IMG/VR virus record: IMGVR_UViG_3300022872_000001
Location: 124,001-188,000 of that record
Reading direction: 5' to 3' (one strand)
Length of the DNA: 64,000 nucleotides
Origin: a virus
The position numbers and the translations under genes were made by a program. The notes under the pieces were generated by a model. The model saw nothing but the letters and a program-made list of their open reading frames with translations, was not told the origin of the DNA and searched no databases. Shown here one piece after another: positions 1 to 64,000 of the stretch; within the stretch, counting starts at the first letter, position 1, and every line of letters starts with the position of its first letter.

Positions 1-286
1 CGACGCTCGCTACATCTGAAGTTAAAGTCGCTATGTAATCCTTAACTCCCAATGCAAACGCGGTCCTAACTGGAACAGTAGTAGCTGCCAGATTTATGGC
101 TAGTCCTGTACCTGCACTTAGCATATTGGCATAGCCTGAACTATTGGTAGCGCCTGTTTGCACAGCCTGGCGTGCTCCCAAAACCATACCTGTTGTTATA
201 CCGCCTACATTAAAAGACACGGAGTTCACACCGTTGGCTTGCAGACCTCCACCTCCTCCCGGATTCGATCCTACTAAAATGCTCAT
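1..286 (-). CDS. Tail fibre-like protein, paralogue 1 (partial, C-terminus outside window)
   Basis: Only the first 95 residues are inside the window. The ATG at 286-284 overlaps the TAA of the upstream gene by one base (TAATG), so the two are translationally coupled. The N-terminus has a Gly-rich stretch, then segments matching the two upstream neighbours (for example YANMLSAGTGLAINLAAT), so it is the third member of a tandem family. By analogy it should continue into a lectin-like middle domain and act in host recognition, but that part is not visible. A structural fibre or surface role is inferred from context only. Confidence 0.7.
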   Translation of the reverse strand, partial: MSILVGSNPGGGGGLQANGVNSVSFNVGGITTGMVLGARQAVQTGATNSSGYANMLSAGTGLAINLAATTVPVRTAFALGVKDYIATLTSDVASV

Positions 287-1836
287 TAGAAGCTCCTTCG
301 TGTTTTGATTCTAAAAAATCCTGAGGTGATAGCTGCGCTTGCAGTACTTACACCTACGTTGGTAGAGAATCCTAAACTAAATTGATTGCGAGATGCTGTA
401 GCTCCATAATATCCATAGCTGCTACCTGAAATCTGAGTAGGGACCCGTTCATTGGTTCCACTAACATCATCAGCAATTGTAGGATCAATTGTGTACTGCA
501 CTGTTCCTATATTATGTGTCTTGCTATATACTGTACTAGCTGCTACCGCAAATAATCCAGAGTCATACCTGCCATTTAAGGCGTAATTCACAACCGACGA
601 TATGCCTGTAACACCTGCCGTTGTTTCTCCCACATAAACACGGTTCTTTGCTGTAAAGGTTGGATTAGTTCCTGATACACCAGACGCGCTTGATACTTGG
701 TACATAGTCATCAATGGAATGCTAAACCAGTCACTGGCGTATCCCTGAGTAGCTACGTTAGGAGCTTGAGTTGGTACTGCGTAACCTACTCCGTTAGGAT
801 GTTGGCAATAAGGCAGATACTCAAACTTATCTATGTAACCTGTAAAGAATCCCGCAGGTGTTGTACCGCCCTGTGCACCAACACATAAGGACGTGATAGG
901 ACATATTACACTTGATGAGGTAGCTGAGGTTAATTGTGTGCCATTGACATAAAGACGATATACTCCTGCTACTGCATCGAATGTAAATTCAACAAAATAC
1001 CAAGTACCAACTACAGGAACCAAAGCCGCGGTAATCCCAGAAGCAATATCCCAGGACGTACCAGTACTGGACGCCCATGCTGAAAATGAATAAGTGCCAG
1101 CATTGTTGTAAACGCCAAATTCTACGCCGTACTTAGCATCATTGCATGCCCCAACTACAGTCGATAAAAATGTAGAAGCAGGAAGAACAGTTGGATTAAC
1201 CCATGCTCTTAAAGACCAACCAGTTTTACCTAGTGAGGTAAAACTGGTGCTCTTCAAATAATCACTGGAACCGTTTAAGGCATTGCTAGTTCCTCCACCA
1301 CCTAAAGCTCCAGTACCAAATTTAACCTGGTTAGTCTGGACTTTAGCTCCGCCTTGTGCTACCCATGTATTTCCAAAGTCATCTAGGAATGTAGTAGAAC
1401 CTGCCGAACCTCCAAATTGAAGGACAGATTGGCTGTTCTGCACATACAAGTATCCATACTGAGGTTGGGCTAGAGTGGAATTCCAGGTAACCGAGGTAGG
1501 GCTAACGTAATCTTGAGATATGAAAGACAAGGCACTAGCAGGCACACTAACCACGCTACTGGTATCGCTACTAAGAGTAGACACGTAATCTTGAACTCCA
1601 GCTGCGAATGCCGTCTTCATTGGGACCGTGGTGGCAGCAAGGTTGAGTGCCAATCCAGAACCTGATGAAAGCATGGAAGCATATCCACCTGTAGTAGAAC
1701 CTGATTGGACGGTTTGTCTAACACCTAACGTAAAACCACTCGTAATTCCTGAGGCATCAAATACTACTGCTGGCGTATCATTCACCTGCAGCGTTCCAGT
1801 TAACCCTGAGGAATCCGCTACTATTGTTGTAATCAT
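286..1836 (-). CDS. Tail fibre-like protein with LamG/concanavalin-like domain, paralogue 2
   Basis: 516 residues. Residues about 190-340 have the pattern of a LamG/concanavalin A-like jelly-roll: LGKTGWSLRAWVNP, then GTWYFVEFTFDAVAGVYRLY and VNGTQL. Such domains bind glycans on phage fibres and surface proteins. The N-terminal 130 and C-terminal 160 residues are also conserved with the upstream neighbour (for example VVNYALNGRYDSGLFAVAA and the final RRSF). The start overlaps the previous stop as TAATG, and its ribosome site lies inside the previous gene (AAGGAGT). Exact virion location is unknown: tail fibre, baseplate spike or capsid fibre are all possible. Confidence 0.72.
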   Translation of the reverse strand: MITTIVADSSGLTGTLQVNDTPAVVFDASGITSGFTLGVRQTVQSGSTTGGYASMLSSGSGLALNLAATTVPMKTAFAAGVQDYVSTLSSDTSSVVSVPASALSFISQDYVSPTSVTWNSTLAQPQYGYLYVQNSQSVLQFGGSAGSTTFLDDFGNTWVAQGGAKVQTNQVKFGTGALGGGGTSNALNGSSDYLKSTSFTSLGKTGWSLRAWVNPTVLPASTFLSTVVGACNDAKYGVEFGVYNNAGTYSFSAWASSTGTSWDIASGITAALVPVVGTWYFVEFTFDAVAGVYRLYVNGTQLTSATSSSVICPITSLCVGAQGGTTPAGFFTGYIDKFEYLPYCQHPNGVGYAVPTQAPNVATQGYASDWFSIPLMTMYQVSSASGVSGTNPTFTAKNRVYVGETTAGVTGISSVVNYALNGRYDSGLFAVAASTVYSKTHNIGTVQYTIDPTIADDVSGTNERVPTQISGSSYGYYGATASRNQFSLGFSTNVGVSTASAAITSGFFRIKTRRSF

Positions 1837-3341
1837 TAAAAACTCCTTCGGGTACGTACTCTATAAAATCCTGTAGTTGCGCTTGCATTAGCAGTTGAAA
1901 TACCTGGAGCGGTACTTCCTGAAATAACAGATACCTGGTTTCGTGTAGCTGTTCCTCCTGAATACCCATAACCTGTAAAACTATTTGAAGTAGCTACTCT
2001 CTCATTAGTTCCATTGATATCATCTGCAAAACTTATATCTACCGCGTATTGAGATGTTCCAATATTATGGGTTTTGCTATAGGTTATATTACCAGCAGCA
2101 ACTGCAAATAAGCCTGAATCGTATCTTCCATTCAAAGCATAATTCACGACCGAGGAAACTGAGGAGGTTCCTGTTACTGCCTCACCTACATACACTCTAT
2201 TCTTGGGAGTGAATACAGGATTTACACCTACACCTACCGAAGGTCCAGACACCTGATACATCTGCATGTTTGGTATCGAGAAGAAATCCGAAGCGTAACC
2301 AGACGTACCTGCCTTCGATAAGGCCGTTTGCGGTGTGAACGTCACTCCGTTCGGATGTTTGCAGTAAGGAAGGAATTCGAATCCCTGAATCGATCCTGCC
2401 CAGAATTGACCAAAGGCAGTGGTAGCCCCTATAGCAAGTGTCGTAATCGGGCAAAGAATACTCGCGCTGGTAATGGTCAAATTACTTTCGGCAACACCGT
2501 TAACATAGACAAAATATTTACCTGCTACGGCATCGTATGTTACCTCAAGATCATAAGCCGTACCATTAACAAATGTGGTATTACCTGCCACCCCATTAGC
2601 TATATCAAATGAAGTTCCTGTACTGGATAAAGCAAAAGAAATTTTACTAGAAACGAAGTTCACTACCAGACCGTAGTTTGCGGCATTGGCAAAATAAAAC
2701 AGACTGGAGGTTGTCGCAATGGAGGTCGGAATAAACTTGCAACGAACTGTCCAACTAGCCTTACCTAAACTGGTTATAGCTGTTGACTTCATATACGAAC
2801 TGGTACCGTTGAAGACACCCATATACGTTCCAGCTATAGCTGGTGAGGTATTGCTAAAGGTTACTGCATTGTTGGTCCAGGTATTACCAAAGTCATCCAA
2901 GTTGGTATTATTTAAATCCAGTTTAGCTTGAGCGGCTTGGTTGAAAGAATAACCATACTGAGGTTGAGCAAGAGTAGAATTCCACGCCACAGACGCCGAA
3001 CTCACCCAGTCCTGAGATACGAAGGATAGATTCGAGGCCGGTAGCGTCACCACACCTGCGGTATCGGCTGTCAGTGTAGCTATGAAGTCTTGGACACCTG
3101 CAGCAAATGTGGTGCGCATATTAACAGAAGTAGCCGCCAAATTCACAGCTAATCCTGTTCCTGCACTTAACATGCCTGAGTAGCCAGCAGAAGTTATGGC
3201 TCCATATTGGACTGTATTTCTGGTATTGGTTAGACTATACCCACTTGTAATTCCATTGGCGTCGAATACTAAGGAATCGACACCTCCGACTTGTAACGAG
3301 CCACTTAAGCCTGTGGCATTAGAAACTAGTGCTACAGTCAT
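1836..3341 (-). CDS. Tail fibre-like protein with LamG/concanavalin-like domain, paralogue 3
   Basis: 501 residues, aligning end to end with the 286-1836 product: the same N-terminal module, a middle domain with LGKASWTVRCKFIP and YDAVAGKYFVYVNG, and the same C-terminal module ending RTRRSF. It is first in transcription order of the tandem trio. It starts 9 bases after the repeat fibre gene (3351-5006). Divergence is concentrated in the middle domain, as expected if the trio presents different receptor-binding surfaces. The lectin role comes from the family pattern; no ligand can be read from the sequence. Confidence 0.72.
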   Translation of the reverse strand: MTVALVSNATGLSGSLQVGGVDSLVFDANGITSGYSLTNTRNTVQYGAITSAGYSGMLSAGTGLAVNLAATSVNMRTTFAAGVQDFIATLTADTAGVVTLPASNLSFVSQDWVSSASVAWNSTLAQPQYGYSFNQAAQAKLDLNNTNLDDFGNTWTNNAVTFSNTSPAIAGTYMGVFNGTSSYMKSTAITSLGKASWTVRCKFIPTSIATTSSLFYFANAANYGLVVNFVSSKISFALSSTGTSFDIANGVAGNTTFVNGTAYDLEVTYDAVAGKYFVYVNGVAESNLTITSASILCPITTLAIGATTAFGQFWAGSIQGFEFLPYCKHPNGVTFTPQTALSKAGTSGYASDFFSIPNMQMYQVSGPSVGVGVNPVFTPKNRVYVGEAVTGTSSVSSVVNYALNGRYDSGLFAVAAGNITYSKTHNIGTSQYAVDISFADDINGTNERVATSNSFTGYGYSGGTATRNQVSVISGSTAPGISTANASATTGFYRVRTRRSF

Positions 3342-3350
3342 AATTTTTCC

Positions 3351-5006
3351 TTAGACGATTACCCAACGCGAACCTGTAGGTATAGTAACGGTTATTCCAT
3401 TTGCTACCGCAATAGGTCCAGCCGATACCGCGTTTTTATTAGTTGTTATGGCGTAGCTTATGCTCACGGTTTCTGCATTCTCGTAGAACACGTCACTGCC
3501 TGTCCCACCACTGGCTCCACCTGTACCTGAAGGAGTTACCCATGCAAGAGATGTACCATTCCAAGTCAACGCTGTACCAGCAGTAGTTGGTGCGGTAACA
3601 AAACCGGTAACACCCGTTCCTGTTTGGTAGTTCACCTGATTAGCTGCACCACCTGCGACCGCAGTAGCTAATGCCGCAGTTCCTCCAATACTCAAACTAG
3701 CGGCTGTGCCGGTCGCATTGGTTAATACAACGGCAGACGGCGTACCTAGATTAGGTGTGGTCAAACTTGGTGATGTATTAAGAACAACAGAACCTGTACC
3801 TGTTGACGTAGTTGTTCCTGTACCACCATTGGCTACAGCTAGAGTGCCCCCAAGGGTTATGGTACCTGATCCAGTAATAGGACCGCCTGTGGTAGTTAAA
3901 CCTGTAGTACCTCCGGACACTGCAACCGAGGTAACGCTACCTGTACCTTCCGCAACCCATGCAAATGCTGAACCACTCCAAGACAACAACGTATTTGCTG
4001 TACCCGGTGCAGGAACAAAACCTGTTACACCTGCACCCGTTTGGTAATTGATTTGATTTGCGGTTCCACCAGCCACGGATGTAGCTAAAGCGGCTGTTCC
4101 TCCAATACTCAAGCTACCTGCGGTACCTGTTAAACCTGTACCTGCCCCTGTGAAACTTCCACCAGTTATCAAACCAGAAGCAGCAGCAGTGGTAAGTGAA
4201 ACTAAGGAAGTAATGTCTGAGTTAGCACCGGATGCTGCCGCACCCAGGCTAGTACGCGCACCTGCCGAAGTTGTTGCATTCGTACCCCCATTAGCCAATG
4301 GTAAAACGCCAGTCACACCTGTGGTGAGCGGTAAACCTGTGGCATTGGTAAGTGTAGCTGCGGAAGGAACACCTAGATTCGGAGTGGTTAAAGATGGGGA
4401 GGTACTGAGCACCACAGAACCTGTACCTGTAGATGTCGTAGTACCTGTACCACCATTAGCAACTGCCAGCGTACCGCTAAGCGTAATAGTTCCTGCACCT
4501 GTGATAGGTCCACCTGATGTGGTCAAACCTGTGGTACCCCCAGATACAGCAACGGAAGTTACGGTACCTGAACCTGAAGGAGATGTCCAAACAAAGGCTG
4601 TACCATTCCATGTAAGTATTGTATTGGAAGAACTTGGTGCAGCTATGAAACCTGTAGTACCTGAACCTGTTTGGTAATTTATCTCGTTGGCAGCACCTCC
4701 AGCAATAGCTGCTGCTGTGCCTCCTACATTCAAGCTACCTGCAGTACCTGTCAAGCCCGTTCCGGCACCCGTAAAACTGCCAGCAGTAATAGTGCCAGAC
4801 GCAGTTGCGGATACCAAAGAAGCCAATGATGTGATGTCGGTATTGGCACCAGGTTTGGCACCTATCTGTTTAACCGATCCACTATGATCTTTGGAAAACA
4901 GAATTTGATCAGCTAAGTTGACTGCCAATTGACCTTCTGCCAGCTGACCTGCTGTAGGCACAGTCCCCGAGGTATTTGATCTTAAGTTCTGTATGATGTT
5001 AGCCAT
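3351..5006 (-). CDS. Repetitive tail fibre protein (Gly/Thr/Ser-rich repeats)
   Basis: 551 residues. The first 50 residues resemble the N-terminal attachment segment common in phage fibres (AEGQLAVNLADQILFSK). The rest is built of long near-identical units containing VTSVAVSGGTTGLTT, GPITG.GTITL.GTLAVANGG, TGTTTSTGTGSVVL and INYQTG.G.TGF. These repeats suit an extended trimeric beta-rich shaft. The last 60 residues are non-repetitive. An AGGA ribosome site lies 6 bases before the ATG. It sits between the lectin-like paralogues and a small tail protein, so it probably belongs to the same fibre assembly. Confidence 0.75.
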   Translation of the reverse strand: MANIIQNLRSNTSGTVPTAGQLAEGQLAVNLADQILFSKDHSGSVKQIGAKPGANTDITSLASLVSATASGTITAGSFTGAGTGLTGTAGSLNVGGTAAAIAGGAANEINYQTGSGTTGFIAAPSSSNTILTWNGTAFVWTSPSGSGTVTSVAVSGGTTGLTTSGGPITGAGTITLSGTLAVANGGTGTTTSTGTGSVVLSTSPSLTTPNLGVPSAATLTNATGLPLTTGVTGVLPLANGGTNATTSAGARTSLGAAASGANSDITSLVSLTTAAASGLITGGSFTGAGTGLTGTAGSLSIGGTAALATSVAGGTANQINYQTGAGVTGFVPAPGTANTLLSWSGSAFAWVAEGTGSVTSVAVSGGTTGLTTTGGPITGSGTITLGGTLAVANGGTGTTTSTGTGSVVLNTSPSLTTPNLGTPSAVVLTNATGTAASLSIGGTAALATAVAGGAANQVNYQTGTGVTGFVTAPTTAGTALTWNGTSLAWVTPSGTGGASGGTGSDVFYENAETVSISYAITTNKNAVSAGPIAVANGITVTIPTGSRWVIV

Positions 5007-5046
5007 GTAAAATCCTATTGGTTATTTATTCTCACAATTCTTTAAA

Positions 5047-5556
5047 CTACGAGTAGGTACCTGAATCCAATTCAAGATCCTGAACGTCAAACTGGATGTT
5101 GCCTGCCGTGGTAGTTACTCCAATACCGTTACCACCTGTCAATGCCACGACTCCAGTTTGTGCATTTAAGGCTGAAACTCCTGCCCCAGGAGAACTAGAA
5201 ATAATTTGTACTCCATAAACAGCAGTACCTACCGTCAAGACAGAACCTGACTGTAATACACCGTTCTTAAAAACGATATTATCAGATGGTAGAGTTACAG
5301 GAGTAATTACACCGTAGTACACAGCCAAGTCGTATCCCCGTATGATCGCTCGGGATACCTCAATCTCAGGTAAGGCAAACCGCCAACTATTTCCGTCATA
5401 TACATACAGGCCGGGAGAACGTGCTCCCTCTGTTTGGGATAATATTACTGCCTCACTTGCTGACGCACTAAGAACAGATAAGGACGTAACAGCAGGAGCA
5501 TTAAAGGGACCTGAAAAACCATTTTGATAAATGGTTAACGGAAAGGAGAATGACAT
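5047..5556 (-). CDS. Small putative tail or fibre protein
   Basis: 169 residues, no recognised family. The first 60 residues include a segment that resembles modules on fibre proteins (SPGLYVYDGNSWRFA). The C-terminus, VVALTGGNGIGVTT, matches the VVxLT motif found at fibre repeat boundaries, also present in the S74 fibre at 9232-12033. The start has AAGGAATAGCC before the ATG, and the ATG lies just after the endolysin stop. The position between endolysin and fibres suggests a fibre or attachment role, but function is unknown. Confidence 0.55.
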   Translation of the reverse strand: MSFSFPLTIYQNGFSGPFNAPAVTSLSVLSASASEAVILSQTEGARSPGLYVYDGNSWRFALPEIEVSRAIIRGYDLAVYYGVITPVTLPSDNIVFKNGVLQSGSVLTVGTAVYGVQIISSSPGAGVSALNAQTGVVALTGGNGIGVTTTAGNIQFDVQDLELDSGTYS

Positions 5557-5558
5557 GG

Positions 5559-6209
5559 CTATTCCTTGAATATATTTTGGGCTTTATGCAGTACCTCAAG
5601 ACGTTCAGGTACTGTAGAGGGAGAACCATTTATAGTAGTAGTCATCGCAGTGAATTGGTCTGCATCAGCAACCGCATTGAAGTGATGCGTATTCCAGAAC
5701 CAACCTGCCGTTAACCAACGAGTTTCAAAATCTGTACCAACTAAGGCAGGATTTGTGTAAAGAAGGTAATCCGAAAATAATGCCTGAGATGCCGCCTTAT
5801 AATTATCTGCGAAGGTAAGATTGAAAGCGCCTTGACCGCGATATTTCCAACCATCCCCCGAGGCTACATTTCCATTACCATAGCGATTGGCATATATCAT
5901 GTTGGCAAGCTTCTCTGGATTATTGATGTAATCAGGAGCGTAGGCTTTTTCGGTATTGCTCTGATCCATGGTGAAGTGGGTAGGCCAAACTTCAGGTAAA
6001 CGTTCCGCCGTTCTGTAGTTCAGGTTCTCTTCCCATTTTGTGTAACCTTCTGTCTCGAAATATGATTGAGACATGAAGTAACATAACCGACGCACGTTAG
6101 TTATGTCGAATCGAATCAACATCGGATTCAGTGTTGCTACCGCTGAATCCAAGCTTGTTGTCGGGATCGCGGAAGCAAATTGTTTTAGCTGTTGAGCTGT
6201 CACTACCAT
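5559..6209 (-). CDS. Endolysin, GH19 chitinase/lysozyme-like
   Basis: 216 residues, single catalytic domain. It cleaves peptidoglycan glycan strands at the end of infection. The glycoside hydrolase 19 pattern is visible: SYFETEGYTKWEENLNY with candidate catalytic acids E52 and E61, followed by GDGWKYRGQGAFNLTFADNY, the family's substrate-cleft segment (usually RGxGxIQLTxxxNY). There is no signal peptide and no wall-binding domain, so export depends on the holin. The start has AGGAGTTCCAG-ATG. It lies inside the 3' end of the upstream gene (113-base overlap in another frame), which is unusual. Confidence 0.85.
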   Translation of the reverse strand: MVVTAQQLKQFASAIPTTSLDSAVATLNPMLIRFDITNVRRLCYFMSQSYFETEGYTKWEENLNYRTAERLPEVWPTHFTMDQSNTEKAYAPDYINNPEKLANMIYANRYGNGNVASGDGWKYRGQGAFNLTFADNYKAASQALFSDYLLYTNPALVGTDFETRWLTAGWFWNTHHFNAVADADQFTAMTTTINGSPSTVPERLEVLHKAQNIFKE

Positions 6210-6624
6210 CTGGAACTCCTATTACGGATAAGGTTGCTAACGTAAATCGTTGACTTGAGGATTTGATTGGATTCACTTCATAATTGACATTAACAACCAC
6301 GTTATAATTCCCAACCGGAAGGTTGTGATAGGTCAAAACAGAATAGGTATCCTGATGACGTTTTAAAAACAAAGCAGGCGTTACCATTATCAATTGACCA
6401 TCTGTATCTATGGTCGTTGAATATACATAAAACGCCTCGTTAGTAATCTTACTTAATTGAGGAACGCGGATTACAGATGATTGACCGTAGGTTTGCGTTA
6501 CCACGGCTATAGGCTGAATGCCTTCTAAGCTAGTTGGAGATTCCTGAGCCCAATATAACGCCAACATAACAGATGACGCGGATAAGGTGGCTCCCAGTCC
6601 TAGCAGGATCTTCCCTAAGTGCAT
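6097..6624 (-). CDS. Membrane-anchored beta-sandwich protein in the lysis cassette (paralogue A)
   Basis: 175 residues. One N-terminal hydrophobic segment (about residues 5-25) is followed by an exported domain. Residues about 95-140 (LPVGNYNVVVNVNYEVNPIK) align with the next gene upstream (IIPGEYSLVAYVRYLGNPIQ), so the two are paralogues with an Ig-like pattern. The homology ends near residue 138. The remaining 37 residues are hydrophilic and lie exactly where this gene overlaps the endolysin. By position it could serve as a spanin or other lysis accessory, but no spanin features (lipobox, coiled coil) are seen. Confidence 0.6.
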   Translation of the reverse strand: MHLGKILLGLGATLSASSVMLALYWAQESPTSLEGIQPIAVVTQTYGQSSVIRVPQLSKITNEAFYVYSTTIDTDGQLIMVTPALFLKRHQDTYSVLTYHNLPVGNYNVVVNVNYEVNPIKSSSQRFTLATLSVIGVPDGSDSSTAKTICFRDPDNKLGFSGSNTESDVDSIRHN

Positions 6625-6632
6625 GAAATCTC

Positions 6633-7133
6633 CTAATTAGTTTTTGTCCCTACGCTTATATGAGCTAAATCGAATTGAACCGAATTTGTCTGAATTGGAT
6701 TCCCAAGGTACCTAACGTAAGCTACCAAAGAATATTCTCCTGGAATAATCGTGTCCGGTAATTTGACATTTACCGTATCTAGTTTCAGGTCGTCCTTGTC
6801 CACAACGGTCTGAGGATATCGGTAGGCGAGATTACCTGCCATGTCCATCAATTGTAAATTGTAAATTACCTTGGGTCCGGAAACCCGCATACTAATCTTT
6901 GGTTCAAGCTTGGTAGAAGAGCCTTGCTCCAGATTTACCCAACTAGTATGTGGGGCAGACACTCTAACATTGGACGCTGGCTGGACAGACCAAGCTATAG
7001 TGGATATTACCAACGTAGGAACTGCAACTAAGGAACACACTGCAAAAATTGAATCAACAGTAGCCTTGTATTTAAGGTACACGGCACTTTGTAGTGCGAT
7101 CTTTATTTTCGCAGGTAAGAGGATATTAAACAT
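6633..7133 (-). CDS. Membrane-anchored beta-sandwich protein in the lysis cassette (paralogue B)
   Basis: 166 residues. It has a cytoplasmic N-terminus of about 27 residues and one membrane segment (about residues 28-50, containing AVCSLVAVPTLVISTIAW), then a soluble domain with alternating beta strands ending LAHISVGTKTN. It resembles paralogue A in layout and in its last 45 residues. It lies between holin and endolysin with almost no spacing, so it is co-expressed with lysis genes. Role unknown; a replacement for the inner-membrane spanin is one possibility, inferred from location only. Confidence 0.6.
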   Translation of the reverse strand: MFNILLPAKIKIALQSAVYLKYKATVDSIFAVCSLVAVPTLVISTIAWSVQPASNVRVSAPHTSWVNLEQGSSTKLEPKISMRVSGPKVIYNLQLMDMAGNLAYRYPQTVVDKDDLKLDTVNVKLPDTIIPGEYSLVAYVRYLGNPIQTNSVQFDLAHISVGTKTN

Positions 7134-7134
7134 A

Positions 7135-7518
7135 TTAGTGCTCCGGGTTTTCAGACATAGTAGATTTTTCGACTATTGGCTGTACCGCTGGAAGCGAGGT
7201 AGGCTCCTGTGGTACTGCTGGCTGTTGTAATCCCGGAAACTTGGTTCGCAAGAAATTCTCGAACTCCACCCAGGCCCGATTACCCATTAATCCCGATACT
7301 GCAATTATGAACGGTAGTAATGTGGAATCGATGTTACCCCATTTGCAAATCCAGAAGGTCATCACACCAGTAAAACCTGAGGTGATAATTTCTATTAATG
7401 CTCTACCTATAACAAATTTCTGCATACTATTCAGGTACTTAACAAGACCTGCACAGGCTGCTACGGCTATTACCCACACGTAGGTAACTAGTGGATAGCC
7501 AAAGGCCTCTTTTTCCAT
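7135..7518 (-). CDS. LydA-type holin
   Basis: 127 residues with three hydrophobic segments (about 10-28, 42-60, 66-82) and a hydrophilic C-tail. The sequence follows the phage P1 LydA holin family closely: YPLVTYVWVIAVAACAGLVK, ITSGFTGVMTFWICKWGNID and the GLMGNRAW signature. Holins form the timed lesion in the inner membrane that releases the endolysin. It is the first gene of the minus-strand lysis cassette, downstream of the divergent spacer 7519-7630. Confidence 0.82.
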   Translation of the reverse strand: MEKEAFGYPLVTYVWVIAVAACAGLVKYLNSMQKFVIGRALIEIITSGFTGVMTFWICKWGNIDSTLLPFIIAVSGLMGNRAWVEFENFLRTKFPGLQQPAVPQEPTSLPAVQPIVEKSTMSENPEH

Positions 7519-7630
7519 TAACAGGACTCCTATAAGTTTTGTACCGCTTATTCATAAGCTCTGCACTTGTATAAAATTTGATAGTAAGCTATTGCGTACT
7601 TAGTAAATAAGGTGTGAAAAGGAGCTTTAT
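7519..7630. promoter_or_regulatory. Divergent spacer with candidate promoters in both directions
   Basis: 112 bases between the minus-strand lysis cassette and the plus-strand exonuclease pair. Plus strand: AGTAAATAA at 7602-7610, 20 bases before the ATG and shared with other plus-strand genes; a TTGATA at 7578-7583 lies 17 bases before TAGTAA. Minus strand: AATTTTATA at 7571-7579, resembling sequences before several late genes. Promoter activity is inferred. Confidence 0.45.
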
Positions 7631-7963
7631 ATGAATAACAAACCACCAACCTGCATCATTTTTCATGGTGTAGCTATGTCGGATAAGGCGAATCTTGTGT
7701 CGGCTGATCCAAGAGGTTTAGCTCTATACGTGGATATGTGTGCACGGAATAATTTGTCAATACCTGTAACTGCCGATAAATTCAAATTCAATGTGGAAAC
7801 CGAGGTCAATGAAGCCTTTAAATCGGTTAAACATAAATACAAAATCCTTCTGCACGATTGCCAACAAGATGAGGAACTTATATCCTTTGAGGACTATTTG
7901 ATTCACATGCATCTGATAGTGGATGTCGAACAAAATGATTATTACTCTTTCAGGATTAACTAA
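7631..7963 (+). CDS. Hypothetical protein
   Basis: 110 residues, no recognised family. It is acidic in its second half (HDCQQDEELISFEDYLIHMH) with no membrane segment. An AAGGAG ribosome site is correctly spaced from the ATG. The stop overlaps the start of the exonuclease gene (TAATG), so the two are translated together. Function unknown; the coupling suggests a replication-related role. Confidence 0.6.
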   Translation: MNNKPPTCIIFHGVAMSDKANLVSADPRGLALYVDMCARNNLSIPVTADKFKFNVETEVNEAFKSVKHKYKILLHDCQQDEELISFEDYLIHMHLIVDVEQNDYYSFRIN

Positions 7964-8826
7964 TGCGTAAAACGTTGCTGTTTGTGGATGGGAATTTTTA
8001 CATGAACCGAGCCTGGCACGTTATTCATACCGAAAATTCCATTGGGCGCGCACTAGGCGCCCTGATGACCTCAATGATATGCCGCGATGCCATAACGGTA
8101 AAAGCAACTCATGTTATCGTAGGTTTCGATGGTATGAGTTTTCGATACGACATTTATGATGATTACAAACACTCCAGAAAGAAAAAGACAAAGGGTAAAT
8201 CCAAGTCGGATGAAACCACTAAGGAGATTTATACCTACATGAAAGATGTCCAGATGTACATAGGTGATGCAGGAATTCCTTTCGTGCATCCTCCCAAGCA
8301 TGAGGCAGATGATGTCGGTGCAGTCTGTGCTGCTATGGGATCAAAAGACCTGCGAGTGGTTATAGCCACTAAGGATAAGGATTCAATTCAACTCCTTAAT
8401 CCTAATGTGGTTATGTATAATTCAAACATCAAGTATCCTAAAAACCCGTATACGCTGGCTGATATCGCCATTAGTAAGTACGGAGTCGAGTCTCACCAAA
8501 TGGTAGATTACCAAACGCTGGTGGGAGATAAGGGAGATGATGTTCCAACCTTGTTAGGTCCTGCCAAGGTCAAAAAGATATTAGCCAAATATGGATCAAT
8601 CCGAAACTGGTATAAGAAGGGACCGCGCGGCGGCAAGAGATGGCTGACGGAACACAGTGAGGAGATTTTACGGAATCGTAAATTGGTACAACTCATCGAT
8701 GACTGCATTGAGATTGATATAAACGATCTAAAAGTACCAAGGCTGACGAAGAAGGTTCAATCCTTCCCGTCAGCTTGGCACGATTACCAATCCTTTCTGT
8801 ATCCCAAAAGCCGAGGTCTCTTTTAA
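7963..8826 (+). CDS. 5'-3' exonuclease / flap endonuclease (T4 RNase H, T5 D15-like)
   Basis: 287 residues. FEN-family nucleases remove RNA primers and 5' flaps with two metal ions. Visible motifs: LLFVDGNFYMNRAWH (first metal acid D9), a basic helical-arch region near residues 66-85, HEADDVGAV (paired metal acids), VIATKDKDS, and GDKGDDVPTLLGPAKVKKIL (metal acids plus helix-hairpin-helix). Size fits the phage family. It converges on the minus-strand gene at 8823 with overlapping stops and no terminator between them. Confidence 0.88.
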   Translation: MRKTLLFVDGNFYMNRAWHVIHTENSIGRALGALMTSMICRDAITVKATHVIVGFDGMSFRYDIYDDYKHSRKKKTKGKSKSDETTKEIYTYMKDVQMYIGDAGIPFVHPPKHEADDVGAVCAAMGSKDLRVVIATKDKDSIQLLNPNVVMYNSNIKYPKNPYTLADIAISKYGVESHQMVDYQTLVGDKGDDVPTLLGPAKVKKILAKYGSIRNWYKKGPRGGKRWLTEHSEEILRNRKLVQLIDDCIEIDINDLKVPRLTKKVQSFPSAWHDYQSFLYPKSRGLF

Positions 8827-9248
8827 GCGGTAGTGCTTGTAGACGCTGCCGGCGTGGCTATAACTGCAGGTGCTACTGGAGGCGTGGATGCCGCAGTAAC
8901 TTCTGCCACCGTAGTTCCTGTAATCGATAGAGGGCGTGCTGTGGGTGCGGAGTCTAAGGCATCCAGTTTAGCCCTTAAATCGGACTTCCACTTATAGGTA
9001 AGCACAATGGAATCCAGAAGAGGTACCAGCTTTTGTGCATACCAATCCGCAAAGGACAAATACGGATTACTATCGGTGAACACTGGCGTTTCATAGGTAT
9101 ACAACATAGAATTGCTTACAATGTTGCTACCTCTCTGCGCCTGCAGTGTGAATTGAACAGCCGTAACATAATCCGAATTACCATTCAATGTCGTGGTATA
9201 CGGAGTTACTCCTGTATAGGTAAAAGTTACATCATCCGTTGCTGCCAT
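8823..9248 (-). CDS. Small protein downstream of the S74 fibre
   Basis: 141 residues, no recognised family. The N-terminal 95 residues look folded (YVTAVQFTLQAQRGSN, SFADWYAQKLVPLLDSIV). The last 40 residues are an Ala/Thr/Pro-rich tail. The ATG has GGAGAAGATA before it and lies 17 bases inside the fibre gene's 3' end. The arrangement suggests a fibre assembly or attachment partner, but this is inference. Confidence 0.55.
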   Translation of the reverse strand: MAATDDVTFTYTGVTPYTTTLNGNSDYVTAVQFTLQAQRGSNIVSNSMLYTYETPVFTDSNPYLSFADWYAQKLVPLLDSIVLTYKWKSDLRAKLDALDSAPTARPLSITGTTVAEVTAASTPPVAPAVIATPAASTSTTA

Positions 9249-12033
9249 TATCTTCTCCTTGTCGATTAAGTTTTGCTGTCAATCTGCGGACAACATCTTC
9301 CAGAATTTGTAAACGCGCTACAGCTTCTTGCAACGCCGCGCCTAATATGGCAGTGTGCGCTTCATTAACGATTGCCAGTTTACCATCTTCCCGTTCCATA
9401 ACAGCTTCGGGCACTTGCGCCTGCAATGCTTGCGCACTTGTTCCTGCCCTGCGTAGTTTGGTATCATCATCAATCAGTTCATAGGTAAAGTATTTCAAAT
9501 TCATTACCTTACGAATAGCATTGGTCAACGAACCTAATTTATGTTTCATTCTCATATCTGACAGCGCGGTAGCATTGGTAAAGTATCCATTGCCTCCGGT
9601 ATCTACATAAGCCGGTGTACCTCCTGCGCCGTTACCAAAGTACGTGTTTCCCCCTGATGTAAGATTCAGGTACAAACCATTACCTCCCGCCGCACTCAAT
9701 TGGAGATTCGTGGTTGAATGAACCGTAGGTGATTGGATTCCTGTGAATACTGCGGCACCTGCACTACTTACGGATGCTACAGACCCGCCTGCCCCATTGC
9801 CGATGGAAACACCTCCAGTACCCGACGTGTAGTTCAGGAGTAAGGCATTGGCTCCCGTGCTACGTACTTCCATGGTTGTTGTACCTGTCAGAACGCCTGC
9901 AACGGCAGCATTAACGTCAGCTTGTGTCAAGGTTACTGCACCGTACCGGGTGTTGAATGTCAGAACCTGATTCTGAGTCCATTTGTGCCACAAGCCACCG
10001 ATGGATACGGCAAGATCACCTACCGCCCAAGATGTGATTCCATCCAAAGCTGTTGTACCTGCGGTAGCTACTCTATAGATGCGACCTTCCGCCGTTACCT
10101 GAATAGTTATATTGCCTGAGGCATTTGGGTTAGGCGCGTCACACTGAATCTCACCTGTAGCAAGCAGAGATTGATTCGGGAAATCCTCAGCATGGGCTAG
10201 AGTAACTACGTTGGTATTGGCATTCCAGGTACCTGCTAACTCCAAAGTACCAATAGAGTTTTGACCTACAGGCAATCGACCATACAAATAATTGTACGTA
10301 GACGTTGAGGAGCTGCCTGAATTCGCGGTCAACTCACCTGGGATATTTCCAGGTGTACCTATTTCTAGAGCAGAGAAAGCCCCCACATCGGAAGCCACCA
10401 GAACCACGTTGCCGGTAGAGTCAGGACTCTTACCTGCTACTGTTACGATATCTGTGGACAATACTCCAAGACCAGTTATCTGTAAACCTCCTCCTACCTG
10501 TACCGCACCTGGCATAGTGGTAGTTGCTAAAGCAGGTGTGCCTCCAATCAGATTCCAAGAACCCCATACACCTGAGGTGTATGTACGCCAAAAGCCAGAG
10601 GTCGATCCCATAAAGCGCTGCACAAGATCACCACCTGTTGTTCCTGCTATCATTGGAATAATTTCCAATGTACCGTAGGTAGCGGGTGCATTAGCCATAG
10701 CACCTGTACCTGAGTTGGTAAAGAACAAACCTGACGTTTGGAAAGTATTCAAATCCGAACCAGACGGAATAGCCTGAGGATCAACCAGACCGATGCTTCC
10801 AGGATTCGTTACGTTACCTGAGGAGTCAGGACTCAATCCACCTACAGTTTTCACTGGAGGGAAACCTAAATCAAGAACTCCTGCATTGCTGGTAAGGTTT
10901 CCTGTTAATGGTAATTTGACTCCACCCAAGGTAGTCGTTGATGCCATAGGCAACGTATAGGCGGCAGGTGTGTTGATCAAATCTGTATAGCTACCCGTTT
11001 GAGCCACGGTAGCTAAACCTGGTATATTGGAAGCAGTAAGAACCACCACACCTGTGTCACCATTTATGGAAGTAACCACACCAGCCATAACTGCATCGAA
11101 GGATAAAACACCTGTGTTATCAACAGATAAACCATTACCTACAATCACTCCTCCAATTAAGGTTGTGGTCGCAGGACGTAATATAACATTTGACGATGAT
11201 AAAGGCTGGCGCTTGAATACGGTGAAGGTATCACCTACAGCAGGTGTAACTGCCATCATGGTTGCGAAACTTAAGGTGGCCAACCCTCCACCCGTAACTA
11301 CAGTTTTTATGTAACGACATATGGAATAATTAACCCCTGAGGTGAATTCCAGGATCAATTCCCCAAAGTAATCGGGATCCATATCTGTGGTATATTGGGA
11401 TAACGCAATGGTTACGGATTGCGAATCAAATCCTACCACAGTGCCTACCGTTTGATTAATATAGGCATAGCAATCGAACGACCACAAACCGTTACGATCG
11501 GTGAAAGCTAACATAGGTGTTTGCGAACCAGACGCAGATTGAACCACGTAGGCATTAGGCGTAGCCTCTGCCGATTGAGGCAGAACATCTGGAGATTGGA
11601 TAACTGCCAAACGGAATTGGTTATTTGATTCCCCAATATCCATCCACATTTCATAGTTGGTATCTACTATTGACAAGTAAATATCGAGACGAACACTGTT
11701 ACCAGGATCAACACTGGTTAATGCCAGTTTCTGTATTAAGGTAGAGGAGCATCCTATGGCAAACAATTCTCCATTGGTCATGTAGAGACCGAACTCACCC
11801 CAGGCAAAAGGGCCGACGCTATAATCCATATAGCAGCCGTATTTAATCACATTCGCATTAACTGCAACAGGTGAGGACGGTGCACCCGAAAATAAAAGGC
11901 TGCCGTGAATATCAGTATCTGTCGGTTCTGGGGTATAATTATAACCACTCCCAATCTTGAAAAGGGATAAGGCAATAGGACCAGTAGCTGCCTGAAGAGC
12001 TGCAACTCCAAGATCGGTAATTTGGACATTCAT
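9232..12033 (-). CDS. Long tail fibre with C-terminal S74 intramolecular chaperone
   Basis: 933 residues from the ATG at 12033, chosen because AAGGAG lies just upstream. The N-terminus (ITDLGVAALQAATGPIALSL, then SLFKIGSGYNY) resembles tail-collar attachment domains. The middle has repeated fibre modules (VTSINGDTGVVVLTASNIPG, SPDSSGNVT and SPDSTGNVV). The end is a peptidase S74 chaperone that trims itself off after trimerisation, with the Ser-Asp-x3-Lys site in ALSDMRMKHKLGSL and the helical tail AILGAALQEAVARLQ. It is probably a main receptor-binding fibre. It is the only long fibre here with its own chaperone. Confidence 0.85.
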   Translation of the reverse strand: MNVQITDLGVAALQAATGPIALSLFKIGSGYNYTPEPTDTDIHGSLLFSGAPSSPVAVNANVIKYGCYMDYSVGPFAWGEFGLYMTNGELFAIGCSSTLIQKLALTSVDPGNSVRLDIYLSIVDTNYEMWMDIGESNNQFRLAVIQSPDVLPQSAEATPNAYVVQSASGSQTPMLAFTDRNGLWSFDCYAYINQTVGTVVGFDSQSVTIALSQYTTDMDPDYFGELILEFTSGVNYSICRYIKTVVTGGGLATLSFATMMAVTPAVGDTFTVFKRQPLSSSNVILRPATTTLIGGVIVGNGLSVDNTGVLSFDAVMAGVVTSINGDTGVVVLTASNIPGLATVAQTGSYTDLINTPAAYTLPMASTTTLGGVKLPLTGNLTSNAGVLDLGFPPVKTVGGLSPDSSGNVTNPGSIGLVDPQAIPSGSDLNTFQTSGLFFTNSGTGAMANAPATYGTLEIIPMIAGTTGGDLVQRFMGSTSGFWRTYTSGVWGSWNLIGGTPALATTTMPGAVQVGGGLQITGLGVLSTDIVTVAGKSPDSTGNVVLVASDVGAFSALEIGTPGNIPGELTANSGSSSTSTYNYLYGRLPVGQNSIGTLELAGTWNANTNVVTLAHAEDFPNQSLLATGEIQCDAPNPNASGNITIQVTAEGRIYRVATAGTTALDGITSWAVGDLAVSIGGLWHKWTQNQVLTFNTRYGAVTLTQADVNAAVAGVLTGTTTMEVRSTGANALLLNYTSGTGGVSIGNGAGGSVASVSSAGAAVFTGIQSPTVHSTTNLQLSAAGGNGLYLNLTSGGNTYFGNGAGGTPAYVDTGGNGYFTNATALSDMRMKHKLGSLTNAIRKVMNLKYFTYELIDDDTKLRRAGTSAQALQAQVPEAVMEREDGKLAIVNEAHTAILGAALQEAVARLQILEDVVRRLTAKLNRQGEDNGSNG

Positions 12034-12090
12034 CTGGAAATGCTCCTTGTTGTGAATTTCATACGTACACATTAAATTAGAAGAGTGCTA

Positions 12091-12978
12091 ATGGCAAAGA
12101 AAACTAAAGTTCAAGATCCTAGAGTCACATCCGTGATCTCAGAACTAGGTAAGGTGTACTCGGATGGACTAAAATCTCTCCATACGTCCAAAGGTGATTT
12201 ATCGCGTATGAGGTATCTACGCCCATCCCAACTTCCGTTCTGTCCTATAAACTTCTTCACCATAAATGCTAGCCAAGGCCCCTTGCGTATTCAGGATATG
12301 GAGTCTGCATTCTATACATCTATAGGTACAACCGTTCATACAGTAGTTCAAAAGTACCTTAGCCACTCTGGTAAATTTCTAGCGCGTTGGACGTGTAAGC
12401 AGTGTGGTAAGGTGCGCAAGATATCGATGAATAATCAGTGTTGCGACTTCACTATGGAGTATGATGAGGTTCTGATACGGCATAAGGGAGTGGTAGGTCA
12501 CATAGACGCTATCTACCGAGACAAGTACGGGGATTATTGGATTCTGGATTTCAAAACTACCTCAGTAGCCTCTGCTTTGGCTAAATCCCGCAACCCAGGT
12601 ATCTCCTATGAAGAGCAAATTGAGACCTATGCCTACTACGTAAGAGAGCAATATGGCATTACTGTTAAGGGTGTATTGCTCATGTTCATCAAACGGGATA
12701 GCCCAAAAGCTCCTATTATGTTCGGTCGCGTTCTTAAGGATATAGACTTCGATGTAGTTGCTAAGCGCATTAAGAAATATAAGAAGATGCACCATGAAGT
12801 TTTGCATATCGAAACCTTGAAGGAAGCAAAACAACTTTTGAAGAAGTATGGTAAATGTAATAACCCTATGTGTGATACGTGTGGTTCATATCGTTCATAT
12901 GAGGATGCATTTATCAATGCCTACCACAGAGGGAAAAGCATGAAATACCTACCTCTGATAAACGTTGCAAGTAAATAA
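12091..12978 (+). CDS. Cas4/AddB-like PD-(D/E)XK nuclease with Fe-S cysteines
   Basis: 295 residues from the ATG at 12091 (AGAAGAG upstream), rather than the GTG six bases earlier. The core motif is H137-x-D139 in VVGHIDAIY, D153-x-K155 in WILDFKTTS, and QIETYAYYV. One cysteine (C51) lies before the core and three (C256, C261, C264) after it, the layout of Cas4/AddB iron-sulfur nucleases. An extra CKQCGK...QCC cluster near residues 102-118 may bind zinc. A likely role is DNA end resection in recombination or host DNA breakdown. Confidence 0.75.
   Translation: MAKKTKVQDPRVTSVISELGKVYSDGLKSLHTSKGDLSRMRYLRPSQLPFCPINFFTINASQGPLRIQDMESAFYTSIGTTVHTVVQKYLSHSGKFLARWTCKQCGKVRKISMNNQCCDFTMEYDEVLIRHKGVVGHIDAIYRDKYGDYWILDFKTTSVASALAKSRNPGISYEEQIETYAYYVREQYGITVKGVLLMFIKRDSPKAPIMFGRVLKDIDFDVVAKRIKKYKKMHHEVLHIETLKEAKQLLKKYGKCNNPMCDTCGSYRSYEDAFINAYHRGKSMKYLPLINVASK
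12970..12978 (+). promoter_or_regulatory. AGTAAATAA intercistronic motif
   Basis: Overlaps the stop codon of the nuclease gene and ends 26 bases before the ATG of the next gene. GGATACA follows three bases later, as it does after the copies at 23360 and 27601. Candidate promoter -10 element or RNA signal. Confidence 0.35.
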
Positions 12979-13004
12979 GGGATACATTAACCCAAGGAGC
13001 ATTT

Positions 13005-13337
13005 ATGTTATACGACCTTCCAGATAATAAAGGGACTATTGATCCTGAAGCAATTGACTACATTAGTGGTCTTGAATACAAAGCCTGCCATCCTAGAGAT
13101 GGTAGTGGTTTGGAGCTTTCATTGTCATTCCGCGTTGTTATGGCTAACGGGTACGTTATCGTATTCGGTCGCCGCGTTACCAAGAGTTTGGCTGATGATG
13201 TACATGGGTATAATCATTACTTCACTAACCCGGGTCTTCAATCGGAATCGGAAGATGAAATGAGGGATGCGTATGAGGAAATTCTCGGCGAGTTTCGGAA
13301 CGCTATAAAGAGTAAATGGGAGGTTACACATGGCTAA
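13005..13337 (+). CDS. Hypothetical protein
   Basis: 110 residues, no recognised family. Beta-rich centre (LELSLSFRVVMANGYVIVFG) and an acidic helical C-terminus (SESEDEMRDAYEEILGEF). A strong CCAAGGAG ribosome site precedes the ATG. It overlaps the next gene by 8 bases and lies directly upstream of the clamp loader, so a replication accessory role is possible but unproven. Confidence 0.6.
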   Translation: MLYDLPDNKGTIDPEAIDYISGLEYKACHPRDGSGLELSLSFRVVMANGYVIVFGRRVTKSLADDVHGYNHYFTNPGLQSESEDEMRDAYEEILGEFRNAIKSKWEVTHG

Positions 13338-13545
13338 GGTAAAAGAAATCTCCGTCACAGTATCGAAGACCTTTCAATTCAAACAGTTTGAACCATCCCA
13401 TGTATCAATCACCGAGACCTTAACCCTGGCTCCAGAGGACGATAAGGATGAGGTGAAGAAGAAAAGTTATAAACGTTGTAGCGACACGGTAAACGAATTG
13501 CTTCTCAAAGAAGGTAAGCGTTACCAAGAAAAGAAAGGTAAATGA
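13330..13545 (+). CDS. Small charged hypothetical protein
   Basis: 71 residues. A short beta segment (EISVTVSKTFQFKQF) is followed by a highly charged, Lys-rich helix. GGAGG lies 7 bases before the ATG, inside the previous gene. Its TGA overlaps the clamp loader ATG (ATGA), so it is translationally coupled to it. Function unknown. Confidence 0.6.
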   Translation: MAKVKEISVTVSKTFQFKQFEPSHVSITETLTLAPEDDKDEVKKKSYKRCSDTVNELLLKEGKRYQEKKGK

Positions 13546-14192
13546 TGGTTGAAGAAAATGCATTGCACAGGAAGTACAGGCCTCAGGTATTAGAAAAGTT
13601 AATCGGTCATGAGGCAGCGGTAACACGTATGCAAGGTATGGTGGAGTCTGGTAAGATTCCAAACGCATTACTGATTACAGGCCCGTCTGGAGTAGGCAAG
13701 ACAACGTTCGCCCGAGCCATTCACCATGCAATCAATGGTTTGAAGAATCACCAAGATTATCTGGAAGTCAACGCGGGTTCGGAACGTACTATTGATGACG
13801 TACGGAGCTGGATTCAAACATCCAAGTTTCGTCCGCAAGGTAAGCGCAGAATCTTGTTAATCGATGAAGCGCAGGGGTTACTTAGTAATGCCCAAGCTAC
13901 AGATTGTTTTTCTGGCGACACTGCTGTCCTAACAGATAAAGGAGATCTCACAATGAAAGAGATTCATGAGATTACCGATAAAGGCGAGACAATTAAAGTT
14001 GCGTCTTTTAATCACAAAACTCAAAAAACGGAATTCAAAGCTGTGGTTGCTTCCCGTAAAAAGGAAAATGCCAAACCTATGGTGAATATAGGTTTGGCAA
14101 GATGTACAGAAGACCATCCTGTGTGGGATTCGGGAATAGCATGTTATGTAGATGCTAAAGATGTAACCTCTATGTTGACTATCAAAGATTAA
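13542..14192 (+). CDS. Clamp loader ATPase, N-terminal part fused to split intein N-fragment
   Basis: 216 residues. Residues 1-121 are the N-terminal AAA+ half of a DnaX/RFC-type clamp loader: HRKYRPQ at the start, Walker A GPSGVGKT (47-54), Walker B LLIDEA (D108, E109). At C122 the sequence becomes an intein N-fragment (CFSGDTAVL) and stops at 14192 without the rest of the ATPase. The C-terminal half is encoded at 14642-15529. Protein trans-splicing should join NAQATD to CLLKPLEEPS, restoring the conserved clamp-loader motif. The ligated product would be 372 residues and would load the beta-type clamp encoded at 20818. Confidence 0.88.
   Translation: MMVEENALHRKYRPQVLEKLIGHEAAVTRMQGMVESGKIPNALLITGPSGVGKTTFARAIHHAINGLKNHQDYLEVNAGSERTIDDVRSWIQTSKFRPQGKRRILLIDEAQGLLSNAQATDCFSGDTAVLTDKGDLTMKEIHEITDKGETIKVASFNHKTQKTEFKAVVASRKKENAKPMVNIGLARCTEDHPVWDSGIACYVDAKDVTSMLTIKD
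13905..14189 (+). mobile_element. Split intein, N-terminal fragment (95 residues)
   Basis: It begins with the catalytic Cys1 in CFSGDTAVL (block A) and contains the block B histidine in RCTEDHPVW. It ends at the gene's stop with no endonuclease domain and no C-terminal splicing block. Its partner is at 14642-14773. The insertion point lies in the most conserved part of the clamp loader, typical for inteins. Confidence 0.88.
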
Positions 14193-14604
14193 AATCTTTT
14201 TCACCTGCTAGGAAGCCAGAGTGTAGTCTTCCTAGCCTTTTATAGTCATTTTCCCAGACGTAGATTACATTATATCCTAATTGATTTAAGGTTAATAATC
14301 GGTGCATTGTCTTTTTATACGCCTCTTTTTTAATTGGATAATTTTTAGGATTACCGTGAAAGTAGTCTCCTAAAAATTCAAATACTGTTCTTGTTTCTTT
14401 GTGGTATCCATCTAACCTTATTTTCTTTCCGTTTAATTCAAGGGTCTTTTCTTTGGATCCGTGTCTTCCTTTGATACACACGCCATAGTATTCTTGTAAT
14501 TCATTTATCCAAGCAAAACCTATAGAAGACCTGTCCTGCTTTACCTGTAGTCCTCGTCCAGTCGCATACTTGTAAATATAGTTGTTAGTAGATTTTAATT
14601 TCAT
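14182..14604 (-). CDS. Vsr-like homing endonuclease, antisense inside the split clamp loader gene
   Basis: 140 residues on the opposite strand, filling the gap between the two split-intein genes; its 3' end overlaps the IntN gene by 11 bases. The motif IRLDGYHKETRTVFEF followed by LGDYFHGNP has the Asp, Glu and His pattern of the Vsr-like nuclease fold. This family is known from fractured-gene split-intein loci in phage metagenomes. An AAAAGGA ribosome site precedes the ATG. It probably cuts intein-free alleles of the clamp loader gene and so spreads the whole cassette. The residue pattern is seen; activity is inferred. Confidence 0.75.
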   Translation of the reverse strand: MKLKSTNNYIYKYATGRGLQVKQDRSSIGFAWINELQEYYGVCIKGRHGSKEKTLELNGKKIRLDGYHKETRTVFEFLGDYFHGNPKNYPIKKEAYKKTMHRLLTLNQLGYNVIYVWENDYKRLGRLHSGFLAGEKDFNL

Positions 14605-14641
14605 CTTAAATCCTTTTAATTAAGCGTTAGCTACGTAACTC

Positions 14642-14773
14642 ATGAAAACTTATCCGCATAAAATTAAGGTAGAAAAAACTACCCCTGAAGAGGTCGTTTA
14701 TGACCTACAGATTGAAGACAATGAGAATTTCTTTGTAAAGGTGGAAGATGGTAGATACGGATTGGTGCATAAT
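14642..14773 (+). mobile_element. Split intein, C-terminal fragment (44 residues)
   Basis: Contains block F (VVYDLQIEDNENFFV) and block G (GLVHN) with the terminal Asn that cyclises during splicing, followed by a nucleophilic Cys. Length and break position fit the classical split-intein site, where the endonuclease domain normally sits. Confidence 0.88.
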
Positions 14774-15529
14774 TGTTTGCTGAAGCCTTTGGAAGAACCT
14801 AGTCCGTCTACTTTATGGATTCTGTGTTCCATGGATCCGGCTAAGTTCAAAGTTGGTAAAGGTATTGCAATCGCAAAACGTTGTACTCAGATTGTTCTTG
14901 AACCTCACACGTCGGCTGATCTGTTGAAACAAGCACGGCGTATCGCCAAAGGTGAAGGAATGAATTACGTCCTGGATGAAGAGAATAAATTACTCAAATC
15001 CGTGAGCCGTAATTGTGAAGGTGACATGCGTACCTTGGCAAACATAATGCAGGCAATGCAACAGTATTACGATGGCATCAAAGGGAAGAAACCAAAGATG
15101 CTATCCAAGGAACACATTGGTGAGGTCATTAATTCCACTACCTCCTCAGATGAGGAACACGCCGTTAAGATTCTTACGGCTATCTACGCAGGTTCCTTTG
15201 CAGAGGCACAGAAGGCAATTCTGAATATTCAGGATCCCTTCCAAGCTATCCAAAAGATGATGTGGACTAATGGTTACGTTATGAACGATAAGGTTCTTAA
15301 TGGAGCCAGACATCCTAAGGTATGGGGTAGCGCTGCAGGTAAGATGTTGAAAGATAACCTAGCAGCCATCAAACCAGAAGTTCAATTAGGCGCTCTAGCT
15401 ATTACCAATGAAGCCTTGGTTGATCTTAAGGCAGCAGTTATGGCAACCGCAGTAGATATTCCTTTGTTGATATCTGCCCGTGTTTTCCGTTTGATTAAAA
15501 CAATTCAACTGACGTACCCAAAGAAGTAA
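14642..15529 (+). CDS. Split intein C-fragment fused to clamp loader C-terminal part
   Basis: 295 residues. Residues 1-44 are the intein C-fragment ending in His-Asn (GRYGLVHN). Cys45 is the first extein residue and starts CLLKPLEEPSPSTLWILCS, the sensor-1 region of clamp loaders. The remainder is the lid and collar (for example NCEGDMRTLANIMQAMQQYY). No good ribosome site is seen before the ATG, which is odd for an essential protein and may set low stoichiometry. It depends on the product of 13542-14192 for function. Confidence 0.87.
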   Translation: MKTYPHKIKVEKTTPEEVVYDLQIEDNENFFVKVEDGRYGLVHNCLLKPLEEPSPSTLWILCSMDPAKFKVGKGIAIAKRCTQIVLEPHTSADLLKQARRIAKGEGMNYVLDEENKLLKSVSRNCEGDMRTLANIMQAMQQYYDGIKGKKPKMLSKEHIGEVINSTTSSDEEHAVKILTAIYAGSFAEAQKAILNIQDPFQAIQKMMWTNGYVMNDKVLNGARHPKVWGSAAGKMLKDNLAAIKPEVQLGALAITNEALVDLKAAVMATAVDIPLLISARVFRLIKTIQLTYPKK

Positions 15530-15544
15530 TAAAGGAGTAAACCC

Positions 15545-15736
15545 ATGCAGTTCGTTCGATTTCAAGATGGACTAGTGGTCATAGATTTCACGGATGTAAA
15601 TATTCAAGCCAATGTGCGTATAGCTGAATGCGAGGTAGGTGACACCCGCTATGTGGGTTTAATTCCACAAGAATGCATACCCGGAACAGGTCATTGGATC
15701 TGTAGTTACTCATCTTACGAATTGATTGGAAGTTAA
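15545..15736 (+). CDS. Small hypothetical protein
   Basis: 63 residues, beta-rich, no known motif (LVVIDFTDVNIQANVRIAEC). AAAGGAG is well placed before the ATG. It is directly followed by the next start with no spacer. It is far too small to be a T4 gp62-type loader subunit. Function unknown. Confidence 0.55.
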   Translation: MQFVRFQDGLVVIDFTDVNIQANVRIAECEVGDTRYVGLIPQECIPGTGHWICSYSSYELIGS

Positions 15737-16177
15737 ATGGAACATGTACAAGTACCAGAGGGATCCGTATCAATCCCACTCAAGGCAGGTGAACCCGAAG
15801 GACCTCAGGTTATCATACCTAACTTCGATATGTCGAAAGTGAATGTTACCAAAGTTGTTTTGCAAATGAAGCATCCTGTCCAGGTGAAACCAAACGGAAC
15901 TCGGAAGCAACGGCGTACCATCCTTAAACCTTTCATGCTACGCTGGATAGGTACACTGGATACAGTAGCTGAACTGAAAACCAAGATGAGCAAGGCTAAG
16001 GCCGGTGATGTATATTACGTCAGGGAGGCAAAGCTGAACTACTTCTGGCATCCTCATCCTACGGAATACATGTCAGCCTTTTTAGGTGTGACTTTGCGAC
16101 CTACTGTGGATAATGGTGCTATCAAATCCTGTGAAGTAACCGTTCATATGGATGCTAAAATAGGAGTTGATAGCTAA
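15737..16177 (+). CDS. Hypothetical protein
   Basis: 146 residues, no recognised family. A basic central segment (NGTRKQRRTILKPFMLRW) is followed by a segment rich in aromatics and histidine (YYVREAKLNYFWHPHPTEY). The start follows the preceding stop immediately, with only a weak GGAAG ribosome site, so translation is probably coupled. It lies between clamp loader and gp46-like genes. Function unknown. Confidence 0.55.
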   Translation: MEHVQVPEGSVSIPLKAGEPEGPQVIIPNFDMSKVNVTKVVLQMKHPVQVKPNGTRKQRRTILKPFMLRWIGTLDTVAELKTKMSKAKAGDVYYVREAKLNYFWHPHPTEYMSAFLGVTLRPTVDNGAIKSCEVTVHMDAKIGVDS

Positions 16178-16178
16178 C

Positions 16179-16541
16179 ATGACAGCCAGTATCGAAGGTC
16201 TTTACGTAGGTTCTACCACTTTCAAGATTTTCGGAGAGATTCCGCCTGATAGGTTTGAGCAGGTAAGAGAGTTAGCTTCCTTGATAGGTGCGGAGTGTGG
16301 TAAATTCCTAAAACTAGACCCTCGGACGCGTTCCCATGTAGCCAAGGAAGCCAGTGATTATCTCAAAAGGATTCACTGGCTTCCTTTGCTTGTAACGTGT
16401 GACGAGGTTAATAATCTGGTTAGCTACAAGGTGGAGAGGCGCATTGCTCCGCGTACCTTGAACATTGATATCATGTTCGAATACAATTGCCATTTGTCAA
16501 TATCCTATTCTCAAAGAGCAGATATTCACAAAAGCAATTGA
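16179..16541 (+). CDS. Hypothetical protein
   Basis: 120 residues from the ATG at 16179; a TTG twelve bases earlier is less likely because it lacks a ribosome site. Contains FKIFGEIPPDRFEQVRELAS and a helical middle, with no known motif. GGAG lies 12 bases upstream, a long spacing, and the two bases between the previous stop and this start suggest coupling. No Mre11/gp47-like gene is found here, and this protein is too small to be one. Confidence 0.5.
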   Translation: MTASIEGLYVGSTTFKIFGEIPPDRFEQVRELASLIGAECGKFLKLDPRTRSHVAKEASDYLKRIHWLPLLVTCDEVNNLVSYKVERRIAPRTLNIDIMFEYNCHLSISYSQRADIHKSN

Positions 16542-16563
16542 TGGATTTAAACACGGAAATAAG

Positions 16564-18852
16564 ATGAATATCTTTAAGTCCCTTCGGTTGAAAAATACCG
16601 GACCTTTCAAACAGCAAACATTTAATTTCAAACCTGGTTTATCGGTTATTTACGGATTGAATAAGTCCAACGCCCGCCAGTCAACTAATGCAAACGGTGC
16701 TGGTAAGAGTTTTTTCTTTAGCCAAATATCGGAAATTCTCCATGACTCTCCTGTTGTTGGTGAGAAGGCTGACAGAATTAAAAAGGGCGAACGTACTCTA
16801 ACCTTCGACATCAAGGGCAAGGAAGTAGCGGTAACCCGCAAGAACACGAAACTCCTGGTTAGTGTGGATGGCAAGCCTAAAAAGTTTCGTACTCAAGCAA
16901 TCTGCAAATCCTGGGTTAAGAAGTACGTACCTTTGACGGCAGAGGACTTCAATACCTATGTCCATATTGATGCCCGTATTCCTCATCCGTTGGTTATGGG
17001 TACTACGACCGATCGTCGGCGTTTCTTCTCTTCTTTCTTCTCTTTGGATAAGCTTGATATAGAGCGTAAACTATTCCAAGCTGAATTGTCCAAGCTATCT
17101 AAGGTACGCGCGGCCTACCGTGAATTAAAGAATGAATATAAAATCACGATTGAGGATGGTGTAGGTAAGGACGAATATCAGGCAATGAAGGAAAAAGAGG
17201 AATTACTCACCACCAAGCTGCGTAAGTTATCCAAACAGAATGATAAGTTGCAGGAGATTGCATCTATCATTACCTTCTACGAAGCAGCGGAAGATTCCAT
17301 TAAGCGCTTAATGGATATGGTGGGAGACGAACTTACCGTAGACTCCTTCGAGAAGAAATTTGAAGATGTAAAATGGGACTACGCTAAGGATACGAAGGAC
17401 TTGGAAGAGGCATTGGAATATGAGGAGTACCTTAGGGATAATAGAACTTATCTTAAGAAGTATGAATCCCTCTCTAAGGGAACGCGTAAGCTACTGGTTG
17501 AATTAGGCTATCGAAAATCTCTAAAGAAGGTAGAGAAATCCGTAGAGCGGCTAGATGAGATTAATTCAGCCTTGCATCTATTAAAAGATACCTTAAAGAA
17601 AACCAAAGCAAACAAACCTGATAAGGTTGAAGACCTTGGATATGATCGGCGTGAGATATTAGCTAAGTTAGATTCTCTAGCTCACCAGAAAGAACATATA
17701 GAGAAATTCAAGGAAGGTGTATGTGACACATGTGGGCAATCTGTAAAGGTAAGAGATCCAAAAGAGATCCAAAAAAGGATAGCAAAACTTAAGGATCGCC
17801 TAGAGAAAGCCCAAGCGTACACGGATTACAAAAATGATCTTATCGAGTATAAGCAGGCTAAAAAGGTTATCGATAATTGCAAAAGTGAGATCGAAAAGCT
17901 GGAAGAGGAAGCTGAACCTCTGCGCAAATATGAATCCATGTACAAGGAACTACGTGGTATGCCGGAGAAGCCTGCTAAGTTCGAAGGTAAGAAATTAGAG
18001 GTTAAGGTTAAGCAGCGCATGGTAGACGAAGACAAGGATCGCCTGCACCTTCTCAAGTTCCTTAAGCCAAACATCGAGTTGATTATCGATTACTTTGCTC
18101 TAACTAAGGAGCAGATTCAGTCAGCTAAGGATGCATCTGTCCTGCAAAGGAAGATTGAATCCATCAATGAAAAACTTTCGAGTCTCCGAGGTAAATTAGA
18201 GGTACAGAAAGCGATTCGTCAAAGAGCCAAACGGTTGAAGGCACGTTTGGTTGAGATGAAGGAGCAGCTAAAGGACGAAGTACCTTGGAAACTTCTGGTA
18301 GATGCATATAGCGAGAAGGGCGTTAAGAAATTAGCCATTCAGGCAGTCAGCCATCGATTAATGGAGATTGTGAATCGGTATGCTAAGTTGGTGTTCCCAG
18401 AGGACTATACGTTCTCCGTGGAATGGACAGCATCCCAACTGAATTTGTTGGTACACCGTAAGTATGGTAAAAGGATAGAGGTATCAGACGTGCGTAAGCT
18501 GTCTGGAGCGGAATCCAAAATCTTCACGTTGATTATGATTCTGGCTTTGCTAACGTTCGTACCGGAACGCAAACGTTCATCTTTGATGATCTGTGATGAG
18601 CCGACGGCTAATTTTTCTCCAGAGACAACCAAGGCATTTTCGGAGCTACTTCCAATTCTGAATAAGCTAATACCAACCATAATTATCATTACACCACGCA
18701 CAGGTGAACGTTACGAGAACGCTACCAACTTTACCGTCGTTAAAGAAAACGGTTATTCCAAATTAGAAAAAGGACACCCCAGTGAAATCACACGTAATAC
18801 AGGCGTACGGAGTTCCCGGAGAAAGCCCGCAGAATCTCTCATGGGCGCTTGA
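16564..18852 (+). CDS. Rad50/SbcC/gp46-like recombination ATPase
   Basis: 762 residues from the ATG at 16564 (GGAAATAAG upstream). Walker A is NANGAGKS (42-49). Long coiled-coil arms follow, with a zinc hook CDTCG (C387, C390) at the turn. The C-terminal half has the ABC signature LSGAESK and Walker B LMICDEP (D678, E679). It resects DNA ends with a nuclease partner during recombination-dependent replication. The usual Mre11-type partner (gp47) is not in the window. Its 3' end overlaps the next gene by 71 bases. Confidence 0.88.
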   Translation: MNIFKSLRLKNTGPFKQQTFNFKPGLSVIYGLNKSNARQSTNANGAGKSFFFSQISEILHDSPVVGEKADRIKKGERTLTFDIKGKEVAVTRKNTKLLVSVDGKPKKFRTQAICKSWVKKYVPLTAEDFNTYVHIDARIPHPLVMGTTTDRRRFFSSFFSLDKLDIERKLFQAELSKLSKVRAAYRELKNEYKITIEDGVGKDEYQAMKEKEELLTTKLRKLSKQNDKLQEIASIITFYEAAEDSIKRLMDMVGDELTVDSFEKKFEDVKWDYAKDTKDLEEALEYEEYLRDNRTYLKKYESLSKGTRKLLVELGYRKSLKKVEKSVERLDEINSALHLLKDTLKKTKANKPDKVEDLGYDRREILAKLDSLAHQKEHIEKFKEGVCDTCGQSVKVRDPKEIQKRIAKLKDRLEKAQAYTDYKNDLIEYKQAKKVIDNCKSEIEKLEEEAEPLRKYESMYKELRGMPEKPAKFEGKKLEVKVKQRMVDEDKDRLHLLKFLKPNIELIIDYFALTKEQIQSAKDASVLQRKIESINEKLSSLRGKLEVQKAIRQRAKRLKARLVEMKEQLKDEVPWKLLVDAYSEKGVKKLAIQAVSHRLMEIVNRYAKLVFPEDYTFSVEWTASQLNLLVHRKYGKRIEVSDVRKLSGAESKIFTLIMILALLTFVPERKRSSLMICDEPTANFSPETTKAFSELLPILNKLIPTIIIITPRTGERYENATNFTVVKENGYSKLEKGHPSEITRNTGVRSSRRKPAESLMGA

Positions 18853-19519
18853 GGCTTTAGGCATTTCTCACTCCCTTCATGGTGTAGGTCTTACCCGCCA
18901 TACTTTGCCTGAGATTAGGCATATATCTAAGGAACAACCTTATTGGGTTTGTATTCTTAACGGTATAGATGCTTTGCGCACGCCTATGCCTAAAAAACCT
19001 TATATTCTTTTCATCTGCGAGTCCTTCGCACGTTTGCAAACGTGCAATGTAGGTCTCCTACCCTTTTCGTCTTATGATAAGCCGTATTCTTGGAATCTTA
19101 CGGACGCTTTATTATACGCATCACATAATCCAATAAAAGATGGTTGGCAATTGGTAGAGAAGAAACCATCAATTGAGGACTATGTAAGCCAAGCGTCAAA
19201 ACCCTCTTTCCTGAATTTTATACAGACAGCACAGTATAAGATTACTCCCTATGCCCTGATGAAGGAAGTAGGTGCATTATGCATTAGCTATCTCAATGGT
19301 ACTACCTCCCAACGCGAGTTATTTCAACGTTTGAAGGCGAGCCATAAATTTGAGAGATTGTTAGCCATAATGAAGTTAGAAGGCTCCCTCAACCTGCGTA
19401 AGGCAGTTGCTCGATTCAAGGAAACACAGGATGTTGAATCGGTAGCTATGGAGTTTGGTGTGGAGCAATTCGAGATTACCTACGTAATTAAGTCAGGCGC
19501 TAAACATAAGGAAAAATAA
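18782..19519 (+). CDS. Hypothetical protein, possibly DNA-binding
   Basis: 245 residues starting at GTG (AAAAGGA upstream), inside the 3' end of the gp46-like gene in another frame. No family recognised. The C-terminal 60 residues (LRKAVARFKETQDVESVAME, then FGVEQFEITYVIKSGA) could form a helix-turn-helix, which is only an impression. The stop is coupled to the next start (TAATG). Position next to recombination genes is the only clue to function. Confidence 0.5.
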   Translation: MKSHVIQAYGVPGESPQNLSWALEALGISHSLHGVGLTRHTLPEIRHISKEQPYWVCILNGIDALRTPMPKKPYILFICESFARLQTCNVGLLPFSSYDKPYSWNLTDALLYASHNPIKDGWQLVEKKPSIEDYVSQASKPSFLNFIQTAQYKITPYALMKEVGALCISYLNGTTSQRELFQRLKASHKFERLLAIMKLEGSLNLRKAVARFKETQDVESVAMEFGVEQFEITYVIKSGAKHKEK

Positions 19520-19875
19520 TGGCAACGCGTTTAGTTGTTCAACAAATTAATCTGGAAGGTCTACAATATTTGGACATTCCGGATGGCGATCTAGTTTATG
19601 ACGGACGGGAATTTGGTGAACCTTCCAAAGTTAAATATGTGGCATTAGCAATGTCATCGGTCAATGGGGAAACACTGCCTTTCGTGGAACCCTCGACCAA
19701 TATTGCAGCCAACGCCTATATGCGATTGAATGTGGTTAGCCGGTCTACCGTGTCAGTTGCAACTCCCAATCCTGATCTGATCTTAATTGAAGACCCTGCA
19801 GAAGGTCAGTGCATGTGCGGTTTAACCTGCACAGGTACACGTCTTTCCTACGTTCAAGTTCTACCAGTTATCTAA
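19519..19875 (+). CDS. Hypothetical protein
   Basis: 118 residues, beta-rich, no known domain. A Cys cluster CMCGLTC lies near the C-terminus. Start coupled to the upstream stop by TAATG. Compositionally it resembles small structural or surface proteins rather than enzymes. Function unknown. Confidence 0.5.
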   Translation: MATRLVVQQINLEGLQYLDIPDGDLVYDGREFGEPSKVKYVALAMSSVNGETLPFVEPSTNIAANAYMRLNVVSRSTVSVATPNPDLILIEDPAEGQCMCGLTCTGTRLSYVQVLPVI

Positions 19876-19893
19876 TCATCTAAAAGAGGAAAT

Positions 19894-20703
19894 ATGAATA
19901 CTCAATTTGGCTTACCCTTACAGGAAGCATCTACACAAACCCTTCTGCCTATTATCTCCATGCCGCGTGGTATGTTGTATGGTTATTTTGTAATTGCAGA
20001 GACCACGTTCGCAGCAGGTAGTGTTCCTGCAACATTTGCCTTAAACGAAGGAGCCGTAAGCATTCAATCAGTCACTCCTCCCGTAGGTGTGAATGATGGC
20101 CACAACTACGGCGTTCCTCAATATGTGGCTGCCGTATATACCGAAGATCAGGCAAAGCTTGAACCGTACGGCGGGTACTCTGCCTTTATCGATATCAACG
20201 ACACAGGCAACTATGCTATGTGGTTGAATCCTTCCTATGCTCGGCAATTGCGGTCTGGTCGAGGTGTTCTTATCAATTCGTTGCTGGTTAATCCGGCTGC
20301 TTACGTCCCACCTGCCCCTGGCTCAGCTACACCACCTAACGTTACTAATGGTACGCAACGTTGGGCAGCCAACCTTACCGTTTCGATCAATCAATTGGGT
20401 TGCTCCTTCTTTGACTTCAATTGGATCCAAACGTTCCAAGCAGTAATGGCAAATACGGTGCCCTTCAATGATGCACAGCCCCTGTCGATTGAGATCGTTT
20501 CGAATCCTACTGGGGGTGCCTTCAAATCCACAATCGTAGGTGGGGATGGTCAGCAAGCAATGTCATCAGGTGCAGTTATCTTCTCTACTTGCCGTATCAT
20601 TCGTTTGCAGGATGTTACTGCTGGTGACTACGTGTTTACCTACAAGGTAACAGATACCAAAGGTCTGAGTTCTACCTGCACTCTCACTCTCACTGTGGTA
20701 TAA
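19894..20703 (+). CDS. Putative structural protein with C-terminal Ig-like domain
   Basis: 269 residues. The N-terminal two thirds has no recognised fold. The last 90 residues follow a bacterial Ig/cadherin-like pattern, ending DVTAGDYVFTYKVTDTKG and then alternating Thr/Leu/Val. Such domains decorate phage heads and tails. Its presence in the replication block is unexpected. AGAGGAA precedes the ATG. A hairpin follows the stop, so it ends a transcription unit. Confidence 0.5.
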   Translation: MNTQFGLPLQEASTQTLLPIISMPRGMLYGYFVIAETTFAAGSVPATFALNEGAVSIQSVTPPVGVNDGHNYGVPQYVAAVYTEDQAKLEPYGGYSAFIDINDTGNYAMWLNPSYARQLRSGRGVLINSLLVNPAAYVPPAPGSATPPNVTNGTQRWAANLTVSINQLGCSFFDFNWIQTFQAVMANTVPFNDAQPLSIEIVSNPTGGAFKSTIVGGDGQQAMSSGAVIFSTCRIIRLQDVTAGDYVFTYKVTDTKGLSSTCTLTLTVV

Positions 20704-20717
20704 TTAGTATAAACCTA

Positions 20718-20747
20718 AGGGTGCATCGGTTAATTCAGGTGCACCCT
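20718..20747 (+). terminator. Candidate terminator hairpin after the Ig-like protein gene
   Basis: Inverted repeat AGGGTGCA / TGCACCCT with a 14-base loop, starting 14 bases after the stop. The run that follows (ATCCTTACCTTT) is only moderately T-rich, so termination may be partial. Confidence 0.45.
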
Positions 20748-20772
20748 ATCCTTACCTTTAAACCCTTTACCT

Positions 20773-20780
20773 AGTAAATA
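20773..20780 (+). promoter_or_regulatory. AGTAAATA motif upstream of the sliding clamp
   Basis: Matches eight of nine bases of the AGTAAATAA motif. It lies after the terminator and 37 bases before the clamp ATG, as expected for the start of a new transcription unit. Confidence 0.35.
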
Positions 20781-20817
20781 GTAGCTGTAACCTTTCATTA
20801 ACTATAAGAGAATAACT

Positions 20818-21903
20818 ATGCAATTATCCTTGGAAGCCTCGGTAATCCACGAAGCCTTACGTGTTGTCATGAAGTTGGCCGCTCCTGTATCCGGTGCCGT
20901 TACCATTCAATCCGATGGTAAAGGTGTAACGATGCACTCTGCGTCAGATGTAAATCGGTGTTCATACAAATTACCAGCTACCGTCAAAGGTAAGGCTGGT
21001 GTTTTCGCTATTGCAGTTGACGCCTTAAGTGCAGCTACCAAAGGACGTAAAACTATTGAGATGATTTATGACAAGACGGTATTAACCATCAAGTCAGGAT
21101 CTTACTCGACCAAGTTGTCCACAGCAGATGCTCTTCAACTCGAATACGACGAGGAAAAGAAGAGTGACAAGATTAAGATCACAGGTGAACAGGCTGTATG
21201 GTTGAAGCAGGCTGTACAAAGTGTGGCTTTGAAACCAACCGCAATTTTGTCAGCATATATGCCTTTGTCTATCAAGCTAGCCAAGAAGGGTGCATTCATT
21301 GCTTGCTATGATACCCAGCATATGGCTTTCCTTACATCAAAGGAAATCGAAGGTGAAATGGATCTCACCTTGCCCTTGGATACGTTGCAGGCAGTTCTGG
21401 ATACATTCAATGCCTCCGCATTCAAGATGGAAATGTCCGCAGCTAACCTATACGTCACCAATGCACTGATTAACGTTGTTTTGGCTTTACCGCAGGCAGA
21501 AGAGAATGCTTTGACTGCGGAAGAGGTTCGTATGAAAGCCAAGGAGGCTTCGGATATCAACGGTAAGCAGATTGAAATTCCCAAGAAGGAAGTAATTGAG
21601 TTTATCGATAACGCCCGTTCCGTAATGACAAAGGAACGTGGAGAACTGAATATCTCCACAGAACCAGGTAAGGTGAAGTTCATGGTAACTACGGTGAACG
21701 GATCTTCCAAGGTTACAATCAAGGCCAATGTTAAGAAGGAAATCAAGATCGATATCGATTATGAATACTTCGAGGAAGCTATCCGCAAGTGTGAGGACTC
21801 GGTTATTATGAAGGTCGTAGGTCAGGACTTCATTATGTTCCAACAAAAGAAGGCAACAGTCCTGGTAGCCCTAAATCAAGGTACAGAGAAGGAAAAGGAA
21901 TGA
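20818..21903 (+). CDS. DNA polymerase sliding clamp, beta (DnaN)-type
   Basis: 361 residues, the length of a bacterial three-domain beta clamp rather than the 228-residue T4 gp45. The start MQLSLEASVIHEALRVV, the internal VFAIAVDALSAATKG and the C-terminal VIMKVVGQDFIMFQQKKAT match the DnaN pattern. It encircles DNA and tethers the polymerase, and is loaded by the trans-spliced ATPase at 13542-15529. It begins a new transcription unit after a terminator and overlaps the next start (ATGA). Confidence 0.82.
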   Translation: MQLSLEASVIHEALRVVMKLAAPVSGAVTIQSDGKGVTMHSASDVNRCSYKLPATVKGKAGVFAIAVDALSAATKGRKTIEMIYDKTVLTIKSGSYSTKLSTADALQLEYDEEKKSDKIKITGEQAVWLKQAVQSVALKPTAILSAYMPLSIKLAKKGAFIACYDTQHMAFLTSKEIEGEMDLTLPLDTLQAVLDTFNASAFKMEMSAANLYVTNALINVVLALPQAEENALTAEEVRMKAKEASDINGKQIEIPKKEVIEFIDNARSVMTKERGELNISTEPGKVKFMVTTVNGSSKVTIKANVKKEIKIDIDYEYFEEAIRKCEDSVIMKVVGQDFIMFQQKKATVLVALNQGTEKEKE

Positions 21904-22271
21904 GGATACCTGCTGATATATCTCGTGGCATTTTCTATTCCTTAAACGAAGGTTACGTATTGCTAAACCGAGATATGAAGCAGGGTATGAAACTTGTGGT
22001 TGGTGCGGAACTATCAATCAAATGCATGTTCCAGATTCGAAACCTTTTGTTTGAGGACGTGCGTGTAGGCTTCATCTTTACATCAGGTTTCGAGATTACT
22101 AATCGAGGCGGTTATTTATTGACCTTCTTAAAAGGTAAAAGCCCTGCTGAGGAATATGATGTCTTACTCAAGGATGACTTCATTGTTCTGTATGACTATC
22201 CAAATAGAGGTACCTTGGCAATTTCCCCTTTGGTGAGCGACGAAGTTTTAACCATTTTCCAGGAGCAATAA
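21900..22271 (+). CDS. Hypothetical protein
   Basis: 123 residues, mixed alpha/beta, no known motif (RIPADISRGIFYSLNEGYVL, DVLLKDDFIVLYDYP). ATGA overlap with the clamp gene indicates co-translation, so a clamp or replication link is plausible but unproven. Confidence 0.55.
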   Translation: MRIPADISRGIFYSLNEGYVLLNRDMKQGMKLVVGAELSIKCMFQIRNLLFEDVRVGFIFTSGFEITNRGGYLLTFLKGKSPAEEYDVLLKDDFIVLYDYPNRGTLAISPLVSDEVLTIFQEQ

Positions 22272-22272
22272 T

Positions 22273-22329
22273 ATGTTCAAGTTACATCCTCACCAGCTCA
22301 AGTTGATGGACAGGAAAATAAATGGCTGA
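22273..22329 (+). CDS. Possible 18-residue leader peptide
   Basis: A good AGGAG site is followed by an ATG and 18 codons (MFKLHPHQLKLMDRKING), ending 8 bases into the next gene. It could be a real micropeptide or a translational-coupling device for the next gene, which otherwise has only AGGAAAATAA upstream. Confidence 0.3.
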   Translation: MFKLHPHQLKLMDRKING

Positions 22330-22876
22330 TAAGAAATTAAAAATAAGTAATCCCCGAAAACAGATCATGGGAGCCTTAAAGGAAGATTCTGACTTCAAAA
22401 AGTTCCGTAAGATCGTTAAAAGGGTCGAAGAACGTTTGAAGATTCAGGAATTCCTAAGTGAAGCTAAGGCATTGCACGCAGGACGTACCAGCCGTAAACT
22501 ACATGAGAGGAAGCAATTCAACCCCAGAGCCTTGATTGAAGCCTCCACCAAGGACCTCTCTATTCGCTCCCGTTTGGTAGAAATCAGAGTGAACGTTTCT
22601 GTTAATCTATCCAACCTTGAAGAGGCGATAGATGCCGTCAAGCGTTACATATCAACAGAGTTTTATGATGCTTTGTCGGAATACAAAACCGTAGATCTTA
22701 AGAAATCCTTAATCGATAGAGCAATTGCCAGACCTTTGGATATGATGAGTGACACCAAGAGTCTTATCGAAGTTCTGGATATTTTAATCCGCGATATAGA
22801 CCAAAGTAATTTCCACATGAAAACAATGATCGAAGCTTTGAAGCTCCTTGATGATTCGAAAGGTAAAACAATATGA
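22322..22876 (+). CDS. Helical protein, possible UvsY-like recombination mediator
   Basis: 184 residues, almost entirely helical and basic at the N-terminus. The last 60 residues (KSLIEVLDILIRDIDQSNFH, then MKTMIEALKLLD) have the layout of the UvsY C-terminus: a long helix followed by an aromatic-x-x-K-x-I/M segment. UvsY loads the UvsX recombinase onto single-stranded DNA. The resemblance is weak and by eye; it may be another helical accessory protein. It sits just upstream of the UvsW-like helicase gene region, which supports a recombination role. Confidence 0.35.
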   Translation: MADKKLKISNPRKQIMGALKEDSDFKKFRKIVKRVEERLKIQEFLSEAKALHAGRTSRKLHERKQFNPRALIEASTKDLSIRSRLVEIRVNVSVNLSNLEEAIDAVKRYISTEFYDALSEYKTVDLKKSLIDRAIARPLDMMSDTKSLIEVLDILIRDIDQSNFHMKTMIEALKLLDDSKGKTI

Positions 22877-23364
22877 CCGTTACTTCGTCTTCCCTGGTTA
22901 GTGCGATTAACCCTAAAGGGTACTCCTTGTCCCAATTATCACAAACCTTTGTTAAGGTTACAGGGGAACAGAATGGAATTCGCTATACAGGATTTATAAA
23001 TCCTCTTGATGATCCTTACAGCATGGCATTCGGATACACCACAGACCATTCGAATAGCGTGCCTACGATCACCACATTCGTTAACGGTACACCTGCAGAT
23101 GATACACAGGCTCTAATTCTTAACAAGTTCTATCAACTAATCGATAAGCAGAAGGTGTACATGCCTATTGCTTCATTTGAAAATGTGGAATGGAGTTTCG
23201 ATATTGACACTATGTGGAATGCATCTGCCATGTTTGAGGTATGGAATTCCAATATGACTTTTAAAGTTAATATGACCATTACTACCTTCACATCAATTCA
23301 ACACTTTATTGCAAGCAATAAGAGTTACTACAATGATGTTGTAATTGAGATTAGCACAAAGTAA
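22873..23364 (+). CDS. Hypothetical protein
   Basis: 163 residues, beta-rich and poor in charges, with no recognised domain (SLSQLSQTFVKVTGEQNGIR, ENVEWSFDIDTMWNASAMFE). The composition suggests a structural protein. ATGA-type overlap with the preceding gene. Function unknown. Confidence 0.5.
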   Translation: MTVTSSSLVSAINPKGYSLSQLSQTFVKVTGEQNGIRYTGFINPLDDPYSMAFGYTTDHSNSVPTITTFVNGTPADDTQALILNKFYQLIDKQKVYMPIASFENVEWSFDIDTMWNASAMFEVWNSNMTFKVNMTITTFTSIQHFIASNKSYYNDVVIEISTK

Positions 23365-23368
23365 ATAA
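23360..23368 (+). promoter_or_regulatory. AGTAAATAA motif upstream of the UvsW-like helicase
   Basis: Spans the previous stop codon in a different frame from the copy at 12970, so it is not a codon effect. TTGTAA lies 17 bases before its TAAATA part. GGATACA follows two bases after the motif. The ATG is 32 bases downstream. Confidence 0.38.
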
Positions 23369-23400
23369 ACGGATACACCGATAAACGCTCAGGGATCCAA

Positions 23401-24924
23401 ATGTCCGAATTAAAAGTTGTAGCTCGTGAAGCGTTCTTTATCAAAATAGAGGACATAGGTAAGAAGTTGAAAGATAAGATTATCGATCATTATACTTACC
23501 GCTTTTATGAGGAAAAAAGTTGTAAAGAATGTGAGTGGTTGATTGAGCGCCACAGTGATAATTGTGAGGACTGTGCCGCTTATAAAGGTGGCATTCAGAT
23601 GGCCAAGATTGAAAAGATAGGTGATACCAAATATCTATCTACACCTATAGGTGACAAAGCAGGATTAACCAAACTGCTCGAAAAGAAAGGCCATGAAGTA
23701 AAGCTCAGGAAGAAGCACAAGGATACTGACTTCAAACGACCTATCAAGTTCACAGGTACCCTAAAGCCAGATCAGAAGCAAGCAGTTAAGGCTATTTTCA
23801 AATACAAGATGGGTGTGGTGAAAGCTCCTCCGCGAAGTGGCAAGACCGTCCTATCTTCCGCAGCTGTTTGCATGATCGGTAAGAAAACAATCATTTTAGC
23901 CGCTCAGCACTCGTGGTTAGCCGGTTTCCGTGAGACCTTTCTAGGATCAAAGACCCAGAAGCCTTTAACCAATGCCAGAGAGAAACGAGTAGGTTACGCC
24001 CGCAAGTATGCAGATTTTCTCAAGTATGATGTATGTTTGGTTACTTACCAAACCTTCAATTCCGAAGGTGGTCAGAAACTACTCAAAAAGATTCGTGATC
24101 TATTCAACGTGTTGGTTGTTGATGAAGTCCACGGCGCGGCTGCGAACAAATACGCATATGCATTATCACGGTTAAACGTGGAGTACCGTATAGGATTATC
24201 AGGAACTCCTTCTCGGAAGGATGGCAGGATGATTCTTGCTTCCAACCTTATGGGTCCTATTATCCATGAATCAATTGTTAAACGTTTGAGGCCAACTATA
24301 CACCTGACGCGTACAGCTTACTCCAAGGCAGATACAAAGAGTAAAGCTAGGTCAGGCTGGTCATTGATGGTAGGTGCGTTGGAGAAGGACAAGAAGCGTA
24401 TTAAGTTGATTGCAAAATGGGCTTTGTATGATGTGAAGAATGGGCACATGGTGATGATCCCTTTCACACAGCAGAAGCCTATTGCCATGTGCATAGCCAA
24501 GATCAATGAAATGGCAGGGAGGAAGATAGCATATCCCTTCCATGGTAAGATCAGTAAAAATATGCGAGATGAGTATATTGATAAGGCTCGCAATTACAAA
24601 ATCAAAGTACTGGTAGGTAACGCCAAGATGATGAGTACCGGTATCAATATTCCGCGTGCATCTATGCTCTACGAAGTTACTTTATCATCAAATATGGAGA
24701 ATTGCGAGCAACGAATATCTCGTGTACTAACTCCCTATGACGGTAAACCTTCCCCGGGCGTTCGTATGTTCTTAGATGATACTGCGGTTCGCAAGCGTTG
24801 TTTTGCTAACGAATACTGGGGATGCATTCACAAGGTATTTAAACCCATAATTGCGGATAAGGACCTGACAGCCTTGAAGAGTTATTTTTCAGCGAAGAAG
24901 GTAATTAACCACTGGGAATTATAA
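23401..24924 (+). CDS. UvsW-like superfamily 2 DNA helicase
   Basis: 507 residues. Motif I APPRSGKT (142-149), motif II DEVH (241-244), motif III SGTPSR (267-272), and a motif V/VI region with STGINIPRASMLYEV and CEQRISRVLTPYDGK. The N-terminus carries a zinc-finger pattern C41-x2-C44 ... C55-x2-C58. UvsW-type enzymes unwind branched DNA and R-loops and help switch to recombination-dependent replication. It is probably the first gene of a unit that starts at the AGTAAATAA motif. Confidence 0.85.
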   Translation: MSELKVVAREAFFIKIEDIGKKLKDKIIDHYTYRFYEEKSCKECEWLIERHSDNCEDCAAYKGGIQMAKIEKIGDTKYLSTPIGDKAGLTKLLEKKGHEVKLRKKHKDTDFKRPIKFTGTLKPDQKQAVKAIFKYKMGVVKAPPRSGKTVLSSAAVCMIGKKTIILAAQHSWLAGFRETFLGSKTQKPLTNAREKRVGYARKYADFLKYDVCLVTYQTFNSEGGQKLLKKIRDLFNVLVVDEVHGAAANKYAYALSRLNVEYRIGLSGTPSRKDGRMILASNLMGPIIHESIVKRLRPTIHLTRTAYSKADTKSKARSGWSLMVGALEKDKKRIKLIAKWALYDVKNGHMVMIPFTQQKPIAMCIAKINEMAGRKIAYPFHGKISKNMRDEYIDKARNYKIKVLVGNAKMMSTGINIPRASMLYEVTLSSNMENCEQRISRVLTPYDGKPSPGVRMFLDDTAVRKRCFANEYWGCIHKVFKPIIADKDLTALKSYFSAKKVINHWEL

Positions 24925-24942
24925 TGCTGAATTGGAGTTCTA

Positions 24943-25674
24943 ATGAAAGAGCTTAAACCCTCTGATAAGAAACGCAAAGTAGATAAGAGTAGATTGAAGA
25001 AACCGAAACCAGCCAAGGTTGAGGAAGAATACGAGGAAGATGATAGGCCTATCTACCGATCCCCTACCGAAGATGACGATGCACCTGTAGGTAATCGAAA
25101 GATTGAGGTGAAGCAAACTCCTCTGGTTCGGGAGGTAGTACCGGGTCATGTGTTTCGGCAATCAGCTTTTAAATTCCAACCTTCTGCCTTTGGTTTGGAA
25201 TCGCAAAGACTTAATGAGCGCATCATAGAAGCCTCAGTACAAACTAATTCATTGAGTCTATTCCTAAAGGATCCAACCCGGGCTTTGGTGTATAGCGTTT
25301 CCGGTAATCCTGATGAGTCCAAGGCCCGATACTTTGCAGCTTACCTTGTGCAGGAACATATAAAGGCCATGGGGGAATATGCAAATGTAATCTGGTATCC
25401 TATGTATGGAGGTTATAGTAATCCTTTGATGGATAGATCCGATGATCTTGGCATGCCTTCAATGATTGTTTTAACCAACCTGACTCCTGTATCAACTCAA
25501 ATAAAGCTGGAGAAGGCGCGGGATATTCTGGCACGCTATGAGGATATACCTCGCATTGTGGTTAGTGCAGGTATGGATCCTCTATCATTCATGACCACTC
25601 GTTTGCATTCAGCTGTTAATGCGTTGGCGTATTTCAGCGAGTCCTTGGTTAAGATGAAAGTCCAAATTATTTAG
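24943..25674 (+). CDS. Hypothetical protein with degenerate ATPase-like region
   Basis: 243 residues. The first 60 are charged and disordered (KKRKVDKSRLKKPKPAK). The remainder has an alpha/beta rhythm (ALVYSVSGNPDESKARYFAA, PSMIVLTNLTPVSTQ, RIVVSAGMDPLSFMTTRLHS) recalling DnaC-like helicase loaders, but there is no Walker A lysine motif. It lies between the UvsW-like and DnaB-like helicase genes. A helicase-loader-like role is a guess. Confidence 0.45.
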   Translation: MKELKPSDKKRKVDKSRLKKPKPAKVEEEYEEDDRPIYRSPTEDDDAPVGNRKIEVKQTPLVREVVPGHVFRQSAFKFQPSAFGLESQRLNERIIEASVQTNSLSLFLKDPTRALVYSVSGNPDESKARYFAAYLVQEHIKAMGEYANVIWYPMYGGYSNPLMDRSDDLGMPSMIVLTNLTPVSTQIKLEKARDILARYEDIPRIVVSAGMDPLSFMTTRLHSAVNALAYFSESLVKMKVQII

Positions 25675-25681
25675 GAATGAA

Positions 25682-25906
25682 ATGCTGATTACTATTTCCC
25701 TGAGTACCATACTAGTCATGTTCTGGATAATTCTCGTACTGTGTATGTGGGCATTCCTTGGCACTAAGCTGTACCTAAAGCAAAGAAGGTGTTCGCATTT
25801 ACGGTACAGAGAGAATAGAGCGTGTGCAACTATATGCGTTAAGTGTGGTAAGAATCTAGGTTTTATTGGAAGTGTCCGACACCGTTGGGATGCAGAGGAA
25901 GAATAA
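25682..25906 (+). CDS. Small membrane protein with zinc-ribbon-like tail
   Basis: 74 residues. An N-terminal membrane segment (residues 2-28) is followed by a cytoplasmic Cys/His cluster (RRCSHLRYRENRACATIC, then VKCGK). The reading frame directly after its stop encodes more cysteines (see 25908-26071). Function unknown. Confidence 0.5.
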   Translation: MLITISLSTILVMFWIILVLCMWAFLGTKLYLKQRRCSHLRYRENRACATICVKCGKNLGFIGSVRHRWDAEEE

Positions 25907-25907
25907 C

Positions 25908-26071
25908 ATGACCAATGTCCCCAATGCCACGGTACAGGTATGCGGGCAATAGGTGGAGCTTGCATTCACGGTATTGCATGTCCTTGTCCAAAGTGTTCCT
26001 GTAGTTGTAGTACCGTACCTGACACCATTAAGATGTATGGAACTGTAACCTATGGTAATGTAAATATCTAG
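25908..26071 (+). pseudogene. Small cysteine-rich zinc protein, apparently frameshifted
   Basis: The ATG at 25908 has an excellent GAGGAAGAATAAC site but gives only 13 residues. The next frame reads CPQCHGTG, then HGIACPCPKCSCSC and 23 more residues to a TAG at 26069. Adding one base near 25915 would give M-T-[K/N]-CPQCHGTG, a typical DnaJ-type zinc knuckle start. Explanations are a one-base deletion, a sequencing error or programmed frameshifting. A shorter product from the ATG at 25940 is also possible. Confidence 0.5.
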
Positions 26072-26107
26072 GGCTAACGGTATCGTCCAAACTTTTAGAA
26101 AGAATCT

Positions 26108-26314
26108 ATGACTTTAAAAAGAGAAATAAGTGAGGCGGAGTTAGACGAGGCTGCTCGTAAGGCTCGGAACTTCATCACACTATCAGGTTCCTTAAACTAT
26201 ACATTGAACGAGGTCATGCGTTCCAACGAACCTGACGGAATATTCAATCTGCTGGGTTCCCTTTCAGATGCCGCAATCGCTGCGGTATTAAAAGAAATTC
26301 GAAACACACAATGA
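26108..26314 (+). CDS. Small helical hypothetical protein
   Basis: 68 residues, predicted all-helical and acidic (ISEAELDEAARKARNFITLS). Weak ribosome site (AGAAAGAA). The stop overlaps the start of the next small gene (ATGA). Function unknown. Confidence 0.5.
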   Translation: MTLKREISEAELDEAARKARNFITLSGSLNYTLNEVMRSNEPDGIFNLLGSLSDAAIAAVLKEIRNTQ

Positions 26315-26424
26315 AAAACGTATTCCTATTTATGGCATGGATAGTAGCTTTATTCGATCATTCAATAGCTGCGATTTTTATAAGCTTCTACGCAGCATGC
26401 ACAGTATTTGGAGAAACACCGTGA
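26311..26424 (+). CDS. Small single-span membrane protein (37 residues)
   Basis: Reads MKNVFLFMAWIVALFDHS and on to TVFGETP: nearly all of it is hydrophobic. ATGA overlap with the gene before and GTGA overlap with the exonuclease after make it a coupled middle cistron, which supports real translation. Function unknown. Confidence 0.5.
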   Translation: MKNVFLFMAWIVALFDHSIAAIFISFYAACTVFGETP

Positions 26425-26972
26425 ACGACATTAGCATAGATTTGGAAACGTTAGGTACACGCTATGATGCACCCATAGTGTCTATAGGAGCTCAAGTATT
26501 TGATCGGAACACTGGTGCTTTAGGTAAAAGCATCTACCTACCCATAGATATAGAATCGTCCCTTTTCTTCGGAAAGGTGGATGCAGCTACACTAAAATAT
26601 TGGATGCAACAGCCGGATAGTGTGAGGGCTATATTCAATTCTCCTACGTATGTACATATACACATTGCCTTAATTCAACTGACCGACCTTATCAAGGAAA
26701 CAGGCCCGGAGGTTAGAGTATGGGGTAATGGTGCAACGTTTGATATCACTATTCTGGAGCACTCCTATTCCAAGGGATTTATAAATCCTCCTTGGGAATT
26801 TCGGTTTATTCGGGATATGCGAACACTGGTTGAAACTGCCAAAGAATTTGGTTTTGATAAGAAGCAAATTCCTTTCGAAGGTGTACCTCATACTGCCTTA
26901 GACGATGCCAAACATCAGGCGAAGGTTATTGCACATTGCTGGCAATTGGTTACAGGAAGGACAAATGAATAA
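26421..26972 (+). CDS. DexA-like 3'-5' exonuclease (DnaQ fold)
   Basis: 183 residues from the GTG at 26421 (TTGGAGAAACACC upstream). Exonuclease I motif is ISIDLETLGTR (D7, E9), motif II lies in VWGNGATFDITILE, motif III is HTALDDAKHQA. T4 DexA has the same layout and degrades single-stranded DNA. It could serve DNA turnover or proofreading. It overlaps the 37-residue membrane protein gene. Confidence 0.85.
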   Translation: MNDISIDLETLGTRYDAPIVSIGAQVFDRNTGALGKSIYLPIDIESSLFFGKVDAATLKYWMQQPDSVRAIFNSPTYVHIHIALIQLTDLIKETGPEVRVWGNGATFDITILEHSYSKGFINPPWEFRFIRDMRTLVETAKEFGFDKKQIPFEGVPHTALDDAKHQAKVIAHCWQLVTGRTNE

Positions 26973-26988
26973 CATACACAGAGGAATC

Positions 26989-27609
26989 ATGAAAACAATT
27001 GTAACCATTACAGGTCCTACCTGCTCAGGTAAGGATTATCTCTTACAATACTTCCTGTATATAGGGTACGCCAAGCTAGTGTCAGTAACGACGCGTCCTC
27101 CTCGTCCAGGGGAGGTAGAAGGGGAAAGCTACTACTTCATAGGCGAGGAAGAATTTGCCGAACTAAAATCCTCGCAAGCATTTAGTCAAACTGTCGAATT
27201 CTCTCAATACAACTATGGTGTAACGTATTCTGAGATTGAGAAGAAATTGGAGGCCCGTAATAATATAGCTTTCGTTATTGTAGAACCTGGCGGCGTTGAT
27301 CAGTACGCCAAGGTTTGCAAGGAATTAGGCTATGGTCATTTCAAGTTATTTGTAGATACCAAACAGGAAATAATTGAAGCACGTATGCAGGATCGGACGG
27401 TATCCCAACTATCCCAAAAGGAGTTATCGGATACCAAAATTGAAGGCATCCTTCGTAGGTATAAGGAAGTAATTACAGGTAAGGAGCGCGATTGGAATAA
27501 ACTACAGGACTGGGATTTAGTCCTAGATGGAACTATGCCTGGTTTCAAAAACCATACCTATTTTCTGAATGCTTACACTGGCACACAGCTATTGCAGGGT
27601 AGTAAATAA
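26989..27609 (+). CDS. Guanylate kinase-like nucleotide kinase
   Basis: 206 residues from the ATG at 26989 (AGAGGAATC upstream); an in-frame ATG at 26965 lies inside the previous gene and is less likely. The P-loop is GPTCSGKD (9-16), followed by VSVTTRPPRPGEVEGESYYF, the GMP-binding segment of guanylate kinases, and a lid helix. Asp replaces the usual Ser/Thr after the P-loop lysine. Expected reaction: GMP + ATP to GDP + ADP, or a related dNMP kinase, feeding phage DNA synthesis. Ends in GSK-stop within an AGTAAATAA motif. Confidence 0.78.
   Translation: MKTIVTITGPTCSGKDYLLQYFLYIGYAKLVSVTTRPPRPGEVEGESYYFIGEEEFAELKSSQAFSQTVEFSQYNYGVTYSEIEKKLEARNNIAFVIVEPGGVDQYAKVCKELGYGHFKLFVDTKQEIIEARMQDRTVSQLSQKELSDTKIEGILRRYKEVITGKERDWNKLQDWDLVLDGTMPGFKNHTYFLNAYTGTQLLQGSK
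27601..27609 (+). promoter_or_regulatory. AGTAAATAA motif upstream of the DnaB-like helicase
   Basis: Coincides with the last codons of the kinase gene, is followed after two bases by GGATACA, and ends 29 bases before the helicase ATG. No -35 box is visible. Confidence 0.35.
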
Positions 27610-27638
27610 CAGGATACACAATCATTCAAGGATAACAA

Positions 27639-28997
27639 ATGGGAATGAAGGTAGTTAGCCCCAAAGCTGAACTTGCCGTACTTCGAGGCATGTGCAATCG
27701 TGATGCAAAGATTGCAGGTACTCTTATTCAAGGAATTGAAAAATCGTATTTCAATATACCTGAATCAATCGAGCTCTTCGAGTCAATTCATAGCTACATG
27801 GCGGACAACGGTTCGCCACCTACGTACAGATTACTGTTAGAAGATCCAGAACTAACGGATGAAGCCCGTTCACACATGCGGGATTCACAGCAGGTAATTA
27901 CGGATATTAAATCAGCAAATAAGGCTATCCGAGTTTTGGATATGTATCGCAAACGTCGCGGTATTGCCAATCTCGTTGAAACAGTTATTAGAGAAAGTTC
28001 GAAGCCTAAGTTTGACGCAGATGATGTGCTACATAAGGCTTCGGAAAGCATTGCGATCATGCGAACCAAAAGAGCAAATGATGATTCGTTCGTTCACTTT
28101 GGTAAGAATGACTCAAGCGAGAAATTAATTAAGTCAATTCTTTACGACGATAATTCTGACCAAATTATCCCTACAGGATTCAAGGCATTCGATGCTGAAT
28201 CAGGAGGATACGCGCGAGGTGCATTAGTAACAATTGGTGCTAATTCAGGTGGCGGTAAATCTGCTACTGCATCTCAATTAGCTATCAATCAAACAAGCAT
28301 GGGTTATAAGGTACTGTTGGTTCCCTTGGAAATGTCCAAATGGGAAATGACGGCACGTATTATGGCTAATGTCACGAAGACAAACTTGACCAATATCTTA
28401 ACTCAGCGTCTATCTACCAATGACCGAGATATTGTCTACAAGAAGATGCGCAAGTGGCGGAAGAACTGTAAAGCCAAGGGAGGGCGTTACACGATCTTTA
28501 AACCGCCTACTGATATGACGATTGAAGAGATCATGGCGTCGATCAGCGCCATCCAATGCGATGTGGTCATAATCGATTATATCTCATTATTGAAAGGCAC
28601 AGATGATGAGAATCAATGGCGTACACTCGGATCTGTGGCACGCTATGCCAAGATCAATGCAGAAAATATGAATAGAGTTAATGTCCTCCTGTGTCAGGTT
28701 TCGGATGAAGGTAAGATTCGTTACGCAGGTGCCATCAAGGAGCATAGCGCCAATTCTTGGATCTGGGTTGCAACTAAGGAAACCAAGGAACTAGGCATCA
28801 ATATTGTGGAGCAGCTTAAGTCACGTAATAGTAAGGCTTTCCCATTCAGACTGAAAACGAACCTGGAGTTCATGCGAATTAAGGATGCGCCTATGGACGA
28901 TTCATTGGGATCAGACCCTGAGGAAACTGCTAGTGGTAAAAAGAAGGGCAAGAAGGAAAAACAACTTAAGAATCTTGCCATGGAATCGGACGTCTAA
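27639..28997 (+). CDS. Replicative DNA helicase, DnaB/gp41-like
   Basis: 452 residues. An N-terminal helical domain (about 1-110) precedes a RecA-fold motor: Walker A IGANSGGGKSA (200-208), Walker B CDVVIIDYISLL (near 308-318), and a QVS switch region in NVLLCQVSDEGK. It unwinds the fork as a ring hexamer. The Lys-rich tail (GKKKGKKEKQLKN) may contact primase or DNA. AAGGA precedes the ATG. No intein is present, although this gene is a frequent intein target in phages. Confidence 0.88.
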   Translation: MGMKVVSPKAELAVLRGMCNRDAKIAGTLIQGIEKSYFNIPESIELFESIHSYMADNGSPPTYRLLLEDPELTDEARSHMRDSQQVITDIKSANKAIRVLDMYRKRRGIANLVETVIRESSKPKFDADDVLHKASESIAIMRTKRANDDSFVHFGKNDSSEKLIKSILYDDNSDQIIPTGFKAFDAESGGYARGALVTIGANSGGGKSATASQLAINQTSMGYKVLLVPLEMSKWEMTARIMANVTKTNLTNILTQRLSTNDRDIVYKKMRKWRKNCKAKGGRYTIFKPPTDMTIEEIMASISAIQCDVVIIDYISLLKGTDDENQWRTLGSVARYAKINAENMNRVNVLLCQVSDEGKIRYAGAIKEHSANSWIWVATKETKELGINIVEQLKSRNSKAFPFRLKTNLEFMRIKDAPMDDSLGSDPEETASGKKKGKKEKQLKNLAMESDV

Positions 28998-29006
28998 AGG
29001 AAAACT

Positions 29007-29690
29007 ATGACACAACTTATCTCGGCGGCGAACTCGAAGTTCACAGGAGGAGCGCTGTCGTACATGATCGAAACAATCTGGCCATCGATGTACTCGAAGC
29101 CTGCAAAGGCCGCGACCTTGGCGGATCGGCACACAAATGAGATATTCTTCATCATGCGTAAGGTGGTGCCGCAGGAGATTGGCATCGAACACGTGGTCGG
29201 CATTACGGGGTTCTTTCTTGATCTTACACAACCTAAGAATATTTATCTACGTTGGACAGGGATTATTCCTAGTGAACGTCGCAAGGGTGTGACTAAGGAT
29301 GCCATGGATATCTTAATCAAGAAACTTCGTATCGAATATCCTGCATATGAGTATCTGATTGAGTTAGTTCCGGACAACGAATATGGAAAAACCGTGGCTT
29401 TACCTTTCTTTTCTGCCTATGGTTTCAAACCACACACAGAGGAAGTTCCTAAAGGTGAGGACGATTCCTGGAATTGTATTCCCTACGCTTTTAGGTTGTG
29501 TGGATCTGAACTGGTAGTAAAAGACATTCACTATGGCATTAAAGCAGGGGATATAGTGGAATCCCCAGGTTGGTACCTTACTGAACTTATAGTTGTAGAC
29601 GTAAATTGGGCTTTAAAAGCAGCGGCAATCAAGTTAGGTAAACACGGATCTACTGTAGTATGGCCTGTTGAAAATTTGAGGAAGATTTAA
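29007..29690 (+). CDS. GNAT-type acetyltransferase
   Basis: 227 residues. Acetyl-CoA binding motif A is recognisable: YLRWTGIIPSERRKGVTKDA, followed by a central helix and FFSAYGFKPH, typical of GNAT enzymes. Target unknown. About the first 70 codons (29010-29220) are distinctly GC-rich, with many TCG, GCG and CGG codons, unlike the AT-leaning remainder and the neighbours. This suggests a recently acquired or recombined 5' end. Confidence 0.68.
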   Translation: MTQLISAANSKFTGGALSYMIETIWPSMYSKPAKAATLADRHTNEIFFIMRKVVPQEIGIEHVVGITGFFLDLTQPKNIYLRWTGIIPSERRKGVTKDAMDILIKKLRIEYPAYEYLIELVPDNEYGKTVALPFFSAYGFKPHTEEVPKGEDDSWNCIPYAFRLCGSELVVKDIHYGIKAGDIVESPGWYLTELIVVDVNWALKAAAIKLGKHGSTVVWPVENLRKI

Positions 29691-29691
29691 C

Positions 29692-30000
29692 GTGAAAATT
29701 TCCATCGATTTTGACGACACAATAACTCGTGATCCTGCCTTCTTTCTTGAGGTAGCCAAACTTGCCTTATCCGCAGGGCATCAACCTATGGTAGTAACGA
29801 TGCGTTATCCATGGGATACAGATGAGAGATTAGGTGACTTCTCCAATATTGGAATTCCTATCTACTATACTTCGCATAAAGCCAAGAAGGAGTATATGTT
29901 CAAACAAGGTATCAATATAGATGTATGGATGGATGATAATCCTGCCTTTATACTTATGGATGCCAAACTACAAACCCAACCAGAGGACTCAAATGAATAA
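29692..30000 (+). CDS. HAD-superfamily phosphatase-like protein
   Basis: 102 residues from a GTG with GAGGAAG upstream. The nucleophile motif is ISIDFDDTITRDP (D6, D8), and the second acid pair is in VWMDDNP. Very short: no cap domain, similar to small phage HAD proteins that act on nucleotide or polynucleotide ends. Substrate unknown. It overlaps the next gene by 8 bases. Confidence 0.65.
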   Translation: MKISIDFDDTITRDPAFFLEVAKLALSAGHQPMVVTMRYPWDTDERLGDFSNIGIPIYYTSHKAKKEYMFKQGINIDVWMDDNPAFILMDAKLQTQPEDSNE

Positions 30001-30373
30001 ATTTAGTAAACCTTCACCTGTAGCGGGTGAATTAAACAATACCGAATCAGAGAAGCAAGAAGCAAATTTCCGCGCAGCAATGACGCGGCACCACGCAGAA
30101 TGGGAAACAGTATATCCCAAGCGTACCGTTGATCTGTATCGGCATATGTTCGTGGAAGGTGTACGCGAAGGCATTAATAGCCTGACTAATGCGACACACT
30201 ACCACCCTACAATACTTACCAAGGAAGAACTACAGGCGAAGATCAAAGCGGGTACCTATATTGGGCCTGTAGTACATCATGATGGATTGGGAAATGTATT
30301 CGTAGGTAACTTAGAATGTGTACCAAGCAATCCAGAAGGTACGGTTGATGTCTTTCCAACCCAAAAGGCGTAA
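29993..30373 (+). CDS. Hypothetical protein
   Basis: 126 residues from the ATG at 29993 (GAGGACTCAA upstream) rather than earlier in-frame starts inside the HAD gene. Helical N-terminal half (REAMTRHHAEW-like, Arg/His-rich) and a Gly-containing C-terminal half (TYIGPVVHHDGLGNVFVGN). No family recognised. Confidence 0.5.
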   Translation: MNKFSKPSPVAGELNNTESEKQEANFRAAMTRHHAEWETVYPKRTVDLYRHMFVEGVREGINSLTNATHYHPTILTKEELQAKIKAGTYIGPVVHHDGLGNVFVGNLECVPSNPEGTVDVFPTQKA

Positions 30374-30400
30374 GGTTAGAATGTATATAAGGAGGAATTC

Positions 30401-30682
30401 ATGACACCCGCCATACAATATCCTGAAGGATTTGAGGTTCATCAACATACCTGCGTAACTACGATTGATCAATGTGCGCGTCTTATGTTGCGTAGAGCCC
30501 AGCAGTCATACAAGGTAGGTGCGATGAGTGCTTACATTGCTGAACGCAAAGCAGCCATAGCTCTGTTTCAAAACGCGGAACTGTGGGCTAACGTATTCAT
30601 CATAGCCTATACATGGCCTGACGATATCACCAAAGCAATCCTTGAGTTGGCTAAGGAAGATAACTTATCTATGTGGAAATGA
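30401..30682 (+). CDS. Small hypothetical protein
   Basis: 93 residues, helical (CARLMLRRAQQSYKVGAMSA). The ribosome site AAGGAGGAATTC is the strongest in the block, so it is probably well expressed. Function unknown. Confidence 0.55.
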   Translation: MTPAIQYPEGFEVHQHTCVTTIDQCARLMLRRAQQSYKVGAMSAYIAERKAAIALFQNAELWANVFIIAYTWPDDITKAILELAKEDNLSMWK

Positions 30683-31038
30683 ATATGCACTATCACGATG
30701 ACACTAGCATAGACCGAGCTATCATATCAGCTGAGTGTATGTCAGTATACAGGCAAAATAGATTTAGACGTATACCTGTTGGATCTATCGCTAAATGGAC
30801 GTGTTCATCAACTGGACACGTGCAGATCGGAGGTGTCTACGTGACGGCAACAGTGCATTTAGATAGGCCGCGTTCAGATAGAGAGCTTGTACAGGCTATG
30901 TTAGACGCGGAAGAGGAGATATTAAAAGATGCCCACAATCCACACATAGCCGAGTATCATGGATGGACATACATTAAGGAGATTAACATGCTGATATGGA
31001 ATTTCCTCGTTGTAGATTTACCAGACACGTGGAAATAG
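30673..31038 (+). CDS. Hypothetical protein, last gene of the replication block
   Basis: 121 residues; start may be at 30673, 30679 or 30685 (three close ATGs; AAGGAAG favours the first). Central beta segment (AKWTCSSTGHVQIGGVYVTA) and an acidic helix. It ends just before a strong terminator. Function unknown. Confidence 0.5.
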   Translation: MEMNMHYHDDTSIDRAIISAECMSVYRQNRFRRIPVGSIAKWTCSSTGHVQIGGVYVTATVHLDRPRSDRELVQAMLDAEEEILKDAHNPHIAEYHGWTYIKEINMLIWNFLVVDLPDTWK

Positions 31039-31042
31039 GAAG

Positions 31043-31080
31043 AGCCCCAGTATCTTTTGACAGATACTGGGGCTTTCTCT
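31043..31080 (+). terminator. Strong intrinsic terminator of the plus-strand replication block
   Basis: Perfect 12-base stem AGCCCCAGTATC / GATACTGGGGCT with an 8-base loop, then TTCTCTTT. It lies 4 bases after the last plus-strand stop and separates the block from the convergent virion genes. Confidence 0.9.
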
Positions 31081-31108
31081 TTGCTGATGAGGATTTGTAA
31101 TCTACCTA

Positions 31109-31162
31109 CTACAGACTTTTCATTTTCTTCATGACTTCGCCGACTTCTTCGATTTTCATCAT
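31109..31162 (-). CDS. Possible 17-residue peptide resembling the KIEA tag
   Basis: ATGATG with AAGGAG just upstream, then MMKIEEVGEVMKKMKSL and TAG. It starts like the tag shared by larger virion-block proteins (MKIEA...). It may be a bare remnant of such a gene or a real micropeptide. It is the last gene of the minus-strand block. Confidence 0.35.
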   Translation of the reverse strand: MMKIEEVGEVMKKMKSL

Positions 31163-31168
31163 GGCTCC

Positions 31169-31603
31169 TTAGATCAGCTTGTTGAGAGTCTTGATAAAAG
31201 CTTTGCAGTTATCAACAGTTACCTGCGCATCTTCCATTTCATACCCAACATTCTTCAAGATGAGCTTGGCTTCACTCGCCAAGTCTTTCTTGAACTTCAC
31301 AAAGCTCTGACCCGAAGCGTTGATGTCATCGCTGGTCTGGTCTTTGCCACCTTTGACATGCCCCAATAGACTGAGACCTCCGCTGCCTGGGCTCAGTGTC
31401 AGGTTACCTACAAACATATCATTGTCCCACTCGACCTCTTGATAGTCGCCGGGGTTTTCTTCAGCATGCTTCACCGCATCCCGTTTGACTTTCTTTGGGG
31501 CACCAAAGATCTTGGTGAGCCACTTCAAAGCTTCCCCTGCATCCACTTCATCAGCAGCTGTAACTTTGCGTGATTGAATACGCATTGCGGCTTCGATTTT
31601 CAT
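31169..31603 (-). CDS. KIEA-tagged putative internal virion protein
   Basis: 144 residues starting MKIEAAMRIQSRKVTAADE. The first 12 residues are the tag shared with nine other proteins here, and the extension through RKVTAADE is nearly identical to the 32574-32798 product. The remaining domain (KWLTKIFGAPKKVKRDA, SGGLSLLGHVKGG) has a weak similarity in layout to the 58268-58666 product (IMGAPKG). Function unknown; packaging in the head is inferred from the tag. Confidence 0.6.
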   Translation of the reverse strand: MKIEAAMRIQSRKVTAADEVDAGEALKWLTKIFGAPKKVKRDAVKHAEENPGDYQEVEWDNDMFVGNLTLSPGSGGLSLLGHVKGGKDQTSDDINASGQSFVKFKKDLASEAKLILKNVGYEMEDAQVTVDNCKAFIKTLNKLI

Positions 31604-31622
31604 ACCTACTCCTAGTTGTTAT

Positions 31623-31649
31623 GAGAAAAGAGGGAGCCGAAACTCCCTC
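31623..31649 (-). terminator. Intrinsic terminator after the 31656-32429 gene
   Basis: On the minus strand, GAGGGAG-TTTCGG-CTCCCTC followed by TTTTCTC, just after the stop of the upstream gene. A compact, convincing rho-independent terminator. Confidence 0.8.
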
Positions 31650-31655
31650 CTTCAA

Positions 31656-32429
31656 TTAAGCTACAGATTCGTGCTCGATCATGTCGATAACTTCCGCCAG
31701 ATATGTTGGGCTGTAACCAAACAACTGTTTGTAGTATTCAATCTGCTGGTTCTTATCTTCCCGCGAGATACCTGCCTTCACGATCTTATTGTGAACCGAA
31801 CGAGGTGTCTTGATACGGTGAATCGAAGCAACCTGGGAAGCCTGCACAATAGTAGGCTGGCGAGTAGCGAACGAAACTACACGCATCTTTTCAGGATTCG
31901 AAGCAACGCAGAAACCGTATTCCATATCGCCTGAGGTAGAAGCAAAAGCCACAAATTCATGGCGAGCCGCAGTAGCCAGAGAGATTTGATGAATCTTAGG
32001 AATGTCCGAACGATGGTTTGTGGAAGCTTCAATCAGGTCAGAAAGGTCTTCCTGACCCTTACGTGCCAGATAACGGCCAGCTGCGCCACTCTTAACCTCC
32101 CACAGAGTTTCATCCGAGTTATCCATAAGGATATTCGAACTCATCACCTTGTAGCCTGCACGCAGTTCGTTATCGTTCTTCACTGCACGGACAGGACGAT
32201 TGGAACGTAGGAAGCCAATAGCGACGCCTTCTTGGACGGTACGGAAGGAATTCTCAACCGGAGCAGCCAGGAACTTCATACGCTGGCACAGAGTATCCTG
32301 AATCTCCTGCTTATCGTAGTCACCTGTGAAAGCAAGGATCACACGAGCCAACTGAGGCCGGATCATCGAGTAATCGGTCATCGACATTGTGTTGGTGCTG
32401 ATATCCCGGGAATTAAATGCTTTAGTCAT
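31656..32429 (-). CDS. Putative virion structural protein
   Basis: 257 residues from the ATG at 32429 (TTGGAGAAAGTA upstream); an upstream TTG is part of the ribosome site. No family recognised. Segments such as VQEGVAIGFLRSNRPVRAV and LWEVKSGAAGRYLARKGQED suggest a compact folded protein. It has its own terminator and flanking KIEA-tagged genes, so abundant late expression is likely. Location in the virion unknown. Confidence 0.5.
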   Translation of the reverse strand: MTKAFNSRDISTNTMSMTDYSMIRPQLARVILAFTGDYDKQEIQDTLCQRMKFLAAPVENSFRTVQEGVAIGFLRSNRPVRAVKNDNELRAGYKVMSSNILMDNSDETLWEVKSGAAGRYLARKGQEDLSDLIEASTNHRSDIPKIHQISLATAARHEFVAFASTSGDMEYGFCVASNPEKMRVVSFATRQPTIVQASQVASIHRIKTPRSVHNKIVKAGISREDKNQQIEYYKQLFGYSPTYLAEVIDMIEHESVA

Positions 32430-32573
32430 TACTTTCTCCAAAAGCGACAGTTTAAACAGATAGGAGTGAGAAAATGCCTACTCGATTGTAGGTCATTGAT
32501 AATATGAAATTGTTGGTTGTTACTTATACCTTGCCGATACCTGCGCTGATGTCTTTCAGCTCCGCCTAAAAAA

Positions 32574-32798
32574 TTAATACAGATTTTCAATTGCATTCAA
32601 AATCTTAAGACTGTCATCCCTTAACTGTTGTATAAAACGTTTTTGAGTAGAGTCATCCTCACTTTTCAAGGCTCTCGTTAAATCCGCAGTTACCTTTGCG
32701 GCGTTTTCGCTTGCACTTTTGAGAAATTTAACTTTTGGTTTTTCGTCTGAGGCCGTGACCTTGCACGACTGAATACGATTTGCTGCTTCGATCTTCAT
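32574..32798 (-). CDS. KIEA-tagged small putative internal virion protein
   Basis: 74 residues: tag MKIEAANRIQSCKVTASDE, then a Lys-rich helical body (KSASENAAKVTADLTRALKS). The tag extension matches the 31169-31603 product, so the two share a recent common 5' end fused to different bodies. The 90-base spacer upstream is AT-rich with no gene seen. Confidence 0.55.
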   Translation of the reverse strand: MKIEAANRIQSCKVTASDEKPKVKFLKSASENAAKVTADLTRALKSEDDSTQKRFIQQLRDDSLKILNAIENLY

Positions 32799-32887
32799 TT
32801 TGTTTCATTCGTTTGTTTGGATTCAATATGGAATTGAAAACTGTAAATTGAGAATTGTTACTACTGGTGAATCTTGAAAAGTGTAAA

Positions 32888-34163
32888 TCAGTTATTAATC
32901 CATTTGAGAATCTTATTCTTCATTTCCTGCTTTGCTCTCTTACCTGTGTGTAATTCCCAATCAGGTTTCTTAGGCGTTGAAAGGATAAAATGAGTAATAG
33001 ATCCTTTGCGCTCACCTTTAACCTTACTGCTATCCTTATTAGGACGCATTACTAATAGAAGAAAAAGGTAGCCCGCTTTCACTACAGCCTTACCTTTCGA
33101 TAATACCACTGGATCTACAGTTGTACCTTTTTCCAAGCCTGCCGTGTACGCACTCTTTACCTCTATATAAAGCTTTTGGTCATTGTGCCTAATACGTAAA
33201 TCTGGATAGTAATAGTGCTCTACCTTGTTTTGCGTATAAATAAAATTGCGCATCTTTTCACATACCAGATATTTTACAGGTATCCCCCATTTTAGGAGAT
33301 AGTGCATTGCCATATCCTCATATCCTTGTACCGAGAAGGTTTTTCCAAAAGCCTCCATGGAATACGTATGATGCAATTTCTTTATATGGGCGGCATAGTG
33401 TTCCGAATTTTGCATCGGATGCTCTACACCATAATTACGCAAATACGTATCCACCACACGCTTTCGGATAGTAGGGCTTGAACTTGCATTATCGAACCTG
33501 TATCTCTTTTGATTGGTATTTCTTGTCTTCTCTTTTAATACAAAGGACTGCATGGAGTTTTCTGCTCCGTATCTTTCCACCATGGTTATTTTGGCTTTCT
33601 TCATGGTTTCAGGATCCTGAAACGGTACCCTATACTTACCTTTGGTCCTGGCGAGTACGGTTTGTTCTTTTTTGCGTTTAACAAGGGAAGATTGGCTAGC
33701 GTTCCTGCGTAGTGTTTCGCATCTTAGCTTGAACTTTGGCGGATTGCGCCGGACGCCTGACACCCAATTTCTTAAGGTTGGTAGCTTCTACCTTCTTCCG
33801 AACCTTTGTGGATTGGGTAGGCCACTTACAGCCACGCCTTGCCAGATTAGTTGCTTCTTTCTTCGCACGAATTACGGGAGAATTCTGTACACAAGAGGTA
33901 GAGCAGTATTCCTTCCAACCTAAATCTAACCTGGCGAAACCCACAGGCCCCTTGCAGGTGACGCAGGTGGATCTTGCACTGGGATTAAGGTATTGGTATA
34001 GGTGCTCTGCCTTAATAACTGCAACCTTAAATTTCTCCTGTAATTTAACCAGAAGTTTTGGATTGTGCGCATCTAAGTATCCGTGAGGTCCGAAGTTCCG
34101 AGGTGCTGCCTCACGGATCTTAAGAATCTTCTTGTACAGCTTTTGTTTTTCTACCGTATTCAT
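32888..34163 (-). pseudogene. PD-(D/E)XK homing endonuclease, split by a frameshift
   Basis: Two overlapping frames give one protein. 33696-34163 encodes the N-terminal 155 residues: zinc-finger CVTCKGPVG...YCSTSC and repeats such as VRKKVEATNLKKLGVRRPAQ. 32888-33763 carries the rest: repeats containing ERYGAENSMQ and YGVEHPMQ, then a SVQGYEDMAMHYLL module and nuclease motif YYPDLRIRH...YIEVKS. The join requires a +1 shift near 33710-33725. Homologous to the intact endonucleases at 35053 and 37148. It follows the tail tube gene and is probably a decaying selfish gene, unless the shift is a sequencing error. Confidence 0.72.
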
Positions 34164-34192
34164 AGTAAACTCCGTATTTGTTTCCTCATACG

Positions 34193-34201
34193 TTATTTAC
34201 T
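34193..34201 (-). promoter_or_regulatory. AGTAAATAA motif upstream of a homing endonuclease gene
   Basis: Minus-strand copy of the motif found before plus-strand replication genes, 29 bases before the ATG at 34163 and after the tail tube stop. It may give the endonuclease its own promoter. Confidence 0.35.
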
Positions 34202-34213
34202 GCTTAGATAATG

Positions 34214-35040
34214 CTAAACTGAGTCCACCCAATCCGTATATTTGAACGTAATTGCCAGAGAAACGATGTTGGTACTCCCTCCGTCCATTGCGACCTCACC
34301 CATAGTCTGCGGATATAGACCAGACAGATTCACCGTACGGACTACCTCAGGTATATCATCATATACGACGATCTGGCCAGATACCTTGTATGCGGAAGAC
34401 AAGGTACCTGAATTATTACGCCATGACCGAATAGCTTCCATCCAGGCACCAAACTTCGCACGGGTACCCCAGTCATTTGTTTCCAGGAAACCCATTTGTA
34501 TGGAATGGGTATAAATCTTACGACCTGGGAACGGAACAGTTACACCATGCAAGGCTACGTCCAAATCCTCGAAGGCAGTACCTGGTAATTCAAGAGTCTG
34601 ACATTTGAAGGTCAGATCACGTGTATCACTAGAACCTGGAATAGCTGGCAGAAAAAGATCAAAATTCCCACTTATGTTCCGCATTAGTCGTTACACCAAT
34701 GCGCGCCTTTAGGCAGCTCTAGCTTTCACTAGAAGGTCAGACTATATCTTCACCCTGAGTAGCAGGGGCTTCCTATTTCCCGCCACTTGGCGGTACGGCT
34801 TGCGCCTAGTCGTTGAACCTTCCGCTGTTCGCGGCTTGGCTGCTGATTGCCCAATCCTAAAGTTTTTCAAACCTTCGCGCTCACCTATATTTCAAGGTCA
34901 CGCTGTGGTACTTATAGGCTCTAAGGGGTTTCCAGCAATTAAGGAAAATTTTACTGCATCATTACTAATGCAGGTCGCAGAATTTACGACTGTGCAGGAT
35001 CAGGTAAACTCTGAATATCAAAAATGCTAGATCGAGCCAT
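34214..35040 (-). CDS. Tail tube protein (T4 gp19-like), interrupted by a group I intron
   Basis: Exon 1 is 35040-34986 and exon 2 is 34668-34214. Spliced product is 169 residues, close to T4 gp19 (163). The junction reads DPAQSWNFDLFLPAIPG. Tube family features: LTFKCQTLELPGTAFED early, and LSGLYPQTMGEVAMDG near the end. Tube subunits stack inside the sheath and form the DNA channel. Exon 1 has its own AAAGGAG site. Without splicing, translation stops after 18 codons. The exon 2 frame also has an ATG at 34684, but that lies inside the intron. Confidence 0.85.
34669..34985 (-). mobile_element. Group I intron (317 bases, no open reading frame) in the tail tube gene
   Basis: The minus strand shows CAACGACTAGG and GAAGATATAGTCT, the paired P7 strands (GACTA at 34811-34807, TAGTC at 34744-34740). 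P1 pairs exon end CAGUCGU with internal guide GCGACCUG (34978-34971), with a U-G wobble exactly at the 5' splice site. P10 pairs loop AAAUUCU with the 3' exon start GGAAUUU. The intron ends in G (34669). Hairpins CTAGTGAAAGCTAG and GCATT...AATGC fit P9. No endonuclease is encoded inside, but one lies directly upstream. Confidence 0.9.
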
Positions 35041-35052
35041 ACTAGAACTCCT

Positions 35053-36282
35053 TTAATTAGTTAATATATTCTGAATAAAATTGTTCACACAGCCTCTAAT
35101 GCTACTGGGTTTTTCCAGATACCAATTAGAAGCTAGGAAGAGAAACGCATCTTGTTTCTTCCTTTTGATGTGAATAATCCAACGTACTTTGTTACCACTG
35201 TCGCAGGCAATTTGGGCCTTCCTTCTATTGGTTTTTAGATCGCCTTCACCACGCCCTCCTATGTCAGTTTTACCCCGTCCCATAAATGTCCAAGGGCTTT
35301 TGCATTCAATAAACGTATCTAAGGAATGTATATAGAAATCCGGAAATGTACGCATTTCGGAAAATGCGTAGTCTGGGAAATCTTCACTAAATTCCGTAGA
35401 TATATCTTTAGCCCCATATTTTGCTACCAGCCTTTTCAAGACTTCCATAGCAGACAAACCTTGAACTTTATACTTACGACCTTCTAGTGTAATCTCGTAT
35501 ATGTGCCGAGATTTACTCATTGCCTTGAGGAAGAATTTCGGAATCTGCATGGCGTAAGCTTCTCCATACACACGTTTCAAGGTCTCTTGGCCTTTAGCGC
35601 GTATGCTTGAATTACTTAGTAAATAATCAGTACCGTATTTCTTTCTATTTGTAGAGCGCACTTTAGACAAAATCTTTTCTTGCCAGTTATCTCCATATTT
35701 CCGTTGCAAGGTTACCCGTCGCTTTTCTATCGATGCAGGACGTTGCATACCATTAGTAATTCCTTCGCTAGCCATTAATTTGGCAGCACGTTTACCGCAG
35801 ATGTCCCGCTTAGGATCTTTCCACGCGATCTTATTTTTCTCGCTAATATGCGCTCTTTTGAGATCTGATACTTTCTTTGCATGGCTTATACCGCAATTAG
35901 AGCAGGTGCAAACTTTAGAATAAGCAAATTGCTCTTTACATATAACGCAAAATCTACTTTCGATGGCGGCTGAAACGTGGCGACTAAACCCACCAAGCAT
36001 ACGCGGGTTACTACCAAAGAAAACAAATTTTCTGTAAAGGATTTTATTATTATAAAGCTCGCGAAAGAATACTTCACTCAAACTTTTCATGTTGACATGC
36101 GAGGCAGACAGCTTACAGAAAAGTTTCTTTATATAAAGCGCGTCCGATTTATTCCATTCATTACGATTAAATCTACCGACTACTTTAGGTATAATTTCTA
36201 CTTTTTCAATTAACGATTTACCCACGCAAGCAGAGTGTAGCGTTATCCTACGACTTTTATTAATCCATTTATCTAACTTCAT
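35053..36282 (-). CDS. PD-(D/E)XK homing endonuclease inserted between two copies of tube exon 1
   Basis: 409 residues from the ATG at 36282 (GGAGATAAA upstream). Zinc-finger-like CVICKEQF...CTCSNC, then helical repeats (TLQRKYGDNWQEK, NRKKYGTDYLLSN, LKRVYGEAYAMQ), a KYKVQGLSAMEVLKRLVAKY module, and the nuclease motif TFPDFYIHSLDTFIECKS (D, E, K). The repeats probably read DNA sequence. Its closest relatives in the window are the genes at 32888 and 37148. It interrupts the tube gene after codon 20 of the upstream exon copy and probably targets the intron-free or element-free allele. Confidence 0.75.
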   Translation of the reverse strand: MKLDKWINKSRRITLHSACVGKSLIEKVEIIPKVVGRFNRNEWNKSDALYIKKLFCKLSASHVNMKSLSEVFFRELYNNKILYRKFVFFGSNPRMLGGFSRHVSAAIESRFCVICKEQFAYSKVCTCSNCGISHAKKVSDLKRAHISEKNKIAWKDPKRDICGKRAAKLMASEGITNGMQRPASIEKRRVTLQRKYGDNWQEKILSKVRSTNRKKYGTDYLLSNSSIRAKGQETLKRVYGEAYAMQIPKFFLKAMSKSRHIYEITLEGRKYKVQGLSAMEVLKRLVAKYGAKDISTEFSEDFPDYAFSEMRTFPDFYIHSLDTFIECKSPWTFMGRGKTDIGGRGEGDLKTNRRKAQIACDSGNKVRWIIHIKRKKQDAFLFLASNWYLEKPSSIRGCVNNFIQNILTN

Positions 36283-36386
36283 TTTATCTCCACACAGATT
36301 GGATGAGTTCGCGCTACTAGAAGCGGTGTGGCGCTTCGGGCTGGCCGGCCTTTTCATAGCTCGAACTCAAAAAAAGGTTTACAGGA

Positions 36387-36449
36387 TCAGTTCCAATTCT
36401 GGGCCGGATCAGCTAGGCTCTGGATATCATAAATACTGGATCTTGCCAT
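36387..36449 (-). pseudogene. Orphan duplicate of tail tube exon 1 (20 codons)
   Basis: AAGGAG, ATG and 20 codons reading MARSSIYDIQSLADPAQNWN, then TGA. It matches tube exon 1 (MARSSIFDIQSLPDPAQS-WN) with three amino-acid changes but many synonymous base changes. It continues two codons past the intron site of the other copy before the sequence diverges into endonuclease flanking DNA. Likely the original 5' end of the tube gene, severed by insertion. Palindromes GGCCGGCC and GAAGCG...CGCTTC follow it. Confidence 0.8.
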
Positions 36450-36483
36450 TTAAAACTCCTTAATAAATAAATCAGTCATTAGG

Positions 36484-37113
36484 TTAAGCCCAAGGTGCAT
36501 CGACAACTACAATGGATTTATCGATGGTAGCCACAAGGACTCCTAACGGTATAGATACGTATGCTGATTGCTTGCGAACGAAACCTCGCGACAGTAGAAC
36601 GTCCTCAAGTTTTAGAGGCAGCAACAATTTATTGTTGGCTGTTACCTCACGCCTGAGACCGCATATCAAAGCTATACCAGAGGTACCTTCGACAGGATGC
36701 ATTACGGTGACTTCCCGTTCCTTATCGATGATCGAATTCAGTGCAATTAGTGCATCATGGAATACCGGAAGGTAATCACCTAGCAGAGTAATTACCACGC
36801 CCCACTGGGTGTCTGTCTCTCTAATCAATACAGGCTGAACTCCGCGTTTGCTATAGAACCTGGCATCCTTCAATTTCGGATCAACCTTCCACCCTAAACC
36901 ATTGAAGTTTGTGGCTTTGTACCCTAAGGTGTATAGTTCACGAGCCACAGACTCTACCGTACCTTTGGAGCAGATCGTGTGATCGACCTTATTTATTTGG
37001 TATGTCTGATTACGTTTGTTGGTTATGTTGAGATGATTCAGTTCATCACAGAGTTTCTTCGCTCGCTTCTCCGTTTCATCCCGCGATTTGAATGTCTTGG
37101 CTAACTCCTGCAT
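36484..37113 (-). CDS. Putative virion protein between sheath and tube genes
   Basis: 209 residues, no recognised family. The N-terminal 60 residues are basic and helical (TEKRAKKLCDELNHLNITNK). The C-terminal 110 have beta segments (GVVITLLGDYLPVFHDALIA, GIALICGLRREVTANNKLLL). AGAGGAATAACA precedes the ATG, and an ATTTTATATTG motif lies 25 bases upstream. Position suggests a tail role. Confidence 0.5.
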   Translation of the reverse strand: MQELAKTFKSRDETEKRAKKLCDELNHLNITNKRNQTYQINKVDHTICSKGTVESVARELYTLGYKATNFNGLGWKVDPKLKDARFYSKRGVQPVLIRETDTQWGVVITLLGDYLPVFHDALIALNSIIDKEREVTVMHPVEGTSGIALICGLRREVTANNKLLLPLKLEDVLLSRGFVRKQSAYVSIPLGVLVATIDKSIVVVDAPWA

Positions 37114-37147
37114 TGTTATTCCTCTTTATTGAATTTACAATATAAAA

Positions 37148-39484
37148 TTAGCACATAGATAATTCCCACTTTAACTTACCGGCATCATAGATACGATGTA
37201 AATTAAGCAATTTACAGTTTTCCCACTCGGATAAGGTAGGATCAAATGCGGCAAATGTCTTCGCTAGGTTCTCACGAGTGGTAGATTGCATCGGTCTAAC
37301 ATCTAAAGAACCAAACCAAACTTTATAACCTGGCTTACTTTCTGACACATTAACGAATCCTAATGTTTCATACATATCGCCATTAAACATCTGATTATCT
37401 GAATAGCTTATTATCTTTCTAGGATTCATATCCCGAATAAATGCCTTTAGAAGCTTAGATGCCCCGCCTGGGACTCTTGTTGAGGTAACGTAACGAGTTA
37501 ATTCGTAAACATCCTTAACCTTTTTAGATCCTCTATTTGACCTTGTAGTATCGAAGATCATGCAAGCAACTACTTCGCCTTCGTAGACAAGGCAATAGGC
37601 TTTACCTGTTCTAGGGGAGCCTTGTATATGGTTATTATCAACTAGAGCCTTGACGTCAGATACATTCTTAATCTCTATGGAACACTTACGCGCAAATACA
37701 GACGCTTTACTCATTCCCAACGTATTACCTATTAGCTGGCGAATTACTCTTTTACCTCTATGCGTTCTCCATATGTAGTCCCATACAGTAATCAAACGCC
37801 ACCCTTTACTCTTAGCCTTCTTAACTCTGTCCTTAATCAGTGATGCTGCCGTAGCCTTATCCCTAGTTGCAGTTGAATCAAAATAAAGTGTTCTTAGATC
37901 TATAGCTACCCTATACTTAGAGTAATAAACGCAGTGATTTTTTACATAAAAGGAAGGATCAATACTTGAAAGATAACCAGTAACAGAATCCTCAAAATTC
38001 TTGCGTAGGGTTTCCCCAAACTGCAAATAGTGATTGAAGGTAATATGGGAAGGAAGATTATTACTCAACCACCATTTACCTTTTAACTGGACCCAATTCT
38101 TTTCAATCCTAACAAACCAAATACACTTTCCTCTATTTGCTTTGGCTTTCTCTAGAGAGGATTTGAGGTTGTTAGGTCCTAGTAACGTCCAAAGAGATTT
38201 GCATTCTATAAATGTGTCTAGGGATTTAATGTAAAAGTCAGGTATACCGTTAATACCTAGTCTGCGCCTAGCTTTCTTGGCAACTAAATCGAAACTAGAA
38301 TACACATTCTTTAGGCCAAATTTTTCTACCAGTTTATATAACAGCTCTTCCTCGTAGCTACCTTGGACTTGGATAGTCCTACCATCAATAACAATCTGTC
38401 TAAATGATAAAGACTTCTTTAATCCTTTTAAAGCTTGCTCTGGGTTTTTATTAGGCTGCTCGTAACCGTATATTTTTAGCCAGGTAGCTTTGCACTTATC
38501 CATAATTTCTGGATTCTGGGTAGGTGTAGGAAAACCGTACAGCCTAATGCAAGTAGCCTCAATTTGTTTACGCAAAGAAGGTGAACCCTTCGCTACACCC
38601 CCATACCTTTTAAAAGAGGTTACAGCTACCTTGGCTTTAATTGCCTTTGATTGCATGGGGTGTTCTACACCATATCTCTCAAGGCTTGTATTAATTCTAC
38701 GCTGGATACTATTCGGGTTTTTACTATTATGTGTAAAGCCCGTACGGTCGAAATATGTTTTACAGCTCTTAGCAGTGCGTAGCTTAATATCCTCAGCAGA
38801 TTTACTACGCCAAGCATCGCTTTTCTTCTTCTGGATACTAAGTTTTTCTTCTAAAGATTTATTCCTCCAAGTTTTACTAGCCTTATTACTAACTGCGGCA
38901 CATTGCATAGGATTTTCAGCACCGTATCTTGCAAGATTAGTTTTCTTTTTCTTTTGACGTGTCTTTTCTTTTTGTTCTTCCGTCCGAGATTTAAACTTAA
39001 CTGCTCCCTTGGAAGATATATCAGGATTCTGCGCAGCTCGTTCTACTCCATACCTAGCAAGATTTGTTGCTACTAGAGATTTATCCCTAATCTCGTACCT
39101 AATCCTATGTGCTTTATTAGGAGTTCGCAAGTCACATAGAGAGCATACGGTCTTGTGCGTAAACTGCTCTTTGCAGCACGGACATATTTTCTTGTTCAGT
39201 AAAGAAAGTAGTGTTAATTTGTTATCTACGTCTTTAGCATTTCCTGATGTAAGATACGAAACCTTTTTCCATAATTTCCTATGGTTGGTATACAATTCAC
39301 CTAGTAATTGAGATGCCCAGAATCTACCTTTAGGGTTAGTAAGATTTTTATGCAGGGTTTTAACCTGCTTTCTATCGTCAGAAGTAAACTCCGACAGGTT
39401 GAATTTCCCGGTGACTTTCGCAACTTTTAATAATCTGTCTTCTGAGGAATACTTACTTAATTTAGGGTGATTTAAAACTCGCAT
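37148..39484 (-). CDS. Large two-domain homing endonuclease
   Basis: 778 residues. Zinc-finger CPCCKEQF...VCSLC near residue 95, then seven or more helical repeats (YGVERAAQNPDIS, YGAENPMQ, YGVEHPMQSKAIKAK, LYGFPTPTQNPEI). The first nuclease motif is GIPDFYIKSLDTFIECKS. A second module of about 270 residues follows (YRVAIDLRTLYFDSTA, WRLITVWDYIWRTHRGK), ending in a GNAT-like or Hef-type region (TRVPGGASKLLKAFIRDMNP) and HRIYDAGKLKWEL, as in long Vsr-type phage homing proteins. Located between sheath and the next tail gene. Intact, with AGGAGACGAAT before the ATG. Confidence 0.75.
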   Translation of the reverse strand: MRVLNHPKLSKYSSEDRLLKVAKVTGKFNLSEFTSDDRKQVKTLHKNLTNPKGRFWASQLLGELYTNHRKLWKKVSYLTSGNAKDVDNKLTLLSLLNKKICPCCKEQFTHKTVCSLCDLRTPNKAHRIRYEIRDKSLVATNLARYGVERAAQNPDISSKGAVKFKSRTEEQKEKTRQKKKKTNLARYGAENPMQCAAVSNKASKTWRNKSLEEKLSIQKKKSDAWRSKSAEDIKLRTAKSCKTYFDRTGFTHNSKNPNSIQRRINTSLERYGVEHPMQSKAIKAKVAVTSFKRYGGVAKGSPSLRKQIEATCIRLYGFPTPTQNPEIMDKCKATWLKIYGYEQPNKNPEQALKGLKKSLSFRQIVIDGRTIQVQGSYEEELLYKLVEKFGLKNVYSSFDLVAKKARRRLGINGIPDFYIKSLDTFIECKSLWTLLGPNNLKSSLEKAKANRGKCIWFVRIEKNWVQLKGKWWLSNNLPSHITFNHYLQFGETLRKNFEDSVTGYLSSIDPSFYVKNHCVYYSKYRVAIDLRTLYFDSTATRDKATAASLIKDRVKKAKSKGWRLITVWDYIWRTHRGKRVIRQLIGNTLGMSKASVFARKCSIEIKNVSDVKALVDNNHIQGSPRTGKAYCLVYEGEVVACMIFDTTRSNRGSKKVKDVYELTRYVTSTRVPGGASKLLKAFIRDMNPRKIISYSDNQMFNGDMYETLGFVNVSESKPGYKVWFGSLDVRPMQSTTRENLAKTFAAFDPTLSEWENCKLLNLHRIYDAGKLKWELSMC

Positions 39485-39513
39485 ATTCGTCTCCTGTTTA
39501 GTGGAGTAAAAGG

Positions 39514-39580
39514 CACCATAGGTATTCTAGGGTAGCTAAACCTACCCAAAGCTGGCCGGCTCTTTCAAATACCTATGGTG
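39514..39580 (-). terminator. Large hairpin after the tail sheath gene
   Basis: A 13-base perfect inverted repeat (CACCATAGGTATT / AATACCTATGGTG) encloses a second hairpin GGGTAG / CTACCC. On the minus strand it is followed by CCTTTTACT. It lies 16 bases after the sheath stop and just before the endonuclease ATG. The inner GCCGGCCAGC also occurs in the leader of the other endonuclease gene (near 36345). Confidence 0.65.
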
Positions 39581-39596
39581 GGTACTACTTTATTTA

Positions 39597-41567
39597 CTAG
39601 CTGGTAGATCCTGCTACACTGGCTAATGTTTCACTAAAGCTCACCCCCTGCTTACTAATCACCATTTGAAGCTGTATTTCATGAATCGGTAAAGTAGGAA
39701 CGATGACAACAGTGACTACTCGGATTGCAGAATTGATATACGCCGAAGGATTGTTGCTCGAATCACTAACAACCTTGAACGATGTAATCCCTCGCGCATT
39801 TTGAATCGCTTGCAGGTAGTCGGTGCAGGAACCTACAATCTGGCGACCTGTGAAGTCATCATTTGGTTCCTGTAATGAATACATCAAGAACTTGGAAATC
39901 GATGTCTTCATTACGTTGACGATACGCCGCACCGACAACCAGGACAACGCAGACTGTTGAGCAGCTAGAGTCTGTTGTTCCCACAGTGCAATGCCTTGAC
40001 CAATGAAGGTACGCGTGTAGTTAACCTGTGCCGCAAACAATGCATTTGCTTCGCCACCATCGAATGTATATCTCGATTTAACCACATTTACCAAACCGCG
40101 GTTCAAACCTGCAATAGAGAACGAAGGGTTAGCTACACGGTCAGTACGGGCACACAAGGCAGCAGCCCAACCTGAGAATGGAATATACAACTGCTTACCG
40201 TTGATATTGTCATTCTCATAGACGTCAGGATTGAACAGTGCCGAGTAGGTAGAGTTCAGGTTCAATGTCAGATTACGGTAGTTCACCGCAGCCTGCCATT
40301 GCTGCGAAACTGAAGGTGTATCCAATACACAGATGCAATCACCCCGCGATTGAGCCAAGGCATCCATAGTGGTTTGCACATTTGGATCGGCCCGACCTGC
40401 GTTGATGATAGTGTTGATCGGATACAGTTGCTTATTGGAGAAAACCGCGTAAGCAGCCGCAATTTGGTAATTGGTAGGAGCTGTACCTGAATCCCCACCT
40501 GCCATAGTGGATTGGGCTGCCGAGGTAATCGCAGGAATATCCAGCAAGCTAGGCACATTCGAAGTAACCTGAATGTACTGCGAGAATGGATTAATACGAT
40601 TTTCCAGATCCGTAGCCTGGCCATTATCGTCTGTACCCAGTTCCAGTGTGCAGCTAAAGCTTTCTCTTGGATTTGTTGCAGATACAGTAAGGTCAAATAC
40701 ATTGACGGTAAAGGTTGGATTCGCAGCAGCCAGATCAGCTGTACTTGTTATCGGTTGCTGAGCGATATTCGGAGTAACCCCACCTGTATCAGTGAAGGTG
40801 TATGTGCCTTGACCGATGGTAGTAATTAAACCGAACGTTCCACCCGAAACACGACCGTAGATGTTATAACCAGTGGCAGCGCTAACTGCATCCCAAGTTA
40901 AGGTGTTGGAGTAGGTAACACCTGAACCTGCAATGGTAATCTGTACAGCACTAGATGCCAGGGTCTCAACCAGATTTCCTGTTTGGTTACTGATTGCAGA
41001 TATCTGATATTCGAAGGTACCTGGTACTAAGGTACCACCTGTACTCGCGCTGACAACTGCCAATCCGGCAGGAGTATCGATGTTGGAAGAGGTGATTGAC
41101 AACGCTACATTGTTACCGTAGGAACCCTGTCCCTTACTAGGGTAGAACAAAGCAATTGAATCATTTGCACCTGAAGGCAGTAAACCTGCCCAATCCACAT
41201 CTGTAGGATCTGTAATACCTGCGCTGATAGGTAACAAACCTGTTACCTCGTTAGCACCAGTTCCTGTGCTATACATGAGAATGGCTGAATACAGAGCACC
41301 TGTGCCTACTACACGCTGCGCCCACATTTGATTGCCTTCACTAAAGAAATCCAGTGCGCAATATACGTCGAATGAAATAGACGCATTAGGATTACCGAAC
41401 TCGGTAAGAAAATCATTACCATTCGTGAACTGCAAGGGCTTATCGGAGGTACCTTGTGAACTGACAACCAACATGCAAGCTACGGAAGAGGACGCAGACG
41501 TAATCACCTGGGACAGGTTGAATTCTTGCACGTAGACGTCGGATGCTTGCGACTGAAGAATAGACAT
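39597..41567 (-). CDS. Contractile tail sheath protein (T4 gp18-like)
   Basis: 656 residues. N-terminus SDVYVQEFNLSQVITSASSS and LQFTNGNDFLTEFGNP are typical sheath starts. The C-terminal third has FIGQGIALWEQQTLA, ALSWLSVRRIVNVMKTSI and PNDDFTGRQIVGSCTDYLQA, the conserved region that interlocks rings around the tube. Residues about 175-270 look like an inserted fibronectin III-type domain (GTFEYQISAISNQTG, AATGYNIYGRVSG) exposed outside. Strong AAGGAG. A terminator follows, so it is probably highly expressed. Confidence 0.88.
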   Translation of the reverse strand: MSILQSQASDVYVQEFNLSQVITSASSSVACMLVVSSQGTSDKPLQFTNGNDFLTEFGNPNASISFDVYCALDFFSEGNQMWAQRVVGTGALYSAILMYSTGTGANEVTGLLPISAGITDPTDVDWAGLLPSGANDSIALFYPSKGQGSYGNNVALSITSSNIDTPAGLAVVSASTGGTLVPGTFEYQISAISNQTGNLVETLASSAVQITIAGSGVTYSNTLTWDAVSAATGYNIYGRVSGGTFGLITTIGQGTYTFTDTGGVTPNIAQQPITSTADLAAANPTFTVNVFDLTVSATNPRESFSCTLELGTDDNGQATDLENRINPFSQYIQVTSNVPSLLDIPAITSAAQSTMAGGDSGTAPTNYQIAAAYAVFSNKQLYPINTIINAGRADPNVQTTMDALAQSRGDCICVLDTPSVSQQWQAAVNYRNLTLNLNSTYSALFNPDVYENDNINGKQLYIPFSGWAAALCARTDRVANPSFSIAGLNRGLVNVVKSRYTFDGGEANALFAAQVNYTRTFIGQGIALWEQQTLAAQQSALSWLSVRRIVNVMKTSISKFLMYSLQEPNDDFTGRQIVGSCTDYLQAIQNARGITSFKVVSDSSNNPSAYINSAIRVVTVVIVPTLPIHEIQLQMVISKQGVSFSETLASVAGSTS

Positions 41568-41577
41568 TTATTACTCC

Positions 41578-41865
41578 TTATTCTGCGACAGTCGAGGCTG
41601 TGGTTGTGGTGACGGTCGCTTCCTTAGAGGAAGTCGTACTCGAGGTAGATACTGGTGTTACTACAGCTGGTGTTGCAGGGTGTACGATTACGGCTTTGGG
41701 ATTGAGTGCAATCCAATTAGGACTCACCGTATAACCTAAGGGTAAATCCACCCGTTTCCTAGGCATGATATTAACCGATGTTTTGGTAGCACCGTTAACC
41801 ACATCCACGTGAAGGTGTTCCTGCGTGCGATTAATTACCAGCTCATAAAGACGTGCTTGAGTCAT
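41578..41865 (-). CDS. Small protein with Thr/Ser/Val-rich tail
   Basis: 95 residues. The N-terminal half is beta-rich (YELVINRTQEHLHVDVVNGA), the rest low-complexity Ser/Thr/Val (SSTTSSKEATVTTTT). AAGGAG before the ATG; ATTTTATATA lies about 25 bases upstream. Directly upstream of the sheath, so probably a minor tail or neck component. Function unknown. Confidence 0.5.
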   Translation of the reverse strand: MTQARLYELVINRTQEHLHVDVVNGATKTSVNIMPRKRVDLPLGYTVSPNWIALNPKAVIVHPATPAVVTPVSTSSTTSSKEATVTTTTASTVAE

Positions 41866-41921
41866 AACTTCTCCTTAATAATGAATCTATATAAAATTCA
41901 CTGATTGCTTTTTGGTAATTT

Positions 41922-42605
41922 TCAAACTACACGGTAATCATCAAACGAGAAGAACTGGGAACCGCTTAGGCTACCATCTGCCTGCATCTGTTGACCTGCA
42001 ATTTGTATATCCTGTACCACGCTGGATTGAATCATCATTGGTTCGGATATATAGCCACGTAACGATATGGATGAGGTAACCGTGTATGTAGATATATTCT
42101 CCAGTACATTCTCTCGTTGAGGAGTAGGTATAGCGTCTGATAGAACCATACCACCTATATTCAAACGCAAACGTCCGTACTCGATAGTAAATCTCAGGTA
42201 ACCTGCGGTACGCGCGAATAACCAGCGACGAACAAAAGCAAGAACTGAACCTTGAGAAGATCCTGCCGAATACTTATCAGTTACGAACTCCACGTTTACT
42301 TCAAAAACCGCTGGCAAAAGTTTAACTTTGTGCGTTACTCCGTCTTCAACCCAAGCTATCAATCCATGCCGGCTTAAGGCTTTCTGATTGTATGACTCTA
42401 GGTTAGACGAGAATGTTTCAGGCATTATGTAGGCGTACGGATACGTAACATCTCTGCCTTCAAAATATTTCTTTAGTACCTGCACTTTATCTGTGGCAGT
42501 GGACAGTAAAGCAGGACATCCGAACACCTGGGTAAATCTTTGCTGCAAACCTGCGAAGATAAAATCCTCAACAGGCATAATTACCTTTTGCGTTGTTTCA
42601 GCCAT
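41922..42605 (-). CDS. Putative head-tail joining or tail completion protein
   Basis: 227 residues from the ATG at 42605 (AAAAGG upstream); the frame is open further but crosses the upstream hairpin. No clear family. Features: FIFAGLQQRFTQVFGCPALL, FEVNVEFVTDKYSAGSSQGS and YTVTSSISLRGYISEPMM. The beta-rich body and position between capsid and sheath genes suggest a tail terminator or neck protein, which is inference from gene order. Confidence 0.5.
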   Translation of the reverse strand: MAETTQKVIMPVEDFIFAGLQQRFTQVFGCPALLSTATDKVQVLKKYFEGRDVTYPYAYIMPETFSSNLESYNQKALSRHGLIAWVEDGVTHKVKLLPAVFEVNVEFVTDKYSAGSSQGSVLAFVRRWLFARTAGYLRFTIEYGRLRLNIGGMVLSDAIPTPQRENVLENISTYTVTSSISLRGYISEPMMIQSSVVQDIQIAGQQMQADGSLSGSQFFSFDDYRVV

Positions 42606-42634
42606 GATCACACCTTTTCTATGCCCAAATGAGA

Positions 42635-42674
42635 AGAGGCCCGGCCAGCAATATGAAATGCTTACCGGGCCTCT
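42635..42674 (-). terminator. Hairpin between the acidic core protein and neck-like genes
   Basis: Ten-base perfect stem AGAGGCCCGG / CCGGGCCTCT with a 20-base loop. The minus-strand continuation (TCTCATTTGGG) is weakly T-rich. It probably reduces read-through from the capsid genes into the sheath unit. Confidence 0.55.
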
Positions 42675-42706
42675 AATTAACACTTGATGAGCACGTATGC
42701 TCTTGG

Positions 42707-43225
42707 TTACTTCTTCTTGGCTTTCTTCACGACCTTCTTGGCAGCCGTTTTCGACACTGGTTTAGCGATGACTTTTGCCTGTTCAGCTTTCAGGAAGGAT
42801 GCCAAAGTAGCTTCGAAAGTTTCGTCGCCTTCATCCTCATCTTCTGCATCCTCATCTTCGTCCTCATCTTCGTCCTCATCTTCGTCCTCATCAGGCTCGT
42901 CAGAATCCTCAGCAGCCATAGTGGCTTCTTCGTGCAATTCATCCTCTTCAGGCATTTCATCCACGCCGTCAATAACGAATTCATCGGCAAAGACACCCGT
43001 CTTAGGCTTAGTTGGAGCAGCCTGAGTCTTGGTCTTCTGGCGAGCAGCAGCCTCTGCCTTGAAAGCCGCACGATTGTTCATTTCCATCGTTGCGATTGCA
43101 CGAGTTGCGGTAGGGTGGGTTGCAGCCAGTGCGAATTGCTTAGATGCACCTTTTGTATCGCCTCGACGCGCCAGAACCATTGCCATGGTAAGGTGATCGA
43201 AAGCACCAATATGCTTTTTCAACAT
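42707..43225 (-). CDS. Acidic, Lys-tailed prohead core-type protein
   Basis: 172 residues from the ATG at 43225 (AAAGGAAAC upstream). Residues about 95-140 are nearly pure Asp/Glu (repeated DEDEDE). The last 30 are Lys-rich (KTAAKKVVKKAKKK). The N-terminus is helical (HLTMAMVLARRGDTKGASKQ). Such a polyampholyte fits an internal scaffold or core protein cleaved by the prohead protease, or a DNA-condensing internal protein. It lies directly downstream of the major capsid gene. Confidence 0.55.
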   Translation of the reverse strand: MLKKHIGAFDHLTMAMVLARRGDTKGASKQFALAATHPTATRAIATMEMNNRAAFKAEAAARQKTKTQAAPTKPKTGVFADEFVIDGVDEMPEEDELHEEATMAAEDSDEPDEDEDEDEDEDEDEDAEDEDEGDETFEATLASFLKAEQAKVIAKPVSKTAAKKVVKKAKKK

Positions 43226-43300
43226 TTTGTTTCCTTTCAGGTATTGGATGAGTATAGGTGTAGTGAAGGTGGTCACCTGTTAAGATGACCCCCATCCACT

Positions 43301-44386
43301 TTACAGCCGAATACCCTTGGCGATGGAACGGCTGTTGGCAACCGAAACCGACAACTGTTCATGCAGGACCCAGCCCTTACCTGGCAGACCTTCGACGCTG
43401 ATATCGGTAGTAGTGGACATCAAACCACCACGATCAGAGTAAGCACCATGGTTCAGTGCATCAGAGATAACGAAGAATTCGCCTTTGCTCAGAACCTTAT
43501 GCTCAGGATGGCGATAGGCGTCCGAGGTAACGGTCATACCGTACATAACGCCCAATTCACCAGTCAACAGCAGTTCATGGCGAGCAACTGGATCGATGGC
43601 TTGGTAGAACTCACTGTTACCAATCACGTCGGTGTACAGATCCGAAGCAATCAGAACGTGTGGAGCTTTCAGGCCCCATTGGGTAACGTTGGTACGAACT
43701 TGTGCCAAGGTATACGGAGTCAACTGACCCGAGATAATCGACAGATTGTTGTCCAGACCAACGACACGATTCCATTGGTTGTACAGCAAACGGTCTTCGG
43801 TGACCATGATGGCTTCGGTTGCTTCAACATACTTTTCCTGCAGGACATCGCCAGCGGAACGATTCAATTCGTTTTGGGTAACGAACGGACGGGTAACCAC
43901 TGAGAGTTCTGCAGGTGTGTACCATTTGTCACGGGTGATTTGGGTACCAACCTTGGTAGGACCAGTTGCCCAGACAGCGGTAACGTTCTTGCCGCGAACT
44001 GGGAAACGTGGAATCGAACCTTGTTGCACGTCAATGCGTGTAAGATACTTACGCATGAAACCTTGACGATTGGCAGTCATGTACAGCGATTCAGCCATAC
44101 GCTCACCCAGGACGCGGTGAGTAGTTGGATCATTGAAGGCGGCGCGGATAAGTTCACCGTTTGCCTTCATGTCAGCTTCACGTTGTTGGGCTGCCGAAGC
44201 GGTAATAACTTCACCGTTCGAGGAGGCAGCTAGGAAACGCAGTTGCTGGTTCAGCAGGTCACGTTTACCGCTGGCGTTCAATTCGCCATTGGCGCCAATC
44301 GCACGTTCCGCGCTATCTTTGAAACGAAAATCGGATGCGACAACTGGTTGCTTCGTGGAAGCGATGAGTTTTGCACGGGTTACCAT
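43301..44386 (-). CDS. Major capsid protein (HK97 fold, gp23-like position)
   Basis: 361 residues. The N-terminal 60 residues look like a removable prosegment (helical; RFLAASSNGEVITASAAQQR near its end). The body has beta patterns typical of the HK97 fold: YLTRIDVQQGSIPRFPVRG, then TPAELSVVTRPFVTQNELNR, LEKYVEATEAIM-like spine helix and GVMYGMTVTSDAYRHPEHKV. Downstream of protease and scaffold genes, as in T4 (21-22-23). Codon choice is more regular and GC-richer than its neighbours, as expected for a very abundant protein. Confidence 0.75.
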   Translation of the reverse strand: MVTRAKLIASTKQPVVASDFRFKDSAERAIGANGELNASGKRDLLNQQLRFLAASSNGEVITASAAQQREADMKANGELIRAAFNDPTTHRVLGERMAESLYMTANRQGFMRKYLTRIDVQQGSIPRFPVRGKNVTAVWATGPTKVGTQITRDKWYTPAELSVVTRPFVTQNELNRSAGDVLQEKYVEATEAIMVTEDRLLYNQWNRVVGLDNNLSIISGQLTPYTLAQVRTNVTQWGLKAPHVLIASDLYTDVIGNSEFYQAIDPVARHELLLTGELGVMYGMTVTSDAYRHPEHKVLSKGEFFVISDALNHGAYSDRGGLMSTTTDISVEGLPGKGWVLHEQLSVSVANSRSIAKGIRL

Positions 44387-44442
44387 GTTTTAATTCTCCA
44401 TTCAGAATGTTAGGACGTGTTCGTTATCGAATACGTAATGGC

Positions 44443-45117
44443 TTAAACAGCCGAAAACTCAATACCCAGGTACGGATATTCCACACCAGGAACTGCAACG
44501 ACAGTAGCAGGGATAGTAACGCCGCTACCAGTTTGATCCGTAAGTTGGCCACCGGGTGCCAGCTTGATTGCAGTAGCTGCTTCCCAGTTAACCGAGGCAT
44601 CAAACTCGCCTGTGTACAACAGACCACGTTTGGCGACACCGATTTGGCTGATATAGTCACCGCTGTAACCACCAGGTTCCACATCACCGAAGATAGCGCG
44701 GGCTTCCAGAACTGTCAGCGCGTACTTGTAGGTAACGGTAACTTCATCACCCGCAGTCAAGCCAGAAACTTGCGAACCCGACACCGCTGGGGAAGTAACA
44801 GCCTCGCCCAAGGTATTATCGAACACGAATGTTTGACCGGTTACAGGTGGGCGCGAAAGGGTGATAACGCCGGTAGTAGGAACAACGAATGTTTCCACTT
44901 TGTTGGTCATTGCTTCCAGGAACGGAGCAGCCGATGTACCGGCCATTGCAAAGCCAGCAAAGATTTCGCCAGCTTGACCAGTCGAAGGCAGAACGCCTGC
45001 CGACTGTGCATTAGCTTGACGAACCAAGGCCAGACCTTCAGCGCGAATGACCGCACCTGGTGCCTGGATCATGTCTGCGGAATCAGTGATTTTCGACAGG
45101 GTCAGGGTAAAAGACAT
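44443..45117 (-). CDS. Putative capsid-associated structural protein
   Basis: 224 residues, Gly/Ala/Val-rich and beta-structured (GEIFAGFAMAGTSAAPFLEA, GVITLSRPPVTGQTFVFDNT, SGLTAGDEVTVTYKYALTVL). No family recognised. It lies between scaffold and capsid genes with a strong GGAGG site, so it is probably abundant: a decoration, vertex or head-fibre protein. The immunoglobulin-like middle is an impression from strand spacing only. Confidence 0.55.
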   Translation of the reverse strand: MSFTLTLSKITDSADMIQAPGAVIRAEGLALVRQANAQSAGVLPSTGQAGEIFAGFAMAGTSAAPFLEAMTNKVETFVVPTTGVITLSRPPVTGQTFVFDNTLGEAVTSPAVSGSQVSGLTAGDEVTVTYKYALTVLEARAIFGDVEPGGYSGDYISQIGVAKRGLLYTGEFDASVNWEAATAIKLAPGGQLTDQTGSGVTIPATVVAVPGVEYPYLGIEFSAV

Positions 45118-45180
45118 TTGAAACCTCCAAGTAAATGTTTGTACTTCACAATAAAAATACAGGTTGTGAAACTAAGGTAA

Positions 45181-46680
45181 TTACATACCGAATGAAAAGG
45201 GCTTCTTGCCAGAGAGGATTTCGGAAGCAGCTACCGAATAACCTGTGGCGCGATGATCCAGCAAACGGGATTTTTGCGAGGCACTAACGCGGATTGCAGG
45301 ACGGCTAAACGCTGTAACCTGACTAGCCTGTTCTACATCATCCTCAATGAATTCGTCATCCATCGATTCGTCTGCACCAAATTCATCGCTGGCAATATCA
45401 TGCTGCGCTGTATCACTTAGGTCACCATCTGAGGTACCAAATGGATTATCGGTAATGTCTTCACTGGTCATGTCGAGAGCTTCAACGTAACCTGCACGGA
45501 CTTCCTCAGGCATAACAGCCAACTTGGCAGCCAGATCAAAAACAGATTTGTTGAAAGCAAAGGCGTCCTGAGCAAAGGCGCGAGAGATGATACGGGAAGC
45601 GCCACGAACACCTGCGTGTTGCATCTCACGGTGCAGATTGTCCTTCAAAGGATTCTCGATGTCCTTGAAGTAACCACGCGCAACACCAACGGAAGCGATA
45701 GCCAAAGATTGAGTCATTACCTCATCCTTTTGCTGGGCTACCTTGCGCATAGCAGACGCCTGAACCTTAACGGACTTAGCAACGCGTGCCTCAACAACCT
45801 TAGGCGCAGTAACGTTAACCTTAGCCAGTTCGAAACCCATAGAGCGCAAACCTTTACGCAAACCGTTTGCTTGGATTTCGGAAGCAACTACTTCGGCGAA
45901 TTGCTCGGTCAGATAAACATCCGAACGATCTGCGGCTGTTGCAATCCTACGATTCATCGAAGCAACGATACGGTTCTTATGGATGACGTGCACCGAAGCG
46001 TTGATAGTGGCAAAGGCGACATCATCCCCCTTATCATCAGTACCGTCGATATCTACCAGTGGCATGTCATCCGAGGAAGTAATAATTTCTTCCTCATCTT
46101 CTTCATGCGCATCTTCTGGATCAATACCGTCTTCCTCGTGTTCATCTTCCAGGAATTCGCCAGCACCGTCTTCATCCATGAAGTCTTCCTCTTCGAAGTC
46201 AGCTTCCATAGGTTCATCAGGCGCATGCAAACCCGGTTCATTTTGAATCTGATTTTCTACGGTATCTTCTTCCGTAGCATCAACTTCTTCGCCTTCTTCG
46301 TCCTCGGCTTCTTCTTCCTCATCGACATCCTCATCTTCCTCGGCTGCCGAGGTTTGAGTAGGAAGATAACCAGCGGCAGGATCTTCGTCGTTATCGATGG
46401 TGCCGATATTCTGCTCGTCGGTCGAGGCATTCTGAGTCGGCAGATAACCGGCTGCTGGATCTTCGTCGTTATCGATGGTGCTGATATTCTGTTCATCTGT
46501 GGAAGCAGTGATTCGAGTGTGGGTATCACCACCTTCAAAATCTTCCGGATCAATCAGGTCGTCAGCAAGATCGTTATTAACCAGATCCTGTTCAGCTTTT
46601 GGAATGGTGACCTTGCCGCCATTGTCACCGTGGGTCGAAGTGCTAGCCTTGGCTAACTTCTTCTTCGTCTTGAATAGCAT
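45181..46680 (-). CDS. Prohead core scaffold-like protein
   Basis: 499 residues. Residues 1-215 are acidic and low-complexity, with a direct repeat of about 26 residues (STDEQNI-x-TIDNDEDPAAGYL, twice). Residues 220-400 are helical and charged (YLTEQFAEVVASEIQANGLR, KVQASAMRKVAQQKDEV). The C-terminus is basic (SRLLDHRATGYSVAASEILS). Acidic arm, helical core and position between protease and capsid genes match the T4 gp22 core logic. Several I/V-x-A-S sites could be protease targets. Sequence homology to gp22 is not visible. Confidence 0.62.
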   Translation of the reverse strand: MLFKTKKKLAKASTSTHGDNGGKVTIPKAEQDLVNNDLADDLIDPEDFEGGDTHTRITASTDEQNISTIDNDEDPAAGYLPTQNASTDEQNIGTIDNDEDPAAGYLPTQTSAAEEDEDVDEEEEAEDEEGEEVDATEEDTVENQIQNEPGLHAPDEPMEADFEEEDFMDEDGAGEFLEDEHEEDGIDPEDAHEEDEEEIITSSDDMPLVDIDGTDDKGDDVAFATINASVHVIHKNRIVASMNRRIATAADRSDVYLTEQFAEVVASEIQANGLRKGLRSMGFELAKVNVTAPKVVEARVAKSVKVQASAMRKVAQQKDEVMTQSLAIASVGVARGYFKDIENPLKDNLHREMQHAGVRGASRIISRAFAQDAFAFNKSVFDLAAKLAVMPEEVRAGYVEALDMTSEDITDNPFGTSDGDLSDTAQHDIASDEFGADESMDDEFIEDDVEQASQVTAFSRPAIRVSASQKSRLLDHRATGYSVAASEILSGKKPFSFGM

Positions 46681-46749
46681 GTGAAACTCCTTTATGTGAA
46701 CGAATAAATCGGATCAACTAATCCACAAAATAAAATTACGCTCTGTGGA

Positions 46750-46995
46750 TTACTTAGTCTTCTTAGGCACCGGTTCGCCGCGCATTTTCTTCTGGAGAGT
46801 GGTAAGCTCTTCCTTGGCATTTTTGAGCTGTTCACGTTCCTTGGAGGCGTCCTCACCTTCACTCGACATATCCGAAATATCTTCATTCAGATTTTTGATA
46901 CGTTGGTTCAGGTGCTGTTCGTATTCCTTGTCACCTGCTTCGTCGGCATGGAGTTTCTGGCTAGCCATGATCCGTTGCATTGCTTCGATCTTCAT
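46750..46995 (-). CDS. KIEA-tagged coiled-coil putative internal protein
   Basis: 81 residues: tag MKIEAMQRIMASQKL, then a charged coiled coil (RIKNLNEDISDMSSEG, REQLKNAKEELTTLQKK) and a basic tail. It lies between the protease and scaffold genes. This supports the idea that tagged proteins are assembled into the prohead core. Confidence 0.62.
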   Translation of the reverse strand: MKIEAMQRIMASQKLHADEAGDKEYEQHLNQRIKNLNEDISDMSSEGEDASKEREQLKNAKEELTTLQKKMRGEPVPKKTK

Positions 46996-47004
46996 TTTTA
47001 ATCC

Positions 47005-47787
47005 TTAGTAACGGTTATTTGATTGAGGGCGAACACCTGCCATTTCCTTCGATGCATCCATTTCCTGAACACTATTACTTAGGGCAGTTACCCAGGCTGG
47101 AGACTCTACGATGGAGGTTTCTATAGGCTGAATACCATGAGCATTACGGTAAGCAATATGACTGGAACCATCATAGTCTTGAAACTTCTTCCAATCAATA
47201 TCGTTGTTATGGTTAACATGACCACAACCTCCGTGTTTTGTCATTTCCGTATTGCAGTAGGAGCAGGTGAAGTAATCGACGAAAGCGCCCATAGAATAGG
47301 TATTGATATCCCCTTCCAGGACACGGCGTGCAATCTCCGGATACTTATATTTTTCTAGGGCTATAAGTCCCATTACCTTCCACAAACGACCTGATCCGTA
47401 ATTAAGAATGGGAACCATCCGAGCATCAAGAATCACGCCATACGCGTCTTCGTGAACCTCGTTGCGGTGTTCGTAGTGCAGTGGGCATCCGCTCCATGCC
47501 TTATAGGTCTGCCGGGACACAGGTGGAGGCTGAAACTTAACCAGTTCGGATAAAGGGAAACCAATGCCATTCCGGTTGGGAATATCGGATGGACAAATGG
47601 GGGTCTTGATTATGATGTAGTCATTGATGTTGGGACTAATCTCGTAGATTTTAGCTGCGTAGGGAAACCATGTTTCATAGTCGAGCTTCTGAATAACAGA
47701 AGGATCTTTAGCGACATCCGTTACTGATATGGATGTGCTCGCAATCACTACGTTAGCCCTACGCGCATTAGACGGCGCAGTGAACAT
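47005..47787 (-). CDS. Prohead protease (T4 gp21-like)
   Basis: 260 residues from the ATG at 47787, which overlaps the upstream stop (TAATG) and has TTGGAG. Candidate catalytic residues: His in GCPLHYEHRNE (H104 or H107) and Ser165 in DINTYSMGAFVDYF, the arrangement of herpesvirus/phage assembly proteases. A zinc-binding cluster CSYC...GGCGHVNH follows the Ser. It matures the prohead by trimming capsid, scaffold and probably tagged internal proteins. Downstream genes are tagged protein, scaffold and capsid. Confidence 0.82.
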   Translation of the reverse strand: MFTAPSNARRANVVIASTSISVTDVAKDPSVIQKLDYETWFPYAAKIYEISPNINDYIIIKTPICPSDIPNRNGIGFPLSELVKFQPPPVSRQTYKAWSGCPLHYEHRNEVHEDAYGVILDARMVPILNYGSGRLWKVMGLIALEKYKYPEIARRVLEGDINTYSMGAFVDYFTCSYCNTEMTKHGGCGHVNHNNDIDWKKFQDYDGSSHIAYRNAHGIQPIETSIVESPAWVTALSNSVQEMDASKEMAGVRPQSNNRY

Positions 47788-48179
47788 TAGCGTACTCCAA
47801 TGTAAACTTCGGTACCCTTGGTTGGGAACGTAATTCGGCATGCGGTGAATAGGAGATCACACGGAGTAATGGTATCGGCAGTAAGACTCAAGGAGTTACC
47901 CCATAAAACGCTCGCTTGAGATGCAGGATCATTATTCATTATAGCTCCAATATTACTCAAGGTGAATTCAACCGTAACTGCTTGTGAAGCCTGGAAGAAA
48001 ATACCTTGATTAATATCACCACTGACGATATTCTGTAAGGTAACAATGTGTTGGTCACCTGCCGCATTATTAATCAACCCAACCCAACCCATACCGCTTG
48101 GTAAAGAACCGATACCTACACCTTGTATGCCAGCATTACTGTATGCCCTACCACTATTGCCAATAACAGTAACAGTCAT
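47787..48179 (-). CDS. Small putative virion protein
   Basis: 130 residues, Gly/Ile/Val-rich and beta-structured (GNSGRAYSNAGIQGVGIGSL, QHIVTLQNIVSGDINQGIFF), no recognised family. AAGGTGA before the ATG; coupled to the protease start. Composition suits a decoration or head protein. Function unknown. Confidence 0.5.
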   Translation of the reverse strand: MTVTVIGNSGRAYSNAGIQGVGIGSLPSGMGWVGLINNAAGDQHIVTLQNIVSGDINQGIFFQASQAVTVEFTLSNIGAIMNNDPASQASVLWGNSLSLTADTITPCDLLFTACRITFPTKGTEVYIGVR

Positions 48180-48190
48180 GATTATTCACC

Positions 48191-48589
48191 TTAGGTAGTT
48201 GCGGATTCACCAGTTGCGGGAGTTGGCTCTGGAGTTGGTTCTGCGGGAGCAGGAGTAGGCTCGGGTGTTACCACAGGTGTAGGAGTTTCTACTACAGGAA
48301 TGGTTACTACAGGTTCGACAGGTGCTGTAGTTGGTGTAACCGGAGCAGGTGTGACAACAGGTGCCGAAACGGGAGCTACCGAATCTTTACCCGGGAAACC
48401 TGCTGGCAGTAAACCTGTGTACGCCAAACCATAGTTGGCAGTGGCACTATCTACATTGCCATGCAGGTATTGAAATTCTTTGTACAGCGCCTGGTCTTCC
48501 ATAGTCCAGTAGTCACCCGAACTAACTTTCAGACCCTTGGCTTTCATAGCTGCCTTGAGTGCCACGTAATCAATATGTTTAGCTGCCAT
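48191..48589 (-). CDS. Protein with shared N-terminal module and Pro/Thr/Val-rich tail
   Basis: 132 residues. The first 65 (DYVALKAAMKAKGLKVSSGD, MEDQALYKEFQYLH, YGLAYTGLLPAG) match the N-terminus of the 57418-58242 product, so this is a mobile or shared attachment module. The last 65 residues are repeats of Pro, Thr, Val and Glu, a flexible exposed linker. Probably a virion surface or tail accessory protein. Confidence 0.52.
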   Translation of the reverse strand: MAAKHIDYVALKAAMKAKGLKVSSGDYWTMEDQALYKEFQYLHGNVDSATANYGLAYTGLLPAGFPGKDSVAPVSAPVVTPAPVTPTTAPVEPVVTIPVVETPTPVVTPEPTPAPAEPTPEPTPATGESATT

Positions 48590-48645
48590 TTGTATTCTCC
48601 GTAAAAGAGGGATTAATGTTGTTTATGCGTACAATGTGAAATTGA

Positions 48646-48675
48646 GGACTGTGCACCTTTATGGAAACACAGTCC
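48646..48675 (-). terminator. Hairpin after the large helicase gene
   Basis: GGACTGTG / CACAGTCC, 8-base stem with 14-base loop, immediately after the helicase stop. The following minus-strand sequence (TCAATTTCAC) is only weakly T-rich. Probable partial terminator. Confidence 0.5.
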
Positions 48676-48682
48676 CTCCGGA

Positions 48683-51600
48683 TTACATCTCTTCGGAAAC
48701 GTCACGCAATTTTGTGCGACGCAATTTGTTGTACATCTTATTCAGATCTTTTTCATTGGATACCTGAATGCCAGCCTCCTTGATCTTATTGGCAATAGCT
48801 ATAAGCTTAGGCATGGTTAAACCAAAATACATAAGAACAGGTTCGCTCAATGCCCATTTAATTCCAGGAGCCTTCGCACGAATTGCCTTATTGGTGCCAG
48901 CTTGACCATGCGCAGGTAATACCAAGTAAGCATGACCATTTTCAAGCAACGGGTACGGCTTGATGATCTTAGGATCAGAGGAAGGTTTCTGTTCCACGCG
49001 GTAGAAGTTACGCAACTGACCTACCGAAGCAAACTTATAGATCAGATTAGGAGTTGATTTACCTTTCTGGAGCATGGTATGGACTGCACCAAAGGCTTCC
49101 TTCAATTCCTTCATCTTGGGGTCAGGCATAAAACCCTTTTCAGCCCATAGTTTCAATTGTTTTTCAAGACGCTGCGCATTGGTAATCGGTGCGTAGTAGA
49201 ACTGTTGAGCAATTGTGAAACCGAGGGATTGGAGAGCATTAGACGCTGCGGAATTCTTTTCATCAATGAAGTACGACAAACTTAGGAAACCATTGATTAC
49301 AGACAGAGCTAATTCCACGGACATTGCCTTTTCCAGATCCTTCTTCTGCTTTACCTTATCCTTCTTCAGCTTATCCAATTCCTGTTGTTTCTGGAGCCTT
49401 ACATTCTTGGCATCTTGAACCACAGCCACGGCAGGATGGTCAACTGGGGCATCTATCGGCAAATCACCTGTACCTTTAAGGATCTGGGTACGAATGTCAT
49501 TAGTCGAAGTGTCCTTACGTGTGATAAGGAAGGTAGAGGAAAATTTGACCCAAATAAAACCACTAGGTAAATCTACCTTAACAAAACGTGCCTTCATATC
49601 GAAAGCCCGAATAGTTCCTTCACCAAACTCCGTATGCACTACCTGACCAGATAGCTCCTCTTTTATACGCTTGAAGGATTCCTGTTCGGTAGCTTTTGCG
49701 TCCTCAGGTGATTGGTCTTCCTCTTCGTCACCTTCAAGAGCGTCTAACCGGAGATAATCATCCATGCGCACCAAACCTAATTGGTCTGTACCATATATTT
49801 CCAAACCAGGTGTATAAGGTACGGTATGCATTAGACGAGCATCCTTAGGAACAGGTGCAATCTCAACCGTTTCAATCTTTAGGTCACCGTGTATCTCACG
49901 ATATTCCTTATAGTCGTCATACAAACATTGGCGATATTCGGAGTAGGCATTACCGTAAATAGCTAAGGTAGAATTGCTATCCAAATCATCAGGATTACCC
50001 CAGTCATTATGTTCCTGAACTGTGTCCAGAGTCATCTTCATTACAGGGACATCTGGAATGGATTCATACGTCGTATTGTCTGCATTCTCGAACTTTGCAT
50101 TGGCAATCAACTTAGAGATCAAACGCGATATCTTGGTAATGTCAATGGTGCGATCGGCCATGACCCAGTCGAAATAAATCTTAGTACGACGAGATTCCTT
50201 CTTGAGTTCAGGACGATTGACACGGGAGTTACCTTGCTCCAATGTACCTGGATTCCAGACAGTTTCGCAATTGTGAACAAGTACGGGTGTTATAGGAACG
50301 TAACCACTTCTGCCTCCCTGATTGTGAGTAGTTACCGCAAAGTAATTATGGTTACCCTCTACCTCAAGATCATATCTATACTTACCAATGGTGTTAACGT
50401 TCCTGTTACGCTGAACGTGTATAACCTTTAGATAGTGATTGTTAATAAAGGATTCTAACCTTGCCTTACCTTTACGTACTGTATCGTTGCTTGCTTCTAA
50501 GGCAGCCTTTTTCCTATTAGCCATTACCTGCTTAGATTTATTGGACAGTATCCCGTGCGATTCATAAAGATGATTGTGTTTAGTATTGGGATGATCTATA
50601 AAATCGCATTTAGGGCATGACCAATCCCCTACACTATCATAAGGAATCACTTCAGAATTTACATCTACCTTGAACCGAGTAAAATCTCCACCGTAGGTTA
50701 TTAATTTTTGACCTTTCTTTAAATTCGCAGCCAATACTTCCTCACCACCCTTAAGAATAAAAGGATGGACTGACGTGCTTACTATGGAAGATCTTTGGCC
50801 GGTTATGCTATCCTCAACAGTGACGCTTACGTACTCATCATCAGGCTGAACAGGAGTTTTCCAACGAGTCAGAATCCTACGTTTTTCAATCCTCTTATTT
50901 TCTAAATCGTAAGATAGTACGTATTTAATATCTGGATTATCTACAATCTCCTTAATGGTAAGGGATTTATCGTAATCAATAAGAACTGGGGTTTGACCTG
51001 GGAAGCATCTAACCAACCGTGAAGCATGTTGCAAATTCAAACCAGTATTCATGGATTGCTCAACACCAATCATGATCTGCTTGGATTCATCATGTTCAAA
51101 TGCAGCGCCTGCCTCAATCTTATCAGCCGCAACATAAAGAATTGCTTTAGCTTTTAAATCATTAGGCAATAGATTATAGATCTCTTCGGCGGAGGCAGTG
51201 TAATTAGTAAATACCAAAACTTTACCAGGTATTTGCTGCTCTATATGCTCTCGAATGAGCTCATGAATCTTGTGTACCTTAGGACTTATACGATCTTCGC
51301 CCTTAAGAACTTTATCCCCTAATTCATCACTAGTAGGAGCAGTAATGAATTGTTCCAACCGAGCAAGGTAAGGACCTAAGATACCTGCCAAGTCTTCATC
51401 TGCATCCTCGTCATCTGCGCTTTCATCACCAGGATCTTCCTCCCCTTCACCCTTTGGTTCAACCTTGGATTTACCTCCATTAATGAATTCAGCCAAACGC
51501 GGAGAGGTCTTGGCCGCTTCTTTAATGGCTTCAATGGTGCGCTCAAAGAGAAGATTATAGATTTCTCGTTGTGCTTCCGTCAGGTCAACCCGATGGAATT

Positions 51601-54600
51601 TCTCAATTGCTTGCGGCAATAACGCTGCCCATTCCTTACGCATGGCTCCTGCAACTACTACCCGGGTCTTGATGATTTCCGAGATTTGTTGCTGTGCACC
51701 TGGTTTCCATTTCAGTACACGATTACCACTTACCTTTTCACCAAAGCGCTCATTAAAGGCGTCCCGGGATCCAAAGAGAGTAGGATCTAGCATAGCAATC
51801 TGCAAAGCCAGGTCAGATGGCGAATCGTGAGCCATAGTACCAGACGCCAAGCGTTTCTTAGGAATATCTGCAATTAAAGCCATACAAGCCTTAGTACGGG
51901 CTGAATCATTTTTTACAGAATTGTGAACTAAACCTCCATTTACAGAGAATGACGGATGTCCGTCAATCTGGAGGTTATAAACTTTCGCACTTCCTTCGGA
52001 CGATTGATAACTGCTTTGTTCGATACGCTTAACACTGTCCACCCTAAGGAATTTAGAAGTTTCTTCTTTTTTACATCTAAATGCCGTCGAGTTGACATAT
52101 AGTGGGATGAGCCGTTCACTTCCAAGGCTAACCTTAGTTTCGGCCACGCAAAGTCCACTTTGTAGCAAGGAGGATACCCGGAGTCCCTTGGCTGTTTCGT
52201 AGGTATGGCCAGCTGAAATGTCGCTTTCGGAAACATGTTCATCACTAACTGTTCGCAAGGACTTATCGTCCCGTTGCCTCCTCGTTTCACAAATCCGTGA
52301 CCTATTGCTAACAACGTCGAAGATACTTTCGCACGAGTCTTGGGATCCTTCATAGGATTGTTTACCTTCATATACTGAGAGTTCCGAGCTCGACCTTCCT
52401 TGTAAATCTCTGGATTTTTCTTCTCTTTCTTCTTCTTGGTTTCCATACCCTTCGCATAATTCTCCGAGGTGTGAATCTTTGCTAGAATTTTTGGCTGAGA
52501 CATCCTCCATTTCGCTGAGCAAGATGTCCCGCAGAACCTTTGATTCTTCGTTTTTAAATTCTTTTGAACAAATTCCTGTCGGCAATACTTGCACTTCATT
52601 TAATAACTCCTCAGCATAAATCTGACATACGATCTCATCACCTACAACCAGATCCTTAGCAAATATCCATCCGCGTTTGGTAAAGAAAGGGTGTTTAGTA
52701 GTAGCAGATATAATCTTACCATTATATGCCACTTCAATAATATCCGTATTTAAGGGGAGTGCATGCGTTGCCTGCACCTTAGAAATACCTATAGCCGAAT
52801 ATATGGAATCCCCGACGTTGATATCCTCGATCTTACGAATTCCTGAGGGAGTGTCGACCTCTGTACCTGCTAAAAAACAATGACTCTCATCGAGCATCGA
52901 ATAGCCGAATTTGAATTGACGTAAAAATTCAATAATCGGATAAACGTTTACATTGGTAGTACCATAACATACCTGTTGTTGCCTGTAACGCAGAACATCA
53001 TAATCAGCAATAACAACGGTGTTACGAGGAGCTGACTGCAAGATTTTACCCAAACGCTCTAAACCATTCTTACGAACGGTATAGGTATTGATAGGAATGG
53101 CATTCAACTTACCATCGGTGAAGAATACGATTTCCTTAACGTACTGTGCAACCAGATGCGGAGGACACAGGATCAGGTAAGGTTCTGAGCGGTTGGCTTT
53201 AATCTCGTATAGGATATCGGTAATGGTTAATACCGATTTACCCCCACCTGCTTGAACAGGAAGAATTGCGAAGTCTGGCGAATCTTTCAATAGGTTACGC
53301 ACCTTCTTTTGGTGCGGTAACATAATGTTCTCTTTGCGGAACAATGGAATAGATGGAATTTCCCAAGCGGCATCTACGGCTTGATTAATGGCTGCCTTAC
53401 GAATTGTCTCATCCACAGCTTGGGTCTCTGGAAACTTAGGACCATACTTAGCAATGATCGTTAACCATGCCAAGTTAGAGGCAACGTGGGAAACCGAATA
53501 CCTGGCATACACAGAATCCAACTGCGCGATAATCGCAGCTTGGGCATTTACACACCAGCGGGACAGACACTGAAAAGCAGGATATTCCGAGTGCGGAGTA
53601 ATATGGGTAAGATTCAGGATCGGATCCTCATCCATACGATCAATTACAGCTTTAACTGTGGCGAGATATTCGGTGAGACCATGAGTAGACGCTTTGATAC
53701 TCTCGTAGGCTACCGGATCGAAAGCTTTAATAGCCTGGAGTTCGGCTTCGGTAGGTTCAACCGATTTACCAATACCTGCTGTTTCTGCCATCGGCAGGAA
53801 ACGAGTAAACAGGGCAACAATATCCGTGTCACGCTTCATCATATTGATGATGTGAGGAGCCTGTGCTTTCTTGTACCTCACCAAGTCCAGTACCTTTAGC
53901 ATACCTGTGGTCTGGGTGAATGCATACTTATTATTCACCCAATCGATCAGTACTGGCACGTTACGCGGTAAATGAGTTTCTTTGCTCAGAGTCTCCATGG
54001 TGCCCGTAGGATCCAAACGATGCAAGGCAAAGGAGTCATCGCCCTCGTATGAACCTGCTAAGCTAAACAGGTTCTCGTACTTACTGGTATTATCCAGTTT
54101 GTAGGGTAAATAAATAGGCATACCTGCAGGATCTATGGATAGGCCATACTCGTCTACCCGTGCGTCTTCCGACTCTACGGGAGGCAAGGTACGTGCAATC
54201 TTAGAGATTGGAAACGAAGACAGAGGATTGGAACCTTGTTGACCAAAACCAGAAGTAGTCCACTGTAACATTAACGGATAGAGATCGATATTACGGATTT
54301 CCATCCAGTTAGTTGTGGTAAGCTGCTCTGCTTCTGCTTTGGTAATCTTAAAGGTAGCGAAGAAGACACCTCTATTAGCAGAGTGTTCAAAGGTGACGCT
54401 AACAAGGCAACTTTGGAGCGCAGCCAAACCTGCCGCATTCACATTACCCATTGAAGCTATTACCTTCTCCTTGGTGTAATGTACAGCACCTAAGGTATCA
54501 GGTGTTGACGGATTCTGAACGGTCTTTTCCATCAGATTATCAATTCCGAATTTATCCTGATCAGGATTATCTTCAGACAGAACTCCTCGCGCCAACATTG

Positions 54601-54955
54601 CGGCAAGATTTTCTAAACCACCTGCGATGTTGTCGCTATTAACACTCCATAGTGGAACGGATACGGTAAAGTGCGGATCAGCGGCATCATTGATTTTCTG
54701 AAGACGGGTCAAGCCGGCAGGAGTTTTCTTATGGAAAACTTCCATCACCTTACGGATATCGCGCGCGTCAGTTCCGTATTTATCGGATTTAACAACCTCT
54801 GGAAATACGGAACCTAACCAAAACCGCTGCATAAACGCCATAGGTTTTTCACGGAAACCGCGGTTGTAGACATAAAGGAAATTCTTCTTTAACTCTATAC
54901 GAGGTAACTGAAGAGTTGCAGGCGCAACCAAGTTGGTAGTGACACGTAAAGTCAT
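48683..54955 (-). CDS. Large superfamily 2 (SNF2-like) helicase containing two inteins
   Basis: 2090 residues before splicing, 1524 after. Helicase motifs: Walker A PVQAGGGKS (ending 574), PYLILCPPHL, Walker B LDESH (688-692), TNYTASAEEIYN, and GLNLQHASRLVR joined to CETVWNPGTLEQGNSRVNR after splicing (motifs V/VI). The first 500 and last 450 residues have no recognised fold; the tail includes a coiled coil (KQQELDKLKKDKVKQKKDL). Inteins occupy residues 693-1012 and 1317-1562. Embedded among virion genes, it may be packaged or act in late transcription or packaging; this is not shown. Confidence 0.82.
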   Translation of the reverse strand: MTLRVTTNLVAPATLQLPRIELKKNFLYVYNRGFREKPMAFMQRFWLGSVFPEVVKSDKYGTDARDIRKVMEVFHKKTPAGLTRLQKINDAADPHFTVSVPLWSVNSDNIAGGLENLAAMLARGVLSEDNPDQDKFGIDNLMEKTVQNPSTPDTLGAVHYTKEKVIASMGNVNAAGLAALQSCLVSVTFEHSANRGVFFATFKITKAEAEQLTTTNWMEIRNIDLYPLMLQWTTSGFGQQGSNPLSSFPISKIARTLPPVESEDARVDEYGLSIDPAGMPIYLPYKLDNTSKYENLFSLAGSYEGDDSFALHRLDPTGTMETLSKETHLPRNVPVLIDWVNNKYAFTQTTGMLKVLDLVRYKKAQAPHIINMMKRDTDIVALFTRFLPMAETAGIGKSVEPTEAELQAIKAFDPVAYESIKASTHGLTEYLATVKAVIDRMDEDPILNLTHITPHSEYPAFQCLSRWCVNAQAAIIAQLDSVYARYSVSHVASNLAWLTIIAKYGPKFPETQAVDETIRKAAINQAVDAAWEIPSIPLFRKENIMLPHQKKVRNLLKDSPDFAILPVQAGGGKSVLTITDILYEIKANRSEPYLILCPPHLVAQYVKEIVFFTDGKLNAIPINTYTVRKNGLERLGKILQSAPRNTVVIADYDVLRYRQQQVCYGTTNVNVYPIIEFLRQFKFGYSMLDESHCFLAGTEVDTPSGIRKIEDINVGDSIYSAIGISKVQATHALPLNTDIIEVAYNGKIISATTKHPFFTKRGWIFAKDLVVGDEIVCQIYAEELLNEVQVLPTGICSKEFKNEESKVLRDILLSEMEDVSAKNSSKDSHLGELCEGYGNQEEEREEKSRDLQGRSSSELSVYEGKQSYEGSQDSCESIFDVVSNRSRICETRRQRDDKSLRTVSDEHVSESDISAGHTYETAKGLRVSSLLQSGLCVAETKVSLGSERLIPLYVNSTAFRCKKEETSKFLRVDSVKRIEQSSYQSSEGSAKVYNLQIDGHPSFSVNGGLVHNSVKNDSARTKACMALIADIPKKRLASGTMAHDSPSDLALQIAMLDPTLFGSRDAFNERFGEKVSGNRVLKWKPGAQQQISEIIKTRVVVAGAMRKEWAALLPQAIEKFHRVDLTEAQREIYNLLFERTIEAIKEAAKTSPRLAEFINGGKSKVEPKGEGEEDPGDESADDEDADEDLAGILGPYLARLEQFITAPTSDELGDKVLKGEDRISPKVHKIHELIREHIEQQIPGKVLVFTNYTASAEEIYNLLPNDLKAKAILYVAADKIEAGAAFEHDESKQIMIGVEQSMNTGLNLQHASRLVRCFPGQTPVLIDYDKSLTIKEIVDNPDIKYVLSYDLENKRIEKRRILTRWKTPVQPDDEYVSVTVEDSITGQRSSIVSTSVHPFILKGGEEVLAANLKKGQKLITYGGDFTRFKVDVNSEVIPYDSVGDWSCPKCDFIDHPNTKHNHLYESHGILSNKSKQVMANRKKAALEASNDTVRKGKARLESFINNHYLKVIHVQRNRNVNTIGKYRYDLEVEGNHNYFAVTTHNQGGRSGYVPITPVLVHNCETVWNPGTLEQGNSRVNRPELKKESRRTKIYFDWVMADRTIDITKISRLISKLIANAKFENADNTTYESIPDVPVMKMTLDTVQEHNDWGNPDDLDSNSTLAIYGNAYSEYRQCLYDDYKEYREIHGDLKIETVEIAPVPKDARLMHTVPYTPGLEIYGTDQLGLVRMDDYLRLDALEGDEEEDQSPEDAKATEQESFKRIKEELSGQVVHTEFGEGTIRAFDMKARFVKVDLPSGFIWVKFSSTFLITRKDTSTNDIRTQILKGTGDLPIDAPVDHPAVAVVQDAKNVRLQKQQELDKLKKDKVKQKKDLEKAMSVELALSVINGFLSLSYFIDEKNSAASNALQSLGFTIAQQFYYAPITNAQRLEKQLKLWAEKGFMPDPKMKELKEAFGAVHTMLQKGKSTPNLIYKFASVGQLRNFYRVEQKPSSDPKIIKPYPLLENGHAYLVLPAHGQAGTNKAIRAKAPGIKWALSEPVLMYFGLTMPKLIAIANKIKEAGIQVSNEKDLNKMYNKLRRTKLRDVSEEM
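50270..51007 (-). mobile_element. Intein 2 in the large helicase (246 residues)
   Basis: Block A CFPGQTPVLIDYDKSL, block B STSVHPFILKGGEEV, block F YRYDLEVEGNHNYFAV, and end PITPVLVHN followed by Cys. It sits in the conserved motif V/VI region (ASRLVR / CETVWN). The middle has no LAGLIDADG or full HNH, but has a zinc-finger-like CPKCDFIDHPNTKHNHLYE, perhaps a remnant DNA-binding part. Likely a mini-intein that splices but no longer homes. Confidence 0.88.
51920..52879 (-). mobile_element. Intein 1 in the large helicase (320 residues) with an overprinted endonuclease gene
   Basis: Block A CFLAGTEVDTPSGI right after the Walker B DESH, block B ATTKHPFFTKRGW, block F KVYNLQIDGHPSFSVNG and end GGLVHN followed by Ser. 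About 220 residues between blocks B and F are Ser/Glu/Arg-rich and look unfolded. This stretch is the alternative-frame reading of a complete endonuclease gene at 51940-52599. Confidence 0.9.
51940..52599 (-). CDS. Homing endonuclease encoded in another frame inside intein 1
   Basis: 219 residues, same strand as the helicase but a different frame. It begins MKCKYCRQEF...FCGTSCSAKW (zinc finger), has repeats-like KVNNPMKDPKTRAKV, and a Vsr/DUF559-like nuclease core YKVDFAWPKLRLALEVNGSS followed by LNSLGWTVLSVSNKAVI. GAGGAG lies 8 bases before the ATG and is read as Glu-Glu by the intein frame. It is complete, has its own ribosome site, and lies entirely within the intein. It presumably cuts intein-free helicase alleles. 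Confidence 0.82.
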   Translation of the reverse strand: MKCKYCRQEFVQKNLKTKNQRFCGTSCSAKWRMSQPKILAKIHTSENYAKGMETKKKKEKKNPEIYKEGRARNSQYMKVNNPMKDPKTRAKVSSTLLAIGHGFVKRGGNGTISPCEQLVMNMFPKATFQLAIPTKQPRDSGYPPCYKVDFAWPKLRLALEVNGSSHYMSTRRHLDVKKKKLLNSLGWTVLSVSNKAVINRPKEVRKFITSRLTDIRHSL

Positions 54956-55104
54956 TATTTACCTTCCTAAGGAATAGATTTGTGTCGGTCGAAGATGACG
55001 TAAAATGCTGCGAAAATATCGTAGACGCCATAAAATTGCGGATATTGATAATCATTCAATAACGCTACATTAGAGTAAGAGTGGAAATACAAGAGAAAAG
55101 GAGA

Positions 55105-55138
55105 GAGAGCGATAACCAATTAAGATTATCGCGCTCTC
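55105..55138 (-). terminator. Terminator after the 55143-55850 gene
   Basis: On the minus strand GAGAGC(GC)GATAA pairs with TTATCGCTCTC, followed by TCTCCTTTTCTCTTG. It precedes the helicase unit, whose leader (54956-55104) contains two ATTTTA-type motifs and no other gene. Confidence 0.65.
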
Positions 55139-55142
55139 AGAA

Positions 55143-55850
55143 TTACAGCAATTTATGACTCAAGCCGTAGGGTCTTTGGGATTTCAAAACAGGCATCCAA
55201 AGGATATCCAGAATGAACCTTTCCAATTCCTGCTTACTCGGCAAAGGTTTATTAGGAATCTCTGGAAAGTAATCAACCACAATCTCGTAGCCTATATGCC
55301 AACGATCCGGAGATTTTGCTCCTTCGTTCTCTGCAAAGAAGGTAGCATTATCACCTAAAGGTTTGGACCACCTACCGTCAATAGAACGGATTATATTAAA
55401 GCGAGGAAATGGCATACGTAGTAACCAGTCCGGGAAGGTAGGATCCTTAAGCCTAATCTGACCACTAACACACAGAATAAATCCCGTAGGAGTCATCATC
55501 GCTGTACGATGAGTATTTCTTAAGGTTATCAAATCCAGTATTTTGGATCGATTGATGAACTTAACCACCGCGCGTCGAGCTTCCCTTAATCTTTCAACAC
55601 ATTCATCATTAGTGGTTTGATGGAAATCAGAGAAGGCATATCTTCCTGCCTGAGCGCACTCATTTACATAGGATTCAATCACCTTATCCCAATCCATTTG
55701 GGCATCTTTGGTAGGTTTAAAAACCTTTACGATGCTATCCCAGATATCTCGATTTTGGTGATTGAACATTATAGGAAATCCTGCAGAAGTAGGACTCCGA
55801 GATTGCATCAGGATAGGAACGCCCAGACTGGATAAGTATGGGGTATCCAT
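55143..55850 (-). CDS. Putative virion-block protein of unknown function
   Basis: 235 residues, mixed alpha/beta, no recognised family. Contains WDSIVKVFKPTKDAQMDWDK, RLREARRAVVKFINRSKILD and FPDWLLRMPFPRFNIIRSID. AAGGAG before the ATG, only a few bases after the previous stop. Ends a unit with a terminator. A baseplate or neck role is possible by location. Confidence 0.48.
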   Translation of the reverse strand: MDTPYLSSLGVPILMQSRSPTSAGFPIMFNHQNRDIWDSIVKVFKPTKDAQMDWDKVIESYVNECAQAGRYAFSDFHQTTNDECVERLREARRAVVKFINRSKILDLITLRNTHRTAMMTPTGFILCVSGQIRLKDPTFPDWLLRMPFPRFNIIRSIDGRWSKPLGDNATFFAENEGAKSPDRWHIGYEIVVDYFPEIPNKPLPSKQELERFILDILWMPVLKSQRPYGLSHKLL

Positions 55851-55853
55851 AGT

Positions 55854-56576
55854 TTAAATCTCCTTATCAACAACACCATCATTGATCATTACACTATTAT
55901 CACCAGTGCTAGTTCCATCGGAATCATCGGTGGATGGCAAACCGTCGTCATATTGCTCTTCCTGGAATCCGGTATCTGGATCATCAAGAGACAATTCGCC
56001 GTCATTGATAAGGATGTCATCCACAGGAATCTCATCTTCATCGTAGTCACCTTGGCGAACCTTTTGATCCTCGGAAATACCTACATCACCTTGGCCGCCG
56101 TTCTTTACTAAGGCTAAACCTGATTTAATTCGAGTAGAAGCCTGAATGCGGAAAGCGCCGACAAGGTTAGGCTCATCTAAATCCTCGGCTTCGATTTCCT
56201 CACCATCCACGGCTTCACCCAGCATCTCATAGGCTACGGATTCCAGTGTCGCAGGGTCTGTTCCTAGCGATAATGCCAAGTGGTGAAACTGATCGTCAGA
56301 TGGATCAGGATTCAATTGCAGGAAGATAGCAATCAATTCACGAATGGCTGCCTGCTTCTCTTCGCTACCATCTACTGTGTTTGCTTCAATCACAGAAGCG
56401 CCGAGTTGTTTGATTTGTTTGCGCAGGGTATCAATGCGCTTCTGCTTCGGATCGTTAGCCGGAACACGGCCACCATTCAAGCCGACCTGATCCAACTCAC
56501 GGGAAAGCTTCTTGACCTCTTCACGCAGTTGATTGATTTTCTCAGTCTTACCTGCTGCTGTAATTTCTTTACTCAT
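55854..56576 (-). CDS. Putative internal or scaffold-type protein
   Basis: 240 residues from the ATG at 56576 (GAGGAAAAT upstream). Helical, charged N-terminus (KINQLREEVKKLSRELDQVG) and very acidic C-terminus (EDEIPVDDILINDGELSLDD). Internally it carries FRIQASTRIKSG (residues 142-153), which looks like the tail of the KIEA tag. So it may be cut by the prohead protease there, releasing an acidic piece. The start overlaps the HNH gene stop by 4 bases. Confidence 0.5.
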   Translation of the reverse strand: MSKEITAAGKTEKINQLREEVKKLSRELDQVGLNGGRVPANDPKQKRIDTLRKQIKQLGASVIEANTVDGSEEKQAAIRELIAIFLQLNPDPSDDQFHHLALSLGTDPATLESVAYEMLGEAVDGEEIEAEDLDEPNLVGAFRIQASTRIKSGLALVKNGGQGDVGISEDQKVRQGDYDEDEIPVDDILINDGELSLDDPDTGFQEEQYDDGLPSTDDSDGTSTGDNSVMINDGVVDKEI

Positions 56577-56884
56577 ATTTTCCTCGCTCGATACATGTGA
56601 TTGTGGCGGAGGTTGTGGCAATCTTCACATAGACATATCAGATTAGCCATGGTAGTTGTGCCACCGTCCCTAAGACTAATTATGTGGTGAACATCTTTGG
56701 CTTTCTTTAGGATACCTCGGCGTCTGCATGGAACACACTGGTTGTTATCCCTTTTACGAACAGCCGCGCTAATTTCCCACCAACCGTTTTTCTTGGACAT
56801 ACCTCCCACTGTATTATAGGTATGTCTCTGTATCTTCTTTACGCCATAAGAATTTGTGGACGATCGAGATGTGCGTTTAAACAT
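56573..56884 (-). CDS. Small HNH endonuclease
   Basis: 103 residues. Zinc CxxC CVPCRRRG, then DVHHIISLRDGGTTTMANLI and CLCEDCHNLRHNH: a complete HNH motif with metal-binding cysteines. Similar small HNH proteins either assist packaging terminases or act as homing endonucleases. It lies between a tagged internal-protein gene and an acidic protein gene, and no terminase is visible here. It is coupled to the previous stop. Confidence 0.82.
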   Translation of the reverse strand: MFKRTSRSSTNSYGVKKIQRHTYNTVGGMSKKNGWWEISAAVRKRDNNQCVPCRRRGILKKAKDVHHIISLRDGGTTTMANLICLCEDCHNLRHNHMYRARKI

Positions 56885-56886
56885 TA

Positions 56887-57351
56887 TTAGTGCCTTACTA
56901 TGCGGCCTTTGTCGTCCTCAGCCACAAAGTTTTTATCCTTCTTCACACCGGCCTCCCATTCATCCTTGGTTTCAGACATCCATATTTCAGGAGTCTTCCA
57001 ATAACCGTATGCACTTTGTTTCTTTGTATCCCCGTTCTGGACTTTGCGCCAACCTGGACTAGATTCACACCGAAGGTTAGGTTTGAGTTTGAAGAGTTTC
57101 TGTAAGGTATCAACAAAGTCTTTCGTCACCTTATAACGTTGTTTCAACTTCATTCCTGCATTCTTCAATCCCTTGGATAGACCGTCCTTCTTCTCAGGTT
57201 TATCAGGTTTATCCATAGATTTTGAATTTTTCGCAAACTTTGAATTCGGGTGAAGCTCGATATATTCTTTTTGCTGTTCCTTACTAAGAGACTCGAACCA
57301 TGAATTTTCTCCTGCCTGAATGCGCAATGCAGCTTCTATTTTAAGTATCAT
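56887..57351 (-). CDS. KIEA-tagged protein with WFxSLxKxQQKEYI motif
   Basis: 154 residues: tag MILKIEAALRIQAGENSW, then WFESLSKEQQKEYIELHP and NSKFAK, a basic helical middle, SSPGWRKVQNGD, and WMSETKDEWEAGVKKD at the end. The whole layout matches the 60556-61030 gene. The WF-SL-QQKEY-HPNSK segment is a recurring phage module of unknown role. Probably an internal head protein. Confidence 0.62.
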   Translation of the reverse strand: MILKIEAALRIQAGENSWFESLSKEQQKEYIELHPNSKFAKNSKSMDKPDKPEKKDGLSKGLKNAGMKLKQRYKVTKDFVDTLQKLFKLKPNLRCESSPGWRKVQNGDTKKQSAYGYWKTPEIWMSETKDEWEAGVKKDKNFVAEDDKGRIVRH

Positions 57352-57377
57352 CGTTTTCTCTTGGATTTATTAAGGTA

Positions 57378-57397
57378 CGGGAATCACTTGATTCCCG
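57378..57397 (-). terminator. Small hairpin after the 57418-58242 gene
   Basis: CGGGAATC-ACTT-GATTCCCG, a perfect 8-base stem with a 4-base loop. No T-run follows on the minus strand, so it may be a processing or weak termination signal. Confidence 0.45.
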
Positions 57398-57417
57398 CTT
57401 CCTTATGAAATTGCTAG

Positions 57418-58242
57418 TTACGAGATAATTGCCTTAACCACACAGCTGGCGTTATCTCCGGCAGCAGGAGTACCTGCAATACCTTGTGCACTCAGAGTGA
57501 TGTAGTACGTACCATAAGGTACAGCTTGGGATTGCATCGATTCCGGCAACAATAAATCCTTAAGGAAGGCGAAGGTGTAGGATTCGATGTTCTGAACTAC
57601 CTGGTTGGTGATGCCTTCATTATCCGTGATATTGGTACCGGCAGGAGTCGATACCAAAGTGTTACCCGACAAAGCGAAGGAGATTACAGGAGTAGTGGCA
57701 CCTGTGGAGTCCAACGATGCGGTCAGTGTAACGTTGTAATCCGTTAATGGAAAACCAGGTAAGGACGCAATCGAAAATGCAAATGTCCAGTTTTGGCCAT
57801 TGTTAGGTGATAGACGCGGAAGATTATACACGCCATTGTTGGATAGTGGCATAGTGCCATCAAGTTTCCATTTGATGGCAATACCTAATTGAATGTTTAC
57901 ACCGTTACCACACTGGAAATTAGAAACAGGATTGCCTGTTCCTAAATACATGTAACCAGTGGAAGGGTTAATGGCCTCAGACCACAAGGTTACGTTAGGT
58001 AACTGAACTCCTGCTGAGAAGTTGTTGGCTACTGGAGCAGGTAACAACTGAGGGAAGGTAAGACCATACGCATCTGCGGCAGGATCAATTACCACACCTG
58101 CATTACCGGGACGGAAAGGGGTTTCCAGGAGATAGCGCTCGTACAATGCCATATCTGTGGACTGAAAATATGTACCGGCACTCACAGGATAACCTGCGGC
58201 ACTTAACGTTTGTTTGAGGCGGGTGTAATTAACGCTGTTCAT
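57418..58242 (-). CDS. Putative virion protein with shared N-terminal module
   Basis: 274 residues. Residues 1-70 match the 48191-48589 product (NYTRLKQTLSAAGYPVSAGT, TDMALYERYLLE, YGLTFPQLLPAP). The rest is beta-rich (GVNIQLGIAIKWKLDG, DYNVTLTASLDSTGATTPVI), like a decoration or receptor-binding domain. The shared module may be the virion attachment point. Strong AGGAG. Confidence 0.52.
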   Translation of the reverse strand: MNSVNYTRLKQTLSAAGYPVSAGTYFQSTDMALYERYLLETPFRPGNAGVVIDPAADAYGLTFPQLLPAPVANNFSAGVQLPNVTLWSEAINPSTGYMYLGTGNPVSNFQCGNGVNIQLGIAIKWKLDGTMPLSNNGVYNLPRLSPNNGQNWTFAFSIASLPGFPLTDYNVTLTASLDSTGATTPVISFALSGNTLVSTPAGTNITDNEGITNQVVQNIESYTFAFLKDLLLPESMQSQAVPYGTYYITLSAQGIAGTPAAGDNASCVVKAIIS

Positions 58243-58267
58243 GTATAACTCCTAATTGATTGGATGA

Positions 58268-58666
58268 TTAACCGTATTGCTTGCTGAATTCAAATAGAGC
58301 TTTCTTAGATTGTTCATCCAGCTCTTTATATTTAGGAAGTTTTTGAATTTGGGGGGTGAAACCAAAATAATTATCTATCGCCCATTTAGCGTCACGACCT
58401 CGAGTAGGTACAAGACTCATATCCTTGGAATAGCCTATTTCAGGAATTCGCAGGATCATAGACAAACCGTAACGGCTGGAATTGGACTTCTCCAAGGTTA
58501 CAGTAAGGCGTGTGTTACCTAAGGGCTTACTCCATTTCAGGTTATGATCACTACCCTTAGGAGCACCCATAATCTTTGTTACTTCCTTGATCATGCCGTC
58601 TACATCGCTTTGTTCTGGACTTTCGGCTGACATAATGCGCTGCATCGCTTCAATTTTGAATATCAT
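58268..58666 (-). CDS. KIEA-tagged putative internal virion protein
   Basis: 132 residues from the ATG at 58666 (AAAGGATTAACA upstream). Tag MIFKIEAMQRIMSAESPEQ, then EVTKIMGAPKGSDHNLKWSK and RLTVTLEKSNSSRYGLSMIL. The IMGAPKG region recalls IFGAPKK of the 31169-31603 product, so the two may share a domain. Function unknown. Confidence 0.6.
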   Translation of the reverse strand: MIFKIEAMQRIMSAESPEQSDVDGMIKEVTKIMGAPKGSDHNLKWSKPLGNTRLTVTLEKSNSSRYGLSMILRIPEIGYSKDMSLVPTRGRDAKWAIDNYFGFTPQIQKLPKYKELDEQSKKALFEFSKQYG

Positions 58667-58676
58667 TGTTAATCCT

Positions 58677-59276
58677 TTATTTTGCGAAGAATACAAAGTC
58701 TTCTCCTACCAAACGTGTTATTGGTTTACCTTGAACAACAGGTATATTAGAACTATTCCATTCGAATGGAAATTCCTTATCGAAAGGGCAGCACCATAAA
58801 CGAATCTTGAATTTCTTGGCTAAGGCTTTCCAGGTTCTAACAGCCATAGATCCCATATTAGGACTAGAGCATAATCCCTTGAAGTATTTTATGGCTTGGC
58901 TATACATTAGGACGCCGTAACCTTTACCCCTGTAATCTTCCTTGATAAAGGATTCGTGCACTCTATGGAGTACACCAGGTATGTCCTGGTTATCTCTTAC
59001 AATCTTAAGATAGCCTACAATCAATCCCTTGGTATATAGCATTAGCATATTCGTGGATGCCCCGGGAAATAATAGAATATCTACGGGACCTGAGGATGTT
59101 ATCTTTTGGCAATGCTCTGAATGGCTTGTGTATAAACCTTGCAGCTTTGTGCAGATATTAGATCCTGCATCTGAGGGAATATTTTCACCCTCTTTAATGG
59201 GCTGACTATCGACCTCTTCCTCAGCCATTTCAATGGATGCTTGGATGCGTTTATACGCTTCAATCTTAAAAGCCAT
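58677..59276 (-). CDS. KIEA-tagged GNAT acetyltransferase, probably packaged (copy 1)
   Basis: 199 residues. Tag MAFKIEAYKRIQASIEM. The GNAT core has ILLFPGASTNMLMLYTKGLI, motif A HESFIKEDYRGKGYGVLMYS (R/Q-x-x-G-x-G/A) and CSSPNMGSMAVRTWKAL. It would transfer acetyl from acetyl-CoA to an unknown target. The tag suggests it is carried in the head and injected, comparable in logic to the injected T4 Alt ADP-ribosyltransferase. Similar in layout to the gene at 59918. Confidence 0.72.
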   Translation of the reverse strand: MAFKIEAYKRIQASIEMAEEEVDSQPIKEGENIPSDAGSNICTKLQGLYTSHSEHCQKITSSGPVDILLFPGASTNMLMLYTKGLIVGYLKIVRDNQDIPGVLHRVHESFIKEDYRGKGYGVLMYSQAIKYFKGLCSSPNMGSMAVRTWKALAKKFKIRLWCCPFDKEFPFEWNSSNIPVVQGKPITRLVGEDFVFFAK

Positions 59277-59286
59277 ATACTACCTC

Positions 59287-59637
59287 TTAATCGGGTTTAT
59301 TTGCGTCTTTATCAATCTTGGATTGAAAGTATTTCTGAGCAACGGTATTAGCTACGTTGGTACCAGCCCAAATAGCCATGTAACCTGTGAAATAAAACTC
59401 AGTTAGTTTGTCACTCATGGTGAGATTAACGAAACCCCAAGTAGATACAAGTAAGGCAGTGAGTTGACCAATCTTATATATGGAAGGCTGCTTGGTATCA
59501 GGATCGATAATCAGATAGCGCAGATCATAAGTATCCTTACGAACCTGTACCACGATTAAGGCGATCACAAAAATAGCCAGTACAAGAACCAGGGATATAC
59601 CCATAGGATTCATGTGCTGAGTTAAATATTCGAACAT
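59287..59637 (-). CDS. Small membrane protein
   Basis: 116 residues with a strong membrane segment at about 13-32 (GISLVLVLAIFVIALIVVQV), a loop with YDLRYLIIDPDTKQPSIYKI, and two weaker segments (QLTALLVSTWGFVNLTM, FTGYMAIWAGTNVANTVA). It has holin-like size and topology but lies among tagged virion genes, not in the lysis cassette. Overlaps the next start by 1 base. A second holin or ejection membrane protein is possible. Confidence 0.55.
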   Translation of the reverse strand: MFEYLTQHMNPMGISLVLVLAIFVIALIVVQVRKDTYDLRYLIIDPDTKQPSIYKIGQLTALLVSTWGFVNLTMSDKLTEFYFTGYMAIWAGTNVANTVAQKYFQSKIDKDANKPD

Positions 59638-59909
59638 TAGTTCACCTCTTTCTTTTCAATTGACCAGTGGTCAGGAGAAGGACGTTTAACATAAGGCGTT
59701 AGATCATCCCAACTAAAGGTCTGCTGTGAATCTGAAAACTTCACGGTTATGTAAGGTCCATCCACGGTTACGAAGGAACGTGTAATCTCGCCAGTAGCAG
59801 GACCCTTATCGGTGAATTGATCACCCATGAATTCAATGGTATCTCCTACATCAGGAGATTGAACCTCTTTGGCCAGAATTCTTTTGTAAGCCTCTATTTT
59901 AAATACCAT
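59637..59909 (-). CDS. KIEA-tagged small beta-barrel-like protein
   Basis: 90 residues: tag MVFKIEAYKRILAKEVQSP, then VGDTIEFMGDQFTDKGPATG and YITVKFSDSQQTFSWDDLTP, a short SH3/KOW-like beta pattern. It sits between the two tagged acetyltransferase genes. Function unknown. Confidence 0.6.
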   Translation of the reverse strand: MVFKIEAYKRILAKEVQSPDVGDTIEFMGDQFTDKGPATGEITRSFVTVDGPYITVKFSDSQQTFSWDDLTPYVKRPSPDHWSIEKKEVN

Positions 59910-59917
59910 AGGAATCC

Positions 59918-60544
59918 TTATTTAGGCCAAATGAAAAGAAAGACATCACTCTTTGGGGCGGTCAATTCGATCTTCTGCCGAGTATCAAAAATCTTCATAC
60001 CATCGATCTTGATATCTTTCCGATCGCAGGTATGCCCTTTGTATTCGATATAGATTTCATGATTCTGCTTATACAGGGATAACCACACAGCCAAACTCAA
60101 GGAACCTAGGTTGCTGCTACTTCCTAGAGATTTTTTCGCGTAGTGATGGGCAATGGCATACAAGGTTTTACCGAATCCCCGATTGCGATATTCCTTATCC
60201 ACCCAAACGGAATGTACGCTATCGAGATTACCTGAAAAATTACGTTGAAGGTCAATTGTGGCTACAGGTTTCTTCGTTATATCCGAAAGTTTTAATTCAC
60301 CATCAGTAAGGCTTTTAAGCTTCCCTGGTAAAAGTTCGACCAGCATGAATGTATAGCTTTTAGCCTTAATAGGCGTCATGAATAAGGCTAGATTATCCGA
60401 TTTACTGGAGTTAATCAGCTTGAGATTACCAACCTTATATTTTTCAACGTATTTCTCCGCGTCTTCCTGACCCAAGGTATAGTTATCCCCTTGGATAATT
60501 GGCATAGCCTGGATACGTTGGAAGGCTTCGATTCGAAATACCAT
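59918..60544 (-). CDS. KIEA-tagged GNAT acetyltransferase, probably packaged (copy 2)
   Basis: 208 residues. Tag MVFRIEAFQRIQAMPII. GNAT features: PVATIDLQRNFSGNLDSVHS, motif A VWVDKEYRNRGFGKTLYAIA, then LGSSSNLGSLSLAVWLSLYK. The overall plan matches the 58677-59276 product, so they are paralogues with diverged C-terminal substrate regions. Target unknown. Confidence 0.72.
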   Translation of the reverse strand: MVFRIEAFQRIQAMPIIQGDNYTLGQEDAEKYVEKYKVGNLKLINSSKSDNLALFMTPIKAKSYTFMLVELLPGKLKSLTDGELKLSDITKKPVATIDLQRNFSGNLDSVHSVWVDKEYRNRGFGKTLYAIAHHYAKKSLGSSSNLGSLSLAVWLSLYKQNHEIYIEYKGHTCDRKDIKIDGMKIFDTRQKIELTAPKSDVFLFIWPK

Positions 60545-60555
60545 TTTAATTTCCT

Positions 60556-61030
60556 TTATTTTGAATCCTCAGCGTCTACCGCAGCTTGCCATTCCTCTTT
60601 AGTTTCGGATACCCATGTATGCTTATCCTTGTAATAACCGTATACTAAGTTTAGTATCGGCTTTATCTCCATATTTCTTTTTCCAACCAGGACTAGAAGC
60701 ATTCTTCAATTTCTTCTCTTTGAAAAGGTCAGAGAGTTTTTCAAAGAATTTGGTTGTTAATGGGTAGCGCTTCTTTAATTTCTTGACAATCTTATCCTTA
60801 TGTTTTTGCATTAAACCTGACTTAGGTTTAGGTTTACCTGAAGGTAGAGCGGTTGGTGGAGGGGCCGGCGTACCGCTCTCACTTTCAGGATGTTGACTTC
60901 CTGCATCTTTGGCATACTTAGAATTAGGATGTAAATCTATGTATTCTTTCTGCTGATCTTTAGTAAGAGACTTAAACCAAGTATCTGCATCTGCTTGAAT
61001 TCTTTTTGCTGCTTCGATTTTGAATTTCAT
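60556..61030 (-). pseudogene. KIEA-tagged WFxSLxKxQQKEYI protein with a C-terminal frameshift
   Basis: Tag MKFKIEAAKRIQADADTW, then WFKSLTKDQQKEYIDLHPNS and a Lys-rich helical region to SSPGWKKKYGDKADTK. The first frame then ends SIRLLQG-stop at 60623. A +1 shift at ACT-AAA-C-TTA (about 60640-60648) continues VYGYYKDKHTWVSETKEEWQ to a stop at 60556. This is exactly the C-terminus of the paralogue at 56887. So it is a one-base insertion, an assembly error or a +1 frameshift site. Confidence 0.7.
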
Positions 61031-61040
61031 TTGGTTTCCT

Positions 61041-62558
61041 TTAGTTATATCGAGTCCAAATACCTGGGCCTGAGCCTCCCCAGATTGATGCGGCAGTCAC
61101 GGTTATACCTACTGAACCGATAGCTCCGTGCCTTAAACGAGAAATATCTGCACTTCCATCCCCTGACGTATTTCCCTTAATGATCAAGTTTTGTTTGAAT
61201 GGCTTGATCTCATTATCAAGACGGGATTGAATCTTGGAAGCAGCGGCATCTAACATACCTGTACGATCTACATCCAAGGAAATGGCAGCACCTGAGAAGT
61301 TAAATGCCTTCTCACCTTCTGCGATGTACTGCGCTTCCAAAGCCGCAACCTCTGCGTAGAGTAGCCAATATTCACGAATAGCTCCCTTAGCATTGGTCAT
61401 CGTGAAGCTGGTGAAGTTACCTGATGCACCATTGAAAGCATCCCGACCACGCCGCAACCAAGCAATCACCTCCTCAGTGGTGTAGATAAGATCGGCATGA
61501 CCGTACAGAGTGGTCATAGCTTTGGTGATCTTACGTTTTACGTCGGCAACTGCGGATAGGATAGATGAGTTTACCACCCACAACTCGGTGCTTTCTGTGA
61601 ATACCTGCGCTGCATTGGAATTGTTGCCATAACTCCATAAAACTGCATAAGGTTCCAGAGATACTGGTAAGGCATTAGTTGCAGCTGAGGCTGTATAGAA
61701 GTAACCAGAAGCCACTCGTTGAAAATTACTAACGCGTTGGCCAGTGATAGTTTTGTTATCACATTGGATCTCTACAACCATGTTATCGTATAGTTTATCA
61801 ACAACGATTTCCAAGGTAGCAGGATTGCCTTGCAACTCTACAGCTGGCATTACACCTAAAGGAACGGTGGTCAACCCAATTACCGTTACATCCTCAAACG
61901 AATAATAGATGTACTGTTGATTATCTAAACTAGGAGTTCCTTTGTTGCTCAAATCCAGGGTATATCGAATCTTGTACTTCTGATCGAACTGTGAAGGGGG
62001 GACCGAGGATGGAACGTTGATAACGGAACGCGCAATTACGTTGTTGCTAATACCTGACGATTGAATCTGATAATCAAATGCGTTACCTGAGGCATATACG
62101 GTACCGTCACCTGTAAGCAATTCCCAATTAACGAAACCTCCACGCGGATCAAAGGAAGCAGGGAATTGGAATATGGCAGTACCAATTGCAGCATTCCCTG
62201 CTTCCACTGTATCAACCATATCCTCGTACGCCATTGGATTAGACGTAGTGTAGGGAACCTGGACATCGGTCATTACAGACACAGCGATTAGACATGTGAA
62301 GACACGCGCGTTGGTAGTTACTACTAATTGCACGCCGTAGGAAACGTTGTTGTCACCTCCAGATAAGGTAGCTGCCACCTGAGGCAGACTACCAGAAGTT
62401 AGGGAGATGAATAGTTCGGTAGGACTAATAGGGGATACAGGTCCCAGAGTGATGTCGGTGATTGTTTCAGATAACAGGAGCTTATCGCTTATATCGAACT
62501 GAATAGCAGAATCACCAATGGCATCCTTTTGGAACACGAACATATCTTTGGTGCTCAC
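61041..62558 (-). CDS. Large putative virion structural protein
   Basis: 505 residues from a GTG with AAGGAG upstream. Beta-rich N-terminal 330 residues (LSETITDITLGPVSPISPTE, FVNWELLTGDGTVYASGNAF) look like two or three stacked sandwich domains. A helical segment follows (VKRKITKAMTTLYGHADLIY, YWLLYAEVAALEAQYIAEGE) and a Gly-rich end. Composition and length suit a neck, baseplate or head-vertex protein. No family recognised. Confidence 0.52.
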   Translation of the reverse strand: MSTKDMFVFQKDAIGDSAIQFDISDKLLLSETITDITLGPVSPISPTELFISLTSGSLPQVAATLSGGDNNVSYGVQLVVTTNARVFTCLIAVSVMTDVQVPYTTSNPMAYEDMVDTVEAGNAAIGTAIFQFPASFDPRGGFVNWELLTGDGTVYASGNAFDYQIQSSGISNNVIARSVINVPSSVPPSQFDQKYKIRYTLDLSNKGTPSLDNQQYIYYSFEDVTVIGLTTVPLGVMPAVELQGNPATLEIVVDKLYDNMVVEIQCDNKTITGQRVSNFQRVASGYFYTASAATNALPVSLEPYAVLWSYGNNSNAAQVFTESTELWVVNSSILSAVADVKRKITKAMTTLYGHADLIYTTEEVIAWLRRGRDAFNGASGNFTSFTMTNAKGAIREYWLLYAEVAALEAQYIAEGEKAFNFSGAAISLDVDRTGMLDAAASKIQSRLDNEIKPFKQNLIIKGNTSGDGSADISRLRHGAIGSVGITVTAASIWGGSGPGIWTRYN

Positions 62559-62752
62559 TTGTTACTCCTTGGTTGGATGATTGCGTCCTTGATATCTCTA
62601 AGTTTGGCAAGCTGTTGATACAAAGCCGCGCTTTCTTCCTGAAGCCGTAATACTTGCTTATCCTTAGAAGGTTGCAGATTCTTATCCCATCCTTTAAATG
62701 CTTCAGCAAATGTTGAACTAGCCTTAATCCTAGTAGCGGCTTCGATAATCAT
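62555..62752 (-). CDS. KIEA-type tagged small helical protein
   Basis: 65 residues: MIIEAATRIKASSTFAEAF, the most diverged tag variant, followed by one long helix (RLQEESAALYQQLAKLRDIK). AGGTGATTT precedes the ATG. Overlaps the next start by 4 bases. Confidence 0.58.
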   Translation of the reverse strand: MIIEAATRIKASSTFAEAFKGWDKNLQPSKDKQVLRLQEESAALYQQLAKLRDIKDAIIQPRSNK

Positions 62753-62764
62753 AAATCACCTGTT

Positions 62765-64000
62765 CTAACCATTAATTATTTGCGCGATCTTCCGCATCTG
62801 CGTATCTTTTAAACCAAACTTATCGCGCATGAATTCGAGATCATAATAGCTAATCTCACCCTTCTCGGCTACTTTGGAAAGATTGAACACGATATTCGTG
62901 GTATCGCCTTTCTTCTCTTCCTTCATCAAAAGTTTAACACCTTTTGATTTAACCAGAGTGCGTAATTCAATGTAGAGTTGGTAGGCAACCTGCTTTACGA
63001 TCTCAGGCGAATTCGCCTCAGGACGCAGAGTAAAGATCATGTAGTTTTCATCCACAGATACAGATTCGATAAAGTCACGGAAGCTAAAGAATTCCTTGGT
63101 GAGCTTACCTGGGTCAGCCTTCATCAGCATTGCCATAGGTACAACGCCCAAGGCTGTGGAGAAATTCTCTACCTGTAACATTGTGGATATGGATTTCAAG
63201 GCATCCTGGACGTTACCTACCGAAGTACCATGACCAATTAACTTGTTAGGTACTTCATACTCGTGGTTCAGCTGGACTTCAACCGAGGATTTGGGACCAA
63301 TCAGCCATTGGATTGAGATATACAAATGAGGAGTAACGAAACCATCGTCATTAACTACATCCCGTAGCATCAGGTAATAGGTGAATACCAATTCACCCTC
63401 CTTAGTTACCGATACGTATAGGAACAGATCGGAATCCTTAAATACCACATGCTTGTTGATCAATTGGGATATGGCATCCATATAGGCTTGGAATGCCTCT
63501 GGTACGTGGTTGCTGGCCACTTCATGCAAGAAACCAAGAACAGATTTCAATTGATCCGCTACCTTGGCTTTTAGCGCACGCATGGCTCCGACGGCATCGT
63601 TATAAGCCTGACCACGCCGATCCGGGAACTGCAAACTTAATTGCGATTCCATAGTATCAAGTAGTTTATGTTTTTCGTGTAAGTCCTCTGCCAATGCATA
63701 TTGGCTTTCCAATTTAGCCAGATTAGGAACAATTACCTTCTTCAATGAAGGATCAATATTGGTCTTTAGGCGTTTGACATCTTGGAGTTGCTCCTTCCGA
63801 TCTCTAGGAGTAACATCGAAGGTCATGGAGGCCTTGATATTACCACCCTTTGGTTTCAACAAGGATGCAAACATTTTTTGATACTGATCAACCAGCTGTC
63901 CAGATTCATCTATCTGCTTTTTCAGAACATCGGTAAAACGAACATAGTCCTCAAGGTAACGAAAGCGCGGGAGTTCAACCTTCGCGGCTTTGGTACTTTG
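62765..64000 (-). CDS. Putative virion protein, 5' end outside window
   Basis: The frame stays open to the window edge, giving 411 residues with the N-terminus missing. The ATG at 63874 has no ribosome site, so it is internal. The visible start is helical (VRFTDVLKKQIDESGQLVDQ). A GGNIKASMTF site, resembling the tag cleavage region, lies near residue 57 of the visible part. The rest is mixed (DAISQLINKHVVFKDSDLFL, HLYISIQWLIGPKSSVEVQL). No family recognised; a portal or head protein cannot be confirmed. Confidence 0.55.
   Translation of the reverse strand, partial: QSTKAAKVELPRFRYLEDYVRFTDVLKKQIDESGQLVDQYQKMFASLLKPKGGNIKASMTFDVTPRDRKEQLQDVKRLKTNIDPSLKKVIVPNLAKLESQYALAEDLHEKHKLLDTMESQLSLQFPDRRGQAYNDAVGAMRALKAKVADQLKSVLGFLHEVASNHVPEAFQAYMDAISQLINKHVVFKDSDLFLYVSVTKEGELVFTYYLMLRDVVNDDGFVTPHLYISIQWLIGPKSSVEVQLNHEYEVPNKLIGHGTSVGNVQDALKSISTMLQVENFSTALGVVPMAMLMKADPGKLTKEFFSFRDFIESVSVDENYMIFTLRPEANSPEIVKQVAYQLYIELRTLVKSKGVKLLMKEEKKGDTTNIVFNLSKVAEKGEISYYDLEFMRDKFGLKDTQMRKIAQIING

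What the first reader, a model, noticed from the sequence alone, without database searches (positions are those of the whole stretch)
13542..15529. Clamp loader gene fractured by a split intein with an antisense endonuclease in the gap
The AAA+ protein stops after an intein N-fragment and resumes 450 bases later behind an intein C-fragment. Joined exteins give NAQATD-CLLKPLEEP, a perfect clamp-loader motif. The gap holds only a Vsr-like endonuclease on the opposite strand. Fractured genes with split inteins and this nuclease family were described from metagenomic phage data (Dassa et al. 2009) for other genes. A clamp loader example in a phage context would extend the set and may give a new fast trans-splicing pair.
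Basis: partly seen in the sequence, partly recalled or inferred. Interest (0 to 1): 0.76.

Follow-up and report, generated by a model that had tools for sequence, protein, structure and literature searches.

The report
Phage clamp loader with split intein
A virus of bacteria carries one of its DNA-copying genes in two broken halves, each half ending in part of a self-splicing protein tag that should rejoin the protein, with a DNA-cutting-enzyme gene facing backwards in the gap; it is a new case of a known but rare arrangement, and a second phage has the same break at exactly the same place.

Summary
Window 13542-15529 encodes one clamp loader in two ORFs. The break lies inside the AAA+ core, after an intein N-fragment (95 aa) and before an intein C-fragment (44 aa) with all class 1 catalytic residues. 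The joined intein's best solved relative is the split intein NrdJ-1 (E 2.5e-10). No other clamp loader is found in the 192-kb virus record. The gap holds an antisense 140-aa EDxHD/Vsr-fold nuclease whose 3' end overlaps the N-half. New evidence: (i) another phage contig (L029) has its clamp loader broken at the identical residue, with a homologous split intein and antisense nuclease (566 aa); (ii) the two clamp loaders are not sisters (AU p = 0.0007), but their nucleases are (97/97), suggesting that the cassette moved; (iii) the window's nuclease looks like an in-frame internal-deletion form, so present-day homing is doubtful; (iv) Vibrio phage GR11A has the same antisense layout in a helicase gene, uninterrupted in its relative GR7B. 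This is the 'fractured gene' kind of Dassa et al. 2009. That paper could not be read here, so whether clamp loaders or antisense nucleases were among its loci is unknown. Splicing and cutting are inferred, not shown.

The parts
13542..13904 (+). N-extein: clamp loader residues 1-121 (Walker A GPSGVGKT, Walker B LLIDEAQ)
   Evidence: phrog_5846 E 6.9e-32; alignment with uninterrupted homologues
13905..14189 (+). intein N-fragment, 95 aa (block A CFSGDTAVL; block B CTEDHPVW); stop codon 14190-14192
   Evidence: TIGR01445 31.8 bits, cut-off 24.5; NrdJ-1 match; homologous Int-N in L029
14182..14604 (-). antisense EDxHD/Vsr-fold nuclease, 140 aa, apparently an internally shortened form
   Evidence: alignment with the 566-aa L029 homologue; model m23b640cee33c; Foldseek best match Vsr 1cw0 prob 0.99; 1cw0 Z 8.3, I-Bth0305I 3r3p Z 7.5
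14069..14099 (-). probable terminator of the nuclease transcript: 12-bp perfect stem then TTTTCCTTTT, embedded in the Int-N coding sequence
   Evidence: terminator scan, fold z -7.0; the total of terminator-like sites in the region was at chance level
14207..14236 (+). possible terminator of the N-half transcript, hairpin CTAGGAAG/CTTCCTAG then CCTTTTAT, inside the nuclease coding sequence
   Evidence: fold z -2.6; weak T-run
14642..14773 (+). intein C-fragment, 44 aa (block F VVYDLQIEDNENFFV, block G GLVHN)
   Evidence: TIGR01443 22.8 bits, cut-off 15.6; L029 homologue
14774..15529 (+). C-extein: clamp loader residues 122-372, +1 Cys, then stop
   Evidence: phrog_5846 positions 112-356, E 1.5e-29
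16465..18852 (+). SbcC-like gene downstream; the clamp loader-SbcC order is shared with BcepSauron and L029 (context, supports orthology)
   Evidence: phrog_77 E 6.6e-54

Best explanation
A phage clamp-loader ATPase gene was invaded, between Walker B and sensor 1, by a mobile cassette of split intein plus antisense EDxHD/Vsr-type nuclease gene. The N-half (extein 1-121 + Int-N) and C-half (Int-C + extein 122-372) are translated separately. The intein fragments associate, Cys1 and the +1 Cys carry out the acyl shifts, the terminal Asn cyclises, and an uninterrupted 372-aa clamp loader results; so a gene broken inside its ATPase core still works. The nuclease is, or descends from, the homing enzyme that cut uninterrupted alleles and made repair copy the cassette in. 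In this phage it has apparently lost its long middle region and may no longer home. Shown: gene layout, intein motifs, orthology, single copy in the record, a second allele at the same site, conflict between extein and nuclease trees, predicted Vsr-like fold. Inferred: splicing, cutting, mobility, how the C-half is expressed.
For: Profile halves abut exactly. Catalytic residues are complete: Cys1, TEDH in block B, His-Asn, +1 Cys. NrdJ-1 split intein is the best solved match. Uninterrupted homologues nearly all have another residue at +1 (Ala in most), while both broken alleles have the Cys that splicing needs. L029 has the same site, an antisense nuclease and the same downstream SbcC. Codon positions diverge in the order 3 > 1 > 2 in both exteins, both intein parts and the nuclease, so all have been under protein-level selection. 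Extein monophyly of the two broken alleles is rejected (p-AU 0.0007), while their nucleases pair at 97/97. No other clamp loader in the record. Nuclease model resembles Vsr and I-Bth0305I.
Against: No splicing data. The C-half start has no Shine-Dalgarno pairing (+0.2 kcal/mol; most neighbouring genes -3 to -11) and no promoter signal above chance, so its expression is unexplained. The nuclease lacks the extended DNA-binding region typical of its family. The virus record may be a fragment, so a second clamp loader outside it is not excluded. The cassette-transfer inference rests on two alleles; ancestral presence with many losses is not formally excluded.
Confidence: 0.88

Rival explanations
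1. The intein is dead: the two halves work as a non-covalent split clamp loader or are a decaying gene.
For: No splicing shown; no ribosome-binding site at the C-half.
Against: All catalytic intein residues intact in two alleles only 35% (Int-N) and 49% (Int-C) identical, third codon positions diverging most. The break is inside the ATPase core, and unspliced halves would carry intein tails there.
Confidence: 0.06
2. The gap is removed at RNA level (group I/II intron) or the break is an assembly error.
For: The phage does carry a group I intron elsewhere (34717-35030).
Against: The only Rfam hit in the window is that intron. The break coincides with intein ends, and an independent contig and a sequenced isolate show the same layout.
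Confidence: 0.02
3. The cassette is ancestral and vertically inherited in both phages, lost elsewhere, with no recent mobility.
For: The window's nuclease looks reduced; only two carriers among the relatives examined.
Against: Extein tree rejects a clade of carriers with uninterrupted relatives interspersed; several independent precise losses would be needed.
Confidence: 0.2
4. The 140-aa antisense ORF is an active minimal homing endonuclease.
For: Catalytic motif intact (D65, E76, D80, H83, D120 conserved in relatives); ORF kept in frame despite the apparent deletion, with a ribosome-binding site (-5.4 kcal/mol) and a strong terminator-like hairpin.
Against: About 415 residues between the N-terminal stretch and the catalytic domain are missing relative to L029; homing enzymes of this family rely on tethered DNA-binding regions (PMC3943268).
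Confidence: 0.3

Closest known systems
Fractured genes with split inteins and Vsr-like endonucleases (Dassa et al. 2009, NAR 37:2560; not held here, known by title, citations and memory)
   Same: Enzyme gene of DNA metabolism broken by a split intein, free-standing Vsr-related nuclease gene in the gap, phage setting
   Different: Host gene is a clamp loader; nuclease antisense and apparently shortened; whether either occurs among the original loci could not be checked
NrdJ-1 split intein (PDB 8ubs)
   Same: Best solved match to the joined intein, E 2.5e-10; class 1 residues
   Different: Different host gene and insertion site; low identity; splicing rate here unknown
EDxHD homing endonuclease I-Bth0305I (3r3p) and Vsr (1cw0)
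   Same: Predicted fold of the 140-aa protein
   Different: No extended DNA-binding region in the window's protein
Archaeal RFC inteins, sites a, b, c (PMC2814812)
   Same: Inteins in clamp-loader ATPases at conserved sites
   Different: Those sites are Lys|Thr (P-loop), Ala|Ser and Ser|Cys (sensor 1); this one lies about 18 residues before site c
MIJ3 phage split PolB intein with HNH nuclease (PMC6892783)
   Same: Split intein with a nuclease gene between the halves in a jumbo phage
   Different: Polymerase B and an HNH nuclease
Vibrio phage vB_VcorM_GR11A genes 00006/00005/00004 (recognised here)
   Same: Split intein and antisense EDxHD nuclease with convergent 3' overlap
   Different: Helicase host gene; 271-aa nuclease with a longer N-terminal region

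Membership tests
Fractured gene with split intein | One conserved enzyme coded by two adjacent ORFs that abut in the family profile | tested here: met
   phrog_5846 3-111 and 112-356
Fractured gene with split intein | Int-N at the end of the first and Int-C at the start of the second ORF, catalytic residues intact | tested here: met
   TIGR01445 and TIGR01443 above cut-off; sequence
Fractured gene with split intein | Free-standing endonuclease gene in the gap | tested here: met
   ORF 14182-14604 minus, Vsr-like model
Fractured gene with split intein | Uninterrupted alleles exist in relatives | tested here: met
   Motura, BcepSauron, L022-L028
Fractured gene with split intein | Protein trans-splicing | not testable with these tools
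   needs expression
EDxHD/Vsr nuclease domain | Vsr-type PD-(D/E)XK fold | tested here: met
   AlphaFold model pLDDT 74, Foldseek 1cw0 prob 0.99 though E 0.03; 1cw0 Z 8.3 and 3r3p Z 7.5; moderate strength
EDxHD/Vsr nuclease domain | Conserved acidic/His active-site residues | tested here: met
   Invariant D65, G79, D80, H83, N85, W117, E118, D120 and nearly invariant E76 in 11 aligned proteins
Active EDxHD homing endonuclease | Extended DNA-binding region beside the catalytic domain | tested here: not met
   140 aa, missing about 415 residues present in L029; so not filed as an active homing endonuclease
Active EDxHD homing endonuclease | Cuts the empty allele | not testable with these tools
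   needs enzyme assay
Archaeal RFC inteins (sites a-c) | Same insertion site | tested here: not met
   alignment against the sites given in PMC2814812

The most novel reading that the evidence does not exclude
Antisense EDxHD nucleases in fractured genes form their own lineage of mobile cassette. The nuclease converges on the N-half with overlapping 3' ends in all three cases seen, and here each transcript's probable terminator lies inside the other gene. The lineage has moved between genes (clamp loader, helicase) and between phages, and in the window it persists with only its catalytic domain.
Probability: 0.3. Interest if true: 0.55.

Novelty: new member of a known kind. Interest (0 to 1): 0.45.

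Why it matters
It adds a clamp-loader site, with two alleles in different phages and many empty-site relatives, to the few natural gene breaks repaired by protein trans-splicing. It gives new candidate split-intein pairs related to NrdJ-1, and a natural pair of long and short nucleases for asking what happens to a homing enzyme after it stops being needed. The recognition of the same layout in sequenced Vibrio phage GR11A, with a relative (GR7B) isolated on the same host strain that is uninterrupted at that site, makes homing of such cassettes directly testable.

Tried and rejected
Single-sequence scans for relatives of the spliced clamp loader found none; the alignment-based scan was needed. 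Scans with Int-C and Int-N alignments found no third broken clamp loader in viral contigs; one genome scan found only a terminase intein. Other nuclease relatives (L006, L008, L105-L109) appear free-standing, not in broken genes. Sequence search of the nuclease against solved structures gave only chance hits. The 566-aa L029 nuclease could not be modelled beyond its catalytic part (mean pLDDT 47), so the nature of the missing region rests on Cys motifs and on relatives such as L006 (DUF723/DUF4379). No promoter above chance in the gap. The joined intein was not folded, since joined sequences are not accepted by the structure tool. Dassa 2009, Taylor 2011 and an Ssp DnaX intein paper are not held, so the site was not compared with bacterial DnaX inteins.

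Full report
Observation. Two same-strand ORFs, 13542-14192 and 14642-15529, encode the two parts of one clamp-loader ATPase; they cover positions 3-111 and 112-356 of phrog_5846. The first ends in a 95-aa intein N-fragment and the second begins with a 44-aa intein C-fragment. Joined, the fragments pass NCBIfam's intein cut-offs and their best solved relative is the split intein NrdJ-1 (E 2.5e-10). The window lies in a 192,170-base virus record in which no other clamp loader is found.

The break. Joining the exteins gives 372 aa. The break falls between Walker B (LLIDEAQ) and sensor 1 (ILCS), so neither half can be a complete ATPase. At the +1 position both broken alleles have Cys; the uninterrupted homologues have mostly Ala (also Lys, Thr, Val, Leu; one distant homologue, L031, has Cys). 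The site differs from the three intein sites known in archaeal RFC.

The gap. The 140-aa antisense ORF is modelled with a Vsr-like fold: best Foldseek match 1cw0 at probability 0.99 although E is only 0.03, VIA-align Z 8.3 to 1cw0 and 7.5 to I-Bth0305I 3r3p. Mitochondrial ribosome and RAP-domain proteins score about as high, so fold alone does not settle function; the conserved D/E/H residues shared with other phage nucleases do the rest. Its 3' end overlaps the N-half by 11 bases. A strong hairpin with T-run on the minus strand lies inside Int-N (z -7.0), and a weaker one on the plus strand lies inside the nuclease gene (z -2.6). The number of terminator-like sites in the region as a whole is not above chance.

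A second allele. An alignment-based scan of viral contigs found L029 (IMGVR_UViG_3300018414_000006, 119 kb). Its clamp loader is broken at the same residue (NNASAQ^CLLKPLEEP), with a homologous split intein (99 + 51 aa), an antisense nuclease of 566 aa overlapping both halves' ends, and the same SbcC gene downstream. The window's nuclease aligns to both ends of the L029 protein (shared N-terminal RGLQVKQ and the whole catalytic domain) but lacks about 415 residues between them. The simplest reading is an in-frame deletion in the window's lineage; growth in L029 is possible. The missing region carries Cys pairs, like the DUF723/CapR-like repeats found beside Vsr-like domains in phage intron nucleases (PMC12350094), but it was not modelled with confidence.

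Mobility. In a tree of 21 clamp loaders the window groups with uninterrupted L022/L025 and L029 with uninterrupted L023/L024/BcepSauron. A tree holding the two broken alleles together is rejected (p-AU 0.0007). The nucleases of the two loci are sisters (97/97). This fits transfer of the cassette into the same site of different phages, as homing predicts; vertical descent with repeated loss is less likely but not excluded.

A third case of the layout. Searching annotated phages with the nuclease led to Vibrio phage GR11A, where genes 00006 and 00004 (annotated as hypothetical and helicase) are the two halves of one helicase, split at DE^CH with Int-N and Int-C, and gene 00005 between them is an antisense EDxHD nuclease (47% identical to the window's over 82 aa). 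Phage GR7B, isolated on the same host strain, has the helicase uninterrupted at that site (78% identical). The three antisense nucleases cluster with moderate support (78/89). Other broken genes found here have the nuclease on the same strand: a DNA ligase (L005) and an AAA protein (L009).

How it works. Most likely the halves are made separately and joined by protein trans-splicing. Codon-position divergence (3 > 1 > 2) in exteins, intein parts and nuclease alike shows protein-level constraint since the alleles parted. Unexplained: the C-half's start codon has no Shine-Dalgarno pairing and the gap has no clear promoter.

Novelty. The kind is known (fractured genes, Dassa et al. 2009, cited in several papers read here). 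From memory, that paper reported a limited set of DNA synthesis and repair enzymes in mainly phage metagenome data and named the Vsr-related family; it could not be read, so this is filed as a new member of a known kind, not more. The literature searches made here returned no paper reporting a split intein in a clamp-loader gene.

Noticed in passing
window 48683-54955 (-), with ORF 51940-52599 (-) inside: A 2090-aa SNF2-like helicase ORF carries two contiguous inteins. Inside the first intein, in a different reading frame of the same strand, lies a 219-aa ORF with a DUF559/Vsr-like nuclease domain (E 6.7e-9) and Cys pairs: a homing-type nuclease overlapping its intein out of frame.
   Followed up: partly
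L103 2594-5842 with ORFs 3138-4046 and 4462-4956; L110 191-2494 (code 25) with ORF 693-1493: Terminase large subunits with inteins whose HNH or endonuclease VII-type nuclease ORFs also lie in another reading frame than the intein; same pattern as in the window's SNF2 gene. Two literature searches found no description.
   Followed up: partly
window 34214-36460 (-): Group I intron (34717-35030, Rfam 74 bits) in a tail-tube gene; a second copy of the gene's 5' exon (MARSSIYDIQSLADPAQ) lies upstream with a 434-aa nuclease-like ORF (DUF7487) between the two exon copies.
   Followed up: partly
window 37148-39484 (-): 778-aa protein matching homing endonuclease family phrog_3339 (E 7e-79), close to a tail sheath gene.
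   Followed up: no
L009 1466-4070: AAA gene broken at GTGK^T with a very short Int-N (about 30 aa) and a long Int-C, EDxHD nuclease on the same strand in the gap: an atypically split intein.
   Followed up: no
L005 2225-4861: DNA ligase broken at the active-site motif KLDG^C by a split intein with a same-strand EDxHD nuclease in the gap.
   Followed up: no
L112 5263-7602 and L114 494-3367: GR11A and GR7B helicases also carry a contiguous intein at the P-loop (PRSGK^C...VHN^T).
   Followed up: no
G000:C1:86945-87358: Weak further intein match in an 870-aa ORF outside the window.
   Followed up: no

Follow-up and report, generated by a model that had tools for sequence, protein, structure and literature searches.

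A putative homing endonuclease overprinted out of frame within a phage helicase intein, and a family of Walker B inteins with the same layout

Based on our analysis of a 64,000-nucleotide stretch of a 192-kb virus record (the window), we consider it very likely that a phage DNA helicase gene carries a mobile intein with its homing endonuclease in another reading frame (Table 1). The helicase ORF is of the SNF2/SF2 type (Pfam SNF2-rel_dom, 4.4e-12; PHROG DNA helicase, 9e-99) and hosts two inteins. The first, intein 1, contains on the same strand, in its +1 frame, a second ORF for a DUF559-type nuclease, and we infer internal initiation, splicing, cleavage and homing of the element.

Table 1. 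Features of the intein 1 locus and neighbouring elements, in window coordinates.
Feature	Position	Strand	Remarks
Phage SNF2/SF2-type DNA helicase ORF	48683..54955	-	2090 aa; host of two inteins
Intein 1	51920..52879	-	320 aa; helicase aa 693-1012; after DESH of Walker B
N-terminal splicing half, HINT strands, blocks A and B	52610..52879	-	intein aa 1-90
Intein-frame linker	52064..52606	-	intein aa 92-272; disordered, pLDDT mostly <60
Putative overprinted homing endonuclease ORF	51940..52599	-	219 codons; +1 frame of intein 1
GAGGAG Shine-Dalgarno-like site	52607..52612	-	inside intein codons; 7 nt before nuclease ATG
TAA in nuclease frame	52600..52602	-	directly before ATG; no read-in from upstream in this frame
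Zone where two structured segments share DNA	51941..52057	-	nuclease aa 182-219 and intein strands aa 275-313
Nuclease codon 162, AAC (Asn)	52114..52116	-	Asp in 129/129 overprinted and 12/12 intein-less relatives
Intein 2	50270..51007	-	246 aa
Group I intron RF00028	34717-35030	-	74 bits, full model; between ORFs 34214..34684 and 35053..36357

The splicing motifs of intein 1 are intact, as the original prediction stated: Cys1, TxxH (T60..H63), His319-Asn320 and Ser as the +1 residue. Both HINT halves are confident in the AlphaFold2 model (mostly >95), the N-terminal half reaching a pLDDT of 96-98 over aa 1-80 with lower values in aa 81-90, and the structure matches the MchDnaB-1, gp41-1 and RecA inteins. 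In an intein-free helicase homologue, that of Burkholderia phage BcepSauron (74% identity over the junction), the empty site reads FRFCYAGLDESH/RVKNDT, with LDESH/RVKND uninterrupted; intein 1 is an in-frame insertion at a conserved site and is absent from this homologue. Its host gene is one continuous ORF and not the divided host of a fractured-gene split intein. A group I intron in place of intein 1 was ruled out, Rfam giving no match at the locus; the group I intron listed in Table 1 lies elsewhere in the window. Intein 2 of the same helicase carries in frame an insert rich in Cys and His (WSCPKCDF...HNHLYESH) that resembles a zinc finger and may be left over from a DNA-binding part, and, in contrast to intein 1, its coding strand carries no overprinted ORF of at least 60 codons.

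The overprinted ORF begins at nt 281 of intein 1, and its stop lies 20 nt short of the end of the intein. The original prediction had placed a complete endonuclease gene in the middle of the intein; the middle is indeed covered, but the ORF extends further, over most of the C-terminal splicing half. Its predicted composition and independent signals (GAGGAG and stop) agree with what we find: an N-terminal CxxC...C...C zinc-finger-like part, a helical middle and a DUF559/EDxHD nuclease domain, with a Pfam DUF559 (PF04480) match of E=6.7e-9 (36 bits, cut-off 20.6). AlphaFold models the protein with a pLDDT of 94.4 from an alignment with 73 relatives, rows from phage-collection records having been left out of the alignments used for modelling. 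The best PDB fold match of the nuclease domain is the catalytic domain of I-Bth0305I (3r3p; TM 0.70 normalised by target; HMM match to the chain, E about 5e-4), one of the EDxHD (Vsr-like) homing endonucleases. I-Bth0305I, which the PDB names ‘Mobile intron protein’, is a group I intron enzyme; the overprinted nuclease differs from it in its added zinc-finger and helical part. Where the end of the nuclease and the intein strands share DNA, both frames are modelled with confidence (pLDDT 95-98 for the nuclease and 74-96 for the intein). Searched as a single sequence against viral contigs, the window nuclease returned no relative, so that profiles were needed, and plasmid searches gave nothing with this nuclease and only weak, DUF559-type matches with a relative.

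One residue casts doubt on the activity of the window copy. D149, E160, H166 and D175 are invariant or nearly so across the family, and the window nuclease has four of the five residues D149, E160, D162, H166 and D175; at position 162 it has Asn, against Asp in all 141 relatives. The analogy of Vsr makes it probable that this Asp is catalytic, and the window nuclease with Asn162 may therefore be inactive. The ORF is complete, as had been claimed of the gene, but judged from this substitution its product may no longer cut, and its activity is doubtful. The solved I-Bth0305I chain 3r3p likewise aligns Asn at position 162, possibly because it is an engineered form.

The layout is not confined to the window. 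In 50,697 phage records tblastn found 40 matches, each lying under one annotated gene, mostly ‘helicase’, and in all 8 distinct loci whose frames were checked the nuclease lay in the +1 frame inside an intein; in every annotated record examined, the host gene alone was listed under the nuclease match. Context-blind profile searches of IMG/VR and GTDB contigs added about 250 loci, many being the same contig repeated, and loci were classified by HMMs of the intein halves and the nuclease. Among the non-redundant loci, 129 have both halves in one open ORF and the nuclease in +1, no intein-borne relative has it in frame or in +2, and one partial locus agrees with the same layout. Both halves lie in one continuous ORF in 129/130 non-redundant loci that have them. 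One locus, L160 (2489-4630), is a clamp-loader intein with a single TAG in the intein frame and an intact overprinted nuclease; this TAG may mark a stage on the way to a split intein or come from an error in sequencing. The family ranges over phages of Vibrio, Pseudomonas and Corynebacterium and contigs of many phyla. Its nucleases are only about 30-40% identical while frame (+1) and place are uniform, and since so ancient and uniform a layout spans such divergence, it is, as far as the compared sequences tell, an old, stable and dedicated architecture.

The hosts are SF2 helicases, SNF2 ATPases, DNA polymerase III clamp-loader ATPases and others without Pfam assignment. Insertion is directly after the ‘DE’ of Walker B of P-loop ATPases in 114/129 inteins and 2-3 residues downstream of it in a further 11, the window intein among these. 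Three alleles of nearly one helicase occur in Vibrio phages: empty in 234P10, overprinted in K391, and with a mini-intein of 150 aa at the same site in K389, K459 and PS65A.1. The flanks of 234P10 and K391 are about 94% identical and the difference is exactly the intein; those of VchM-138 and CP-T1 are 96-97% identical and differ by exactly the element. These alleles indicate, at the level of sequence comparison, that the element is probably mobile. The divergence of the nuclease correlates only moderately with that of the intein halves (Mantel r 0.59, partial 0.35), so the two are not strictly inherited together as a unit. Divergence is correlated, though imperfectly in each case, among nuclease, splicing halves and exteins.

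The original prediction also suggested that a free-standing endonuclease had invaded a mini-intein. The Vibrio mini-inteins fit such an origin, as does one relative closer than the distant DUF559 genes (L268/L269), which is free-standing beside another large ORF: at L268 (3393-4076) it overlaps the start of a 600-codon ORF, without a Pfam match, that resembles a terminase or other P-loop ATPase, and no intein was found there. The mini-inteins may, however, be deletion products, and the direction is unproven. A recent landing of the endonuclease gene at the window locus itself we hold to be unlikely, as the uniform frame and position across so divergent a set of nucleases, in diverse phages and phyla, point to one old event.

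The overprinted nuclease is likely translated by internal initiation, to judge from its upstream sequence. A Shine-Dalgarno match of at least 4 nt precedes the best start in 81% of 78 members, against 54% in a matched control (max 72% in 2000 draws), and one of at least 5 nt in 56% against 21%; the score takes the best of several starts, and the control is matched for the number of candidates. In several lineages conserved codons of the intein, close to where block B ends, make up the site, either GACGAGGTT (D-E-V) or AAAGGAGAT (K-G-D), and the family median for the nuclease stop is 20 nt before the intein end, within the last intein codons. The constancy of the +1 frame would also suit programmed frameshifting from the helicase frame into an intein-nuclease fusion, but the enrichment of a Shine-Dalgarno site plus ATG at the start and, in the window, the closure of the nuclease frame by a stop before the ATG make this explanation very unlikely.

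For a mobile intein with an out-of-frame endonuclease we propose the following scheme. Ribosomes translating the helicase would read straight through the whole element; the two HINT halves would fold together with the linker of about 180 residues as a floppy loop, and the element would be spliced out. Other ribosomes would start inside the intein, at the Shine-Dalgarno site and ATG just past block B, and end at the stop within the last intein codons, yielding a free nuclease. In alleles that lack the intein, this nuclease would cleave the sequence encoding Walker B, and repair would copy the whole element in.

The comparison of synonymous constraint in the two frames bears on which of them is maintained as a protein. 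In the window, the intein frame has no stops over the 219 codons against 10.4 expected, a value never reached in 400 synonymous shuffles, whereas the third frame under the same shuffling has 23 against 19.8. Because the window nuclease has no close relative, selective constraint was measured on other members of the family. In 78 non-redundant members the intein frame has 0 stops against 619 expected, and the third frame 1129 against 1024. Of 136 substitutions in close pairs, 99 fall at nuclease position 3, which is intein position 1, and 15 at nuclease position 2, which is intein position 3; these sums leave out one of three dependent comparisons. In distant pairs the nuclease is more conserved than the linker in 4627/4627 (amino acid identity 0.40 against 0.21). 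The concentration at wobble positions and the higher identity of the nuclease imply that constraint at the protein level acts on the nuclease, while the intein frame must stay open, as had been supposed. The invariant ‘LQ’ of the linker is a shadow of the nuclease Tyr-Lys codons TAC AAA, in which TAT would create a stop. Linker composition is slightly more hydrophilic than in shuffles (mean z -1.3), a shift confounded with stop avoidance, and we make no claim of selection on it. With the nuclease frame conserved in 129 loci and the linker disordered, our results support the suggestion that the linker is a by-product of the nuclease sequence, without a conserved fold; on both points they are the opposite of what the original prediction named as refuting it.

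The same data weigh against a canonical endonuclease in decay, in which a frameshift put an in-frame nuclease out of frame and left it as a relic. Decay of intein endonucleases is known, and Asn162 of the window copy would suit it; for the family, however, it is already contradicted by the lack of in-frame members, by a +1 nuclease that is a conserved, folded frame with signals of its own, by the wobble-position substitutions and by the lack of any broken nuclease among 250 overprinted loci, and we regard it as highly improbable. One apparently broken nuclease (L041) proved intact when its frames were read, the break having come from a joined tblastn match. That the ORF is a chance one with a spurious DUF559 match has practically nothing to recommend it beyond the commonness of overlapping ORFs in ORF lists, and is refuted by the confident fold, the invariant catalytic residues and an open-frame probability below 1/400 at the window locus and, for all family members together, a combined log10 P of about -196, in which no single term was allowed to fall below 1/400.

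Among known systems, canonical inteins such as the ET08 portal intein (L119) share the HINT halves, an endonuclease between blocks B and F, and mobility; in the overprinted inteins, by contrast, the endonuclease lies out of frame and outside the intein polypeptide, and the linker is meaningless sequence. Fractured genes, reportedly described by Dassa in 2009, are interrupted by a split intein whose halves flank a free endonuclease gene. Like the overprinted inteins they have a separately translated endonuclease within the intein, partly at the same DE|C site, but the overprinted host gene is unsplit and two genes overlap in two frames; L160 could be an intermediate between the two. In Salmonella phage CF-SP2 (L120, 2311-5040), UvsW is fractured at this DE|C site, with a 291-aa NUMOD3/TnsA-like ORF between the halves. 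This ORF was rejected as a close relative of the overprinted nucleases, as its zinc-finger part alone aligns, and weakly.

The closest precedent is the ShiLan domain, an out-of-frame HNH endonuclease insertion that keeps the host frame open without an intein (PMC11855218). It shares the mobile endonuclease in another frame of an insertion, the open host frame and presence/absence among phages, but it has no splicing domain, an HNH in place of a DUF559 nuclease, a methylase host and no detectable ribosome-binding site, whereas the intein 1 family consists of true inteins with a complete splicing domain, Walker B hosts and a Shine-Dalgarno site. For overlapping reading frames in actinobacteriophages the same article cites Gosselin 2025 (bioRxiv, ‘Actinobacteriophage Inteins: ... 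Non-Canonical Architecture’) and Gorbalenya 1998 (‘Non-canonical inteins’), which, going by these citations, may describe the same principle. Apart from these two, the literature searched contains no report of an intein overprinted with an endonuclease. We rate out-of-frame endonucleases that keep the host frame open as already published, and a large uniform family of them in Walker B inteins as probably new.

We find it rather probable that the overprinted inteins represent a third mobile-intein architecture beside the in-frame and fractured ones: a widespread lineage in Walker B of P-loop ATPases, with obligate +1 overprinting, that gene callers have missed because they annotate the long host ORF only. 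In this architecture the ribosome site would lie in block B codons and the stop in the last intein codons, and the C-terminal helix of the nuclease would share its DNA with intein strands. The overprinted family offers a clear and testable case, and a widespread one, in which protein splicing and DNA cutting, both selfish functions and unrelated to each other, are held by one DNA in two frames. It is a natural example of gene entanglement and offers a natural path linking in-frame inteins with free endonucleases and fractured genes. A hidden endonuclease may, we suggest, also be present in many of the ‘mini-inteins with long linkers’ that annotations call inactive. Of additional note, one helicase of Vibrio phage PS65A.1 (L118, 1546-4677) has an in-frame LAGLIDADG-like intein at Walker A together with its mini-intein at Walker B, and in Klebsiella phage KP13-7 (L122, 2515-6214) successive intein halves break up ribonucleotide reductase, and between these halves lie a GIY-YIG ORF and one further ORF.
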